NCBI GenBank assembly: GCA_963855995.1
Contig: OY979731.1
Span: forward strand, 3,187,001-3,251,000
Reading direction: 5' to 3'
DNA from: Muricea muricata
Taxonomy: Eukaryota > Cnidaria > Anthozoa > Malacalcyonacea > Plexauridae
DNA length: 64,000 bases
Both the position numbers and the translations under genes were made by a program. The notes under the pieces were generated by a model. It was given only the letters and a program-made list of their open reading frames with translations, was not told the origin of the DNA and searched no databases. Shown here piece after piece: positions 1 through 64,000 of this stretch; within the stretch, counting starts at the first letter, position 1; each line of letters starts with the position of its first letter.

Positions 1-1497
1 AAAATTAGTCATATTAACTGTAGATAGGCGTACATACTCTATCACATCACATGACTCACATTGATCTATTCAGGACTGAAAACTAGGCTTAAAGTACTTA
101 GCTATAGCAGAAGTAAGCCCATGAAAACATCTTGGGCCAGCTGTTCAAAGCTGGGTTAGCACTAACCCTGGGTTAAAAGTTAACCCAATGTTTAAGTTTC
201 TGTATTTCTGCACATCTGTTTACTTTAAAACTTCGGGGCCTTAAACTACCGTCGATTTAGACAACACTTCTGAAGAAAATTTCCAAATTTATAAACGAAC
301 TTCAAGGGAAATTTAATGTTAACCCAGGGTTAAGTGAACAGGCTTTTGAACAACTGGCTCCTACAGTCTTAGTCCACGTCGTTCGATATGGCGACGGTGT
401 GTTCTCATTGGTAAAATTGACGAAAACAATGCGATGTAGACTGCCGTGTGCTTGCCGCCATTTTGAATTTGCTGTGAAATATAAGCAAGGTAGACAGCTC
501 AGCTAACAGCTCTCGTGCACGGCAGGCTTGACGATACGACTACAAAATACGACACGCCAGAAAACAAACACTCTAGTATTGAACGATGTTTTTCGTCAAC
601 ATTTGTTGAGCCTGGATTATCCCGAAATCAAGTGTAGCAATCTTCAACAATATTGTTGAGAACAGGTTGAACAACCTGAACAGGCATTACATCAGGGCTG
701 CATAAAATTTTTATTTTTCTGGGACCCAATGCCTGTCAAAATATTTTCTGCAAGTAATGGAATTCCTTGCAAAAAAGTGACCGAGGGCCTTCCCTTGTTT
801 GAATTGAATGTATACAGTATTATTCTATTTTCTTCCATTGTGTTTTTCCACTCTTTGACTATCAAACTCATTAAAACTTTTTAATTTTTGTCATTGTTAG
901 CCTCTTACAGTTTTATCCTTTATTTTTTTTCTGCCAACTTCGAAATGTTTCTGCGACCAATGGTCCTGTGGTGCGCCATATTATGCAGCCCTGCATTACA
1001 CTGCCAGGTCAAAATGACAAGGAATACTACTTTAAAATAGTGAGCTTTTCTGTAGCTGTAATGGGTATAAGAGCACTTCTGTTCAGCGTAGTTTTGTGTG
1101 TTTCAACACCGTTCAAGTGCTTACTCTGCAGTGCTCCTTCAATGGGTACAGTCCTTGCCTAAACAGGGACGACAAGCAGTTGAAATATTGAAGTGCAATT
1201 CGCCTGTCTTGTCAATTCGTGTATAACTGTCTTGACCATAACGGCAAAATTGATCAAATATGGCGGTGTGTTTTTTCGGGTGCAAATGAATTGCAATCGT
1301 TGCTTTTGACATTTAGCTGGGTTTCAAAAGTTCACTGGCCATCAGAGTCGATAGAGAGAGAATTATTGGGTTATGTTTTTTATTATTGACAGTCTGTGCT
1401 AATTGCATACGCTCGTTCTGTAAATATAATATCTGATGTAGTACATTAATTTCATAGGGTGAATATGGCTTTAATTTAAAACAGCTATTTAACAATT
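1..1497. other. Intergenic or intronic, no gene seen
   Basis: I see no supported exon here on either strand; the short open frames lack splice context and family resemblance. A few short palindromes built on TTGTTGAA-type words occur near 590-680, related in style to the TTGTAACAA foldback elements further right. If the + strand terminal exons at 3456 and 7434 belong to a gene extending left of the window, this stretch is part of its last intron. Confidence 0.5.
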
Positions 1498-1575
1498 AGG
1501 CTCGGTGATTACAAGCCTATATTCACTTCGCCTTCGGCTCAGTGAATATAGACTTGTAATCACCTCGCCTGAGGT
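1498..1575. repeat. Short foldback element, 24-bp stem
   Basis: The arms 1504-1527 and 1541-1564 are reverse complements with one mismatch (GGTGATTACAAG at the outer end). They enclose a 13-base loop, TCGCCTTCGGCTC. A second small palindrome (tagtcactggtcagtgacta) follows at 1691-1710. The structure fits a miniature inverted-repeat element; no coding capacity. Confidence 0.75.
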
Positions 1576-1857
1576 GAATAATTGTTTTAGTATGAATTTC
1601 CAGTTGTTTACAAATAATACTCAACCAAACTTTACAAAAATTCACTTCAAATTCATTACTGTATAAAAAAAGCAAAAAGTAAAAAGCTATAGTCACTGGT
1701 CAGTGACTATCACTTCAGAGACAGTGAATCTTGACCAATCAGAATGCAGGAAAATCAATAGTCACCTGGAAATTTATACTAAAACGCTGTAAAACTTATA
1801 TAAGTATTCGGCATAAGTAAAGTTGTGGTTTTTCCTGTAGTGTCACGTGGTCAATAA

Positions 1858-2045
1858 TTGATTAACCTTACTGGACCTCTAGAAAGAACAGTTTAGAACT
1901 GATAGAGCTATCCAGTATAAATAAAGTTAGTTTAGTTTAGGTTTCCTCATGTAGTAGTAAGACTAGATCAATAAGAGATGATCCTTACTGGACCTCTAGA
2001 GTCTAGGAAGAACAGTTTAGGGCTGATAGAGCTATCCAGTACATT
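1858..2045. repeat. 110-bp-class tandem repeat, about 1.7 copies
   Basis: Two successive copies of a unit containing GAACAGTTTAG, GATAGAGCTATCCAGTA and GTTTAGTTTAGGTTTCCTC. The same unit occurs three times in the opposite orientation at 11401-11752, inside the last intron of the large minus-strand gene. It looks like a mobile or dispersed tandem-repeat element. Confidence 0.8.
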
Positions 2046-2465
2046 AATCACCACTAACTCCCTTGTTCTCACAAATTAATCATCGTCAATTAATTTTTGC
2101 GAAACACTAATAAATACCACCATACACCATCACCATGTGTGTCGCTTGATCATCGCTAATTCTTTCAATACTAATTCGTAACCACTACTAACCAATCTTA
2201 ATAATCCATCGTTCTGTATGTAATCACAAACAAGTGCTCTTATACCCATCTCTTCGCGTATACGTTTAATTACCACGCGCTGAACGCCATCGTACACTAC
2301 ACTTTACGACGTTCGTTCAAATAATTTCAGTGCACGCATAAAAATATTGTAATTTTGTCAGCAATTCGTCAAAAAGTTGTGTTCACACTGTCTGTCCCAT
2401 GTTTTTGACATGTTTGGCACAAGTTTTTGGTAACATATAACATATAACATATTGAATATCATATT

Positions 2466-2660
2466 TATTACAAGGTTGTCCTAACAACTCTGATACAATC
2501 CTGTTGTGACAAGGTTGTAACAATATCGTTGTACTGTAACTGTCTTGTTGGAACGGCCTTGTAACAAATTGATAGAACCATCAAGCTCGTTTCAAGTTGT
2601 TCTAACAAACTAACAGCAAGGAGTTCGAAGACAACTTGTCAACAGCTTGAGAACACACTT
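2466..2660. repeat. TTGTAACAA foldback element, copy 1
   Basis: Built from short complementary words (ACAAGGTTGT, TTGTAACAA, GTTGGAACGGCCTTGTAACAA). It aligns loosely to copies at 3960-4260 and 5045-5380. Its right end runs directly into the 22-bp minisatellite, which is made of the same words. Confidence 0.6.
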
Positions 2661-3243
2661 GTTATTACTTGTTTGCAGGCTTGTTACAACTTGTTTGCAG
2701 GCTTGTTACAACTTGTTTGCAGGCTTGTTACAACTTGTTTGCAGGCTTGTTACAACTTGTTTGTAGGCTTGTTACAACTTGTTTGTAGGCTTGTTACAAC
2801 TTGTTTGTAGACTTGTTACAACTTGTTTGCAGACTTTTTACAACTTGTTTGCAGGCTTGTTACAACTTGTTTGCAGGCTTGTTACAACTTGTTTGTAGGC
2901 TTGTTACAACTTGTTTGCAGGCTTGTTACAACTTGTTTGTAGGCTTGTTTACAACTTGTTTGTAGACTTGTTACAACTTGTTTGCGGGCTTGTTACAACT
3001 TGTTTGCAGGCTTGTTTACTACTTGTTTGTAGACTTGTTACAACTTGTTTGTACACTTGTTACAACTTGTTTGCAGACCTGTTACAACTTGTTTGTGGGC
3101 TTGTTACAACTTGTTTGCAGACTTTTTACAACTTGTTTGCAGACTTGTTACAACTTGTTTGTACACTTGTTACAACTTCTTTGTACACTTGTTACAACTT
3201 GTTTGCAGGCTTGTTACTACTTGCTTGTAGGCTTGTAAACAAC
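2657..3243. repeat. 22-bp minisatellite, about 26 copies
   Basis: Head-to-tail copies of a 22-bp unit (GCTTGTTACAACTTGTTTGC plus AG), with point variants such as TGTAGAC, TGTACAC and TGCAGAC. A TG-rich stretch follows at 3243-3267. The Leu/Val/Cys/Thr-rich open frames across it are a by-product of a repeat whose period is not a multiple of three, and are not genes. The unit is built from the same TTGTTACAA words as the neighbouring foldback elements. Confidence 0.95.
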
Positions 3244-3455
3244 TTGTGTGTGTGTGTGCGTGTGTTTTTACGCGTGTAATTCTAAAAGCTCTGTTAGAAA
3301 GTGCGTAAATTTAGATCAACGTCGTAAAGAATTCTCAATGCCTGATTTTCATCGAGTCCAATTCCATCTCGTAGAAGGGATATAATCAAGTATCCACGTA
3401 TTATTTAGCTACACAGTGCCCGCGAAATCCATTTGAATCTCTCTCTATCCCTCAG

Positions 3456-3737
3456 GTGAAAGTGTACTTTTCTAACCCCGCTTCATCAGGCGATGAGCGC
3501 TCGAAAAAGCGAGTTCGTAGCGTAGACTTGGCGAGCTATACCGACGATGATCCGACGTCGAGCAGTATGAAACGACACTCTTACGATTGTGCTGTTCACT
3601 TGGATGAATTCTCGCTGTCCAATAATAACGAAGTGACCGAGAGTGGAAACGAGAGCCTGTCCGATACCGATTCGGAAAATGAAACGGCATGGACCCGCAA
3701 GGAGCCTAAAAATTACAGACAGGAAACGTACATATAA
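3456..3737 (+). CDS. Terminal coding exon A, unknown gene
   Basis: A strong acceptor (tctctctctatccctcag) precedes GTG AAA GTG TAC, and the frame runs 93 codons to TAA at 3735. It begins VKVYFSNPASS. The sequence is hydrophilic and probably disordered, with a basic stretch (RSKKRVR), the core SMKRHS, NEV and an acidic serine cluster LSDTDSEN typical of CK2 sites. It ends in ETYI, which fits a class I PDZ ligand (S/T-x-hydrophobic). The exon at 7434 has the same phase and the same motif order, so the two are paralogous. There is no upstream Met and no upstream exon in the window, so the gene body must lie to the left. The product is not recognised; a cytoplasmic tail of a receptor, channel or scaffold is only an inference. 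Confidence 0.65.
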   Translation: MKVYFSNPASSGDERSKKRVRSVDLASYTDDDPTSSSMKRHSYDCAVHLDEFSLSNNNEVTESGNESLSDTDSENETAWTRKEPKNYRQETYI

Positions 3738-3959
3738 ATTGCTTTTGAATGCCTGTTCGTTTAAGCCCGACCAGCTGGGAATATCACCTAAGACCGGTTG
3801 TTTAAAACTCTTAATCATTTTTTATCACTGTTTTGTAGTTAGAGAATGATTAAGTACAAAATCTGATTGGTTGACGTTTCCACTAAGCATAATTGACTTT
3901 AACCAGCTTTTTATACAACCCACGGCCAGATACTGAAAAATCTTTCCCTTTGCCTGTCC
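3738..3959. other. Possible 3' UTR or intron after exon A
   Basis: AT-rich sequence after the exon A stop, without a clear AATAAA in the next several hundred bases. If exons A and B are alternative last exons, this is 3' UTR for one form and intron for the other. Confidence 0.3.
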
Positions 3960-4260
3960 TAAGTTGTGAACAAGTCTGGAACAACTTGTTAACAACTTGT
4001 ATCAAACTGAACGGGAATATCAGACTTGTTACAAGGTTGTTCTATCAACTCAGATACCAGATCTGTTGTAACAAGATTGTCACAAAGTTAACGACACAAA
4101 TTGTTGCGTCAATATTGTTATATCACGAGTACATCAGTCTCGTTAGAACAACCTTGTAGCAAGACTGATAGTCCCATCAAGCTTGTTATAAGTTGTTAAC
4201 ACCTTGTTCCAAATATGTTCCAATAACTTGAGCAATAAGTGCGAACACAACTCTTACACA
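3960..4260. repeat. TTGTAACAA foldback element, copy 2
   Basis: Contains CTTGTTACAAGGTTGT near 4024 and the inverted GAACAACCTTGTAGCAAG near 4146, about 120 bases apart, with further TTGTTAACAA words outside. This is the arrangement seen at 5209-5335, so it is a copy of the same foldback element. Confidence 0.7.
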
Positions 4261-5044
4261 CAGATTATAACGAAATCTGTAACGTCTCGCATCCAGCCAA
4301 ATTTCCTGGAAGGAATCGGTGATCCACTGATAAGAATCCGAAGTCCGCTAATGGAAAACCAGTATCATTGAATACCCATCCAAGATCCACGAGTAGGAGT
4401 CCAAAATCCACGAGTAGGAATCCTAAATTCGGAAATAGAGACGATCCATTACGGCGAGAATTCCAGGCAAAGTCGGGCTTAATTGAACAGGTTGCAATAA
4501 TCCAACAGACCTTGCTTTAGGGTTTTCTTTATTACCAAAAGTTGAAACTGTGGAGTAACTTCATATCGTATTTCCTGGTTTATTATTTACATGACAGAGT
4601 TACGAAATGTTGATTGACAAAATGGCCTGAATAGTTTATTTTGAGAATATGTTCAATTTAAAACGCTGAATTAAGGACCGGCCGGAGCCCTGATAGTTGA
4701 CCAGAGAATTCAACCCCGGACGTTTAGTTATTCCAGGCAGTTTTAATTTGTGATTGACCAGAACACTTTAAACTAGGATATTTTTAGAAAGCGCCATTTT
4801 AATATGGTAATAATCTTAGGTCGAATTCTTTGAAAAACATACAAGCACAAGAATCCATATTAGAGCACACATCATAATATACGTTAAGGAATTATGCACA
4901 GCTGTACTGACAGTTACGTAGAGTAGCACACAAATGTAAGGTCCATTACTGACTGCTTGCACATCCCAAAAGTCGTTACATGTTTGAAAGCAAGCTGTAA
5001 GAAGGTTTTTATCAAGGTAAATCCTAACACTGCTGGTACGTTTT
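4261..5044. other. Noncoding stretch between foldback copies
   Basis: Contains a short direct duplication near 4390-4435 (ATCCACGAGTAGGA twice) and otherwise nothing I can name. The minus-strand open frames at 4816-5099 lack any recognisable domain or splice context. Confidence 0.5.
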
Positions 5045-5380
5045 GTTGACAAGTCTGGAACAAATTGTGGTAGAGTTGATCCAAACTTCTAAAGAACACT
5101 CGTAAAGGTGTGCCAACAAGACGTGCTTCGTACTTCTTGCCTTATATTGTCAACAAGTTTGGAACAACTTGTTCACGTCTTGTGACAGGTTTGACTGGAA
5201 TATCAGACTTGTTACAAGGTTGTCCGAACATATCTGATGACAAGATTGTCACAAAGCCGACAACACAAGGCTGTAACAGTATTGTTATATATCATTATTG
5301 TTCCAGTCTTGTTGGAACAACCTTGTAACAAGCCTGATAGCCCCATCAAGCTTGAAATTTGTTAACAACTTACGTTCCTT
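5045..5380. repeat. TTGTAACAA foldback element, copy 3
   Basis: The clearest copy. CTTGTTACAAGGTTGTCC at 5209 pairs with GGAACAACCTTGTAACAAG near 5311-5329. Outer words match copies 1 and 2. Confidence 0.75.
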
Positions 5381-5416
5381 GTATGTTTGCATGGTGATTT
5401 TCAAATTAAAATATAA

Positions 5417-5500
5417 TGTTGTTGAAACACCACGTAAGTTTATTATCGTAATAATAAACTTAATTGCGATAATAGACTTACGTGGTGTTTCCACAAAATT
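5417..5500. repeat. Hairpin, 25-bp arms
   Basis: Arms 5424-5448 (begin GAAACACCACGTAAG) and 5467-5491 are reverse complements with about one mismatch around an 18-base AT-rich spacer. It is followed at 5510-5630 by a degenerate tandem run of CAACTTGCTCAAAACGTGTT-like units of about 27 bp. Confidence 0.8.
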
Positions 5501-5509
5501 ATGTTTTAA

Positions 5510-5630
5510 TTTGTTAACAACTTGCTCAAAACGTGCTTAACAATTTGCTCAAAACGTGTTCAACAATTTGCTCAATACATGTTCAACAACTTGCTCAAAA
5601 GGTGTTCAACAGCTTGCTCAAAGGTATTTA
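5510..5630. repeat. Short tandem repeat of about 27 bp
   Basis: Four to five degenerate copies of a unit containing TTCAACAACTTGCTCAAAA. The words again belong to the AACAACTTG group that dominates this region. Confidence 0.7.
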
Positions 5631-6209
5631 CGTTAGTTTGGCATTTGCGTTAGTTTGGCATTGAACGTATTTTTAGCAATCATTTGTTCGTATCATAAGG
5701 TCAAGCCAAATTTGGTCACTCTTTTTACGGTTTAAGTTAAGGATAAATTATTTGTATTATATATATATATATTTCTTACCATGGAATTATTTTTCTACAA
5801 TGCTTGTAAGTGCTTATTTATATATCTATTTTAATGTATACATGTACATGTAGGTCATTCATGAATTAATAAAAAAATGAAGTAAAAGTTTCTCTGTTGA
5901 TTTTATGCAATTTTATGCGTGTACATGCATGAAGCAACTCCTGGTCAAATGAGAATGAGATTTGTATGAAAGTTGACGAGGGTTGAAAAGCGGGAGTTTA
6001 CCTGAGAGTTGGCAAGCGAAGGTTTGTATGAGAGTTTTCTCAACTCTCATGTCCTGGTCAAACGAGAACAAGAGTAGCATGAGAGTTGATGACTGTTGAC
6101 AAGCGAGAGTTTGTATGAGAGTTTTTCAACTCTCATATCATAGTCAAACGAGAACAAGAGTTGCATGAGAGTGTGAGAGTTGACAAGCGAGAGTTAGTAT
6201 GTAAAATTT

Positions 6210-6300
6210 AAAACACGCGCAAGAGTGCTTTATCAGATACACAACGCGAGGCGAAGCCGAGCGTTGTATATCTGATAAAGCACGAATTGCGTGTGTTTTA
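6210..6300. repeat. Long hairpin with GA-rich loop, copy 1
   Basis: Inner arms 6225-6247 (GTGCTTTATCAGATACACAA) and 6261-6283 are complementary around the loop GAGGCGAAGCCGA. The stem extends outward through AAAACACGCGCAA and TTGCGTGTGTTTT, so about 90 bases fold on themselves. The flanking sequence to about 6430 has a diverged inverted copy at 14450-14570, so the hairpin is part of a larger dispersed element. Confidence 0.88.
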
Positions 6301-6770
6301 AATGACTTCTAAATCGATTCATTTTATACCCATCTTGTCTGTTTGTATATAAAAGAATTTTCAATATAGATGTTGTATAAGCTGAGAAAATCGAAGTAAA
6401 AGATTTGTGAAAATCGACATGTGTTTTATCTCATATATAGACTTTAGTCACGGCTATGATTTCCTTTGTGTTTTTCTCATGAATTATTAATGAGGTTTAG
6501 AAGAGAGTTTTATGAACTCTCGTGTCCTGGTCAAAAGAGAACATGAGTTGCATGAGAGTTGATAAGAGTTGACCCGCGAGAGTTTGTATGAGAGTTTTCT
6601 CAACTCTCATGTCCTGGTCAAACGAGAACAAGAGCTGCATGAGAGTTGATGAGAGTTGACAAGCGAGAGTTTGTATGAGGGTTTTCTCAACTCTCATGTC
6701 CTAGTCAAACGAGAGCAAAAGTTGCATGAGAGTGTGAGAGTTGACAAGCGAGAGTTAGTATGTAATATTT

Positions 6771-6861
6771 AAAACACGCGCAGGAGTGCTTTATCAGTAC
6801 ACAACGCGAGGCGAAGCCGAGCGTTGTATGTCTGATAAAGCACGAATTGCGTGTGTTTTAA
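6771..6861. repeat. Long hairpin with GA-rich loop, copy 2
   Basis: Same hairpin as 6210-6300, one period (about 560 bp) further on, with a one-base deletion in the left arm (TATCAGTACAC). The GAGGCGAAGCCGA loop is unchanged. Confidence 0.88.
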
Positions 6862-7433
6862 ATGACTTCTAAATCGATTCATTTTATACCCATCTTGTCT
6901 GTTTGTATATAAAAGAATTTTCAATATAGATGTTGTATAAGCCGAGAAAATCGAAGTAAAAGATTTGTGAAAATCGACATGTGTTTTATCTCATATATAG
7001 ACTCTAGTCACGGCTATGATTTCCTTTGTGTTTTTCTCATGAATTATTAAGAAGAGAGTTTAGAAGAGAGTTTTATGAACTCTCGTGTCCTGGTCAAAAG
7101 AGAACATGAGTTGCATGAGAGTTGATAAGAGTTGACCCGCGAGAGTTTGTATGAGAGTTTTCTCAACTCTCATGTCCTGGTCAAACGAGAACAAGAGTTG
7201 CATGAGAGTTGATGAGAGTTGACAAGCGAGAGTTTGTATGAGAGTTTTCTCAACTCTCATGTCCTGGTCAAACGAGAACAAGAGTTGCATGTAAGTTGAT
7301 CAGAGTTGAAAAGCGAGAATTTGTATCAGAGTTTTTTGAACTTTTATGTCATTTGAATTTCCCCTGGTCTTCAGCTGTATTACTATCAATTTAATTTGCT
7401 CGCAAATTGATGGATTTTTTACATCCTTTCTAG

Positions 7434-7760
7434 TTAAGAGTCGTCTTCAACGTACCTGAGTTGGAACGAAATCACGCGGATTCGGACGGGGCATGTGTGG
7501 ATGTGGTATGCGATGGGGTGGGAAATAAGGATAGTAATGGTGACACGCACCTACGCGTCCCTGGTACCCCTACCGAGACCTTTAAGAGGCCGAAACACAG
7601 GTCGAAATCTCCGTCCAGACACAGTAAAACGAACAGTATGAAACATTCCGCATCTAACGCGAGCATTGATTCCGTATTAGGCAGAAACGAGGTTGAAGAC
7701 CTCTCAGAAACAGAGTCGGAATCAGAATGGCAAGATAATAACAGACCCACTCATTTTTAG
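7434..7760 (+). CDS. Terminal coding exon B, paralogue of exon A
   Basis: The acceptor (ttttttacatcctttctag) precedes TTA AGA GTC GTC TTC, and the frame runs 108 codons to TAG at 7758. The start LRVVFNVPE lines up with VKVYFSNPA of exon A. Later shared landmarks are SMK-H, NEV and LSETESESEW against LSDTDSEN. The middle holds a Pro/Lys/Arg/Ser-rich patch (KRPKHRSKSPSRHSK). It ends PTHF, again S/T-x-hydrophobic, so PDZ binding is possible but weaker than in exon A. Same phase as exon A. Either an alternative last exon of the same gene or the end of a tandem copy; no other exon of a second copy is visible between them, which favours alternative last exons. Confidence 0.65.
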   Translation, partial: LRVVFNVPELERNHADSDGACVDVVCDGVGNKDSNGDTHLRVPGTPTETFKRPKHRSKSPSRHSKTNSMKHSASNASIDSVLGRNEVEDLSETESESEWQDNNRPTHF

Positions 7761-8710
7761 ATCTTAACGATTTCTACTGATGTAAAGGGCTGTGGGCCAT
7801 TGAGCTTCATGCATAAATTGAGTAGGAGCAAGCCAAGATGGCGGAAATTGGAGGAAAACCAGATATAACAGTTCTAGTCTTGTTCTGTTGTTTTTATCGG
7901 AGCGGAAGCGATATGAAGTTCGAGGCAGTACTTTTTTATTTGACCTTGATTTAAAGAACGATTCTATGTGGTCAAGCTTGTTACAAGTTGTCAACGATTG
8001 TTACAACTTTGTATTATACAGTATAAAGTAGAGTGCTTCACAGGAGCTTCGGGCACAGTATCAGGAATAAACAGTTGGGCCACTCAGCAGTGTAACATGT
8101 CCCCCTCTTTTTATCAGTTGACTGCCCAGAACGATGACGGAACAGTCAGTTAAACGGTTTAAATAGGTCAGAAAATGCAATAGACCGACCCCGGCTATGC
8201 TTGATTGACCGGCAAAACAATGGGTAGTTTTCCCAATGGAATACAGAGTTCCGATCAACAAACTTAAATTTATAAGAAGTCCAAGCTGTTATCGATTCTT
8301 TTACAAATTTACCTTTAGAATGCTTGATTATAGGACCGACATTTGCAAATTTTTAACAATCGGGGTTTTTTCCACGCTGTATATCGAAAACAAATTTTAG
8401 CTTGTCCGACGTAGCAACAGTAACTAGGGAAGGAGAACAATAGATGCGGGGTCGGTCTATTGACAGGCCAGAACCTGCATAATAAGCATGCGTAATGCGA
8501 CATGCGTGGAGACACAAACTTCAAAGATCCCGACTCAATTGCCCTTCTGTTTATTTGCTATTCTGTGTTTGGGGCACTGGTAAACTGATAATCTCGCATG
8601 TGAGATTAGTTATGATAATTTCACATGTGAAAACTATCGCTTTTCAAACAATCATCAATCGAAGCTTGTCGATATTTCACGTTCCTAGAAAAGAATGTAG
8701 TTTATATAGT
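7761..8710. other. 3' UTR or intergenic, nothing else named
   Basis: Contains a CAAGATGGCGG word near 7835, related to arms of the foldback elements at 8855-10690, and a TTGTTACAA patch near 7978. The open frames on both strands have no domain or splice support. Confidence 0.4.
8066..8071 (+). terminator. Candidate poly(A) signal for exon B
   Basis: An AATAAA lies about 300 bases after the exon B stop, with a GT-containing stretch downstream. It is the first exact hexamer I see after that stop. Confidence 0.3.
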
Positions 8711-8845
8711 AAACAGAAAACTACACGGGTGCTTGGAAATACCAGATAGTTTTCTCGTGTTGAACCTGCTATTTCTCACTCGTGACATATTGTGTTCAAC
8801 ACTTAAAATACAATCTGGTATTTCTAAGCATCCGTGTGGTATTCA
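8711..8845. repeat. Foldback element with 26-bp arms
   Basis: Arms 8722-8747 (ACACGGGTGCTTGGAAATAC) and 8813-8838 are complementary with few mismatches around a spacer of about 65 bases. Confidence 0.8.
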
Positions 8846-8854
8846 CTAAAGAGA

Positions 8855-9372
8855 AATGGTAACAAAAATTTTATCGTCTCATTTGAAAGAGAATGCAAAA
8901 CAATATATAGAAGTCTTTTACAGAATTTTTATATCTTCCTTATTTGATGAGATATTTTGACTTCAAATCGTAAGTTGTCCGCCATCTTGGATATTTGTCA
9001 ATGTGCATGATAACGTCACAACTGGGGTCACGCAAATTTTTTCTTACGACACAATGATTAATACGATCCCATGACCACGCGTACGGTAAGAGTTTCGGAT
9101 TTTACTTCGTACTAAAAAGATTTCAAACAATATTTGATTGTCGATCGGTATTTAGGAGTAGCTTTGACTGGCTTATCCCTGTTGCGACGTCACCAAGACA
9201 TAGTTAAAAGTTAATAGTCAATTAAAAGTTAATCCAAGATGGCCGACAGTTTATTGTTTTAAGTGAAAATATCTCCCGAAGTAAAACAGATATAAAAGTT
9301 TTGTAATAGGCTTTTATGTGTTGTTTTAACGTCTCTTTAAATTGAGACAATAAAATTTTTTATTGCCGTTTC
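8855..9372. repeat. Large foldback element, arms of about 140 bp
   Basis: Left arm 8856-8990 and right arm 9234-9370 align as reverse complements over nearly their whole length: AATTTTATCGTCTCATTTGAAAG against the complement of AATTGAGACAATAAAATTTT, ending in CCGCCATCTTGG against CCAAGATGGCCG. The spacer is about 240 bases. No coding capacity. Confidence 0.82.
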
Positions 9373-9952
9373 CTTTTAAATGGCGAAATACTCGGACGAC
9401 ACGATCTAAAGCACCCAATTGGCGCTTTTAAAATAATCATTGCAACTGTTTAATGATTTACTTAATCTACATGAAAACTGCAATGAAACATGCAATTATG
9501 AACTGCGATTGCCATAAAAAGATTATTACTTTAAATTTTTTAAATATCAACTATGAAATTAATGGAATTTTTTAGATAATTTTTAAAAATAATTCTTTAT
9601 TATGTGGTCTCTGCGTATAATTATATTTGCAATGTTACATCTCCAAATTTTCTTTTCAAGTTGACATATGCTGGGAAACATTGCTTTAAGGAGCTTAGAA
9701 TTCTTCTATGTGTTGATGATATCTAACAAATTTGATGTGGAACTTGATCCCACGACTCTGTGATCGGGTGATCGTCCTTAGTACAAGTCGCACATGGAGC
9801 TCAGCTCTTCTTTGTTGATGCTGTCCAACGAATGCCAACTTGAAATGTTCACCTTATATTTCTTTCCTTCAGAAATATGTTTGTTTGCTCAAGTCAGCAG
9901 TACAAGGCCACTAATAATCAATGCGATGTCGAATAAAAAATGACCTGTTAAT
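9373..9952. other. Intergenic, no feature seen
   Basis: AT-rich sequence between two foldback elements with no supported exon or clear repeat structure. Confidence 0.5.
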
Positions 9953-10216
9953 AATGGACCATTCCCTTTTTAGACAAACTTTTGAATTAGGAGAATTCAG
10001 TGGCACAGCTGGAAAGAGCATCCTAAATTTAGTAAAATGGTGAAGTTTGCATTGGTTGCAAAATATTGTAAAGTTGGCAAATTTTCGATACTTTTGTATT
10101 AGCGCAGAAAAATGTACTCACATTTCGAAATGACACTTTTCCGCGCATGATACAAAAGTATACAAAATTCGCAAACTTCACAGGACCATGTTTTCCACAT
10201 TTTACAATATTTTGGA
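9953..10216. repeat. Foldback MITE family M, copy A (truncated)
   Basis: Starts AATGGACCATTCCC and carries the family words GACAAACTTTTGAATT, GCACAGCTGGAAAGAGCATC, TTGCAAAATATTGTAAA and the central palindrome around CATTTCGAAATG with TTTTCCGCGCATGATACAAA. The right arm stops at about 10216, where CCGCCATCTTGGATG-type sequence begins, so the copy is broken. Other copies are at 14568, 19590 and 20926. Confidence 0.82.
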
Positions 10217-10690
10217 GGAGCTGTCCGCCATCTTGGATGAGTTGTCAATGAGTAAAAGAATAACAGTATTAAGCTATTAGTAACAATCAAGCAACACATA
10301 AGCCCAATGTTTGCCTAAAGGCTGCTTTCCAGTTATCCGTTTTTCACACGTACGTACACGCACGTAAATGTTTAAACTCGTCTAAGTAGTTTGTATTCAA
10401 CAAATAGAATCACTAAAACATGCTAACTCGTAGGGAATGCTGAATTCTTTCTATGTAAACAATTGTTCATTTCAAATGTAATATTGAAATGGATTTAGAG
10501 TTTTACGTGCGTGTACGCACGTGTGAAAAACGCGTAACTGGAAAACAGCCTTAAATGTGTGTTAGAAACGAGTTCTGATCGCTGTTTACCGAAATTAAAA
10601 TGTTTAGTGACCGTTGATATTCCAAGATGGCGGGCAGGTTTGAGCTTTAAGTCAAAATACCTCCCTCCAGAATCCAGTTACTCGATCTTA
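10217..10690. repeat. Second CCGCCATCTTGG foldback, interrupted
   Basis: CTGTCCGCCATCTTGGATGA at about 10222 and its partner near 10618 (TTCCAAGATGGCGGGCAG) are inverted, as in the 8855-9372 element. The TIR element at 10318-10552 lies between the arms, so this appears to be a nested insertion. Confidence 0.6.
10318..10552. mobile_element. Nonautonomous TIR element, TIRs of about 50 bp
   Basis: Left end 10318-10368 (AAGGCTGCTTTCCAGTTATC) and right end 10501-10552 are inverted repeats with few mismatches, including ACGTGCGTGTACGCACGT. Flanking TA/TAA at both ends could be a target-site duplication. About 235 bp with no open frame: a MITE of an unidentified DNA-transposon group. Confidence 0.85.
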
Positions 10691-10919
10691 AGGCCGAGAC
10701 AGACCGGACGCGATTTGACAACGCGACGCGAATTTTCGAATTTCAACGTCCTTTAACTTTATCCCTTTTCTATTTTTCTCCAATCCTCGGAAGACTTCAT
10801 TTAAGGTATTTGAGTGCACATATCTAATTAAATTTCTTTCCGTTGATGGTTTTATTGGCTTTTAAAAATCGAAAAACCGCGTCGCGTTGGCAAATTGCGT
10901 CCAATCTGTGTGAGCCTTT
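10690..10919. mobile_element. Nonautonomous TIR element, TIRs of about 41 bp
   Basis: Left end 10690-10730 (AAGGCCGAGACAGACCGGAC, then ACAACGCGACGCG) and right end 10878-10918 (CGCGTCGCGTTGG to GTGTGAGCCTT) are inverted repeats. TTA/TTAA flanks suggest a short target duplication. No coding frame. Confidence 0.85.
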
Positions 10920-11239
10920 AATCTTTAGGGGGATTGTTCTTTACTACACTCAACTTTTACAAGTCACGGTCCCTCGCCTTCTCGGGCGAAAAAGGTGAAG
11001 TGAGGGATTAAACAAATATATTTCTTATGTTTTGTAAATCATTAGGTATCTGCTAGTTGCTTTTGTTCCGAGGTTAGTGAATTTAAGCATATCTAGTGTT
11101 GTGCACGCCCTGAGCACACCAGACAGTTCTGAAAACTCTATTCTGTTTTTCAGTAAAATAAGAAGTTCAACCGGGAAAATGAAGACACCCCAAAAAGTTT
11201 TTCGGTGTTAGGGCATACACACAACCAAGCGTTCATGAA
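10920..11239. other. 3' flank of the large minus-strand gene
   Basis: Lies just downstream of the stop codon of the minus-strand gene and should include its 3' UTR. A small hairpin, CCCTCGCCTT pairing with AAGGTGAAGTGAGGG, sits at about 10971-11008. I see no AATAAA on the minus strand close to the stop, so the poly(A) site is unresolved. Confidence 0.4.
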
Positions 11240-11359
11240 TTATACGTCGCAAAATATTTGTGCGTCTTTAATTTGTTTTAATTTCGTCATCACGATTTCT
11301 GCTCGACTGTTTGCCTTTTCCAATGTCATATCATTGTTGCTAAATACATCATGAAATGT
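11240..11359 (-). CDS. Exon 15 (last coding exon, 39 codons plus stop)
   Basis: Too short to stand out as an open frame, but an excellent acceptor (ttttactttctttctag) precedes ACA TTT CAT GAT, and the phase (0) matches the GTGAGT donor of exon 14. It encodes an amphipathic helix-like stretch (TLEKANSRAEIVMTKLKQIK) and ends IFCDV followed by TAA at 11242-11240. Residues about 2527-2565. Without it the protein would end four codons after the donor, at a stop inside the intron. Confidence 0.7.
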   Translation of the reverse strand, partial: TFHDVFSNNDMTLEKANSRAEIVMTKLKQIKDAQIFCDV

Positions 11360-14300
11360 CTAGAAAGAAAGTAAAAGTAAACATACTAAACTATATGTAC
11401 TTTATTTATAATGGATAGCTAGTTCTAAACTGTTCTTATAGAGATCCATTAAGGATCATCTCTTATTGATCCAGTGTTACTACAGGAGGAAACCTAAATT
11501 AAACTAACTTTATTCATACTGGATAGCTCTATCAGTTCTAAACTGTTCTTCCTAGAGTTCCAGTAGGGATCATCTCTTATTGATCCAGTGTTACTACGGG
11601 AGGAAACCTAAACTAAACTAACTTTATTTGTACTGGAAGCTCTATCAGTTCTAAACTGTACTTTCCAGAGGTCCAGTGACTGAGTGACGAGGATCATCTC
11701 TTATTGATCCAGTGTAGCTACAGGAGGAAACCTAAACTAGACTAACTTTATTATTTCTAACTCACCGCAGATATTTCCCGTATGGCTTGCAAAGTACTGA
11801 GTACTTTCTGTGCGCTTTGTTTAGGTGTGTCAGCTCCGAGGAACATCCCTTCGAATGCCCGGAATAAATTTGATAAAAATCTTTCAACTCCTTGTCCACC
11901 GAGTTTCCTAATTCTTCCTTCCATTGTTGAAACCCATTCCTGTATAGCAACCTTATTCTGGTCTTCCTGATCTGCCTCGCAGTTCATTTTCCATTGATTA
12001 ACACCTACATGAAATACGAAATGTGTACATTAGCTCACTCAGAGCGGGCAGGGCACTTCCATAACCGATAAAACCAAGAATTATTGTAATCAGTATCATA
12101 ACAACAGAGGTCGTGTGATAAATTGCATGGTGAAAAAACATTTGATACATGAAATTTGTGAGACAAAGTTTGATCGTGTAAAAAGGTTTTAGATCGTACT
12201 TGTTTGCGAATGGCGGGAAGGGGACAATAATTGAGATTATGCTGTCCATTGCATACCTGCACCAACTGTACGTAAGTTCATCTCGATGTCTGGAAGGCGA
12301 TCGCGCATTTCAGGAGTATCCAGAACTGAAGTAGGATAAAGAAATTGTTGCAGCATATATAAATACAACCCTGTGCGCAGCTAATCTATATAGCAGGGGG
12401 GAGTGGAGGGGAAGGGAGTAGTATACTCGACAAATGTCATGTTCATGGCACGTGTTTCGAGCAATTTCGTAAACAGCCAAGTATATGGCAGTCGACTGAT
12501 AATAATAGTCTTTATTATCCATCTTCAGTTAAGAAAATTACAATGGTTTAGAATAATGAGTAACTATATACATATCTGATCTATATCTATAAAATATGCA
12601 TGTTAAAGATCTATCAAGTATGTATTGATTTACTTAAAAAAAGCATTAGTAAATGAAAAACAATGATAAATAGTGTTAATAGAGCTTGAAAATTGTTCTA
12701 GGCAGTATTGTGGTTCTTCGGAATAGAAATTGCTCTGGGATGAAGGATGATTGATGTCTATTTGTGCGGGAAATTGGCTGTGAACATTGTTTTCCATCAG
12801 TGTTTGATGTTTCTCTTTTTTTTCTTTTCGGGAAACGTTGCTGCGGGAGCAACTTCATTTGTTTCGCCAAGGAAACGACAAAAATGTAGCCGGCATAAAC
12901 TATGTATTATCTAATTTCCTTAAAATCTTTCAGGCAAAGAAACACTGTTTTGTATGGTGAACTGTACGTGAAGCAATGTTTCAGCATTCGTGTGAAATGA
13001 ACGGATGTTTCTCATGAAAGTGTATCGTAGTTTGACCACACCAGGAAACATAACATAAATTCATAAAAATGATGTTTTTCTTGGTTTGCTTTACCAAATG
13101 ACTAAATAAGAAAATTTATTAGTTTTAATATATAATTGCTCCAGTTAAGCGCTGACCGCAAGCGTTTTGAATTTCCCGCCTTTACGAGAAACCAAGATGG
13201 CGGAACGAAAGATAGAAACTTTTTACAGATATGTTTTACGTATTTTCAATTTTTGCTGTCTTAAATACGTATTGTGCGATTACAATGAAGTGGTAAGGTA
13301 TTAAATTTGTTAGTGTCGTGCAAACAGTGAAAAAACGTTTGAAAACATAGAAAATATTTCACATTTCGCTTCAGCCCAAACCAGCCCAGCTGTCGAACGC
13401 CTTGTTTGGATAATTCCAGTCAAGTTAGAGACGCAATTGCTGGTGTGAAATTGGTAAGTCAATTGATGTTTTCGACCACTGGCAATTGGTGTTAAAAAGG
13501 AAATTTTGTTCTAGTTTTGTTTTGTTTATTGTAAAGTAAACAAAACTAACTTTTTTTTATTGTTTTGAGCTGTTGTTCATCTGTTTTGTATTAAACTCTT
13601 ATCTATACTCATTTAAAAGTATTAGTAAACTTGAAAATTATGAACTGCAATTCATAATCTTTGATCCTCAAATAATTTAAAAACCTTCAAGTGATAACTG
13701 AAAATTGTATGAAATAATTGTTGAGCTATAAATGTATTAGTAGCCTATATGGTCTCTTTCTGCATAACTGCTTATTTTCAAAGCAGGCAATATGCTAAAT
13801 AAATTCAAGTCGTGAATTAGTGCCATCGAGAACACAAAGACAGCAAAGGGCAATGCAAGAATAACAAAGGGCATTGCTGATTAAGGAATACTGCCAAGCT
13901 TGCTTATGTATGCCCACAGAAAGTGATTATGCCCAGAGAAAGTGATTATTACCTTGCTTTTCAAGGTCAGTTATTGTCGTATTCAGCCCCAACTGTAGCT
14001 CGGTGAGTCTTTTCTCATATTGGTCCCGACTCACTTGGTAGGATTCTGACATTTTCTTAATTGTGCCCATCATGTCTTTGCATATCTCAACCAACTGACG
14101 ATACACTTTGCATTTCCCCTTCTTTGATGCTGAATAATAGACAGAACATTTAAGTATCATCTTTAACACACACTTTAACAAAATCCTGGATAGACATTTT
14201 CCATGATTAGGGTAACTTGATGGTCCTAGCAGCAGGGAGTTTTTTAAGAGATTGGTTTAAGAGGCATCACCCCCCCCCCCTCCCCCTCCCCCTGTTAAAT

Positions 14301-17300
14301 ATATTAACCAATCTGACCAAAAACATATATTAAGCATGTTTATCATCCAGTAAGGTTTTCACAAAACTTTGAGAACAAAGAATGGGGGGGGGGGGTTGCT
14401 CCTCCCCAAATACTGACAGCAGGGACACACATAACCTGTTCTTTCAGTTTGTTGCCAAAGTTTGGTAAAATTGACGTGATTTACAATTATACGTTGATTT
14501 TCTCGGCTTAAAAACGTCTATTGAAAATTCCTTCGTAAATAAACTCACAAGATGGGTACCGGTATAAAATGGACCATTCCCCTATTAGGCAAAAATTTTT
14601 AATTCGTAAAATCAATTGGCACAGCCGGAAAGAGCGTCTTAAATTTCATATAATTGGCATTGAGGTCATTTAAAATACTCGCGTTTCATGCTTTATCAAC
14701 AGAGAGCTTCAGATTTGACTGCGAAAACTAATGCGACGAGAGATTTTCCCGTTGAAAATCAGCTATTGCTAACTTGATAATATTTTTTTTTGACACAACA
14801 CTGTTATGTCCTGAAAACAGCAGATGATCCGGGACGAAAACGAATACGAGTTTGTACAAGGGAATTTAAGCTATAAAAATTTCGTAGTTATATAAAAAAA
14901 TTTTCGCAGCCATGGTCAAGTCCAAAGCTCCCTAATAGCAGATATAAAACGCTCGTGTTTTCACTGTTACGAAGAAATCACCATTAGTAGAAGCTGACGA
15001 ACTGCGAAATGAATAAAAATTCCGAACACGTTTTTAGGACAAATATTTACACGTGTTGAAATGAATATTTTCACAAATTAGTGAAAACTAGTAGGGGAAC
15101 AAGTCAAATGCGTAAAGATGGTGCGATTTCAATTTTTTTTCTTTAATCTATTATTAACTTTATGAAATTCGACATGCGTTAACAAATTTTTGCTAAAGAT
15201 TTGATGAAATTATCACGTAAGCGCGTAGCAGCTATTCTCCAAAAAACACGCCTTTTTATTTTGCAGGCCTTTGTTTAAGGGTCATCCCTCCCTTTCCCTG
15301 CCCACCCCTCCCCTCCGCCTCTCGGAAAATCGCCGTTACGAAAAAACCACATGAAAAAACCACGTGTGAATCACATGTGAAATTAGAACAGCATTTCACA
15401 TGTGATCCAAGTGTGGTAAAAACACAAGTGATTCACATGTGATCCACATGTGGATCGCATGTTACCACATGTGATTTACATGTGAAACACATGTGATTTC
15501 CATGTGTTTTTTCATAAGGGCGGTCTGATGGACATAAGTAATTTATACCTGGTATTTGCCATTTTCTCCTCAAAGGAGACCGCGGTACAGTAGTTCGTTG
15601 CTGTAGCAACGATATTACGGGAGGCTGGTAATTATTTCGGATCAACCAAAACGGCCTATTTTCCGGGTCGTCGTCCGTCGACTCGTACTCTCGTCGCCTT
15701 CTCGTGTATGCGTTTTCAGGTAACGTGGTGGTCAAATCCACTTGCTCCTCTTCCAAAGGTCTTCCGAAGAGTTGATCGCTTCTACGACGGCCACGTTTAG
15801 GTTTCGTTTCAGCTTTCTTTGAAGGAACTACAAACAATAAGATTGAACAAGTTTTGAACGAACAGTTAAGTATTTTGCTTTGGTAGTCTCATTTTAATGG
15901 ATCTGTTTCATTCTAAGAGCTTCATTCTCATGACATCCTTTAAAGTCGCAATTTGATCAATTCCACATTTAAGTCAATTGTTGCTAAATTTTTGCCGCAG
16001 CTCTCAGTAGAATTTTCGTCCGCTTTGCTCAGCCTTCATATTTTCCTATTTTGGCAGTGCATGTGCTGTTCGAGTACAACGCAGTGTCAGGAAATTATGG
16101 AACTGCCAGACACTCGCACGTTAAGGATCCGCGTTTCTTAAATAATTAGATCTGCTGCGTGTTTTCCGTCTGAAAGACCAGGCCTAATTGTACCTTATAC
16201 ACCATTATTAAAAGTTTACGAACCATAAAGCAAGTATACGACTTGAATAAAAATTATTGGTCGAAATCGTTTATTTCCACGGCAAAGAATTCATTGAATT
16301 ACTCCTATTTGAGAATGAAAATGGACAAAATTTAACTCTGGTAGTAAATTTATTAGTCCTATTAGCGAAGTTAATTTGGTTTCTTACACGAGGCGAGTAA
16401 TTAATGGCACTTACTTTTTGAGTAATGCTCAGAGGGTGAAAATATGGATCTTCATCGGAGATAGGCGCGCAATTTCCCCCGACATTTTGTAAAAAGGCGA
16501 CATTCAAAAGTCAAGCGTGGTCTTTCGATACTCCGAATGAATTATTTCTGTAGTTCCAGTATTGAACATGCTACAGCACTCTTAAGTTCTATACTTATGT
16601 AATTGTTCATACGAATCAGTGATTTGTGGGCGTTACACGAATGAGTGATTTGTGGCTGTAATATACATGTTAATATTGTATAATTTATTTTAATGACTGT
16701 ACAAAAAGGACAGAACGATTAAGTAAGGGAGATAGAATTTCATAACTATGAAGTAAGGTGTGTTACAAACCGTGAAGAATAAAGATTATAAAACCGATCG
16801 TTTGATTTAGTTCAATTCGAATGTTAGTAAAAACAGTAATAATCAATGTCTGTTTACCTTTGTGCTTGCGACTTTTGTGGAACATAAAATGTGCTATGTG
16901 ATTGGCCATCTTAGGAACGAGCTCCCTGTTCAGGCAGCCGTAGTATGGCAAGCTTTTCGTGTCGTCTTTGCTGGCGAATGTAGCGTTAATCCTCATCGTC
17001 AAACAACTCGTAGCGAGCGTCTTCAATGTAGTGTGGAAACACACAGCCTTGATGTTCACCAGCCGTTCTAGACCAAATCTCTTGATGGATTCAGCTGCGC
17101 CGAGACCGACACGAGTGTCGTGGTTAACGAGGTGGAGCGCCCGGCGTGCCGCGTCCAGTACCGCCTGAGTCTTCCCTTTCAAAAATTCTGTTTCCCACAC
17201 TATCTTTTCTCTCGCGCGCTTTTTTTCTTTGTCGGCATACACAAGTTTCTGTGAGCGACAAAAGATTACAATCTTAATCAAAATGCAGGGTTGCAAAAAA

Positions 17301-20300
17301 GCCACGGGTATGCGAGTATTACCCGCGAGGAAGGTTTGCAAAATCGCCAGTCAGTGAGGAAGGTTTCATGTCAACACACTACATAATGTATTCTAGACAG
17401 TAACATAACAAAAAATTAAAAGATGGTGATCTATTCCAGAAATCATGCCTTCTTTCTGAAAAAAATAGTGATTCATTCTCAAGACTCATTCTGATGTTCA
17501 GTTTGGAAAGCCCAATTTACAACATTTTGAGGAAGGTTGCGAACTTTGAACATTTTGCCCGGAGGAAGGTTGAACGCTTTTTGCAACTCTGTCAAAATGG
17601 ATGTTATTTTAAACATGCCACATATGGCTACATACTATTTAGAACAAGATCCGTATCTGTAGTTTTTTTAGATGCATTATATGATAAATAACGAAAGTGT
17701 TGGACTTCCACAAGACCCATCTGCGGGACACCTAAGTCTCTAACTTGCATTGAAAATTTGTTGCTGCGCACTTAATATACATCCGATTTTTATCAAACTT
17801 CCATCAGTCCACATACGCAGTATACTTTCATTTTGATACTGGTAATCAGCCATTGAAATTGTTCATGTATTGTACTCGTTAACTTATTACAAATTGTTCA
17901 TTGGTAATCGATCATGAATTGGTGACTGGTAGTTGATGATGAGTTGATCACTGGTAATTGAGCATATTGAGCATACATTATTCACTGATAATTAATCATG
18001 AATCGATAATTGGTGATTTTTTGCCATTCATTCTTACACAACCTGGTTGTCCTTAAATTATAAATAAAAAAGAAAATCTGAGATTTCATATTTATAGAAA
18101 TTACAATTATAGGTTATTAAACAGCTTTTGAATTTCGTGATAAACGGCCTTGAAAGCCCTTGAAACAAACGTCTGTGAATTTTATCCTTGATTTGTATAA
18201 AGCCTGAGCAATTCCGCAAAATTGATAGGAGCTTCATCTCGTACTTACCGCAATCTTTTGAAGATTTTCCGCCGCAACCTGTTTCATGATGCGACAAGCG
18301 TGGTTCTTTGCTTTGCAGATGGGATTTTTTCCATGCCAGCAACACGGCTTCCATCCAGGGCATTTAACACAGTTACCGAACACGTCGTGGTCACAACATT
18401 TCAGCCACGATGTACAACCGATGCAAGCTACGTATAACAAGAGACACGCATAACTTTAATCTTTTGCTGAGGTGCTTCGTTTGTGTTGGCCTGGGGAATT
18501 ACTGAGTACATCCGTAATGACAGTTCTCTGTGCAAACATGCACAATATCATGTCTCTGGAGCCATAGAAATGTTATATATCCGTTATTTAAACTATGCGT
18601 TGAACCCATTTCGTGTGATTGAAGGTATACTTAAGTGAGATTTAGTTTCGTATTTAAATGAGTCCCGGGAACTGCGTGAAGATTGTTTGTTCATATTAGT
18701 CCAACTTCTAAATTACCTTGATTGGGTAACTAGCCTATATGAGATCTGTGTGTTCATCTGGGTCCAGTTAGCCGTCTGAGATCTGCATTTTCATATGACA
18801 CCAGATTGCAGGCTAATTCAGGCACAACAATGTTGAGCAATGTTGTTGATAACCTTGAACAATGTGGGTAGCAAAACATTGTTCAATGCTGTTTTCATCA
18901 CGCCAGAACAGCTTGTTCGTTTTTGCTGTGTACAGGTCTATTTATTTCAAAACTTCAGTTAAAGCTACTATTGATGTAGACAAGATTTGTGTAAAAATAT
19001 TTCCAAACTTATATAAATAAGCTGTTCAGAAGTCACCCTTAAACTTTACGCTAAACGAAGGTTAAGTTAACCGACGTTTTTAACAACCGGCCCGTACAAA
19101 ATCAAAACCTACTTTTTCCACATCGCTGTTCGCTGCATGTTTTATTGTATCTTTCTTCAGCCAGAAACATTTCCCGATCATCACTTTCGATGTCATTCTC
19201 TCCCTCGTCCAACATGAAGATACGTTTGTGCTCCTCAGCCAAGGCTTGCTTGTGATATCTTGTCGCTTCGTCATAGTTTGCAGACGCCTGCTTAACGTAG
19301 CGCTGTGCTTGGTCAGCGGTTGCTGCGACGAGTAGGTTCACGTGTGAGGTTACTTTGGGAATGATGTCAGGTAGACATCCTGAGGCCTGCAATCAGGGTA
19401 AGCAAAGGTAAGGGAGTTAGTAAAAAAATTAATTGGCTGTCTCAGGCGCATATTATTTGATCATCATTTTACTGGTTTGAACAACAAAATACTGGTTATT
19501 TCAAGCAATGTATTGTTTGTTTTGATCAAATAGTATTATTGGTAAAAGAAAATGTCGAAGTGAGAAAATGTAAGTTAGTAAAAGTGGCTGAGTTAGCACA
19601 GCTGAATAGAGCATCCTAAATTTAGTAAAATGGTGAAGTTTGGCTGCAAAACATTGTACAATATTGTAATTTTGCTGTACTGTAAATTTTGCAAATTTTG
19701 TGTACTCTGTATCATGCGCGGAAAAGTGTAATCGGATTTCGAAATGTGATTTCGGATTTCGAAATGTGATTACACTTTTCCGCGCATAATACAAAAGTAT
19801 ACAAAATTTGCAAACTTCACAGGAATATATTATTACATTTTACAATGTTTTGCAACCAAACTTCACCATTTTACAAAATTTTATAGGATGCTCTTTTCAG
19901 CTGTGCTAATGAATATTTCCAATTCAAAAGTTTGTCCAAAAGAGGAATCGTCCATTAGTAAGTTCGTGAAAGTGAGTTAGTAAAACACAATACACACGTG
20001 ACGACGAGCGGCCGTATTCTTGTATAACCAATTAACCATTCACGAGCATGGATAATAGAAAGCTTGGGTGAAGATTTGAACGCTAAAGTGAATGCTAAGG
20101 AATTTGTGCGCTCAAGAAAATCTGTTTAAATCTGTTTACGAACATCTTAATAAGCTGCTCTGATTAGCTAAAACGACTTTGTGTCCCTGCGTCGAAAGCA
20201 CTCCACTGGGAACACAAATTTCTCAAACTCGCTTTATCTGTATTTTAAGGCCGTCTTAAAGAGTTGAAACATTTACTTAAATGCATATGCAGCCATTGTT

Positions 20301-23300
20301 GTGATGACATTATGTCCAAACGTGTGCTTAATTTCAGCATACGTTAAAACGAATTTTGTCCGTTTCGCTTAGGTAATAAAATATTCGATGGTTTTGTGTG
20401 CTTTTAGTATCTATGGCAATATGTAACTGCGTGAACTTACAAAATAGGGTCCATTCTCCGGCAGGCTGTCAGGAGACATAAACGACACAACTGTCTTAGT
20501 AATCCCAAAAAGGTTTCCACTCAGACTAAACTCGGTTCCAGACTCCGACACGTCGATCTTGGTTTCTGCCCCCAGACCCATGAAATTTGCGAATCCTTCC
20601 AACTTGAATTTCGTGGACTCCGGTGTCACCGTGAACCACGCGCGTGGGCCGAACCGCGGTCGGTGCCGGTCAGCATACACTGTTATAAGTCCGTCGTCTA
20701 AGATCAACGGAAATTTCGAATGCGACGTTTTCGCTGTTATGTGTTTGTCCTTGTCAATGCGTAGTTTACAGATTAGGGTTCGCGATATGATGTCGAGTTT
20801 TCCATACAGCTCAAGATCTTCGTCTTTCTTCTCGTTGGGCGTGTATCTAGTTGACAATGTTATATTATGTAGCAATTATTGAATGACGTTGACATTCTTC
20901 ATATCATGCAAAAGCCGAAATCAAGAATGGACCATTCCCCTATTAGACAAACTTTTGAGTTCAGAAAATCAATTAGCACAGTTGAAAAGAGCATCCTAAA
21001 TTTCATACAATTGCAAAGTTTGGTTGCAAAATATTGTAAAATGTGGAAAATATAGTTCTGTAAGGTTTGCAAATTTTGTACACTTTTGTACACTTTTGTA
21101 CTACGCACGGAAAAGCGTTGCCACTATGTAGAAATCTGGTAACGCTTTTTCCCACCCAATGCAAAAGTATACAAAATTTGCAAACTTTATATTACTATAT
21201 TTTCGACATTTTACAATATTTTACAACCGTACATCACAATTTCAAAAAATTTTAGAAGCTATTCGAACTGTGCTAAAATTATTTATGAATTTAATAGTTT
21301 GCCTAATTGGAGAATGGTCCATTTTTTTATTATTTATTTAAAATTGAAGCACTCAAAAGATTTTGATATATTTAGCATCTGTGTGTTGGGCTGATAAGAT
21401 GATCTGTGACAACGTTTAAAATTTCCAAGAACTTTACTAATGGTGTTGTATTTCCATGCATACAAAGTGACTCTAAAACTCCAAGTCCTGAAACCAACAA
21501 TCCTAATATGTTACTGGTTACAGCAAGTTGTTCCTTGAAACATTTTGTTATTTTTTGCTGTCTAATTTGTTCGAGAAAACGATTGCTTCATCGCCTCCTC
21601 CCCCCCCCCCCACCCGTGGCAATAACCACCACTTACTTCACAACGAGCGTTTCGGGAAAACGTGAATTGAGCAACACGCCTGGCAGGCTTGACTTGAAAT
21701 TCAGCGAACTCGTAATGGTTTCCAAGGTGATATTCGCCAGTGTCGCTAGGAAACCAACATCTTTTGGTTTCGACGGCAAGAAATTCAAGTAGGCCGGAGC
21801 GACAATGCGATACAAGCTACCGTAGAGACCAAAATTCAATTGTCCTGTGACAAGAAGCTCTTCCATCGGTATACCACTGATCAGCGGTACGTCGATCTGC
21901 AGACGATCAAAATTGAGGAATTTCCCGGGGAACGGATGTGACCACGCATTTCTACTGGACATTCGCAGTCGGACGCCGGTCGGGTCAAAATTGACAAAAC
22001 CAGTAAAAGTCAAATTATTCTTTTCCAAACGCATTGCCGTAGCAATGCTCATGTAGCTGTAATTGCCCATAGTAAACTGCAATATATTATCTGTCAATTT
22101 CAAGTCTTTCGCCAATTTGAAATCTCTGTCGACGTATCCAGCCAGCGTGTAACCACGTGACGAGACTAGACCTTGGACTCGGTACCATTTCTCCGTGCCC
22201 AACAATTGCGCAGCCGATTCACAAAGCGTGTTCAAACTGCATACGTCGGGCAGTCGGAACTGTCCGACCAACGAGAGACCTCGCTTGAACGAGAGACCCT
22301 TGAACTCGGGATTCAGGAAAAGGGATTCCGTGTCGACAGGCGACAGCACTAATGTTGTGTTTCGACTGTTATCCAGTAATCTTGGAGTTGGAAACTGGTT
22401 GAAACTGAATGCATCGATAGCGTAAGTCAGCGGTAATTTATCAAATAAATACCCAATCGTCATTCTCCTTCTATTTGCAACCGTATCGTGAAATATTACC
22501 GCTTCGACATAAATCGCGTCGTTCCAAGACATCGGCCTGGATTCGCCTGAAAAATGGACCAGCCCGCTTTGACTGTCTTTTACCGTCGCAAACATTCGAG
22601 CATTTTCGATATTCGCATTCAACATTCGGTTCTCGTCAAGGATACGTCTGGCGTCATCCTCCATTTCCATGACAACGCCGAACGACTTCTCAACATCCGG
22701 TAACCAAACTGTGTGCGCCTCACCGCTGATCAACAATTCGTTGGCGCCTGTGTTGGTATGCAAGCTGACATTCATGGTCGCTAAGCCTATTTTTGTACTG
22801 CCCGAGCCATACAATGTCAAGGTAGCGAATTCATTGGAGACTTCTTGTCGAAACTCCAAGGCCGCGTCGTCTAAATATAACATGCCTGGTGCTACGTTAA
22901 ATTGACTGGTCGAATATCCCAAAACAGTGTACAACGATTTTTTCAAATCGTATCGGATCTCCCTTAACAGCACGTTGCCGACATCCGGGTAACCGAGAGA
23001 GGATATTTTAGGTCGCGTGAACTCGGAGAGAGTTTTAAAAACTTTTGTTAGCTCGACTGTCGTTCCCTTTTTTGGGAAAAAGTTGATCGCTTCTGGCGAA
23101 ATTTTCATTATAACATCGTGACTTTCGATGTCGTTTTTAGAGTGGAACAATATGGGTAGAGTCAAGGTAACGCCAGATGAAATATGCGAGCCTAAATCCC
23201 TTTCGAGCATCCCTTCTCCGAAAACGTTCAACCTCAACTTTTTAACGTCGCTTGATGAAGCTGCGAAGCCAAAACCACCGCTGCTAGCCACCTTAAATGA

Positions 23301-26300
23301 AATAAGTAAGTTATGGCATCTGTTGAAATGGGAAAATGAAAGAAAATGATTTAGTCAAATTTGCATTGGTATGGGATAACGAACTGTGCTATTCCATCGG
23401 TATAGGATAGCGAACTGTGCTATTCCATTTGAATATCTACTGCTCTTTATAAAGCATTCTTGACGATAGTGCAGTCTTATTAGTATGTAGTGGACCGGGA
23501 GCATCTAAACTGAAAATGCCGGAGTAATTTAGGGCCTAAACTTCTAGCGCCATTGCGCTAATATGTCTCTTGCGTTGGACAAGCTGCACCACGTATTATC
23601 AAATCGTTTGGCACTGTTATAGTTCTTAAAACACAAGCTAACTAAATTGGGTTCTTGCACACATCTCTCTGAACCACGCAAATCAGTTTTAGTGCTAGAA
23701 AAGACTCTAAAACACCCATTTCTCTAAATATTTTGCAAAATGTTAGGAAATGTCGAGCCTTATAAATACAGAATAAAAAGCCCGACTATCTTCTGCGTGC
23801 AGCAAAAGATTGGAACGAAAATATTAAAAAGATTGATATAAAAAGCAACAAAAGATTGAAACGGAAGTCTTTCATGTTCTCCTTCGAATCTTAACTGCGC
23901 TCCCTTCTCCCACACAGCGCTATTTTAAACTATTTCCAAAGGGAGTGACTGCTTTTGTTTCGGGCACTTTGTGAGAGAAGAATCCATGACGAATAACGCC
24001 TATACGAAAAATTTACTTATTCCTTGCCCAAACTCAAATTCAGAGAATTAAATATTTTTTAAGCCAATTACTGTTGAATAAAATAACCCGGCAAAAATAA
24101 GAAATCTACGCAGAGGAAACCGATATTACATACCTTTAGCAAACCTTTGTCGTCCAATAACTCCTTCACGTACGGGATTTTTGCGACGTTGTCGGCCATC
24201 ACCGAAGTCAGCACGGACTGTGGCGAGCCTTGGTCGAAATCCAGCAGGATAGAAAACACCGTATCTGTGTTAGGGAATTTCTCGATAAAAGTCTGACAGC
24301 GAGAGGCATGGGCACCGTGGCCGACTCGCACATCGCCCGACACCAGGGATACAATATTTTCAAAGTCTTTGAAAACAACATAAAGCTCGATGTCTGAAAG
24401 CATAATTTCTGCGAATGTGTCCATGTTCATTCCAGATTTGGCGAACGTTTCTTGGTTTGCAAACATCGAAGAATAATCGTGTAAAGCCAGAGAGTCTCCC
24501 TTGCCTGTCAATGTGAAGTGATCGGCATATTTTGAACTTTCCAAAGTGACTTCGATTTCTTGTTCGCCGTTCACCCAAGTACCTGGAGGGATATAAATAG
24601 GAATTCGTGGCGAAACCTGACAATTTGGTCATGCTGTGCAAATATTTCCCTGTTTATTGAACGTGAGAACAACTATTCTGTAAGGAAATCAAAATTCATA
24701 TGAGATCATGAGTTTGGGGGCATTCCGTTCCAAACATATTATGCGTTGGGTGTACCCGCGGGGAAACATCGACTTACAGCAGAACTTTGATCATCTCTTC
24801 ACATAAGCGCAACACGTTTAATTAGGAGGGATCGATCTCAGAGATTAAAGGCGTTCATACACCCACGAAATTGTCGATATCAATATATATGTTAAGCAAA
24901 TACAAATACACACGTTTGTGTATTCTGTATCAAATATTGATGTGAAATGTTAAAAAGGTCTTGCTTTTCTTTGCAAACACATTTCTACAATATTGCATCG
25001 AAATATTGAAATTGAGTAAACATACAGAGGCTGGAATATCATAAGTAAATTGATTAACAGTCTTATTTAATTACCTTGAGCTTTAAATTGCCATTTCTGT
25101 CCTTTAGTTTCCTTGTCGTTATAACTGAACTCCACCATCGCATTGCTTATCTCCAATTTGTCATTAAACAATTTCATTGGATCTTTCATGTCTGACGTCA
25201 CGCTGACGTCATTGTTCTCGTGAACATTGTAAGTAAAGCTCACCGTGCTCATCTTTGACAGTTTCGCAAAGCCCTCTGGGAGACTTGGTAGAATTCCTGA
25301 CGGGACAAGATCGTTTAACAAGTCTTGGACGTTGCTTTTCTTTCCTAGAAAGCAGAAATATAAAATAGGAAAAAAATCATTATTACTTGATTTCTAACAT
25401 TACAGATTTGTAAATCATAGTTGCACATTATTCAGAGAACGTGTCTCAGTATGGTATGGAGATTTGTGCTGCAAAATCAACTTCGAGCGCTTTTGTCTCT
25501 GCGACATAAAACAATTTCAATTCTGAACGCTTGCAAGGATTTGCAATTTGTGTAGAATTGGAACACTGCACATATGAAAAGTCAATTGCACATATGAAAT
25601 TTTATGTGTAAATTGGAAAAACTTCACGCATGAAAAGTCAATTTCTCATGTGAAATCGATTGTGAAGGGATAGCTAGATTTAATATAAAAACATTTAGAT
25701 AAATTTTATAGATTGTAGTTTAAAAGATGCATTTAATAGCTAACGCGTTTTTGTATAACATATGAGTGTAAACTTCGAACAAATTTGGCATAAATAACTC
25801 GTCAAGTGCTACGAATTAAGCCTGCAGTGTGTACTAAATGTTGTGAAAAATAATGATAAATTGCCCGTTTGAAAAATTAGCATTGACATTCGGTGTTTTT
25901 TTATTTTGGTGAATGCATTATTTCTGCATACTGTAGTTAAAATTGCTGAAATTATAGCTAAAATTTACCTACCATGAAAAATGTCCGGAAAATTTATGGA
26001 TTTCATACCATTGAATTCAGCAAACCCATGGTATGAAAGGCATTTCTAATTTTTTTTCTCAAATGTTGAATACAACAAAAAAATTTCCAGTGATTACTGA
26101 CTGTGTTATGACAACACCAAGATTAAGCAAGCTAATCTACTGCTTCTTACCTTGTGTAGTTTTATCCTCAGTAACATCCCCCAAATTTTCGTTCGTGTTA
26201 TATCCGCTGGTTCGATCTTTAACTTTTCTAAAACTTGTACCTCCAGCATTCTCGTTACCAGAGGAACCTCCCACCAAAGTACTCACCACGTCCGCCTTCT

Positions 26301-29300
26301 CAGTCGAGGTAGGACCTCCAGGGACTTCCCCTTTGCTCTCTTGGTTTGGTACCATGTCCGCGGCTTGAGAGCTTCCAGTTGCTTTTGTGGTGTCCGCAAG
26401 GTAGTCGTCACTTTTGGCTTCGGCCGCTTTCAGCCGTTCTTCATCTTCTTTGATTTGATCCCCAATGTTCATGCTTAGTTGTTCAACTTTGTTTTGAATA
26501 TCCTTATTTGATTTCGAATCATCTTGTTTGCGGTTTATTTCGTCTTCAGAATTCTGGTTATCGTTGGCCATGTTGTCGCTCGATGGCAACGTTAATCCTT
26601 GGCCATTGTTGTTTCGCAAGTTTACATCCGCTTGTTCAACAGGATTATTTTCCTTGCCGACGTTTTCTTGAAGATTCTGTTTTACATTACCATTGTCATT
26701 TTCTGCCAGCGTGGCGCCTTGCTCTTGTGAAGGATTATTTATGTCGTTTTGTTGAGGATTTTGTTTAACGTCGGCAAAATTGCTTCCCGGAACCGTAACA
26801 CTTTGTTGTTGTCCAGCATTAATAGGACTGTTTTCCTTGAAGTCGTTTTGTGGAAGATTTTGTTTAACGTTCGCGATATAATCGGCTCCTGGCGTTGTCG
26901 GTGCTTGCTCTTGAACAGAATTTTTAATGTTGTTTTCCTGAGGATTCTGTTTAGCTGCGGCCATACTATCACCTCCTTGTACAGGATTGTTTTCTTCTAT
27001 AACTTTCTCTTGAACATTCTGTTTAACGCTAGCAATATCATTGCTTACTGGCGTCGTTCCTGTTTCCACTTGACCGCTGTTCTCGTTTGGGTTTGTTTCA
27101 GCAATTACAGGGTTTTTTTCCTTTATGTCTTTTCCTTGGAGACCCTGACTTTCGCCATTTGCAATATTGTCCCCTTGTGCCATTTCTTGACCATCATTAA
27201 CCTGTTTGGACATGTTGTCGTTTTCTGGTAAAGTCTCTGCAATTTCTTTACCATTATTAACAGGATTGGCTTCCTCTTGATCGCCTTTCGGTATATTGTT
27301 TGGAATCGTCGCTGCCTCTTGAGGATTATCTTGTTTCAAGTTTGTTTCTTTGTTCGCCATTTCTTGAGCACTCGGACTATCTTGGGGCATATTTTTGCTG
27401 TTTGGCAATATGGCTGATTCTTCACCAACATCTGACTTTGGCTTTGTGTCAAAATTGACAGGATTGGTGTCTTTTCCTTGAGAGTTCTGACTATCCTTTG
27501 TCAACGTTCCGGCTTCTTGTTTTGTGTCCGGCTGTTCTAAATTACCTGGATTTATTTCTTTGTTATTATCTTTTGCCAAATCGTTTGAACGTTGAGGTAT
27601 TTGTTCACCACCGTTATCCTTTTCACTTTTGTCTTTAATATTCGAGCTTACATCATTTGTTTTCTCAGCATCAGGAGGACTGCTGTCCGTATTCCCATTG
27701 AGCTCATTTGCAGGTTTGTCGGTTGATGGTTCGTTGTCGTTTAACTCGTTTTCTTTAGCTGTTGCAATAGCAGGATCTTGTTTGTCTTCGCTTTCGCTGC
27801 TGTTTGACTGTGTTTTGTCAGTGCCCGAATTGGTAGGGTTTTTGCTTGTGGTTCTTGCCGCTGGTTTTTGTGTATTTTCATTGATTATGTTGTTGTCTGT
27901 TGTTGATTGTGTCTGTTGGATTGTTTTGTCAACATCCGTTGTTGCGTGTTCTGGCTTGCTAACATCTTTGTTGTCATTATCCTCAGTTAGTATTGTTTTT
28001 GAACTTTTGTCGTCCTTGTTCTCTGTCGTTGGTGCAGTCAGTTTATGAGAATCCTTGTTCTCTGTCTTGTCTTCAATTTCTTTACTCTGGCTGTCTTCAT
28101 TTTTGATGCTTTGTGCTGCGGATGTGTCTTCCTTAACTTTGTCCTTTTCATCATTGTTGTCGTTAGTCACCTGTGGTTTTTGTGCGTCTTTATCGCGGTC
28201 TGTTTTTGTCTGTTGTTTTTGTGCTGCTTCGTTAAGGTCATTTTCGTTAGTAGTGTTCTCGTTCTTTTCGCTGTCATCCTTGTTCTTGTCACCATTGTTG
28301 TCCTTGTCATCATCGTTTCCTTTATCGTTGTGGCTTTTGCTATTGGTTTTATTGTCGAAGTTACTGTTTTTGCTGTCGTCCTTTTTGTCTTCGTCAGCGC
28401 GTTCTCCAGTCATTGGTTTAAATTTTGAGTTGTCTTCTTCGTCTGACGTCTCAGTGTCTTCACTCGTTCCCGGTTTCAACTTTTCATTGTTTTTGCTCTG
28501 ATCATTTGTATCTGGTTTCTCAGCTTCAGTATCTTTGCTTTTCTTATTATTACTTGTTATCTTTGGCGCTTCATCATTCGTATCTTTGTCAATGTTTTTG
28601 TCAGTTTTTTCATCACGGTTGGTATCCTTCTCGTCGTCTTTGTCTTTGGTATCTTTTTTCTCATCATCAGAATCGGTGCTTTTCAAGTCCTTAGCATCGC
28701 CTGTTCGGCTAGGTTTTTCGTCTATATGTTTTGCATATTGCTTTGAAGTTGCCACTTTCTGAAACACAGAAGGAACGCTATGCATTTAAAAGTGTATTTA
28801 TAACAAGCGAAAGTGTTACAAAGACGTTAACATCAATGCGAAAAAAAATGAACGCGCTAAAATGATGAAATGACGGGCTACTTCAAAAAGTCATCGTTGT
28901 TTGCGATTCGTTCTTAAAAATACAAATTTTATAGTTTCTTGTCGTTCATTCTTATAACCAACCGCTCGCAAAACCTGTTAGTTTGGGTTTGTGGTGACAC
29001 ACAAGTAATGGTGATACCATTCTAAGTATCATCACGCAACTGTCACGATGTAAGAAACGTTACTAAAGTCTATCTTCCAGCCGACACCGCGTTGCTGCAC
29101 ATTGCTCATTCCTAGGCTTCTATACTGACACTGCTTTGTCGAGCTACCTTCCCCTGTTCTCTATTGTAATCTGTATAGTATTAGATAAAAAGCAAAAATA
29201 AAGAAAGCCCAGGGAAACCTACCTTCATCCTGGGCAAATCTTCAGTATTGCTTTCACGTTCGTCTTCGTTCACCGATTCCTCGTCATCTTCGTCACTCTT

Positions 29301-30763
29301 GATGTCTTTATGTTTTTTTGCTTTTCTTCCCTTTTTGTCTTTTTTCATCGCTTTTTGTCTTTTTTCATCTAATTCATCTTGTTCAAGGCTTATATCTTTC
29401 TCTTCGTATACAGCCTCGCCGTCTTCTAGGCTGTCTTTGTTTTCTATTTTATCGTCATTTTTGTCCTTTTTTGTTTTGCTGTGAGCGTATTTGTGTTGGA
29501 TTTTAGATTTTCCCACAGTCTTGTCGCTGTCCACATCATCATCACGCATTCCGTCGTCGTCGTCATCTTGCTGCAGCAGTGACACAAAAAATAGTACACA
29601 AAATCTGGTTAGATGTTGCGTAATCTGGTTAGATATCGTCTGGGTAATAAGGTCTCCTGGCTATTAGGAAATAATCACAATTCTTGATTACGATTCTACG
29701 AGGATGGGGTGCGGTGTGGGGGGGGGAACGGTTATTTACCCCTCCTATATTTAAGAAATTTATGACCGAGAAACATGAAAAGGCACAAACGAGGGCATTT
29801 GGAATTTGGAATAACACAACTGTCGAAATTACTGCATACTAGAGTGAGCCATTGTACTTCAGCTAAGTTGTTTGAGTAGCCTAATTTGCAATTGTGCAAA
29901 AGTCTTAAAGAACAAAGTACATGGCGTCCCGAAAATTGAGTGACACTGTACAAATTATATTATTCTTCTTAGATGGCTTTTAGACACGTGTGATTAGAGA
30001 TCTTGGAACTCAGTGGATTTCTACTTGCATCGGTTAAAAATTTTAAAACGTTTTTGCTTGGTTTGATTTACTTGAAATTTTTTTGTATTTTAAATTCAAG
30101 AGGTAGAAGTATTACAGATTCCAAACAGTGAAGTCAAACTTCACAAACCAAAATTGAGGTTCTGATTAGAGATTAGTTAGCGAACATGAAATCAATTGGA
30201 ACCAACGGACAATTTGGTCTGCTCACTGCGCTATTAGGAATTCTTATTTGTGACATGATTTTGGGATCAACTAAATTGGCATGTACAGCAAAGAACAGAC
30301 AACTTGTTCCAAGTTTGATTAAAACAGAATGCAACAGGATTCAACTGTGTTTTGCTGTCCACATTGTTTAAAGTTGGCCTGCAACAAATATTGCATAACA
30401 AGCGTTTTTTTCATCTGATTGCAGGCTCATCAGTATTGTTCAATATTTTTCACATCTATCAACGTGGACAACAAAACATTGCTCAACCCTATTGAACTGA
30501 AACTTCAAAATTATACATGTATTTATTACGTATGATTTGTCAGCAGTCTCCGCCATCTCCCTGTCTTCGTCAGCATTCCATGACGTATCATCAGACATTG
30601 AGTCATCATCGTCAAAATCATCAGGCTTCTTTGTATTATACTTCATATAAGGGGAAGTAAACGTGCCGTCGACTTCTTCCACCAGATCTGGAGTGTTCGA
30701 TGAGTTAGAAATTGCTGTAAACAGTAGCAGCGATAGAAATGCTTGTTTGATCACCATATTCAT
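11240..30763 (-). CDS. Large secreted modular protein, 15 exons, unknown family
   Basis: Fifteen exons (listed separately) join with consistent phases into about 2,565 codons. Order in the protein: signal peptide (1 to about 22), acidic segment to 78, Lys/Asp/Glu-rich segment (79-194), Asn/Asp/Lys/Gln-rich disordered segment (195-1063), beta-rich region (1064-1990), Ala-rich helix segment (1991-2081), ten-cysteine cluster (2082-2141), helix plus beta module (2142-2271), basic segment (2272-2364), helical C-terminus (2365-2565). No transmembrane segment after the signal peptide is evident, so secretion is inferred. I recognise no named domain. The helix-then-beta layout with NIK and an FxxSLSGxxFGIT-like strand reminds me of large uncharacterised secreted proteins of marine invertebrates, from memory only. 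A vitellogenin or apolipoprotein-like protein is a weaker alternative. Confidence 0.8.
11401..11756. repeat. 110-124-bp tandem repeat, three copies, in last intron
   Basis: Three copies starting at TTTATT (11401, 11509 and 11623), each with GGATAGCTCTATCAGTTCTA, TCTCTTATTGATCCAGTGT and GGAGGAAACCTAAACTAA. Same unit as 1858-2045 in the opposite orientation. The array ends only a few bases from the exon 14 donor, so it fills most of this intron. Confidence 0.9.
11747..11752 (-). terminator. Possible intronic poly(A) signal
   Basis: AATAAA on the minus strand five bases after the read-through stop (TAG at 11759-11757). It is part of the tandem repeat, so three such hexamers recur along the intron. 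If used, it would give a shorter protein ending SAVS in place of exon 15. Confidence 0.25.
11766..12004 (-). CDS. Exon 14, helical C-terminal segment
   Basis: Acceptor (tatttcatgtag) then GTGTTAATC; enters in phase 1 and leaves in phase 0 at GCG followed by the donor GTGAGT. Encodes about 80 residues starting GVNQWKMNCEADQEDQNK, with amphipathic helix character (EWVSTMEGRIRKL, RFLSNLFRAFEGMF, KVLSTLQAIREIS) and one cysteine. Read through the donor, the frame ends three codons later at TAG. Confidence 0.82.
12257..12325 (-). CDS. Exon 13, 23 codons
   Basis: A short exon recovered from its splice sites: acceptor tttctttatcctacttcag, donor GCAG followed by GTATGC. Its length is 69 (a multiple of three) and both ends are phase 1, matching exons 12 and 14. 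It encodes VLDTPEMRDRLPDIEMNLR and a few more residues, continuing the helical C-terminal region. Confidence 0.8.
12326..13952. other. Intron 12 of the large gene
   Basis: AT-rich, with an isolated CCAAGATGGCGGAACG word at about 13192, as in the foldback arms upstream. I see no other exon that would keep phase 1, and no complete mobile element. Confidence 0.5.
13953..14129 (-). CDS. Exon 12, coiled-coil-like
   Basis: Acceptor (tgtctattattcag) then CATCAAAG; donor CAAG followed by GTAATA; 177 bases, phase 1 at both ends. Encodes ASKKGKCKVYRQLVEICKD and then a heptad-like helix through KKMSESYQVSRDQYEKRLTE and LNTTITDLEKQ. Two cysteines. Suggests oligomerisation, by inference. Confidence 0.85.
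14268..14293 (-). other. G-quadruplex-capable run
   Basis: The minus strand reads GGGGG AGGGGG AGGGGG followed by more G, fitting the four-G-run pattern. A G run on the plus strand (14384-14394) could also pair with it. The minus strand is the transcribed sense, so the intron RNA carries the G-rich version. Confidence 0.5.
14568..14660. repeat. Foldback MITE family M, copy B (5' part only)
   Basis: Begins AATGGACCATTCCCCTATTA and continues with AATTGGCACAGCCGGAAAGA, then loses similarity near 14660. The other arm is missing. It abuts a piece of the 6210-6430 element in inverted orientation. Confidence 0.75.
15341..15513. repeat. Cluster of CACATGTG palindromes
   Basis: At least seven ACATGT palindromes within about 170 bases, most as TCACATGTGA or CCACATGTGG, with related TGTGATCCAAGTGTGG words. 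Each contains two overlapping CANNTG (E-box-like) sites. Either a degenerate tandem repeat or a protein-binding cluster; it lies about 40 bases inside the intron after exon 11. Confidence 0.7.
15549..15827 (-). CDS. Exon 11, basic segment
   Basis: Acceptor (tcttattgtttgtag) then TTCCTTCAAAG; donor CCAG followed by GTATAA; 279 bases, phase 1 to 1. Encodes VPSKKAETKPKRGRRRSDQL and then an Arg/Pro/Glu/Asp-rich, mostly disordered stretch (YTRRRREYESTDDDPENRPF) and PRSPLRRKW. Several dibasic sites could be furin-type cleavage sites if the protein is secreted (inference). Confidence 0.85.
15828..16857. other. Intron 10 of the large gene
   Basis: No further exon supported. An open frame ending in a GTAAGT word at about 16414 was examined and rejected. 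A short duplication (CGAATCAGTGATTTGTGG and CGAATGAGTGATTTGTGG) lies at about 16611-16655. Confidence 0.5.
16858..17248 (-). CDS. Exon 10, helix plus beta module
   Basis: Acceptor (ttttgtcgctcacag) then AAACTTGTG; donor AAAG followed by GTAAAC; 391 bases, phase 0 to 1. Starts KLVYADKEKKRAREKIVWET, then an Ala/Val-rich helix (AVLDAARRALHLV), GLGAAESIKRFGLERLVNIK, and alternating hydrophobic strands (AVCFHTTLKTL, CLTMRINATFA). Ends in a Lys/Arg/His-rich tail (MFHKSRKHK) that runs into the basic exon 11. Three cysteines. The helix, GLERLVNIK and strand order looks like one unit of a repeated module, of which only one clear copy is present. Confidence 0.85.
17249..18248. other. Intron 9 of the large gene
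   Basis: Contains degenerate tandem words (GGTAATCGATCATGAATTGG, GGTAATTGAGCAT, GATAATTAATCATGAATCG) at about 17890-18015, with a period of about 30 bases. No exon or named element seen otherwise. Confidence 0.5.
18249..18427 (-). CDS. Exon 9, ten-cysteine cluster
   Basis: Acceptor (cttgttatacgtag) then CTTGCATCGG; donor GCG followed by GTAAGT; 179 bases, phase 1 to 0. Encodes about 60 residues with ten cysteines and three tryptophans in the first 50: TCIGCTSWLKCC, GNCVKCPGWKPCCW, NPICKAKNHACRIMKQ, followed by an Ala-rich helix (VAAENLQKIA). The two CC pairs and the CPxWxPCCW core suggest a compact disulfide-bonded unit. It links the helical exon 8 to the helix-beta exon 10. No named Cys-rich family matched from memory. 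Confidence 0.87.
18428..19112. other. Intron 8 of the large gene
   Basis: Contains AACAATGTTGAGCAATGTTG words at about 18826-18910, an isolated member of the TTGTTGAA-type palindromic group. No exon found. Confidence 0.5.
19113..19386 (-). CDS. Exon 8, Ala-rich helical segment
   Basis: Acceptor (taccctgattgcag) then GCCTCAGGATG; donor AAAAA followed by GTAGGT; 274 bases, phase 0 to 1. Encodes ASGCLPDIIPKVTSHVNLLV and a long helix with spaced Ala (ADQAQRYVKQASANYDEATR, YHKQALAEEHKR), then an acidic stretch (DEGENDIESDDRE) and two cysteines (KTCSEQRCG) leading into the Cys cluster of exon 9. Confidence 0.85.
19590..19956. repeat. Foldback MITE family M, copy C
   Basis: Left arm (starts within the family word GTTAGCACAGCTG) and right arm are inverted around a centre with TTTCGAAATGTGAT repeated twice. 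Right end AAAAGTTTGTCCAAAAGAGG then AATCGTCCATT. The extreme left end is missing or too diverged. Lies in intron 7 of the large gene. Confidence 0.85.
19957..20440. other. Remainder of intron 7
   Basis: No exon, RNA gene or element recognised. Confidence 0.5.
20441..20846 (-). CDS. Exon 7, end of beta-rich region
   Basis: Acceptor (acattgtcaactag) then ATACACGCCC; donor TTTT followed by GTAAGT; 406 bases, phase 2 to 0. Residues about 1855-1990. Short alternating strands: DLELYGKLDI, LICKLRIDKD, FPLILDDGLITVYADRHRP, AWFTVTPESTKFKLEGFANF, GLGAETKIDVSESGTEFSLS, GNLFGITKTVVSFM. The pattern (charged/hydrophobic strand, Gly, strand) continues exon 6. Confidence 0.88.
20926..21323. mobile_element. 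Foldback MITE family M, copy D (most complete)
   Basis: Ends AATGGACCATTCCCCTATTA (left) and GGAGAATGGTCCATT (right) are inverted. The two half-elements match in reverse order throughout (GCACAGTTGAAAAGAGCATC, TTGCAAAATATTGTAAAATG, GTACTACGCACGGAAAAGCG). About 400 bp, no coding frame. In intron 6 of the large gene. Confidence 0.88.
21324..21636. other. Rest of intron 6
   Basis: AT-rich, with a C run at 21599-21611 close to the exon 6 donor. No exon seen. Confidence 0.5.
21637..23291 (-). CDS. Exon 6, main beta-rich segment
   Basis: Acceptor (acttatttcatttaag) then GTGGCTAGC; donor GTGAA followed by GTAAGT; 1655 bases, phase 0 to 2. About 551 residues (1304-1854) dominated by short amphipathic strands: KLRLNVFGEGML, GVTLTLPILFHS, FATLTLYGSGSTKIGLATMN, GLSLVGQFRLPDVC, NNLTFTGFVNFDPTGVRLRM, ELLVTGQLNFGLYGSLY. 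A helical insert (VVMEMEDDARRILDENRMLN) interrupts them. Two cysteines at the DVCSLNTLCESA turn. Potential N-glycosylation sequons (NVS, NTT, NYS, NLT, NIT) fit a secreted protein. Probably several repeats of one beta fold, too diverged to delimit by eye. Confidence 0.9.
23292..24133. other. Intron 5 of the large gene
   Basis: Includes a short duplication (GGTATAGGATAGCGAACTGT and a near copy) at about 23369-23430. No exon seen. Confidence 0.5.
24134..24582 (-). CDS. Exon 5, beta-rich segment
   Basis: Acceptor (tttatatccctccag) then GTACTTGG; donor AAG followed by GTATGT; 449 bases, phase 1 to 0. Encodes GTWVNGEQEIEVTLESSKYA, HFTLTGKGDSLALHDYSSMF, then a more helical part with DIELYVVFKDFENIVSLVSG and FSILLDFDQGSPQSVLTSVM. 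The strand spacing continues from exon 4, so exons 4-7 form one structural region. Confidence 0.88.
24583..25074. other. Intron 4 of the large gene
   Basis: AT-rich, no exon or named repeat seen. Confidence 0.5.
25075..25344 (-). CDS. Exon 4, start of beta-rich region
   Basis: Acceptor (tttctgctttctag) then GAAAGAAAAGC; donor CAAG followed by GTAATT; 270 bases, phase 1 to 1. Encodes GKKSNVQDLLNDLVPSGILP, a short linker, then strands MSTVSFTYNVHENNDVSVTS, LEISNAMVEFSYNDKE and QKWQFKAQG, which read directly into GTWVNGE of exon 5. Marks the switch from disordered to folded sequence. Confidence 0.88.
25345..26150. other. Intron 3 of the large gene
   Basis: Contains near-repeats CACATATGAAAAGTCAATT and CGCATGAAAAGTCAATT at about 25568-25660. 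No exon seen. Confidence 0.5.
26151..28758 (-). CDS. Exon 3, 870-residue Asn/Asp/Lys-rich disordered segment
   Basis: Acceptor (ccttctgtgtttcag) then AAAGTGGCAAC; donor CAAG followed by GTAAGA; 2608 bases in one exon, phase 0 to 1. I see no Cys and no Trp. The first half is Asp/Lys/Glu/Asn/Ser/Thr-rich (KDTKDKDDEKDTNRDEKTDK). The second half has degenerate repeats of about 30 residues built around VKQNLQEN or AKQNPQEN, then KENNPV or EENNPV, with Pro/Thr spacers (TTPGAD, TVPGSN). The C-terminal part becomes helical (IKEDEERLKAAEAKSDD) and Gly-rich (VGGSSGNENAGGTSF). Likely an extended polyelectrolyte linker or matrix segment; ion or mineral binding is possible but unproven. Open frames on the opposite strand are shadows. 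Confidence 0.93.
28759..29222. other. Intron 2 of the large gene
   Basis: No exon, RNA gene or repeat recognised. Confidence 0.5.
29223..29570 (-). CDS. Exon 2, acidic then Lys-rich segment
   Basis: Acceptor (gtgtcactgctgcag) then CAAGATGACG; donor AAG followed by GTAGGT; 348 bases, phase 0 to 0. Encodes QDDDDDGMRDDDVDSDKTVG, then KTKKDKNDDKIENKDS and KKDKKGRKAKKHKDIKSDED. Entirely charged and low-complexity, continuous in style with exons 1 and 3. Confidence 0.88.
29571..30529. other. Intron 1 of the large gene
   Basis: Contains a G run at 29720-29727. A plus-strand frame at 30186 with a hydrophobic N-terminus (GLLTALLGILICDMILG) was seen, but it is short and unsupported. A pair of loosely matching words (AACAGGATTCAACTGTG and CAACCCTATTGAACTGAAAC) lies near 30333-30500. 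Confidence 0.45.
30530..30763 (-). CDS. Exon 1, signal peptide and acidic segment
   Basis: ATG at 30763 is the first Met, with an in-frame TAA six bases upstream, so the frame cannot extend further without a 5' exon. MNMVIKQAFLSLLLFTAIS is a typical signal peptide with probable cleavage after about residue 20-22. Then an acidic stretch (DDFDDDDSMSDDTS). Donor TAC followed by GTAATA after codon 78, phase 0, fitting exon 2. Confidence 0.85.
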
Positions 30764-30779
30764 CCTTTAGATGGGCAAA

Positions 30780-30786
30780 CTATATA
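30780..30786 (-). promoter_or_regulatory. TATA-like word upstream of the start codon
   Basis: TATATAG on the minus strand only about 20 bases before the ATG. At the usual spacing, transcription would start at or after this ATG, so it may be coincidental or drive initiation at the second Met (codon 3). Confidence 0.2.
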
Positions 30787-30899
30787 ACCAAATTAAATAG
30801 AAAGAAGATATTTACTGTAAATATCTTGACTAAAGCTGTCCCGGTTTGCACGGAAAATTGCCTATATTGCTGTAACATGGAAGCTAAAGGGCTGGGAAT

Positions 30900-31320
30900 G
30901 TAATACCGACATTTGACGTATGGGTATCCTTGACAAGTGAGAGTTGGGTATTCTTGACAAGCGTTTTGTTACATCAAACATATAGCCATTGTTTTTGATG
31001 GATTTGATGTGTGGGTACGAAGTAAGTAAGAAATTAGCTGATAGACATTGATCGATGAGTATATAAGATTTATGTGAGTTAAGATTGCCTGGTGAAATAA
31101 GAGTTGAAAGTTTGTATGACAGTTTTCTTAACTCTCATGTCATGCCCAAACGAGAACGAAATTTGCATGACAGTTGACGAAAGTTCAGAAGCGAAAGTTT
31201 TGTTAACTCTCATGTCCTGGTCATTAGTTGCATGAGAGTTGAGAAGCGCAATTTTGTATTATGAGAGTTTTCTCAACTCTCAGGAACAAGTAAGAACTTT
31301 TTGTTTGAGAATTATCCTTA
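30900..31320. repeat. Diverged copies of the 87-bp satellite
   Basis: GACAAGTGAGAGTTGGGTA near 30942, then CTCATGTCATGCCCAAACGAG, GTTGCATGAGAGTTGAGAAG and GAGAGTTTTCTCAACTCTCA between 31090 and 31285. These match the unit of the 5935-7345 array, about 24 kb away on the other side of the large gene. Confidence 0.8.
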
Positions 31321-31330
31321 ATGAAAAACT

Positions 31331-31470
31331 ATTCATCTGACACTGCGGCGGAGAACGAGAAATTCGCTGTTTTGAGCAGCCAACCGCGATAGTTAGTATA
31401 GAAACCCGGCCGAAGAAACGAGTCCGAAGAATTTTTCGTTGTTCTGTGCAGTGTCAGATTAATATGAATC
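31331..31470. repeat. Foldback element with GA-rich loop
   Basis: Ends ATTCATCTGACACTGC and GCAGTGTCAGATTAATATGAAT are inverted. Inner arms GAACGAGAAATTCG and CGTTGTTC pair. The middle has GGCCGAAGAAACGAGTCCGA. Sits about 570-700 bases upstream of the start codon of the large gene. Confidence 0.75.
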
Positions 31471-33900
31471 TATATGGGATAGTGCTGAAATAGAAATAAA
31501 ACACTGCGTGTCTTTGAAAACAAGTGTTAAGTCGTCACGAACTACCAATCTCTGACTCATTACCAATCCCATGCAGTTTGCTCAATGAATCCTTTGGTCA
31601 TAGATTAAGGATGCATAGATGGGGATACTTCGCCTATGATTTCGCTGTCTCACGGATTAGGTCATCTCCACACGCATTTCTGGAAGTACATTAGTTTGAA
31701 TTTCAATATAAAAGTATCACAGAAAGATAGTTTCTGTCTTTTTAAAAGCAACAAGAACAAAAACATAACTTCAATTGTTGCTTGAAATATACAGGACAGC
31801 TATATTTCTGTGAACCAAGGCAATCTATGGCTAAAAGTTTTTTTAAAATCGCCGTTTCCCGATCTAATTCCTCATAAAATCTCGCATGTGTACTTGCCAG
31901 AAATAAGCGTGCGTATGACCTACACAAGCCATCCACGTAAGACACAAAAAAACCCCGAGATGCAAATCTATGTATCCTTAATCTATGTTTAGGTGGAGCG
32001 ACAGTCAAGAAAGCCGAAGATGCGAATTCCATTCACATCAAATAAGAATTTTTACTCGTTTAAGCAATATATTGCCTAAACAAATGGATATTTTCCAATT
32101 TCTTATAATGTGAAACTCAAGATTTCTTTATATGTGCATAAATACACCACAACTGACAATTAGCTAATATACAAAATCCTGATAATATACATCATTACTA
32201 TAGCTGTACTCCATCGCAACTTAGCCCAGAAATTACACATTATCTGGTATGTGCTTTATCGGCGAGTTAGCGGCCATCAGGTGCTTTAGTGTACAAAACA
32301 AATGCTATATTGCAAGCCACTGTAGGCATAAATCAGTAACACAACAAAACCGTCTCATGCAATGAATCTAAAAATGTTCTGCTTACCTATATGATAAAAG
32401 CTTTAAAATATCTTCATATATAAATCTTTTCACATGATATTGTTTTCGTTGAGCTCTCGACAAGCTTGAATTTTCGGTCTATCATAAACTGGTTATTTTC
32501 CTTCCACTGAAAGGGTCCATTGTTTCGCGCGCTTTGCTACCTGTTGCCTTTCCCCTCGGAGACAATCGAAATTTGTTGTCACAGTCAGGTTCTGTGCAGG
32601 TTAGAAGCGAGTAGTTTGTAAACTAACCTAGTTTTTGTAGTAACTTAGAATTTGACTACCAGTAGACTGTCTTAAATTAACCCACGTTATATATGCCTAT
32701 ATATATAGCTACTTTCTAAATTTCTGTGATCAAAATTTTGCAGTTAAGTCGTTATTAATTCAAAACTGACACAGGCGCTTTGTTGATAACTTTGTCAAAT
32801 ACAAGGAAACTATGTGTAAAGTAGCTTATACGACGGAGATATTTTTTTCTACAAGTACAAAATTTTGACAATTTTGCAAATTACGGTAAATTATATAAGT
32901 TTTGAAGGATTGGAAAAGTATCAATTAATCAGCGACTCATGCAGTTTCGCCCAGGATTTCGTACAAATTCTTTGAAACTTAGAATTTACCCCATATGAAA
33001 TTCCTGCTGTCACGCAGATGCTTTGACATTGTAAGCCTTTCAGTCTTAAATACTGCAATGACTAAACTTGAATCTTGCACGTGAACGTTATAATTGGAGT
33101 AAAGGTGTGTATATTGATTAACCGTTTTGACTCCATTGCGAATGCAATTTTTGCCGGTTTGAACGTGTGTAAGCTAGACTGTAACATTCTGTCCTATACG
33201 GAATTATATGAACATGGCTGCGCTAGCAGACCAGCTTATTGTTGGATATGAACATAAACACAACTATTTTTGACCGGAACAGAACGCCATACCTTATATA
33301 AGGTCTAATAAAAATATCCTAAATTTCGATGCTACATGTTAACCTGGACTGTAGTCTTGATTATGCAAGTATCTGGAGACTGGAATAGAGTTGACGTGCG
33401 AGTTTCGACTCGTCTCTTGGCTATAAAGTACACTACTTTGTATTAATTATGATAGAGACACAGACATCCTATCGAATCACTGTTTCGTATTGTTGGTTGA
33501 CAACGGCCAGAGCTATTCTCCCTCTTAGTAGGCGGATGACGTCACGGAAGTCATGTGGTTTGTTGCGACAGCAGAGTCCGAAATGTTATCGATACTCCCC
33601 CGCAATGTTAATTTTTGATTATGCAATGTATGCTGCAATTAAGAGTCTTTGATCGTTTGTTTGATCGGGACTTAAAGGGTATTTGAAAGCAGGCCATGAC
33701 TATTCATGACTTTAATTTATGCATACTAGGTTACCTGCAAGGTAGGGAATGCGGCGGAGCTTTAATTATTTTATAGGTTATTGGAAAATGACATTTATGC
33801 AACCCAAAATATATTCAATGGGATAGTGTGCGTTGCTCAGTTTGTCTGCCAGAAGATATCATGTTTCAGACTGGCTTAAGCATAAGGGGTCAAAAGGGGT
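31471..33900. other. Upstream flank of the large gene, no gene seen
   Basis: No supported coding frame. A TGACGTCA palindrome followed by GGAAG lies at 33537-33549 in a locally GC-richer patch, and GAACATGGCTGCGC occurs at about 33209. These could be regulatory sites, but no transcript is evident. Confidence 0.45.
33537..33549. promoter_or_regulatory. CRE-like palindrome next to GGAA
   Basis: TGACGTCA matches the CREB/ATF consensus exactly and is followed by CGGAAG, an ETS-type core. A single site in unannotated sequence; function unproven. Confidence 0.25.
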
Positions 33901-33919
33901 CAACGTTGAACGAAGTCGA

Positions 33920-34410
33920 AATTCGAAAAGCAAATGCCTTATCGATAAGGAATAATTTTTTACAGCTACAGTGAACTCTGAAATACTTAGTTGTTGTTTA
34001 ATTATGTTTGTTGGAAATATTTGCTAGATCATAAACACACGAAATTCAAAACTGTCATAATTCCACCGCAAATAATGTCGCGTGAACAGCAGATGCGTTT
34101 TAGAACATAACATGAATATATTATGCTGCGTCTCTGTTTAACTGTGGTTTGTTAAATTAGCACAAATGGTAATGTTGGAAAATTATTATCGACAAAACAA
34201 ACGCGCTTTAATACAATGTCACAGACGCGATACTATCAAATAGAATGTATATTAAAATTCCACTGCAATTTAATACGAGATTTAATATTGTCGTGCGAAT
34301 AACAAACTCGTTTTAAATTGTAGTAAATGAATATATTCAGAAAAACAAATTGTCTTCCTCTCGCATGTATAATTTAACCTTGATAAGGCATTTGCTTTTG
34401 AGTTTTGACC
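33920..34410. repeat. Diverged tandem and inverted repeat cluster
   Basis: AAAGCAAATGCCTTATCGAT (about 33938) is inverted relative to CTTGATAAGGCATTTGCTTT (34379). Between them, TGTCGCGTGAACAGCAGATG (34077), ATCGACAAAACAAACGCGCT (34188) and TGTCGTGCGAATAACAAACT (34290) are three diverged direct copies with AATTCCACYGCAA in front of two of them. Confidence 0.6.
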
Positions 34411-35720
34411 TTTGGATAGTGCATCGTAATACAAAATACAAATAAAATTGAAGCCGGAACACGTCATATTTTGAGAGCGGCGGCCATGTATAAGGTCCCC
34501 ACTCAAGAATTAAATCAACGTAGTTTCTTTTAGAAAACTGTGAAAACTTTTGTTTCAAAACGTAAGCTATATGTTCGGTAATAGAAATCTATAGCATTCA
34601 ATGCTCAAGTGGGGCCATTCAACATGGCCGCGCAAGTCTAAAAATGTGACGTACTTCTGGCTTCAAAACCCAACAATCCAACAATAGATGCGCTATCGAG
34701 CTTTATGCTTTTGACTAACTACGATTTAAAAAGCCAGCCTGAAACATGAAAACTTCTGAACACAAGACATAATTGGTGACGAAACACAGGTGAGGAAAGG
34801 TATTCGCATTTCCGAACGCGCATGACCACAATGCACTGCGGTAAACATGGTTTGAGGTAAATTCTCCCCTACATACACAAATTAGGTCTGCTGCTTCGCT
34901 CGCTCGCTCCAGGTCGCTCGCTCCGCAGCAATAATTGCTAATTATTTTGCATATATAATTTTGTTTTATTCACGACACATATTATTTTAAAGCGGAAGTG
35001 ATGAGCTATCGAATGATGCTTCTCTTGTTTCATTTGGATGAATACCGCCCAAGATATTTGAATTCACACGCTCTCGCAAAACGTTGCCATGCGACCGACG
35101 AGTACGTTAACCTGGCCCGCATTCTACTAATGCTAGCTTAAAACACGGTACAAATTCAGACAGCTAAGTCATTCTACGGCTATAATGTGGTAGCCGACCT
35201 ACACACATATATATTAATTTGTCGGACTTGAAGTAAATAAATTAATCTTGGTAGATCTTGACATCTTCTGTCAATGCCATCAGTTCTGTCCGAGCCCACA
35301 TAAAATCTGTTTACTAGGCCATATCTAGCTATTGAAAATACGAGCTCTAACCTAGCTTTAAAAGGACTGGAAATTAAAATTTGCCATATAAATTCAATAG
35401 GAAGGACTGCACGTCGGACTCATAGTCATAGCAGGTCTGAGTAGAAAATCCACTGTATTGGCTACAAGCGCAAGTTTATATGTACCTTAAACATATAGCT
35501 GTACTTCTAAAATAATACTCATAATATTGTTTGTCAGCTTTTATTCCATAATTTAGACAGCAATCTCTGATTTTAGATAATATCATTAATTAAAATCAGT
35601 TGCACGGAAACCATATTGTAATGATGTTTTTAACAGCGAGGCTGCTCTGAGAAGACTGATCAACAGATTTAATGCTAACTAAGCTACGCAATTCCGAAAT
35701 ATCGCATATTCAACCGACCT
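34411..35720. other. Noncoding stretch
   Basis: Holds an imperfect palindrome GCTGCTTCGCTCGCTCGCTC with its partner CGCTCGCTCCGCAGCA at about 34890-34930. No gene seen. Confidence 0.5.
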
Positions 35721-35723
35721 GAC

Positions 35724-35795
35724 CGCGTAGCTCAGTTGGCAAAGCGTTAGGCTAGCATTCCAAAGGTCGTAGGTTTGCCCGGTGTGGGTGTATAA
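35724..35795 (+). repeat. tRNA-derived SINE head or tRNA pseudogene
   Basis: CGCGTAGCTCAGTTGGCAAA is a good pol III A box, and GTAGGTTTGCCC lies where the B box should be but departs from GGTTCGAATCC. The D and acceptor stems do not close, so this is not a working tRNA. Confidence 0.6.
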
Positions 35796-37445
35796 ACTCA
35801 CCACAATTATCTCCCCTATGGTATGCTACAATTTTGAAAAGTGTTTGAAAATTTGTTTAAGTAAAATACAAAAGTAAACAAAGTTCCATTATGTGACCAC
35901 AATGAACGGATAAAGCTACAATTGAATGTATTTGCCGAAGTACTGATTCCGCTAAAGAGACACCGCGCTTTAGGGTGGTTCTTCCGCTCTAAACTTCATC
36001 ATGAATATCTGAGATAAACTATTGAATATCTTGAATATTTCTTGCAGCGGTACTTAAATGACAAACAGACGCTAGGGTTTGCATTAATGTGTTTATTCCT
36101 TCCTCATTTCAAACATCATTTTCGGACATTGTTGAATTAACGTTTTGTCACATTATCTTAGAAAGTATTTCCTGTGGCTGAGGTGGGCAAGAACTGTGCC
36201 AAAACTATGCAGCTCCACATCTAATTTAAAGAAATTTTTATTATTCATGCACATGTCTAAACATGCTTGTAATTTCCCGCTCCCCCAAAACGGCCAAACA
36301 ATAGATGTGCCATTTCCTATCGTAAGTTTCCATCGATCTGTGTATTTAAAGTTATGTACCTTCATTGAGTGTTTGGCAACATACAACCTGCTTCTGACTA
36401 TCTATTATTTATTATATCGCATTTACTCATTGCCTATAGTCATTACAATTTTGCAGTTACACATATTAACCAAAAGTATACATATATAGCCTAAAGTCCA
36501 TTTCAAAAACGTCTAATTTGGTCACGTCGAATACGATACAATCGATGCTCGATGACGATGCTTCATAAGTATAATGTTTGAATTCAAAATTCAGTTAAAC
36601 GCAATCAACATTGGAGAGTTAAAAAAACCCTAAGGTAATGTCTCCTATATATATATTTGGCTCTAAAATTGATACTTTTTTACTTTTACTTTGGGTATCA
36701 ACCAATTAAGCGTTTTTCCAGTGTCTTGTGTCTATAATTGAGTTCCTTAGCCTGTTCCCATCTAAAGAAATTTAAATTTCTTACAGATCCGACATTTTAC
36801 TTATTACCACCGCACAAAGTTAGTCGTCACTGTGTACTAAATTTAGGTACTGCAAGCTCTCTGTATTATGATATAAATCTTTGTAACATAATAATAAGGA
36901 ACTTGGACGTTTTATAGAAAACATATTTCCGTTTCGTTCTGCCATATATGTAGCCAGTGTAGGCAATTGTTTCGTGGGCGAAGAGGTTTAGTTTCAAGGG
37001 CGATACTGCATTCTCCGGGGAAAAAAGGAAGTCAGCGATCATTTATGGTGTTGTCCATGCATAAATTAAATCTCAAGTTTTAAAGAATTAATTTGTGCTA
37101 CATTATAATATAATACATTAATTGACGTGTTTATAATGGCGTTTTTTTAGAAAATGTTCAATTTGATTTAAGTCAGCATGCCCATATTTGCCCGTAAAAA
37201 ATCTCTGCGATAAATTGCACTAGAAGCAAATATTTGCAATGTAAACCTGTAATAATTACCGTATTTAACTTAATTTGGTTCTCATTCTTCTCTGGACCAG
37301 GACAAGCAATCCTAACAAGTCTTACTCTTTTAAAGTTAGGTCTGTAAACAGGCTAGCGAGAGTTACAGTAGAGTAAAAACCGTGAAAAATTATTCATCAT
37401 CAACTATGATTTTTGTTTTCTGATGAATTGGCTTTTTAACATCGA
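35796..37445. other. Noncoding stretch
   Basis: A 114-codon frame at 36145 and its antisense partner have no recognisable family. No other feature found. Confidence 0.45.
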
Positions 37446-37449
37446 GTAC

Positions 37450-37735
37450 AGTGCTTCGGTGTTAGTGGTCAGACACTCGCCTTTTACCTCTAACTCAGCT
37501 CTAAGGTTTCGGGTTTAATCCCCAGTAAGGTGGGCTCGAACTCAGTCCTCATGTGAAAATAGTAATAGTCAACGCTCTGGCGAATGTCGTGGGTTTTCTC
37601 CGGGAACTCCGGTCTCCTCCTACAGGGAAAGTTGACAAGGTGGGATAGGTAATATGGGCCCACAGTAATTGGCTTACGCTGTTGTGGTGACCCTGCCCTT
37701 GTTGCAAAACTAAATAAAAAATAAAAAAATCCTAG
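37450..37735 (+). mobile_element. tRNA-derived SINE, copy 1
   Basis: A tRNA-like head (GTTAGTGGTCAGACACTCG, then GTTTCGGGTTTAATCCCCAG as B box), a central domain with CAACGCTCTGGCGAATGTCG, TGGGTTTTCTCCGGGAACTC and ACAGGGAAAGTTGACAAGG, a tail region (TAATTGGCTTACGCTGTTGT, GGTGACCCTGCCC) and an A-rich 3' end (CTAAATAAAAAATAAAAAAA). Aligns along its length to 57758-58040. The central domain resembles conserved domains reported in eumetazoan SINE superfamilies; I cannot say which one. Confidence 0.88.
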
Positions 37736-37739
37736 TTGA

Positions 37740-40450
37740 ATTATATTGAAAACTAACTTTGCCAGAGTGTAGCGACAAGCACACGAAAGCATGATAGCTA
37801 GATCTCCTGTTCAGTTGACATAACGACAAATTCCCAATGTTCCTCGGATAACGAGTTATCTCATTCCAATGCATGTGCTTCAAAGCGTTTGGAAACTATG
37901 AGATATTTTACTTTGCGAAAATCGAAAGTACATTAAACCTGTCCTGACAAACGTGTATAGTTCTCATTGAAGATTATTGTCCAAAATCATTTCTATTTTA
38001 TTCTACATATTTTGCCATTTAATTTATTATGATTGCTTCTCCAACATTGTTACTAAAGTAAATGTTACCCAGCATCCAGGATCCCGTGACACGAACGTAG
38101 CCAGGGAGAGAGCTAAGCCCCCCCCCATTCAGGGAGAGAGCAACGCCCCCCCCCCCTTTGTTGATACAAAGTTTCAGGAAAGAGGGTATGACGCTAAAGG
38201 CGACGTAAAGAACAACGTGGAAGTGTCATGGGCTCATCCACAAACTTCATGCCATTTTTAAATCATCATTCACACCCATATGACCATACGGCAATGCCCA
38301 ATTCAGGCTCCTCAGCTGTCATATAGGTTTCCACAGAGCCCCCCCCCCCCCTTGAAAGTTCTGGCCCAGTATCGAGATCAATTTTTTCCATTTACGCATG
38401 GCGTTCAGATGATTAACGATTTGTTGTTGCGACCTACCGCGCTGTAATGCGCATGTGATTTGTCGCTTGACTGTACACACGAAGCGATTAGCTGCAGCAA
38501 CGTCGATTGCTGAGATCTTTCGTCTCTTGTGTTCGGATTAGCATAAAATACGCAAAGTCCCTAATGCCTAATGGAAACAAACGCTTAATTTGTTTGCATT
38601 TTGTACTTCTATATTTGTAAATTATTATATATATACTTATAAAACATCTGACACCATTCTCTGGTTTGCAGTGCTCGTAAATAAATATAAAAGAAAGTTT
38701 AAATTCACAAAAAAAGTTGGGAAAACGCGAAATTTACGCAATGATTACTTGTAATGAGCTGGACTGATGCGCTCAGAACGGTCATCACGTGGTAATTTGG
38801 CACAAATCCCGCAGTATATAAATGATAAACGGTGATGCAGTTGACTTATTAGGATAAGCGTCGCCGGTTTATATTCACTCGTAGGATTATTGTTGGCAAA
38901 GGTTTTGATTTTAATCAGTAACAATAATATACCGTATATTTTCATACGAGAATTGTGACATTTAATTTTTTTATCAATTCCGATTTAAAGTATTGAAAAT
39001 ATGTATAGACATTATGAGTTCTGAAGGCTGATTGCTTGGAACTGCATTAATAATTCATGAAGTACGTACAAAGAAAATCGATACCATGGAGAACGTATGC
39101 AAGTCAAAGGAAGAAGTTACGTAAATTATGCCAGTTTTCTCCTTGATTTTCTACAAAATACTGGTTTGTTTGAGAAGTACGTTTAAACACTCGCAAGGGG
39201 GACTTCTTTCGATTTCAAAACACCTCGAAGTTCGTTGAAAAAATACTCGGCTTTGCTTCGTATGCTCAACTCCTCTCGGTGTTTGAAAATCTGAGGAAGC
39301 CTTTCCACTCATTTTTGAACAATTACCCTTTCCATAATATGGAAAATGTCTGTCAAATTCATGGAGACTGACAAAATCCACACCGTTGAATTCGGCAAAT
39401 CTATAGTATAAAAGATATTTTCATACTGTACAGCCAATAGAGTATATAAAAAAGTAGACAATTTTGAATAATGTGTTATTAAATTTCTTTAATGTATAAA
39501 TGATTAGACGAAACATGCAAAGCTAACTATAGCAACAGGAAACGGCTACCTCCACAAATTCTTCCAATTAGAAATTGCGAAAATGCAACGTCAGTTTGGT
39601 TGATGGAAAATAACAATACACTGCGCAAAGCGTGACTGGTGATTTATACTGAGTGAACCTTCTGCAAATTCTTTCTATTTTGTGGCTAGGCCTTCTCTAG
39701 TGGTTCTACCCGCACCAGTCACCTCGCGAGAAGGCCTGGATTACCAGTACCAACCTGATACAGCATATGGTCAGTTGGCCACCTGCAGTGACACTGGATA
39801 TGTTTAGCCAGTACCATCCCATCCTTGACGTCATAATCCTGTTATACACTACTGACCCTGCAGCGGCCCTTACGGAAATAATTGCGACCTTTATTTCCAG
39901 GGATTTCTCGAACAATATTGTTCATCACAAGCAAGCTCGCCTATTGGTGTTGTGCGAACAAGCTCATATGGAAGTTCAGCATGAATTTGTGCTGCTATTC
40001 CAAGTTTATTTCGTTGTATACTGACCTTAAAACAATGAAGCGATTCTCCGAGAACGGCTCTCGTATTTATTCAACGTCAATTTCGACTAAAGCCTATTTT
40101 AGACTCGCATTTACGCCGAATTTAACTAGTCGAACTCAACATAAAATTTCTTAACTGTTGGAAATTTGAAGCAAAAATGAAGTCTGGTTAAAAATCCTAT
40201 TTTAAAATATTATCTCGTATCCATTTAGATGTCAAAGCCACGTCAAATAGACTGATTTTCTTTTGAATGCGTTTGAGGAAACAACTTTAATTTGACGGAA
40301 ATGCGAGGTCTAACACACGCTGGATGACTTAAGTTCAACTGGACATCGTCAGCAATTCTGAAATTCTTAATGATTAGTTTTTGAACAAAATGGTTGTTTC
40401 GAGATATATATCTTTGGTCACATTTGACAGGCAAAAAATCAATGTGTACT
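37740..40450. other. Noncoding stretch with C runs
   Basis: CAGGGAGAGAGCTAAGCCCC and a near copy at 38101-38157 form a two-copy tandem repeat ending in C runs. Another C run is at 38340-38352. A 17-base inverted pair (AGGCCTTCTC and GAGAAGGCCT) lies at about 39690-39737. No gene found. Confidence 0.5.
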
Positions 40451-40455
40451 CACAC

Positions 40456-40527
40456 TGACCTAGCCCCACCACACTGCTATGGGTGACCTAGCCCCACCAC
40501 ACTGCTATGGGTGACCTAGCCCCACCA
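40456..40527. repeat. 28-bp tandem repeat, 2.6 copies
   Basis: TGACCTAGCCCCACCACACT plus GCTATGGG occurs at 40456-40483 and 40484-40511, with a partial third copy to 40527. The first two are identical, so this is a recent duplication. Confidence 0.95.
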
Positions 40528-43500
40528 GGGGAGATCACACCTTGCTCTGGGTGTCGTCGCTCCTGTGCAATGGCTCGTGTGTGGGCTAAAATTCAAAATT
40601 TTCCATATAATTGTCGATGTGATTGAGTTAATTCTACACTTTACACATGCAACCTAATGTTTATCTCATACTATAATAGTCTGTTCACATATTCATTCAC
40701 AAACGTAAGAAGGAGAAAATCCCGATTCTTTTGACAATCGTGAATCAGGCTTTATACTCATAGACATAAGCTCGTGCTTTCTCGGCTTTGAAATTCACGT
40801 TTTACTTGTTGAATGAGTGACATTCACGGTATTTATTGTATGTCCGAGTATACTCAACTGCAGTCACTGAATACACGGATAGTAAAGTATTCAAATTATG
40901 ACATCTAAGCGTGATTGGTGAAGTCTGTAATTGCCTTACCGAGTCAAACAAACATACAATATTTGACTTAAAACAATTCTTAAACCGGTAGGGGACAGTA
41001 GAATCCTAATTGGACGACAAACGAAACCCGCACAAATGGACTTTACAAGATAACATCGATTACCGTTTACACGTAACCTCCCGTACTGGCCCATTCAATT
41101 TTGCATTGTAGGGCATACTTTGGTTTCCTTTGGGTGAATTACGAATGTTCGCCCTGTTTGTATAGGTTTAAAACTAATTGTGAGTTCACTATATATCATA
41201 TTTGTTTTTATTTAACATGGGCTTAGTAGAATGCTATGGTTTGCGATGACGTTTGATGAATGACGATGGGGCTTGGTAAATGCTTGTCATTATGCTGAAA
41301 CCTGATACATCACCACATATACGCTGCTGACTTTTGTTACGCGGATAAACTCCTGGGCAGTAACCTTGTAACCATTTGACATTGAGCGTTCTACCCTCAA
41401 AGCTTCAGTAGCACAATAAAGAGCCCGAGATAGAAGCGAGAAACTGATCTACGGAATTCCTAGCAAGTGTCGGACACCGTAACGCACTTTGTACAGTCAC
41501 CAACATCGGAAGAGCTGGTTTATATATTTCTACTCCATAATAAGACCGCGTAAGGTAAGCCTTTGTTTATACTAATATATTGCGATATACGGTCAGTGTA
41601 CAGCATGTTAAAAACACCTGGTTCTCATATGTCCTCCGAAGTAGGCGACATCTATTGTTGCTAGTCTTTCATGAGTAAAATCCTGTGTGTGTGTGAATGA
41701 AAATAGAACCTCATTGAATGATTAGTGACAATAAATTGCAGCATGACCGTCGTATTGGTCTGGTTCACAACATCTATTGTATATCGCAATTCCTCGGTGA
41801 TGTCTTTTTATACTGATATACCAGATATTTATACTGATAAACGAAGAACGCTCTGTCTTTGTGCATATATTTTTCTCCCAATAATCAATCGTTAATAAAA
41901 TATCGGCAATCGTCGCTGAAGGTTTGCGATGAGTGAGATCGTTCTCATAATTAGTGGCAACGGGTAGCTGCTTCAGGACCGCGAGTTGAATCACTTATTA
42001 TTCACTGTGATTGAGATACAAATCAATAACAAATGCGTCAAAATGAATTACTTTAAACACGAGTGCGTCGAAATAGTTTATCATGCGTTTAGGAAATATG
42101 GCTGGCCGTTTCAACTTTCGAGGCGAGTAAATTCAAGCCAAAGTTTACGTAAATCAGAAGCATTGTTTAATCTGAAATTGATTACAAATTTGTCATGAAT
42201 TATTAATGCTTATAAATTTGGTTGTAATGTATGGATTATCTATAGGTACTTGTGTCGCAATAATTCACCCACGCGTTGCGTTTAATAAAAAAAAAGTGAA
42301 CGACCTTCGATAAATAAATCAACGCCGTAAAAGTCAAATCTGCCTTGGGTAGTTTAATTACTCCTAAACTGAAGCCTCCGTTAATAAACGATAAAAATAG
42401 ATGCGAAATTGGAATTATTGAATTCTTCAAAGTACCAAGCAGAGCATATCATGCTATATTGCATTATTGGGGGGTCGTCTTTAATCCTAGTTTCCATTTG
42501 ATCGTAACTGTCGTAGCAAAGTCATTCTTGATGATGTGATATTGTCTGGATCTACTCTCTCTTGCTGGCTGTATACAAATACAAATACAAATACAAACCG
42601 CTGAAGCCAGTCATATTAATCGTACGTGTGCTCTATTGCATCGGTCACCTTGACATACTCACAATATTCGCGACTAAATGGGAACCAAGCTTTATGCTGA
42701 CTTTTATGTATAGCCATGTTTGTCTGTAGACAAATGTAAACCACGCAATATCAAGGGATCGCGTTTAACACATTGAGCGACTTATTAATATAGTACAGTC
42801 AGTTAAATAAACAATATAGAGGTCTTATATTAATTGAATAATAGATCTTATACTAATTAATGGTCATCGTAGTTTATTCCATTTGATGTAAAGCGTTGTA
42901 ATTGTATATATACTTTGCGTAGCGCTCTTTGGTCGGTGTAAATTTTATGCATTTCCAGCTACTTGTTCATGACCTCTCCCGCGTGTGTATACTATGAAAA
43001 ATTTTAAGAAGACATGCAAACCGTCACATCAAATCTGCTGTCAAGGTTGGGTGAAACTTAATCCTGACCGCTGCGTCAAGCTGCAAAGTGACAAAAATCA
43101 TGGCTAGCCAACCTGTGGTTAGTATTCTTTCATAATCTCAAGAAAATAGAAAATCAAACTTAAAGTTTATTTAAATCAGAACAAAATCTTTATTCGATTT
43201 ACACATATTGATCAAATATGTATTTCTTTCTGAATTATTAATGATTTTACAATAGTATTTAAAAAGGACTACAATGATTATGCTAAAACCACAATCGTTA
43301 AATATTGCGCCATAAAAAAGCTTCACATCATACGTGAAACAAAGCATTGTTAAATCCCAAAATGCTGCTGCTCATTAAATTAAGGTGATTAATTTGAAGA
43401 CAATGATTGATCTCAATTAACCGGTTTGATAAATTATTTCACCAGCCTTAATAAGACAGGCGACATACAATTTACAAAATTTGCATAAAGAGCGCGCACA

Positions 43501-43590
43501 GTAAAGCTATGTAACGCACGATCGCATATTGCCCGCATCTTTCACACGCATTCTGTGTCGATTTTAATGAGTGCATTCAAGTGTACTGAA
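40528..43590. other. Noncoding stretch
   Basis: A short (CAAATA)n run is at 42577-42597. Open frames here have no recognisable family. Nothing else seen. Confidence 0.5.
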
Positions 43591-43700
43591 TGCCCAGCCT
43601 CGTCCCCAGGCGCTCTGATTGCTTTTTCTTGCGCGAAATACTGTGGCGTGTTAGAATCTTTGTGGAGCCCGCACTGGACATCACCAAAAGGCAATTATAT
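43591..43700. repeat. Dispersed repeat with AGCGCCTGGGGACGAGGC core
   Basis: CCAGCCTCGTCCCCAGGCGC at about 43590 recurs as CCAGCCTCGTTCCCAGGCGC at 47463, next to the LINE fragment. Such a shared 20-mer in unique-looking sequence marks a dispersed element whose full extent I cannot define. Confidence 0.55.
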
Positions 43701-45880
43701 GTACGAATTGTACATCAGCGACTATGTTTTGTTTTTTCCCAGCTGATTTGCGGTAATTATATATGTTCGATACAAACAAATCTGAACACAGTACTTGAAA
43801 CAATAACATTTTATTCACGTCAAATTTCAGTTCCTAACACAGCGTGCAATTTCCACAGCAATTGTGGTGCAGGACCATGCTGGGATCAGAACGTTCCATT
43901 GCTCTTTTATTGTTTTGAACTCCCACTGTTTTCCCCGAACGCAATTAAAATACGTGTTATTTTTAGTTGTTTATAACCAAGCGATTGTTCTAAAACCATC
44001 TGTCAATGACATCTTTGAAATCGAAATTTTACGGCAAAATACGATTTATATCGTAAGCCCAAATACAGTATAAACACACTGTAGCTTTTGCACGACAAGT
44101 AGTGTCACTTGCCTCACATGTGTCCATTTTTGATAGGTGATCAAACTTGACATGTATATAAAACACGGCAGGTAATCGAAATAAGACCAATTTGACGCAT
44201 GGAGTACAAAGATTCGCGAGATTTATACCGGCAGAGAGTATGATCAGTCAAGACGCATTATCTGTCCGAGATCATCCCTCTTAGTATAAGCACAAGTCGA
44301 AAGATCCAGGCCAACTGTGACGAATATTTATGAAAACACAGACGAACTATTCCGTATAAAGTGTGCTAAAAACTCAGCTGAGCACAAGTATAAACAAACT
44401 GTAGTTGATCTTGTGCAGCATTTATGCGCAAAGATGGATCATCCATTAAGACAACTTCGCGCGCAGATAGTTCGTTTTGACGGATGATCCGTTTGCTTGC
44501 CCGCACAAGTTTATCCACAAACAGATTATCAGAATGACCAAGTACTTTTTTACCCAAGTTCGTCCAGACTGGAAACCCTTGTCTAGTTTTAAGTCTTGCT
44601 CTTATTTGACTGCAATGAGGCGAAAGTCGAAGCCAATTTTGTTAATATTTATTTATGTTTCCTGTCCATTACAAACGATCTTGTTGTTTATGCATAAAGT
44701 TTACAAACTGTAAATTTTTCTATCCAAATTGTTATTGTAAAAATATAGCGAAGATCTTATTTGGATATGCAGCGGAAATCTAATTTCCATATTATCAATA
44801 TATACATGAAATTCCTCGATTGTGATTGGCGGGTAGCAGGAAATCTATTCATTAAAATACGGTGCAACAAAAGAATTCAGTGGCACTCTGCCATAGGAGC
44901 GTAGAGAAAGGAAATATTTATCATTGCCAGTACCACAGACATCTGACGTGCGTTTGGGTCCTGTTGGTTCAAAACTTGGTTGAATTTAGTTTGAATTGTG
45001 TTAATCGACTGACTAAGTGAGTAAATTTAATTATTTGTTTTGTATGCAAATGGCCATGATCACGAATTTACTGCTATATTCAGTGGCTAATATTCTTGCT
45101 TTCAGATTACTTTTTTAATATATCGTCATCTATACGAAAATTTAGTATTGCAAGTTCGCAACTTTTTATTTTCAGTCTAGATTTCATTATTTTTTCATGA
45201 TGAGACATTTGCGCGCTATTTACATTCGTCACAGTCATTGTTCACAGCAGTATATAGTTCAAAATACAAGATGCCTATCAGTCTTACGAGCGTAAATAGT
45301 AAGCTCCACTCAATGTTCTAAATTCTAGTCCCGAAACGTATATTAAAATGATAGTATGTCACTTTTTGTCCCCACAATAAGAATGTACAGTACTATAGTG
45401 TACATTACAATAGCCAAGTTATTATGTTTTTTACCTTCATCCTCAATACGGCTATCCCATTACATTATTTACTCGTTGTCTTATGTTAAACATTGTCTTG
45501 AAACGCGGACAAATATATAGCACCCAACCAATAGAAGGCTTAGCAAGATTGTTTATAAATGTTAATGTAGTTAAAACAAAAGTCGTACACTTTCGCGACC
45601 TTAAACGTATCCCATTTGTCAGCAACATTCATGTCATGTGGTAACACAGTGTTTACTTTTTGGCCACGGAATTTTATTAATTCGGTTTATAAAATTAATC
45701 AATCATTTAAGTATTTTGATACACAAAGTTTGTTCCATTATATATTAAGTATGAAAGATAGAAATATTCTGAAATTATCTTCAAAATATTGCTACGATAT
45801 ACTAAGTATATCGTAGCTAATACTAAGAACTTTTTACATATTGAATGAGTTACCCTGAATAAAGTATTTGTAAGTTTATA
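43701..45880. other. Noncoding stretch
   Basis: No supported gene or named element before the AT-rich retroelement-like end at 45880-45995. Confidence 0.45.
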
Positions 45881-45995
45881 TACAGTAATGTCTTTTTTAT
45901 ATCTTATTTTTTGTAACTAATGTATATATAGATATTCAATGTCCAATATTGGTATTTGTTTGAATAAAGTTTCATTTCATTTCATTTCATAAAGT
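45880..45995 (+). mobile_element. Possible retroelement 3' end with (TTTCA)n tail
   Basis: The sequence ends in TTTGAATAAAGTTTCATTTC followed by more TTTCA units (45960-45993). A short terminal tandem repeat after AATAAA is typical of some non-LTR retrotransposons. No reverse-transcriptase frame is attached, so this would be a heavily 5'-truncated copy. Confidence 0.45.
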
Positions 45996-46009
45996 GCCAC
46001 CAAATCACC

Positions 46010-46570
46010 ATTACTACCCTAAATGCATGTAACTTACGCTTTCTCTTGTCAGCTGCCTCTGGTAGCTTACTATTACTAAGCGTACCGCTCAGAGCATTGC
46101 ACCGACATCACAAAGGCGTAGGTTTGATTTACCTGTTCGCAGGCATTACCAGCCTAAATTAATACACATAAATTACGCTTGCTCTTATCAGCTAACTCCA
46201 GTAGCTTTGCGGTCAGAGCATTCCACCGACATTGAAAAGGCCTAGGTTCGATTTCTGCCGGATAACCTAACGTTGATGATGAATTTTGCTCAACTGTTCC
46301 TGGCGTGAAGTTCGACATGTCTATGATTTTCTTTGAATATTGGAGCCTTAGATCGCTAGAAATGGAACTTTCAGGGTTCTCTTAACCCTTATATTCAGGT
46401 CTTTCTGCACTTTTTGCCCGACCAGTTGTCCATATTTGCCCGAAAGTGGCTGTAGTACGTCAGCATCGCGGAGGTATAGGTTCGATTCCTGTCGGAGAAC
46501 CCGTAGTTAATCATTTTTTCTCAGCTGTTATCGCCTTCAATTTCGACATGTGTATGATTTCCACTCGAGA
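46010..46570 (+). repeat. Second tRNA-like SINE family, three degenerate pieces
   Basis: Three pieces carry a tRNA-like B box: GGCGTAGGTTTGATTTACC (46113), GGCCTAGGTTCGATTTCTGC (46239) and GGTATAGGTTCGATTCCTGT (46472). Each is preceded by GTCAGAGCATTCCACCGACA or a variant and followed by CTCAACTGTTCCTGGCG or a variant and TCGACATGTSTATGATTT. A further copy is at 59715-59940. Confidence 0.65.
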
Positions 46571-47229
46571 TTAATCTTTAATTTAAAAATGGTTTCAAGG
46601 AGTGTATACAAATAACATCATGCCAGCATGCAATTAAATGGTATAGTTAATTAGTGAAGATCTTAAGGTTAAAAGTTGAAACTGTCAAAAGATCGGTTTT
46701 TATAGCAACTGATAATATCGTATAGCTTTCGCAATTCTCAAATCCACACTGCGCGCTATGCGACGATCTTATTCTGCTATTATCAGTAGATTAAGAATGA
46801 TTTGTCTAGCTCTTCACTGTGCCGACAACTTATAATGTCTTCCATACGTAATCTGCCATGTCTTAATTCTTCTTTATAATACATGATCGCGTGCATGTTA
46901 TTAGCGCGCGTTGTCATAATGAAATGAGGACGGGCTTTCCAGAATTTAAATTTAAGTCCAGTTGTTTTCCGGAATTTTGCAATCTCGCTGCGGGATGGCG
47001 CGCAATTTACGGAAATGAGTTCCGGCTACATGTATACATTCACGATTCCTCGTTAATGGGATCCTAGTGTCTGTCAGTAACGTAAGGAAGTATACTCTCT
47101 AAAACCAAGTGAACTATACCAAATAAACTCTGATAAGCATCTCTATCATTCTAAGCCTTTTTACAAATACGTATACAATCCACTTACGCGTTCTATGTAT
47201 TTAAATGCACGTAGTTGACCGGTCGAAAG
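46571..47229. other. Noncoding stretch
   Basis: No feature recognised. Confidence 0.5.
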
Positions 47230-47440
47230 TCAAATCAGCATCAAGTCGTCCAATAAGGGACTTAAAAAATTTGTAAACAATTCAATAGAAGAATTGGGCG
47301 GCCTGTACCAGTTGACAACAACAAATGGTTTAGATTGAGGTTTACGAATTTCAAGACATAAATTTTCCAAATTTCTGTAATTTAAATCCTCACGTACGGA
47401 ATAATTAATAGTGTTCCTAATGTAGAAACAAACACCGGTC
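47230..47440 (-). pseudogene. LINE endonuclease fragment (CR1/L2-type)
   Basis: The frame encodes GVCFYIRNTINYSVREDL, then NLENLCLEIRKPQSKPFVVV and NWYRPPNSSIELFTNFL. The YIR, E-CLEI-KP and YRPPN motifs are those of the APE-type endonuclease of non-LTR retrotransposons. Catalytic N-terminal and C-terminal parts, and any reverse transcriptase, are absent; the frame stops after LMLI. A dead fragment joined at its 5' side to a dispersed repeat (47460-47495). Confidence 0.8.
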
Positions 47441-47499
47441 CATAACAGGACACTCTCCTCCGCCAGCCTCGTTCCCAGGCGCTTTGGGGACAAGGCTGC

Positions 47500-47765
47500 T
47501 CCTCCGCAGAGGCTTTTTGATTTCTTGAGTTAGTGCCTTTTCATCAGTCGAACATGACGTTACCTAGATATTGAGGCTCACGAAGGATCATGGGAGGTTA
47601 TGCGGAGGAGACTGGGTCCGTAACAATATGGCTCGCATTGAGACCCTAATGAAATGGAATAAAACACATCTGATGGCATTAAAAATTATTCATGACTTAC
47701 AAAAAAAACCCAATTTCTTGTTATCCCTGCAAGAGAAAAAAGTAAAAGTGCTTTAGGAGAAATTA
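47500..47765. other. Noncoding stretch
   Basis: A short frame at 47571 has no recognisable domain. The sequence GGATCATGGGAGGTTATGCG may belong to the same dispersed repeat as 47463. Confidence 0.35.
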
Positions 47766-47767
47766 AA

Positions 47768-47836
47768 AATGTTGTGACACTACAAATGATGTTGTAACAT
47801 TACAAATAATGTTGTAACAATGCAAATGATGTTAAA
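47768..47836. repeat. About 21-bp tandem repeat
   Basis: Three to four copies of AATGTTGTAACATTACAAAT with small differences. It is internally palindromic (GTTGTAAC) like the TTGTAACAA group on the left of the window. Confidence 0.8.
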
Positions 47837-47919
47837 CACATCTGTTCCAATCATGTTAACAATAATATTGTGAATGAAATTTACTGTGAATATTTTGAGG
47901 AATGAGGGAGGCGTTACAG

Positions 47920-48005
47920 AACAAAAAATCTTGAAAGTCTAATCCAAAGTCCATAGTCCAGTCCGACTCCGTAATCCTGTCCAAAGTCCATAGTCCTGTG
48001 TTTAC
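47920..48005. repeat. Short CCAAAGTCCATAGTCC repeat
   Basis: AATCCAAAGTCCATAGTCC and GTCCAAAGTCCATAGTCC occur about 50 bases apart, with related GTCCGACTCCGTAATCCTG between them. A small degenerate tandem run. Confidence 0.7.
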
Positions 48006-50330
48006 ACTATACCCTATGTGTATGTGCTGGTTTACAAACAACTTCCAATAGCTTACAAATAATTTACAAGTTATTTACATACTATATCAATGTACACGTT
48101 CAGATCAAGTATGCACTATTTATAAATCGTAAAAGGAAAATATTCTTTCTAATGCTTGCAATATCTATGACACTATTGGATATTGTCTGCATGTCTGTTG
48201 ATTTGTTTGCATCCTTTGTTCATTCCTTTGCTACCTTGTATGATAACTTGATCATTATCAGCTACGTATGCGACAAACGCAGTGGGTGTCAGTGAATGCT
48301 TCTTTGAAATGGTGCAGATTTATGGCACGATAAAATAAATGCTGTGTCTATTAGATAAGTTCTAGCCAATTTTAGTGTACAAAATGTGCATTTGGGTGAC
48401 GAAAATGTGGACACAACATCATCTGGCAATCAAATATGTGGAAAACACATAACAAACGTTTTTGTCTGTGCCTGAGTGCATCACTCATTGCTAATTTTAT
48501 CTTCATGAAGTACTGGACAAGTGGCGTTGGTGTATTAATGCTATTATTGTATATGACAGCAATTGTGGCGTCTTAGCCTCCTAATGCTGTCCATCATATA
48601 ACATGCAGTCCAATTATGGTTACTTTGCGAAGTCTAAACTGTAAGATTGTCTTTGCATATACAAAATCTTGTTAACTTCACATCAGGTTTTTGATAGCGT
48701 CCAGCATCCATAGGTGAGTAACTTTGTAATTTAAGCGCATGTAATTCTATGCAAGTGCGTTGTTGTTAATATTTCGTTTTTTATTGGGGTCGTAGCTCCT
48801 CGTAGGCTCGTGCCTTGAATGAGACATGGCTTCCTGCATGTGCCTTTCATTTAAGTCACTAACATATTCATTATATTAAATGCCTGTGCAAAGATACGAA
48901 TTATATTTTCAACTGTTGTCAATATCTCTCTCCAGTAAGGCAAGCTGAAGAGTAGAAGATGTTGACGAAACGGCAGTGCTATAATCTGTTTATTGATATA
49001 AAATGCCAGTTTTTTTCTCCGCTTTTTCTTTGCCGCTAACGCCATCGATATTTTTACATGTGTATATTGACTGAGGATACGCTACATCTTCCACCCACGC
49101 AACCAGTGCAGGTGATGGAGTCAAAACTACATGAAAGGTATCAATGTAAGATGGCATTTTTAGGCGATCGATAAAACCTGGTATTTGGATGTTATCTGTA
49201 TTTCAAAGTGTTGAAAACACAAGAAAATATTGTGCCTATCTCCGAACGGCCATGTTTCATTCTGCTAATCACGATACTGATATCGATGAAATACAAGGTT
49301 ATCGCTTTTCGCGCTGGCTTCAATTGGTATCCAACATGTGGAGAAGTCATTTGAACATTGGTATTAGCTTGCATCGACATAACTATAATAATGTATGTAA
49401 CGTGCTTAGTAAGTATTTAAAAGGCAGTTTAAGCTATGTTCGAGAGCCATCAGATGAACGGATAAAAAACAAAATTTCTTGTCAACAAAAATTTGACACG
49501 AGCGAGATTTGAACATGCAAGACGACGCACGAATTAAGTTTTAACTTTCACAGGGGAGAGACTGAGGCGACACTGTGCTCAGTAGCATTACTGACCAGAT
49601 CCCGCAGAGAATACAAATTTCAGATAAAAACAAGAAATCGATACAGCAAGACGGAAATTATTCTTAAAACCGACGCAAACGGTGTAGCATTGGCGTCATT
49701 TGCTAATGTTGATTTGGTTTTAAAGAGCTTAATTCATATTAAAGTATAAAACTGTGCGCACCTATTAAATCACCATGACTGAAAAACCATTAAGGCCAAG
49801 GCTAATGTCATGACCGCGAGCATATGTTGCCTTTTAGCGATAATCGTGCATTTTACGCAGGGCGATGATTTAAGATATTACAATTGAATGACGCCCTTTA
49901 TTGCCTTGCTAGATCGAAGATCTGATTCTGGCTTTGAAATCCGGGCACTCCCTACCAAAAATCGTGGTTTAATTTTCTCGAGTCGATCTTCGATTCGATC
50001 AAGTTGAACCGTGTGCTTTAAATCGAATTAGATTAATAGCGTCATTCAAGCTGGACAGTCTTGCCAGGGGTGAGGTAAGCGTTTTAAATGGAGAAGCTAT
50101 TCATATATTCGTGTTCTGCTCAACTAATTTCTTTGGAAACCAACCGCATATATTTGAAAATAAATTAGTCCCCCCTCTCAATTATAAAAGTGTCACCTTC
50201 AACCCTGAAAAGTGGCGCGATTTACTAGCAGCTGCTCGCGCGCCTAGTAGGAAGCAGAGTGTGATATGAGGGGGATTTCAAGAGCACTTCATACGTCGAA
50301 GAAGGCTTCACGTTGCTCACACAAGGCGAT
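48006..50330. other. Noncoding stretch
   Basis: A 107-codon frame at 49189-49512 has no recognisable family. Just after it, on the minus strand, GTTCAAATCTCGCTCG (about 49511-49496) resembles a pol III B box, so a reversed tRNA-like piece is possible. Nothing else seen. Confidence 0.4.
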
Positions 50331-50332
50331 AT

Positions 50333-50714
50333 TAGGGACCTTACGATATATAGGACGGCAACGCGACGGCAACGGCGAGAAAACACTTTGATGTAGCTTA
50401 GTAAAGCATAGAAGTTGTTTATCATCAATCGCATAAGTTGAGTTAACCCATGTTAACAACACTTTGGTTAAGACATGAGCTACATGTTTAAGAAGAGTTC
50501 TTAACTAGATCGAATTTAAAACTCCACCGGCTAAATTCAATACGCCTGCATACAATACGTGAAAATATTTGATTTGCCGTCGTCAGCAGTACGAGAGCCG
50601 CTTTTCAAATATTCAAATGCATTGTTCACTACTATAATTATTCACTTCTTTTCAATCGACTTTTTGTCTTGACGTTCCCGTCACGTTGTCGTTCTGTAAA
50701 TCGTAAGGTCCCTA
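50333..50714. mobile_element. Nonautonomous TIR transposon, 382 bp
   Basis: Left end 50333-50375 (TAGGGACCTTACGATATATA, GGACGGCAACGCGACGGCAA) and right end (CGTCACGTTGTCGTTCTGTA, AATCGTAAGGTCCCTA, to 50714) are inverted repeats of about 40 bp with several mismatches. Dinucleotide AT flanks both sides. No transposase frame. Confidence 0.87.
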
Positions 50715-52500
50715 ATGCTTATATTAGTTTGACCTGGTGTTGTGTATATTCATGAATGCTCCTCAGACCAAACTATCATTCTTCCGAGAATAAATATATG
50801 TGACTCAAATGGTAAAGGACATCCTTATCATTTTGTCCACGCCCACAAATTTTCCAAAATTACTTCATTTGTAAAATTGCTTTTTACATAGATTAATTTC
50901 ACATAAATTTCACATAATTTCTTAATTACACATAATTTCACATATTAAAGGTTTATTTTCACAAACAACATTTAAAATAATTTGAATAGTAACAAAAGCG
51001 GTTCTTGATTGATGTCTCCAAGACAGAGTACCTTTGTTTTTCATTGTTACAGATACAAGTGCGCATTATGTTAATCAGAGAACACCACTCAAGTTGTTAC
51101 TTGCGCTATCACAAAGCAGTAGGCACCATAAGTATCAGAAGCTTATCGGACGCCATAAATCGCATTACTTCATTAGTCGGTAAAAATGTAAGCGGGAGTA
51201 TCAACAACTTAAATTTTGATGTCTGTCCAGATTATTGTATGACACAAGTGTAGGATGGTAAAAGTTAGTCTGGGGTACAATAAATATGTCTGTCTAATGC
51301 AAGGCAATTATTTGTGTTCGAACAATTTAGAAAGCATACTGTAGTTATTTTTAAATACACAAGGTGTTGGTCTGGCCAAATTATTTATCACCCACGGTAT
51401 CCTTTTGACATTCCAATACTGGCAAAAGTCTGCTGCGCCAATTAGGGCTGAAAAAATAATTTCCTTCGTATGAATTACCTGGTGATGAATATTATCGTGC
51501 TAAATCTACATAAAGGCCATGGGTAATAATATAATGGAATGTCTGTCAACTTTATACATTTTGTAAGGCCCATAGTTAAGAATATACGTGTTAGAACCTT
51601 GTTAGAGTGCTATCAATGCCCGCTGGCGCTTTCTATCTTCAATTACATGAACATTTCCAGTATGCATTTCGCTTACTAAATTTGGTAAAAGCCGTACCTT
51701 TCAACTTCTGCATTAGCTATTTTTGGCACGTTTACCTTATGTCATCAGTCATTTGGACATCTCTTGATGAATCGAGACACTCAAGTCTTTTAGAAGACGG
51801 ATTTAGATATTTTATTTCTGGATGTAGTTGCACACACTAAACCATTGTCTATTTTACAAATCCTGTACCTGCTAGACATCGTTATTTAATTTAGTAAACC
51901 AAACATCACAGGTTCAATCCCCACCACTTTCAGGGTGGGAAAAGGCACTCAGGATAAAAATATTTGCTACAAAGTTTGTAGCTGTTAATCTATTGTTTCT
52001 TGACACCTGTCAATTCCACTTCCAAAATTATTTTTAGCCATAAAAATGTTCTCGCCCGTTAAAGTAACTCTTAACCAAGTAAGGACAAATTGTACGATCT
52101 TTCTGAGAGATTTTAAGTAATGCTAATGCAAAACAATGCTTTTATGCCAAAAATCTCGATTTTCTGAACGAGCCAAAATTCAGAGCAACTTTTAAATTGG
52201 ACAAAAATTCAGTGTAGCTATTAAGATAATGTTTGTTAAAGCGAATTTTATTGAATCCGCAGATCTAGGAATGTTTGGATTGCTTATTTGTCAATTGTCA
52301 TGAAAAATAGGGGAAGCCAATAGGGGAACGTCGTAGCCATTGTCTAGCAACGCTTACTAATATTTACATATAAAAAAACATTTTGTTAACAATAGTTCTA
52401 AAAAATATGGCTAAAAGCCAACCACATGACTTTACAACAAGGAATTAATTTTATTCCCTGACGTTTCGTTGTATACATCAGGAGTCGATTCTACGAGAGG
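50715..52500. other. Noncoding stretch
   Basis: A possible B-box-like CAGGTTCAATCCCCACC at about 51910 suggests another tRNA-like scrap. No gene seen. Confidence 0.4.
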
Positions 52501-52509
52501 AGCATAGCG

Positions 52510-53010
52510 ACAATAGCGCTATTTACCGGATAGTATTTCAGTTTTTCAAAGATTTTTTACTCAATAACTGGTAAAACCTATATCAATGTTCCGCTTATTA
52601 GAATTAAAGTCTCTTTATCTATATCACTATAAACGTCGCGAATGTATCATGGCATAATAAATAATTTTTTGTGATAATAAATTTAAGTGCAAACTTACAA
52701 GATACTTATCACATTTTATCTCTTGCAAGTTTAATCTCCCTGAAGTTATTGCTTTTCTATGCTTTTCTGCGGCAAAATCACTATCCGGTGGATGGCTCTG
52801 GACAGGATTATACGCGAATAAATGAAATTTCAAATGAAAATTCTACTTTTAAAATAATATTTACTTTCGAAACGTGTTTTCCTGCTGGCGTGTCTATTGC
52901 TTTTGATTTTACATAGGAACAATAATTTGTTTCATCAAGTTTCCTTTCTCGACCAGTAGGAGTTGTTTTTAAAGGTGACTTGAGGTCACCACGGACCGCT
53001 CGAATCACTG
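52510..53010. repeat. Diverged dispersed repeat, copy 1
   Basis: Shares an ordered series of words with 58385-58790: CAGTTTTTCAAAGA / CAGTCTTTCAAAAC, CTGGTAAAACCTATAT / CTGGTAAAACCCATAT, ATTAAAGTCTCTTTATCTAT / GTTAAAGTCATTTCTATCTC, TTGCTTTTCTATGCTTTTCTGCGGC / ATTGCTTTTTTATGCCTTTCTGCGAC, TTACTTTC. An old element with no coding frame kept. Confidence 0.65.
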
Positions 53011-55440
53011 ATCTCGTAGCACACTGGATAGAGTTTCTATGACTACCAAGAGTGAAGCCTTATTATACAATGCAAAATTCACCTTCGGTGACCGGTTGCA
53101 GTGATGCACGTTTGTCACACATAACTTTGTTTATCCATGGCAGGACAATGAGGCTGATAAAAAGTCTTAGAGAAATTCAGGTTCATTGTGCTTCTCCTGG
53201 ATGTGTTTCTGTACACACTTATTTCATGCAGGCTCGGTGATCACTGAAATTTAATATGCAATTACAATTAAGCTTGAGTTTTGATAACTATTAGTACAGG
53301 TCCTATAGAACCTTATATATATAGCTTTAACGAAATTTTCCCGTTTCCATAGGCACGAAGCCGCAATATGCGTAAAGTGGGCCACCAAGCGTTATTGTCG
53401 TATTTAAAAGTATTAAGTTAAACCTAATTGAATTCACAGAATCGAATTCCGGTTTTCCTTAAAACAAAAAAGAAAGAAGGAAATGATAGCGACACGAGCC
53501 AAGCGTTGATGGATCATAATTCAATTTAGAACATGTTTGCACATGAAAAATACATCGCTACAAGGTTCACGCTCCGGCTATTTTTAACTATTATTGAAAG
53601 TGAAATAAATACTAGCATTAACTTTTTTTTCAATCGCTTATTAACAAGAATATGAAAATTTATTATATGGTTATGGGTGTTTTACCGTAAACTAAAACAC
53701 CCGTATTTTCCATATTTTCACGAGTGAAGATATGAAAAAATATGTAACGCGTGAAAAACGCGTGAGTTTTCCCGCGGGATTTATATGTTTGCTTGTTCCT
53801 TCTTCTTCGCAATCTTATTCGACTTCTGATCATGTAATAAAAAATTGTTTTCACCACTCGAAGATAATATTCATATCTTGGTGTCATCGTGTAATATCCT
53901 CTGTGTATTGACCCTGATAAAGTGTTTAAGTAGGAATTTCGATACATATAGTTAATTACAAATGCATATACTATTTTTTAATTATTTCTATGTATGAAAC
54001 TTACAAAGATTGTTTATATTATACATAGATTAATTATTTTTTTCTATATGATAATACAGTATATAAGTTAGCAGGACAGCTGATATTTTACCAACCAGAA
54101 GACAATCAATTTCGTGTAGTGTGATGGAATTAAGCGTTTAACATTGAGCGTTTTATAAGAATTATTCAGTTGTGGTTTGTAATTGATGATGGAGTAAACA
54201 ACGAAACGTCGCAGAAATATAATATAATTTGCCTAATGTTTTGGTAGTTAAAGTTAGCTGAAATGAAGTACCACAATAGACTACTAGTTCAATTAACTAT
54301 ACTATTATACCTCGAAAGAATCTCGAAAGAAATATCTTTAGTTAATTTGAACTTATCACAATAGAGACGCAAAACAAATTTAACACCAAAGGCAAAAGTC
54401 CAAAAAGGAAGTTACCTCACATGTGGGTTGATCACAAAAAATAATATCCTGTCATATACAATGACTTTGAATATAATAATTTAGAATTTATTTTAAGAAA
54501 TATTTTAGAATTTATTCAATGGTATCATCTGCATGTCGGACCTTGTTCTCGCGCATGCGAGATTGCAATTATTCCAAAACATGCAACTTCAACAATTGAA
54601 GTTCCAGTATTAATTCCACTCAAAGATGAAAGCTTGACTGAACAGGTTCTGTACTTAGAAAAGTTTCCGGGGATTGTAGGGCATATATTTCAACACCCTG
54701 TCAACATGATGTGGGTGCAATGTTTATATGCAGTATCCAAAGAGAACTAACGACTTTAAGCACAGCGCTGCAGAGCACCTCTTCACTTATTGTGTCACGA
54801 GTCTGCAGCGAGGATTTAGACCCCACGATTCAGGAATGACAGGTACTTGGTGAAACCTGGTGGCCCAAGACGGTATTTTCAAATCGGTATGTTTACAAAG
54901 TTCAAGGAAATACTTGCTCGATGAAATACAAATATCACTCCATTCAGTTTGATGAAAATGCATAAATACTTTGTACGTTTTCCTTCAAAGCAGTTTTTAG
55001 ATGAAATCTAAAACTATAGTATACAATATACAGCAACGATTGTGTATTATCACTACAATTATAGAGGCGGTCAAGTCCCTGCCAGGCAGTGGGTTTTGTT
55101 TACATTTTCTTTACTCATAAGATATGAAAGATTGAGTTAATATCCAGCATTTTTCAAGCACACTATTGCTCTTAAATGAGTATAGATACAAATTTATTTC
55201 CGAACGGAACGACAAAAGGTCCAAACAATGCAAAATACGGGTTTGTTTACATCTGAAACTGAGGGACCTCGCAGAGCAGCTGCTCAGGACTGACTTGACA
55301 GCCTCTTTAAACAAAGGTCTCGTATTGTTTTGTCGCTTCTGGATCATAATATCTTGACAGCCTAAGCTCAAACAACGAAGTAGCTTCCACTTATGTTAAA
55401 GCACATGCCATACGTAATTTTCTACATGGATTTGGGTAAA
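53011..55440. other. Noncoding stretch
   Basis: Contains GGAGTAAACAACGAAACGTC at about 54191, a word common to AACGTTTCG-type repeats such as that at 62230. No gene seen. Confidence 0.45.
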
Positions 55441-55469
55441 ATTTATACCAAATCACAAAAGATTCGACC

Positions 55470-56180
55470 AATGTTCCTTGTCGAGATATTTAACTAAATT
55501 CAATATCCAAACAACAGAACTCTTGACAAACGTGACGTAACGAGTGTCTGTGACTGTGTCTAGTCGTTTTAAAAGCATGGAAAGGTGTAGCCTTGTTCAA
55601 ACGTCATTATACACGAAGTAACATCACGTATAAGTTTTGCTATTTGCATATCCAATATTTCATCTGACCTGCAAAGATCGGTTGAAATAACTCTCTTCCT
55701 TGTCAAGATATTGAACTTTATTTAATATTCAAACATGCTGCAAGAAAGTTTCTTTTTATCTCTGTTTTCTGTTATGATTGGATTTGAACGGGTAAACAAG
55801 TTAAAAGTGTTCAAGTAAAGAATGGGGACTTTGAAAATTCACAACAGAAATCGCAGCCTTAACAAAAGGTCTGTGACGGATATGTCTACTTATTTTTTGG
55901 CGTAGAAAGTGACTAAAACTGCGTTGCATGTGTGTTCCAAGCTATAGATAGTTAATCACTGGGTCTCCACATCCAGTATAATACAATATAATTATTCACT
56001 ACATATTATGGTTTGCAATATAGTTAGTTTATTTTTACCTAAGGCTAAATAAAGCTTTTTCAAACGTCATGCAAAATAAAATATCACGTACAAGTTTTGC
56101 TATTTGCATATGCAATGTCCCATATATATCTCGACAAATGGAAACAAAACATGGATATCTTGACAAGGATCGAAGTTACA
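55470..56180. repeat. Diverged interspersed duplication
   Basis: TCCTTGTCGAGATATTTAAC (55475) matches TCCTTGTCAAGATATTGAAC (55698). CAAACGTCATTATACACGAA to GTTTTGCTATTTGCATATCC (55598-55650) matches CAAACGTCATGCAAAATAAA to GTTTTGCTATTTGCATATGC (56062-56114). These are remnants of two or three copies of one element. Confidence 0.65.
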
Positions 56181-57755
56181 AAAATTCTACCAAAGAAGTG
56201 ATAGTAAGCTACATTATTATTTTCAGTGATCTTTGCAATGCTTTCAATGAACTGTTAGATACAATTCGGTATGTTTGAATTTATATTAAAGAATTCCTAC
56301 TGTCTATTAAATGTGCTAACTGTTACACATACGTCTTACCGAGGTCGCTGACATTGTTTTAAGTCACATGTTGTAAACAGCGCTAATGCTTTAAGCAGTT
56401 GTGTTAAATTTCTCGCGACACTAATATGCTTTGAAAAATAACACGATGAAATGGGACCTAAAAGTGCTATGTTGTTGAAAGATTTGAAGATAATGAAGAA
56501 GCCCTTAATGGCTCTACGACTACGTTTCACGATGTGGTTAGAAAAACACCCTTGTTAAAGAGCATTAGACTGTTGTGTAGTGAAACCACAGACACAAAAA
56601 AACTTTAGGGAGCTTTACATCTATTGTCGTATGCATGTTTGAGCACAAACATTCGGCCTTAATCGGTTTATCGGGTAAAAATGCAGATGCAATTATGTAG
56701 AATTTTGTGGACTGCGAGTAATAATTTTGAGGTAGATGAAGTTAATATAAGCAGAACAACAGACATTTTAATTGCTACGAAATAATACTATATCCGAGAC
56801 GTAACTAACAGCTTTACAAAGAAATTATTACCGATTTAACATAGTGTGCAATTTACCTGCGTATGTTCGAGCTTTCTAAAAACAAAATGGCGGCAAGAAC
56901 ACAAAGGTGACTAAAAAATTCCTCTTGCCTGTGTAATAAACTAAAAGTAGAGAAAGGGATGATTATTTTGGATAGTGCTGTTAAAAATACTATGCCTCAA
57001 ACTAATACCGAAAATTACTGTTTTAATTACAGCTTTTGCAGATCTCTGCAACAAATGAAACACAAAATATATATTTTGTACACGATAACGAAGCTTATTT
57101 ACATATGTTTCGGTGAGGTTTCTAAGAACAGTTTTTGAGGAGCATAGAACAGATTTTGAATTCTACTTTCTTATAAGACCAATCTAAACAGAACTAAACT
57201 GAACTGAGCTGAGCTGAGCGCGACTGAACTGAAATTGGGCCAGTATGTGGATGTGTAATTTTCTGATTAGCATTTTCCTTGTGATTAAACGGTCATCAAC
57301 CAAGATTCGATCTATTACAAAAGCAAGAGCATGTTCGTCATTGTGAATGCTTACTATATTAGCATATACCTCCTGCACCCGGTTCCCACCATACCAGTAG
57401 ACGGCACGAAGCTCTTATAGAATTGCGTTCAGATACCAGCATGAAAAATATGAAACTCCAAGTCACTTGAAGTGACTGCAGTATCGCGTGAACATTTGAA
57501 AACCGTAATGATTTTCTACTGAACTTTTGTGCCGGCTATCGTATAAACGGGGTCTTAGTCTTGCGCAGTGAACTGTATTATACATTATACTATTATATAT
57601 TTCCTAAGCTGTTTGCCCTATTATCTGTCGAAAACTAAGTTTTAAGCTCATTAACCATGTCATTATAGTTTTTAAATCCCAATAAAAACATTGAATCCCC
57701 TTGCCAAATGGTGCCAACATAAAATGTAGGAGGGTAGACTGGCTCTTGAACGTCA
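56181..57755. other. Noncoding stretch
   Basis: A short CTGAACTGAGCTGAGCTGAG run lies at 57197-57232. No gene seen. Confidence 0.5.
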
Positions 57756-57757
57756 AA

Positions 57758-58040
57758 TTAGGGGCTTCGGTGGAGTAGTGGTCAGACCACTCGTCTTTCA
57801 CCTCTAAGATTCCGAGTTCGATCCCCAGTAAGGTGTACTTGAACCCAGTCCTTATGTGAAAAGAGTATAGACAACGCTCTGCCGAAAGTCGTGGGTTTTC
57901 GCCGGGTACTCCGGTTAATTCCTCCCACAGGAAAAGTTGACAGGGTGTGATATGTAACACGGACCCGCAGTAATTGGCTCGCACTGTTGTGGTGACCCTG
58001 CCCTTGTGGCTAAGCTAAATAAAAAAAAATAAATTGGTTG
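57758..58040 (+). mobile_element. tRNA-derived SINE, copy 2
   Basis: Same layout as 37450-37735: GTAGTGGTCAGACCACTCG, GAGTTCGATCCCCAGTAAGG (a better B box than copy 1), AGTCGTGGGTTTTCGCCGGG, TACTCCGGTTAATTCCTCCC, GTAATTGGCTCGCACTGTTG and an A-rich tail with GCTAAATAAAAAAAAATAAA. The minus-strand 126-codon frame over it is not a gene. Confidence 0.9.
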
Positions 58041-58384
58041 AAAGACGATGGCCAAGTTATCAGGTTCAGTATGATATACAGTTCACTTGTCCCATGCAAC
58101 ACAAAGGAACATTAGGATTTCCGGGCCATTGCGGGTCACCATTGTTTCAGACAGACTCAATAATCGGTGTGAAAATCCTCAACACCGGAAATAATTTGTC
58201 ATGAGTCAAAATATCATGTCACTGTATAGAAATCATGCACGGATAATTAAAAAAAGCGGTCTTTAACCTTAAAAATTGAGCGCGCAATGTATGATGGATT
58301 TTGGTCAAATAAAGAGCCTCAAATGATCGAACTCTGTAAATGCTGGAGTAACAATTCCAAGTTGACGACTTGGGGTCGGTTGTA

Positions 58385-58790
58385 CTTAAGGTGAATGTGC
58401 TATCCACTGGATGGTGATTTTCCCAGTCTTTCAAAACATGTTCCGTGGCTGGTAAAACCCATATTAGAGTTTAGAATCTCCGAGTTAAAGTCATTTCTAT
58501 CTCTCATGTGTTCAATATCCTTAGTGCCATTGCTTTTTTATGCCTTTCTGCGACAGTTGAAAATATCACTATTGATAGCACTACCATACACCTTTCGCAC
58601 AACCGACCTCAGATGATTAGTGAATCAAGATAGCGAAAATTGCAGGCCCTATAGCAAGTATTGGTCGAGAGTAATTTTAGCGTCGCTTTCCAAGCTAGCA
58701 TTTTTGAAAGATTTTCCCAATAGTTTCAGCATTACTTTCAAAGCAAGTTTTTGTCGCAGATGCAATCGCTTTAACATATTATCAGTTCGT
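58385..58790. repeat. Diverged dispersed repeat, copy 2
   Basis: Partner of 52510-53010; see there for the shared words. Begins near CTATCCACTGGATGGTGATT and fades after TTACTTTCAAAGCAAG. Confidence 0.65.
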
Positions 58791-59585
58791 ATTAGAAATC
58801 CTAATATAAATTTTCAGGTTAATGCAAAACAGCAATAAAACGCAGTGAAATTTCTCAAGGATGAAATTTCTGCGTGTTGCTCGTGGCTCTTACAGGTACC
58901 GGTAGAAAGCCCAATAAGGCATGCAAATAAGGTTTTGTTTTTCTTTGCGATCTATAAAATACCTTTATTATAAAACGTCACTTCCGGAAGCTTTAAGACG
59001 ATGGACGAGTCTTTCATTCTAAGAAATATATTGTATTTTAAATTCAAAGTTTATGTAAGTATCAGAATTCTTGTATATTTTGATGTAGTCGTTAAATGAA
59101 TCTCGTTTGATTTAAAATGGCGTCAGAAAGCAATGCTTTGCATAGTCGGTTGTCGCTAGTATACTGTACTTTTCGCCCAAAGAAGACTCTGACTAACAAA
59201 TAACTTATATTAGATATCATTGCCTCTTCAAAAAAATACAAAATCAAGCATTGTCGTGAGAAAAGAACAATATGTATGTTTTACTTGATTCAAGCTCTCA
59301 CGGAGCGACGAAACCCTCAGTATCTAGGAAACATTTATTACTATCAAACGTGCAATCTTGTACTAGAATATACCAATGTTCTGCCGATCACCTATGAGTA
59401 TTGAACATATTAAACACTTTTAGAACTTAGAGCGTGCATCATGTATCGTGGGAGCATTAGGCATCGCTAAGACGTAGATTCATTTCCTACGTGGTTCTCA
59501 AATGCTTCTTAACTCTTTCACGCTTGAATTAGACTTGTGTATTGTGTTATAATCATATGATCAGCTGAGATACTGTATGCCACAA
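58791..59585. other. Noncoding stretch
   Basis: No feature recognised. Confidence 0.5.
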
Positions 59586-59589
59586 AATC

Positions 59590-59680
59590 AAAATCGTCAG
59601 TCAACGTTCTGCCAAAAGTCGTGCGATTATTTTCTCCGTCTATTTCGGCTCAATTCCTCTAACAGGGTATCTTAGGACGC
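59590..59680 (+). repeat. Partial SINE central domain
   Basis: CAACGTTCTGCCAAAAGTCG followed by TTTTCTCCGTCTATTTCGGC and TCAATTCCTCTAACAGGG parallels the central domain of the SINE copies at 37450 and 57758, but no head or tail is attached. Confidence 0.65.
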
Positions 59681-59714
59681 TCCGCAGGCATTTCCCCTCC
59701 CCCTCCTGAAATCA

Positions 59715-59940
59715 GGTAAGTACAGCTTGCTTATTTCAGCTATCTCCGTAGCATGGTGGTCAGACTTTGCACTGACCGGCATTGCAAAGGCGTCAGTTCG
59801 ATTGCTGCTGATGATTTTTCCTTAACTGTTCCTGACTTAAATTCTGATATTCGTATCATTCCCATGCATGAGACTAAGACATGTTACTCTCTGGTAAAAA
59901 TCTTCCCTGACCCTCGGAAGCCTTCGTCATCTACGTCTTG
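59715..59940 (+). repeat. Second tRNA-like SINE family, better copy
   Basis: GTAGCATGGTGGTCAGACTT (A-box region), GGCGTCAGTTCGATTGCTGC (B box), GATGATTTTTCCTTAACTGT, then CTTCCCTGACCCTCGGAAGC. Shares order and words with the pieces at 46010-46570. Confidence 0.65.
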
Positions 59941-61190
59941 GGACTTGTTACATGACTTTCATTCCGCCTCTAAGTGGTAATTTGATTAATACTAAATTGA
60001 TTAGAGTACTCAATCATGTATCGCCGCCATTGTAAACCCTGCCATTCCAATTTGCAAGCCGAACGTTTGAGCACAATGGACAAAGGTTACTCATTTTTGT
60101 ACCGACAACGGTATAATGCTCATCCAATTAAACTGTATAGCAACGAAATTTATTGAGAACATTCAAGAACCTTAAACTGCATATGCCCCGCTTGCTGCGA
60201 CCAAAATTTTCAAAAAGCCTTGCGAGCCCTTTAGACGCGATTTAAAACCATATATAATCTCTACGACATTCACAAATCATGCTCGAAGGGCATTAATCCT
60301 TTCCCTGATCAGACATATGCAGATCATTCGAACGGAATTCTCTCAAAATAACCTGGAATCAAGCTGATTCAATTTGTCAATATTCACAATCATCTGCCGT
60401 GTGAAGCATTCAAAAAAAGAGCAAAACATTTTAAGACTTGAGATGCTGCATTATACTGAAGTCAAAGTAAATCTCGACCAACTTTTTCCAAGACTTTTCA
60501 CCATAGTGCCTCGTTTGAACACAAACAATCTGAGGATCGTATATTTTAGGGATCTACATGTAGCCCTACGCTACCCCCCGCTTTCCTAATTTGTCATATT
60601 AGCTTTGCTATTGTCGTTTGCTTTTGAAATACTGCGGGCTCTCCGCGGGTCACGTTTTGTGAACTAATTGAGTTAATACATCATAGCTCGTACTTAATGA
60701 AACACCTGCTGAGGAATCTATTAAATGTATAAATATATCTACGGCGGATGCAGTTAATTTCGCGTCATCTTCTGCGTCGATTTGGCTCTCCCAGCGAGCC
60801 GGACAATCCACAACAAACGATGTAGTATTTTGGCAAACATTTCAACCCTGTAGCCACGCTCAAATGTCACCTTTCATTTTTGATTTGCGGTCGTCATTGA
60901 CGAGGAGGAATTGACATAAAGATTTACATGCTTAATCGAATTGTGCCTAGAGCTCGATTGGATCGGACAAGTCTTGGGATTGACAACTCGGTAGATATGA
61001 TTAGATTTTATCGCTACTAGTTGTAATTATAAGAGACAGTATCGAGGAAAGTGTCAGAGGATGAGGGTTGATGATAGTTGTTAAGGATGGCCCGCTCCTT
61101 CGCTTGAGCTTGATAGCCAACTCCCATTGACTCTAACCACTTTTGACTCTGCTCGATTTTTGATGAGATTTTTTGACATTGTGATCGCTG
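59941..61190. other. Noncoding stretch
   Basis: No supported gene or repeat; short frames lack any family resemblance. Confidence 0.45.
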
Positions 61191-61194
61191 ATAT

Positions 61195-61335
61195 TCAGTG
61201 ATCTCTCATCAACTCTCATGTAACTCTTGTTCCCGTTTGACAAGGACACGAGAGTTGAGAAAACACTCGCACGGCAAACTCTCGCTTCTCAACTGTCTTC
61301 AGCTCCCACGCAACTCTTGTTTGCGTTTACCACTA
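61195..61335. repeat. Inverted, diverged 87-bp satellite piece
   Basis: CATCAACTCTCATGTAACTC, TTGTTCCCGTTTGACAAGGA and GAGAGTTGAGAAAACACTCG are the reverse complement of the satellite unit at 5935-7345, about 1.5 copies. Confidence 0.75.
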
Positions 61336-62195
61336 AGGCAACAGAGCTGAGTAAACTTTCTCTTCAATTCTTGTTTTTTCATTGGGAGTTGTAAAAACTT
61401 TCATTGCCAATTCTTGTTGGCCCAGCGTCTTCACTTCTTCAATAAAAGTAAAAACTCCCGTCGAAATGTAGACTTCATCATGTTTAAATATTTCCAAGCA
61501 ACCTAAATTTTCCATCACTGGATGGCAGAAACGGTCACACATGGCTGAAATGCTTTTCACTTGAACTTTTCTTGGGAATTATATCATCTGTTGAGATGCT
61601 TTTGAGTAATCTTCCGGGGCTTCTAGTCTGTTTAATTGTCTGTGGGCAGATTAATGACGTTTTATTCCAAGCTGTTTGCATGAGACATGCAGCATTGCGC
61701 GTACAATATATTCATGGTTACTCCCACGGAGTTGGGATCGTGCATCCGCATACGTATTATATTTTATATTTATCATTTTTTATAGCACGTAGACTACTCT
61801 AAAACGTCGTCTAAACGATTAATATTGATTTCCAAACATTTCTTAAATATATCACGATTATATATGCGTGTATATTCATTATGACAACAGTATCCAACAA
61901 TGCATGTGTGGAACGCCATAAATCATTTATAAAGTCGTACTTTGATTTGATCGATAATTTTTATGCAGAGTGATAACCGTGTATAATCACCGAATTGTCT
62001 AAAACGTTAAAATGTTATGGAAATCCATAAACAATTGAGTCATTATTGTCAACATTTATATTATGGACATAATGAATATTTAGGATAGAACATTTCATTG
62101 AGAGTGATAATCAAGGCGTTCGTTAGCCGAGTTGAATGAAACATTCCGTCTTTCACGGAATGAAAATATTCTTACCATTGCACGAATTAACACAT
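61336..62195. other. Noncoding stretch
   Basis: No feature recognised; very AT-rich towards the right. Confidence 0.5.
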
Positions 62196-62196
62196 T

Positions 62197-62381
62197 CATT
62201 TTAGTATTTATTTGTTCTTCCAGATTAACAAAAAGTTTAAATACTTTTGTCTAACGTTTCGGTCTCCTCTACGGAAGTAGAGGTCTAGTCTTTGATAATG
62301 GTTTCCGTAGAGGAGACCGAAACGTTAGACAAAAGTATTTAAACTTTTTGTTAATCCGGAAGAACAAATAAATAGTAAAAT
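62197..62381. repeat. Near-perfect inverted repeat, 80-bp arms
   Basis: Arms 62197-62276 and 62303-62381 are reverse complements with only a few mismatches (ACAAAAAGTTTAAATACTTT, GTCTAACGTTTCGGTCTCCT). The 26-base spacer contains GTAGAGGTCTAGTC, related to the arm ends. High identity implies a recent insertion or ongoing gene conversion between arms. Confidence 0.92.
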
Positions 62382-64000
62382 GTTTCAACCTGGATTCAAA
62401 CCTTCAATAAAACATTCATTATTTGTTTTGTTCAACTCAGAACAGTTTATATAATAGCTTGTTTAGTGCTTTGAGCGATCGAAAAAAAATTGTATATGTG
62501 GGCCTAATAGGAATTGTTTAGTTGATTTTATTTAATATTTCAAGTTCTTTTGGGTTAAAATAAATTAATTTTCCTCTCATTTTTCAGCCAAAAAAATTAA
62601 GGAAATTTGCGCTGTTGATATTAATTTTTTTTAGCTTAAATGCTTGTACGTATTTTTGTGTATAATTAGTATAAGACGTTATATCCGATAGAAGCCCATA
62701 GCTCTGATTAATATTTTATGCTTATAGTCGCGTGTGGCGAGTTAGTTGATAATGTAAATGTTTAGAGAATTTTTTAACCTCAAATATAGGGATAGACTAA
62801 ACTATCAAGCTCCCCAGTTGAATGCCTTGTGGGTTTGGATTTTTATTCTCGGTTAATATTAGCTTACACAGAACGTTTCAAAATGAAAGTACTCCGACTA
62901 AAACAGTTGCTTGGTCGCTATTTGCACGCAATGATTTTTTACATAACTCCAAAGTGCACGGTTTTAGAGGCATTAGTTGCGAGTTAATGCTGATAAAATT
63001 ATCTTAAGTCGAAGTCAACCTTGATATAATTCATTAGACACTGAAGAACATTCTTTCACTTAGGCATGCATATTGTATATTGCGTATATCTCATCCTTGC
63101 GCATGTAGCTGAATCTTACGTGGAACGGTGTGCTTCTAACGTTGAAAATGCAAGTCTGTTCCGCGCATGCGCTTTGTGATGAAAATAGGATGTAAACAAT
63201 GCCGCTCGGTTGCGCTGATAATTCTTGTCAATGTTATATATTAATGCTTTGCTATAATAGTAAGTTTAAAATCTAGACAAGGCAAATACCGTCATGGTAA
63301 AACAATTTTCGATTTTGTGACACTTTTCTCGATGTTGGATAATTTAAATCGTAAATGCGTCTTAATTTCGAGTCCAAACCATACATATGGTGAACAGGTT
63401 GACGAATTCTTCTGGATCTCGACTGTTCTCGGTAAGAATTTTGACATATATGTATGACTTCCACTTTAGATAAGACACATGTAACTTTAGAAAAGCGAAT
63501 ATCTGCCGAACAAACTTGGCATCTATAGTATCAAGATTTTGCCCAAGAGCCGCCAAATATATTTTAAGAAAACTTCGAAAACTTTTCAAGGATGGCTGAA
63601 TATTACTGTATATAACACTGTATAGAATCTAAACAGCTAAAGACTTCCAGGCACAAAAGTTGTACTTATCCCCCCCCCCCCCTTTAAAAAGTGGCCGCCA
63701 GTATAAAAACTTTGTGTATTTTTGGCCAAATGTTTAAATGTGCTTTTAATCAATAGCTAAAGCTTCCAAGAAAAAGTAGAAAATTGTGAAAAAGAAATTT
63801 GGTTTATTTACGGAAACAATTCTTGATCAAGACAAGAAGAATCTTGATCTCTTGAAGACGTTGCCAATATTCCTCCTCTTTTCCATTTATGGTCGCGCAA
63901 CAAAACAACACTCACTCAAAAAATTGACGTCAAGGATCATTTTCACTTTTAACCGATTTCAATTTTGTTTCTTGTTTAGTTCGCCGTGGGAAGAACACAA
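62382..64000. other. Noncoding stretch to window end
   Basis: A C run is at 63670-63682. No gene supported. Confidence 0.45.

Follow-up and report, generated by a model that had tools for sequence, protein, structure and literature searches.

The beta-prone core of a predicted giant extracellular protein from Muricea muricata recurs at other loci of the same genome

Introduction

Does a very large gene whose product matches no named protein family encode an orphan, or a member of a family which the libraries do not hold? This question is raised by a locus in a window of 64,000 nucleotides from Muricea muricata (Cnidaria; Anthozoa; GenBank assembly GCA_963855995.1, contig OY979731.1, positions 3,187,001 to 3,251,000 of the forward strand). 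From the nucleotide letters alone the original prediction was a secreted giant protein of an unrecognised family, which would probably serve as an extracellular structural or matrix protein. Here we examined the gene model, the composition of the predicted protein and its relationship to named families and to other genes in the 453 Mb (74 contigs) of its own genome. Loci outside of the window are denoted by contig and position.

Results and discussion

A gene of 15 exons

On the minus strand, from 30763 to 11240, splice sites and open frames joined 15 exons and 14 introns into a single frame (Table 1). The exons add up to a predicted coding length of 7,698 nt, i.e. 2,565 codons and a TAA. All 14 introns (252 to 1,627 nt) start with GT and end with AG, and the phase is matched at every exon join. 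Coordinates and length were identical to those predicted originally (15 phase-consistent exons, 14 GT/AG introns, about 2,565 codons). In the two largest exons the frame stays open for 882 and 573 codons; at a GC-content of 37% this excluded chance as the source of the frame. A leave-one-out codon-usage score ranked the chosen frame at the top of six in 14 of the 15 exons, the exception being exon 9. Scores were slightly negative for exons 9 and 15, and that of exon 14 was also low. When all GT or AG sites of the gene served as reference, the top 8.1% included 12 of the 14 donors and 13 of the 14 acceptors; donors 1 and 7 were weak, as was acceptor 6. The gene of 15 exons and 2,565 aa is confirmed as real.

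Less secure parts of the predicted gene are exon 13, which could be skipped, and exon 15, the least certain of all. Read-through at the donor of exon 14 instead adds V and S, followed by a TAG stop. Because this stop is reached after two codons and an AATAAA at 11752 (minus strand) lies just past it, an alternative form of 2,528 aa which ends in exon 14 is plausible.

Table 1. Exons of the gene (positions in the window) and properties of the encoded segments.
Exon	Position	Strand	Properties
1	30530..30763	-	start resembling a signal peptide; acidic, Asp-rich, aa 1-78; weak donor TAC/gtaata
2	29223..29570	-	Asp/Lys/Glu-rich, aa 79-194
3	26151..28758	-	869 aa, Asn/Asp/Lys/Glu-rich, Cys-free, disordered-looking, aa 195-1063, net charge -71
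4	25075..25344	-	beta-prone region begins, aa 1064-1153
5	24134..24582	-	beta-prone, to aa 1303
6	21637..23291	-	551 aa, beta-prone, aa 1304-1854; most of conserved core; LPxxCxxNxxCxxxxxLLG at aa 1650
7	20441..20846	-	conserved beta core ends (core match aa 1640-1976); weak acceptor 6 and donor 7
8	19113..19386	-	helix-prone, aa 1991-2081
9	18249..18427	-	10 Cys in 60 aa, CVKCPGWKPCC...NPICKAKNHACR; weak coding score
10	16858..17248	-	basic, helix-prone, aa 2142-2271
11	15549..15827	-	basic linker; furin-like polybasic sites (pattern only) RGRRR aa 2283, RRRR aa 2314
12	13953..14129	-	helix-prone
13	12257..12325	-	69 nt, frame-neutral; helix-prone
14	11766..12004	-	helix-prone; donor GCG/gtgagt or read-through to TAG two codons on
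15	11240..11359	-	last 39 codons and TAA; helix-prone

A protein of contrasting segments

The predicted protein begins with the signal-peptide-like sequence MNMVIKQAFLSLLLFTAIS..., as judged by eye, in agreement with the signal peptide that had been predicted. After this start, exons 1-3 encode an arm of about 1,040 aa without Cys which is rich in Asn, Asp, Lys and Glu and looks disordered. Its net charge, as a sum of the per-exon charges, is about -96. Downstream follow about 930 beta-prone residues (strand amphipathicity peaks in exons 4-7), then helical and Cys-rich segments, a linker of polybasic character and finally a helix-prone part. The per-exon composition thus bore out the sharp shifts along the chain which had been claimed. 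Beyond the start a strongly hydrophobic stretch of 19 residues was absent. Because the best 19-residue mean elsewhere was only 1.21, the remainder of the chain has no membrane-span-like stretch. Together with the signal-peptide-like start this supports the prediction that the giant protein is secreted.

Exon 3 contains five imperfect repeats around VKQN (26654-27038, minus strand), which points to growth of the disordered-looking arm through duplications. In the folded half internal repeats were detected neither by BLASTP nor by hhalign among eight pieces (probability at most 5%), and a further copy of the protein was absent from the rest of the window. Single-sequence AlphaFold predictions of isolated exons were unusable: exon 6 had a mean pLDDT of 29.6, and the all-helical model of exon 10 was of low confidence (mean pLDDT 44.3).

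An acidic arm in a secreted protein of an anthozoan brings to mind the organic matrix of biominerals. The arm would bind calcium carbonate and the beta core would anchor the protein in the matrix. The N-terminal part is indeed net negative and contains Asp, and acidic SAARPs/CARPs are described for stony-coral skeletons in an excerpt of a study on red coral skeleton proteins (PMC7853314). These skeletal-matrix proteins share with our protein acidity and secretion, the latter as far as the signal peptide, judged by eye, is concerned. However, in exon 3 Lys is almost as frequent as Asp (100 versus 102 residues). The arm is therefore of mixed charge, unlike a near-pure Asp-rich protein; it is Asn/Lys-rich and joined to a Cys-containing part of 1,500 aa. 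We consider a role as a biomineral matrix protein unlikely.

Searches for a named family

Residues 1064-2565 had no match at E<=1 in Pfam and none in NCBIfam; aa 1-194 (exons 1-2) likewise had no Pfam match at E<=1. In the PDB neither single-sequence queries from residues 1064-2565 nor two profiles (A2 and A3) found an entry at E<=10. A 719-aa stretch of the protein was without a match at E<=1 in phage records. In viral_contigs there was no confirmed match for the protein or for profile A2, in genome_contigs no confirmed match, and in Rfam none at gathering scores. The claim that the protein belongs to no named family was thus upheld in Pfam, NCBIfam and the PDB for residues 1064-2565. Large lipid-transfer proteins, which the original prediction had singled out as a possible contrary match, did not appear among the Pfam matches of these residues at E<=1.

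Within its own genome the pattern C..CPGW..CC is confined to the gene in the window. Forty loci in viral_contigs which carry the pattern were dismissed as chance because all 40 translated stretches (up to about 70 codons, by eye) contain a stop and the tblastn matches were short or marginal (best E 0.008).

Relatives in the same genome

The order of a beta region, a Cys-rich CPGW segment and helices is, in our view, reminiscent of large animal proteins which form a family without a name. A hand-written consensus of this family was the first query against the own genome. It yielded seven matches at E<=1. Two were in the window gene and are circular, since this gene had been read beforehand; the other five were at loci previously unseen: C11:1.42 Mb (E 0.01), C16:9.18 Mb (E 0.013), C11:10.07 Mb (E 0.07), C11:9.91 Mb (E 0.3) and C16:7.00 Mb (E 0.92). 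A second hand-written query had six matches, i.e. the window gene, two each at C16:7.0 and C16:9.18, and one at C2:9.07 (C2:9070199, E 0.12). The latter resembled a chance match at first. Because a neighbouring match to the C16:7.0 protein had an E of 2.2e-4, C2:9.07 was accepted as a relative. Matches at C2:62834526 (E 6.25) and C13:5588109 (E 0.04) were taken as chance. In viral_contigs a hand-written query detected one weak locus of 24 residues. In Pfam a hand-written query for the tail had ten matches, all below cut-off, and the cores of the relatives matched three families, all below the curated cut-offs; in another search one relative matched an unrelated family at E 0.1.

Is the core of these loci homologous to that of the window protein? 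The relatives' exons were trimmed by hand, and a profile was built from C16:7.00, C16:9.18, C11:1.42 and C2:9.07 without letters of the window protein or of the hand-written queries. With this profile, in which two of the four members (the C16 pair) are 62% identical to each other in the core, the window protein scored 32.3 bits (E 5.6e-9 among 2,002 sequences). Controls remained far below: none of 1000 permutations in which blocks of 30 residues were rearranged, so that local strand patterns stayed intact, was as good (best 16.4), nor was any of 1000 shuffles (best 5.3), and the reversed sequence scored 0.8. The match was collinear and comprised two stretches within residues 1640-1976 (about 340 aa). 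Gap-tolerant local alignments of residues 1601-1990 with three relatives each exceeded all of 300 local shuffles (z 5.8, 6.9 and 4.9). Block permutations of the same residues were as good in 0 of 500 cases for C16:7.0, C16:9.18 and C2:9.07, and in 2 of 500 for C11:1.42. Earlier tests were weak. BLASTP best hits were equalled by 2 and 4 of 300 shuffles for two relatives and by none for a third; with a two-sequence profile the window protein scored below 2 of 300 shuffles; hhalign gave a score of 25.4, with a maximum of 25.7 among 60 shuffles; a three-relative profile gave 7.8 bits, above 1000 shuffles. Core homology was settled by the gap-tolerant alignment and the four-relative profile.

An alignment of the five cores has 16 invariant columns, 11 of which are Gly. 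The motif LPxxCxxNxxCxxxxxLLG is exact in the window protein, C16:7.0 and C16:9.18 (0 of 20000 shuffles). It is missing from the tested stretches of C11:1.42 and C11:10.07 and altered at C2, and thus not every family member carries it. Between beta core and helices the intron is in phase 0 in the window gene, C16:9.18 and C16:7.0 (by eye); at a second junction near this border the phase differs and the position is shifted by about two residues.

By these sequence comparisons at least four further loci of the own genome carry a homologue of the beta core. The protein is then no orphan but belongs, as a divergent member, to an uncatalogued family, because its core is common to other large cell-surface or secreted proteins of the same genome. 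Of the claim of an unrecognised family the missing library name stood, isolation did not. The core is without a name in Pfam, NCBIfam and the PDB; the predicted product as such is a modular extracellular giant, a kind already known.

Conserved Gly and a long beta-prone stretch with its highest strand amphipathicity in exons 4-7 could also be reconciled with a groove for lipids or other hydrophobic compounds, as in large lipid-transfer or AsmA/VPS13-type proteins; the arm would then be a solubility tail. The beta core may resemble a groove of the AsmA/VPS13 type. Vitellogenin and apolipoprotein B type proteins, too, are very large and secreted and have a long beta-rich stretch. Yet in vitellogenin the helical part precedes the beta part, which is the reverse of the order here. 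Further, Pfam matches at E<=1 did not include a lipid-transfer domain in the window protein (aa 1-194 and 1064-2565) or its relatives; specifically, Vitellogenin_N, DUF1943 and VWD did not match residues 1064-2565 at this threshold. We regard a lipid-binding groove as quite improbable.

Variable modules around the core

The window protein and the core relatives of its own genome have in common a collinear beta core which is followed by helical and/or Cys-bearing exons (by eye). They differ in what surrounds it: lectin and F5/8-C or Ig and Fz modules in relatives versus the acidic, disordered-looking arm. At C16:9.18, Pfam identified Ricin_B_lectin and F5_F8_type_C_2 beside the core; C16:7.00 is a near-copy with similar lectin-like exons (by eye). 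At C2:9.07 (C2:9063244-9072300) an I-set Ig and two Fz domains of the Wnt-binding type precede the core (Pfam). C11:1.42 has an upstream repeat of the PEPGEPG-type. At C11:10.07, cbEGF, Sushi, EGF and two Ig domains (Pfam) are followed by a TM-like stretch without a Pfam match. C11:9.91 is a near-copy of C11:10.07, with a tail that carries the repeated Tyr motifs VYEEP, VYAVP and VYERI (by eye). The best reading of these data is a family with a beta-prone core (aa ~1640-1976 in the window protein, perhaps from 1064), succeeded by helical and Cys-bearing segments, in which the outer modules would vary.

Besides seven loci on C11, the C11 receptor type has a single locus on C14 and another on C15, and C15 also contains a fragment. 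The seven receptor-like copies of C11 are crowded into about 450 kb (9.876-10.329 Mb), lie on both strands and share 55-71% identity with the query copy. This looks like an expanding cluster of recognition receptors. In comparisons of the C11 receptor-like genes with the core family 17 and 19 of 1000 permutations were as good; their membership in the family is only suggestive.

Could the window protein be a soluble recognition or immune protein, i.e. a secreted cousin of this EGF/Sushi/Ig receptor-like cluster? Receptor-like genes of a similar tail layout have expanded on C11, the tail of the 9.91 Mb copy is rich in Tyr, and the Cys motif NxxCxAKNHxC occurs both in the window protein and in the C14 relative (equalled by 20 of 5000 shuffles). 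However, this Cys region was not significant against C15 (734 of 5000) or C11:10.07 (475 of 5000), and the permutation values above make a place of the receptor genes in the core family no more than suggestive. In addition, aa 1-194 and 1064-2565 of the window protein lack lectin, Ig, EGF and Sushi matches, and a close copy of either folded half was not found in the own genome. We consider an immune function improbable.

Outside of the core the similarity to relatives was weak or not significant. For the N-terminal beta part (aa 1064-1640) 6 of 1000 permutations were as good as the profile match, and pairwise comparisons were not significant (156 and 395 of 500 as good). With profiles of the helical/Cys half the window protein was unreported in one test and equalled by 186 of 1000 permutations in another; pairwise, 177 and 62 of 500 were as good. 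A receptor-type tail profile detected nothing in the tails of the window protein, C2 or C16:7.0. A profile of the Cys/helix-2 segment was equalled by 91 permutations and 11 shuffles out of 2000 each; for a beta-tail profile from eight genes these were 38 of 2000 block permutations but no shuffle out of 2000. Short motifs and segment order, and only these, would link the helical/Cys tail to the relatives.

Relatives of exons 1-3 were not found, and these exons could belong to another gene. Two neighbouring genes may have been fused in the model, one for an acidic, disordered secreted protein (exons 1-3), the other for the core protein (exons 4-15 plus an undetected first exon). The composition changes abruptly at the border of exons 3 and 4, and the N-terminal parts of the relatives differ. 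Against such a fusion, donor 3 is within the best 0.41% and acceptor 3 within the best 0.98% of the gene's sites, and the phase matches. To us this makes two genes an improbable solution.

A candidate extracellular scaffold

We favor an extracellular scaffold protein which is secreted, consists of several parts and belongs to an uncatalogued family of animals, and assign to this reading a probability of about one half. As to secretion, location, cation binding, cleavage and assembly of the protein we infer the following. The core and the coiled, Cys-bearing part would form a body which binds partners or itself and assembles. The acidic arm may act as a hydrated, cation-binding brush in the place which recognition modules occupy in the relatives. 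Possibly a proprotein-convertase cleaves in the polybasic linker of exon 11, and the C-terminal helical piece would be freed or activated. The site of action might be the mesoglea, mucus, cuticle or skeletal matrix.

Among known systems the cnidarian Polydom and Polydom-like proteins are similar to the relatives as they are secreted and contain EGF, Sushi, ricin-like, F5/8-C or Ig modules, according to an excerpt of a report on the sea-anemone matrisome (PMC12549020). They differ from the window protein, in which neither these modules nor HYR had a match within aa 1-194 and 1064-2565 (Pfam, E<=1). The excerpt of PMC12549020 contains no description of the uncatalogued core.

A bolder proposal, which we put forward tentatively and consider rather doubtful as a whole, is that the core is a new animal extracellular domain which was shuffled among lectin, Fz/Ig, EGF/Sushi/Ig receptor and disordered-arm contexts. 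It would be present at at least 5, perhaps at least 14 loci of this genome; the seven-copy receptor-like cluster could serve self/non-self or microbe recognition, and the window gene would encode a soluble matrix form. Through this apparent orphan an uncatalogued and possibly sizeable family of extracellular proteins comes within reach. Provided that the core serves its members as a common domain for binding or assembly, a name for it could account for other giant proteins annotated as 'uncharacterized' and would relate matrix proteins to a cluster of receptor-like genes in an animal group which branched off early.

Surrounding DNA

Intron 14 contains a 114-bp tandem repeat of 2.8 copies (11421..11752). 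On the minus strand the sequence AATAAA recurs with it at 11752, 11628 and 11514, and again at 11406 just beyond the array. Introns 7 and 6 carry MITE-like element copies with long inverted arms, GCACAG..GAAAGAGCATCCTAAATTT and variants (19593-19920 and 20916-21326); similar sequence is seen near 10000-10250 and near 14616 (by eye). The regions 2658-3247 and 6003-7350 contain tandem repeats, namely an array with a 22-bp unit (26.7 copies) and, in three stretches, a repeat of 86-87 bp. Two open stretches on the plus strand rich in Ser, Asp and Glu, SLSDTDSENETAW and DLSETESESEWQD (3375-3734 and 7434-7757), look like exons of a neighbouring gene. Elsewhere in the genome an anthozoan signal was seen at C1:100068659-100069087, the sole match above the Pfam cut-off for GFP; its letters FPNNGPVMQK... 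resemble anthozoan GFP, and it has three stops inside.
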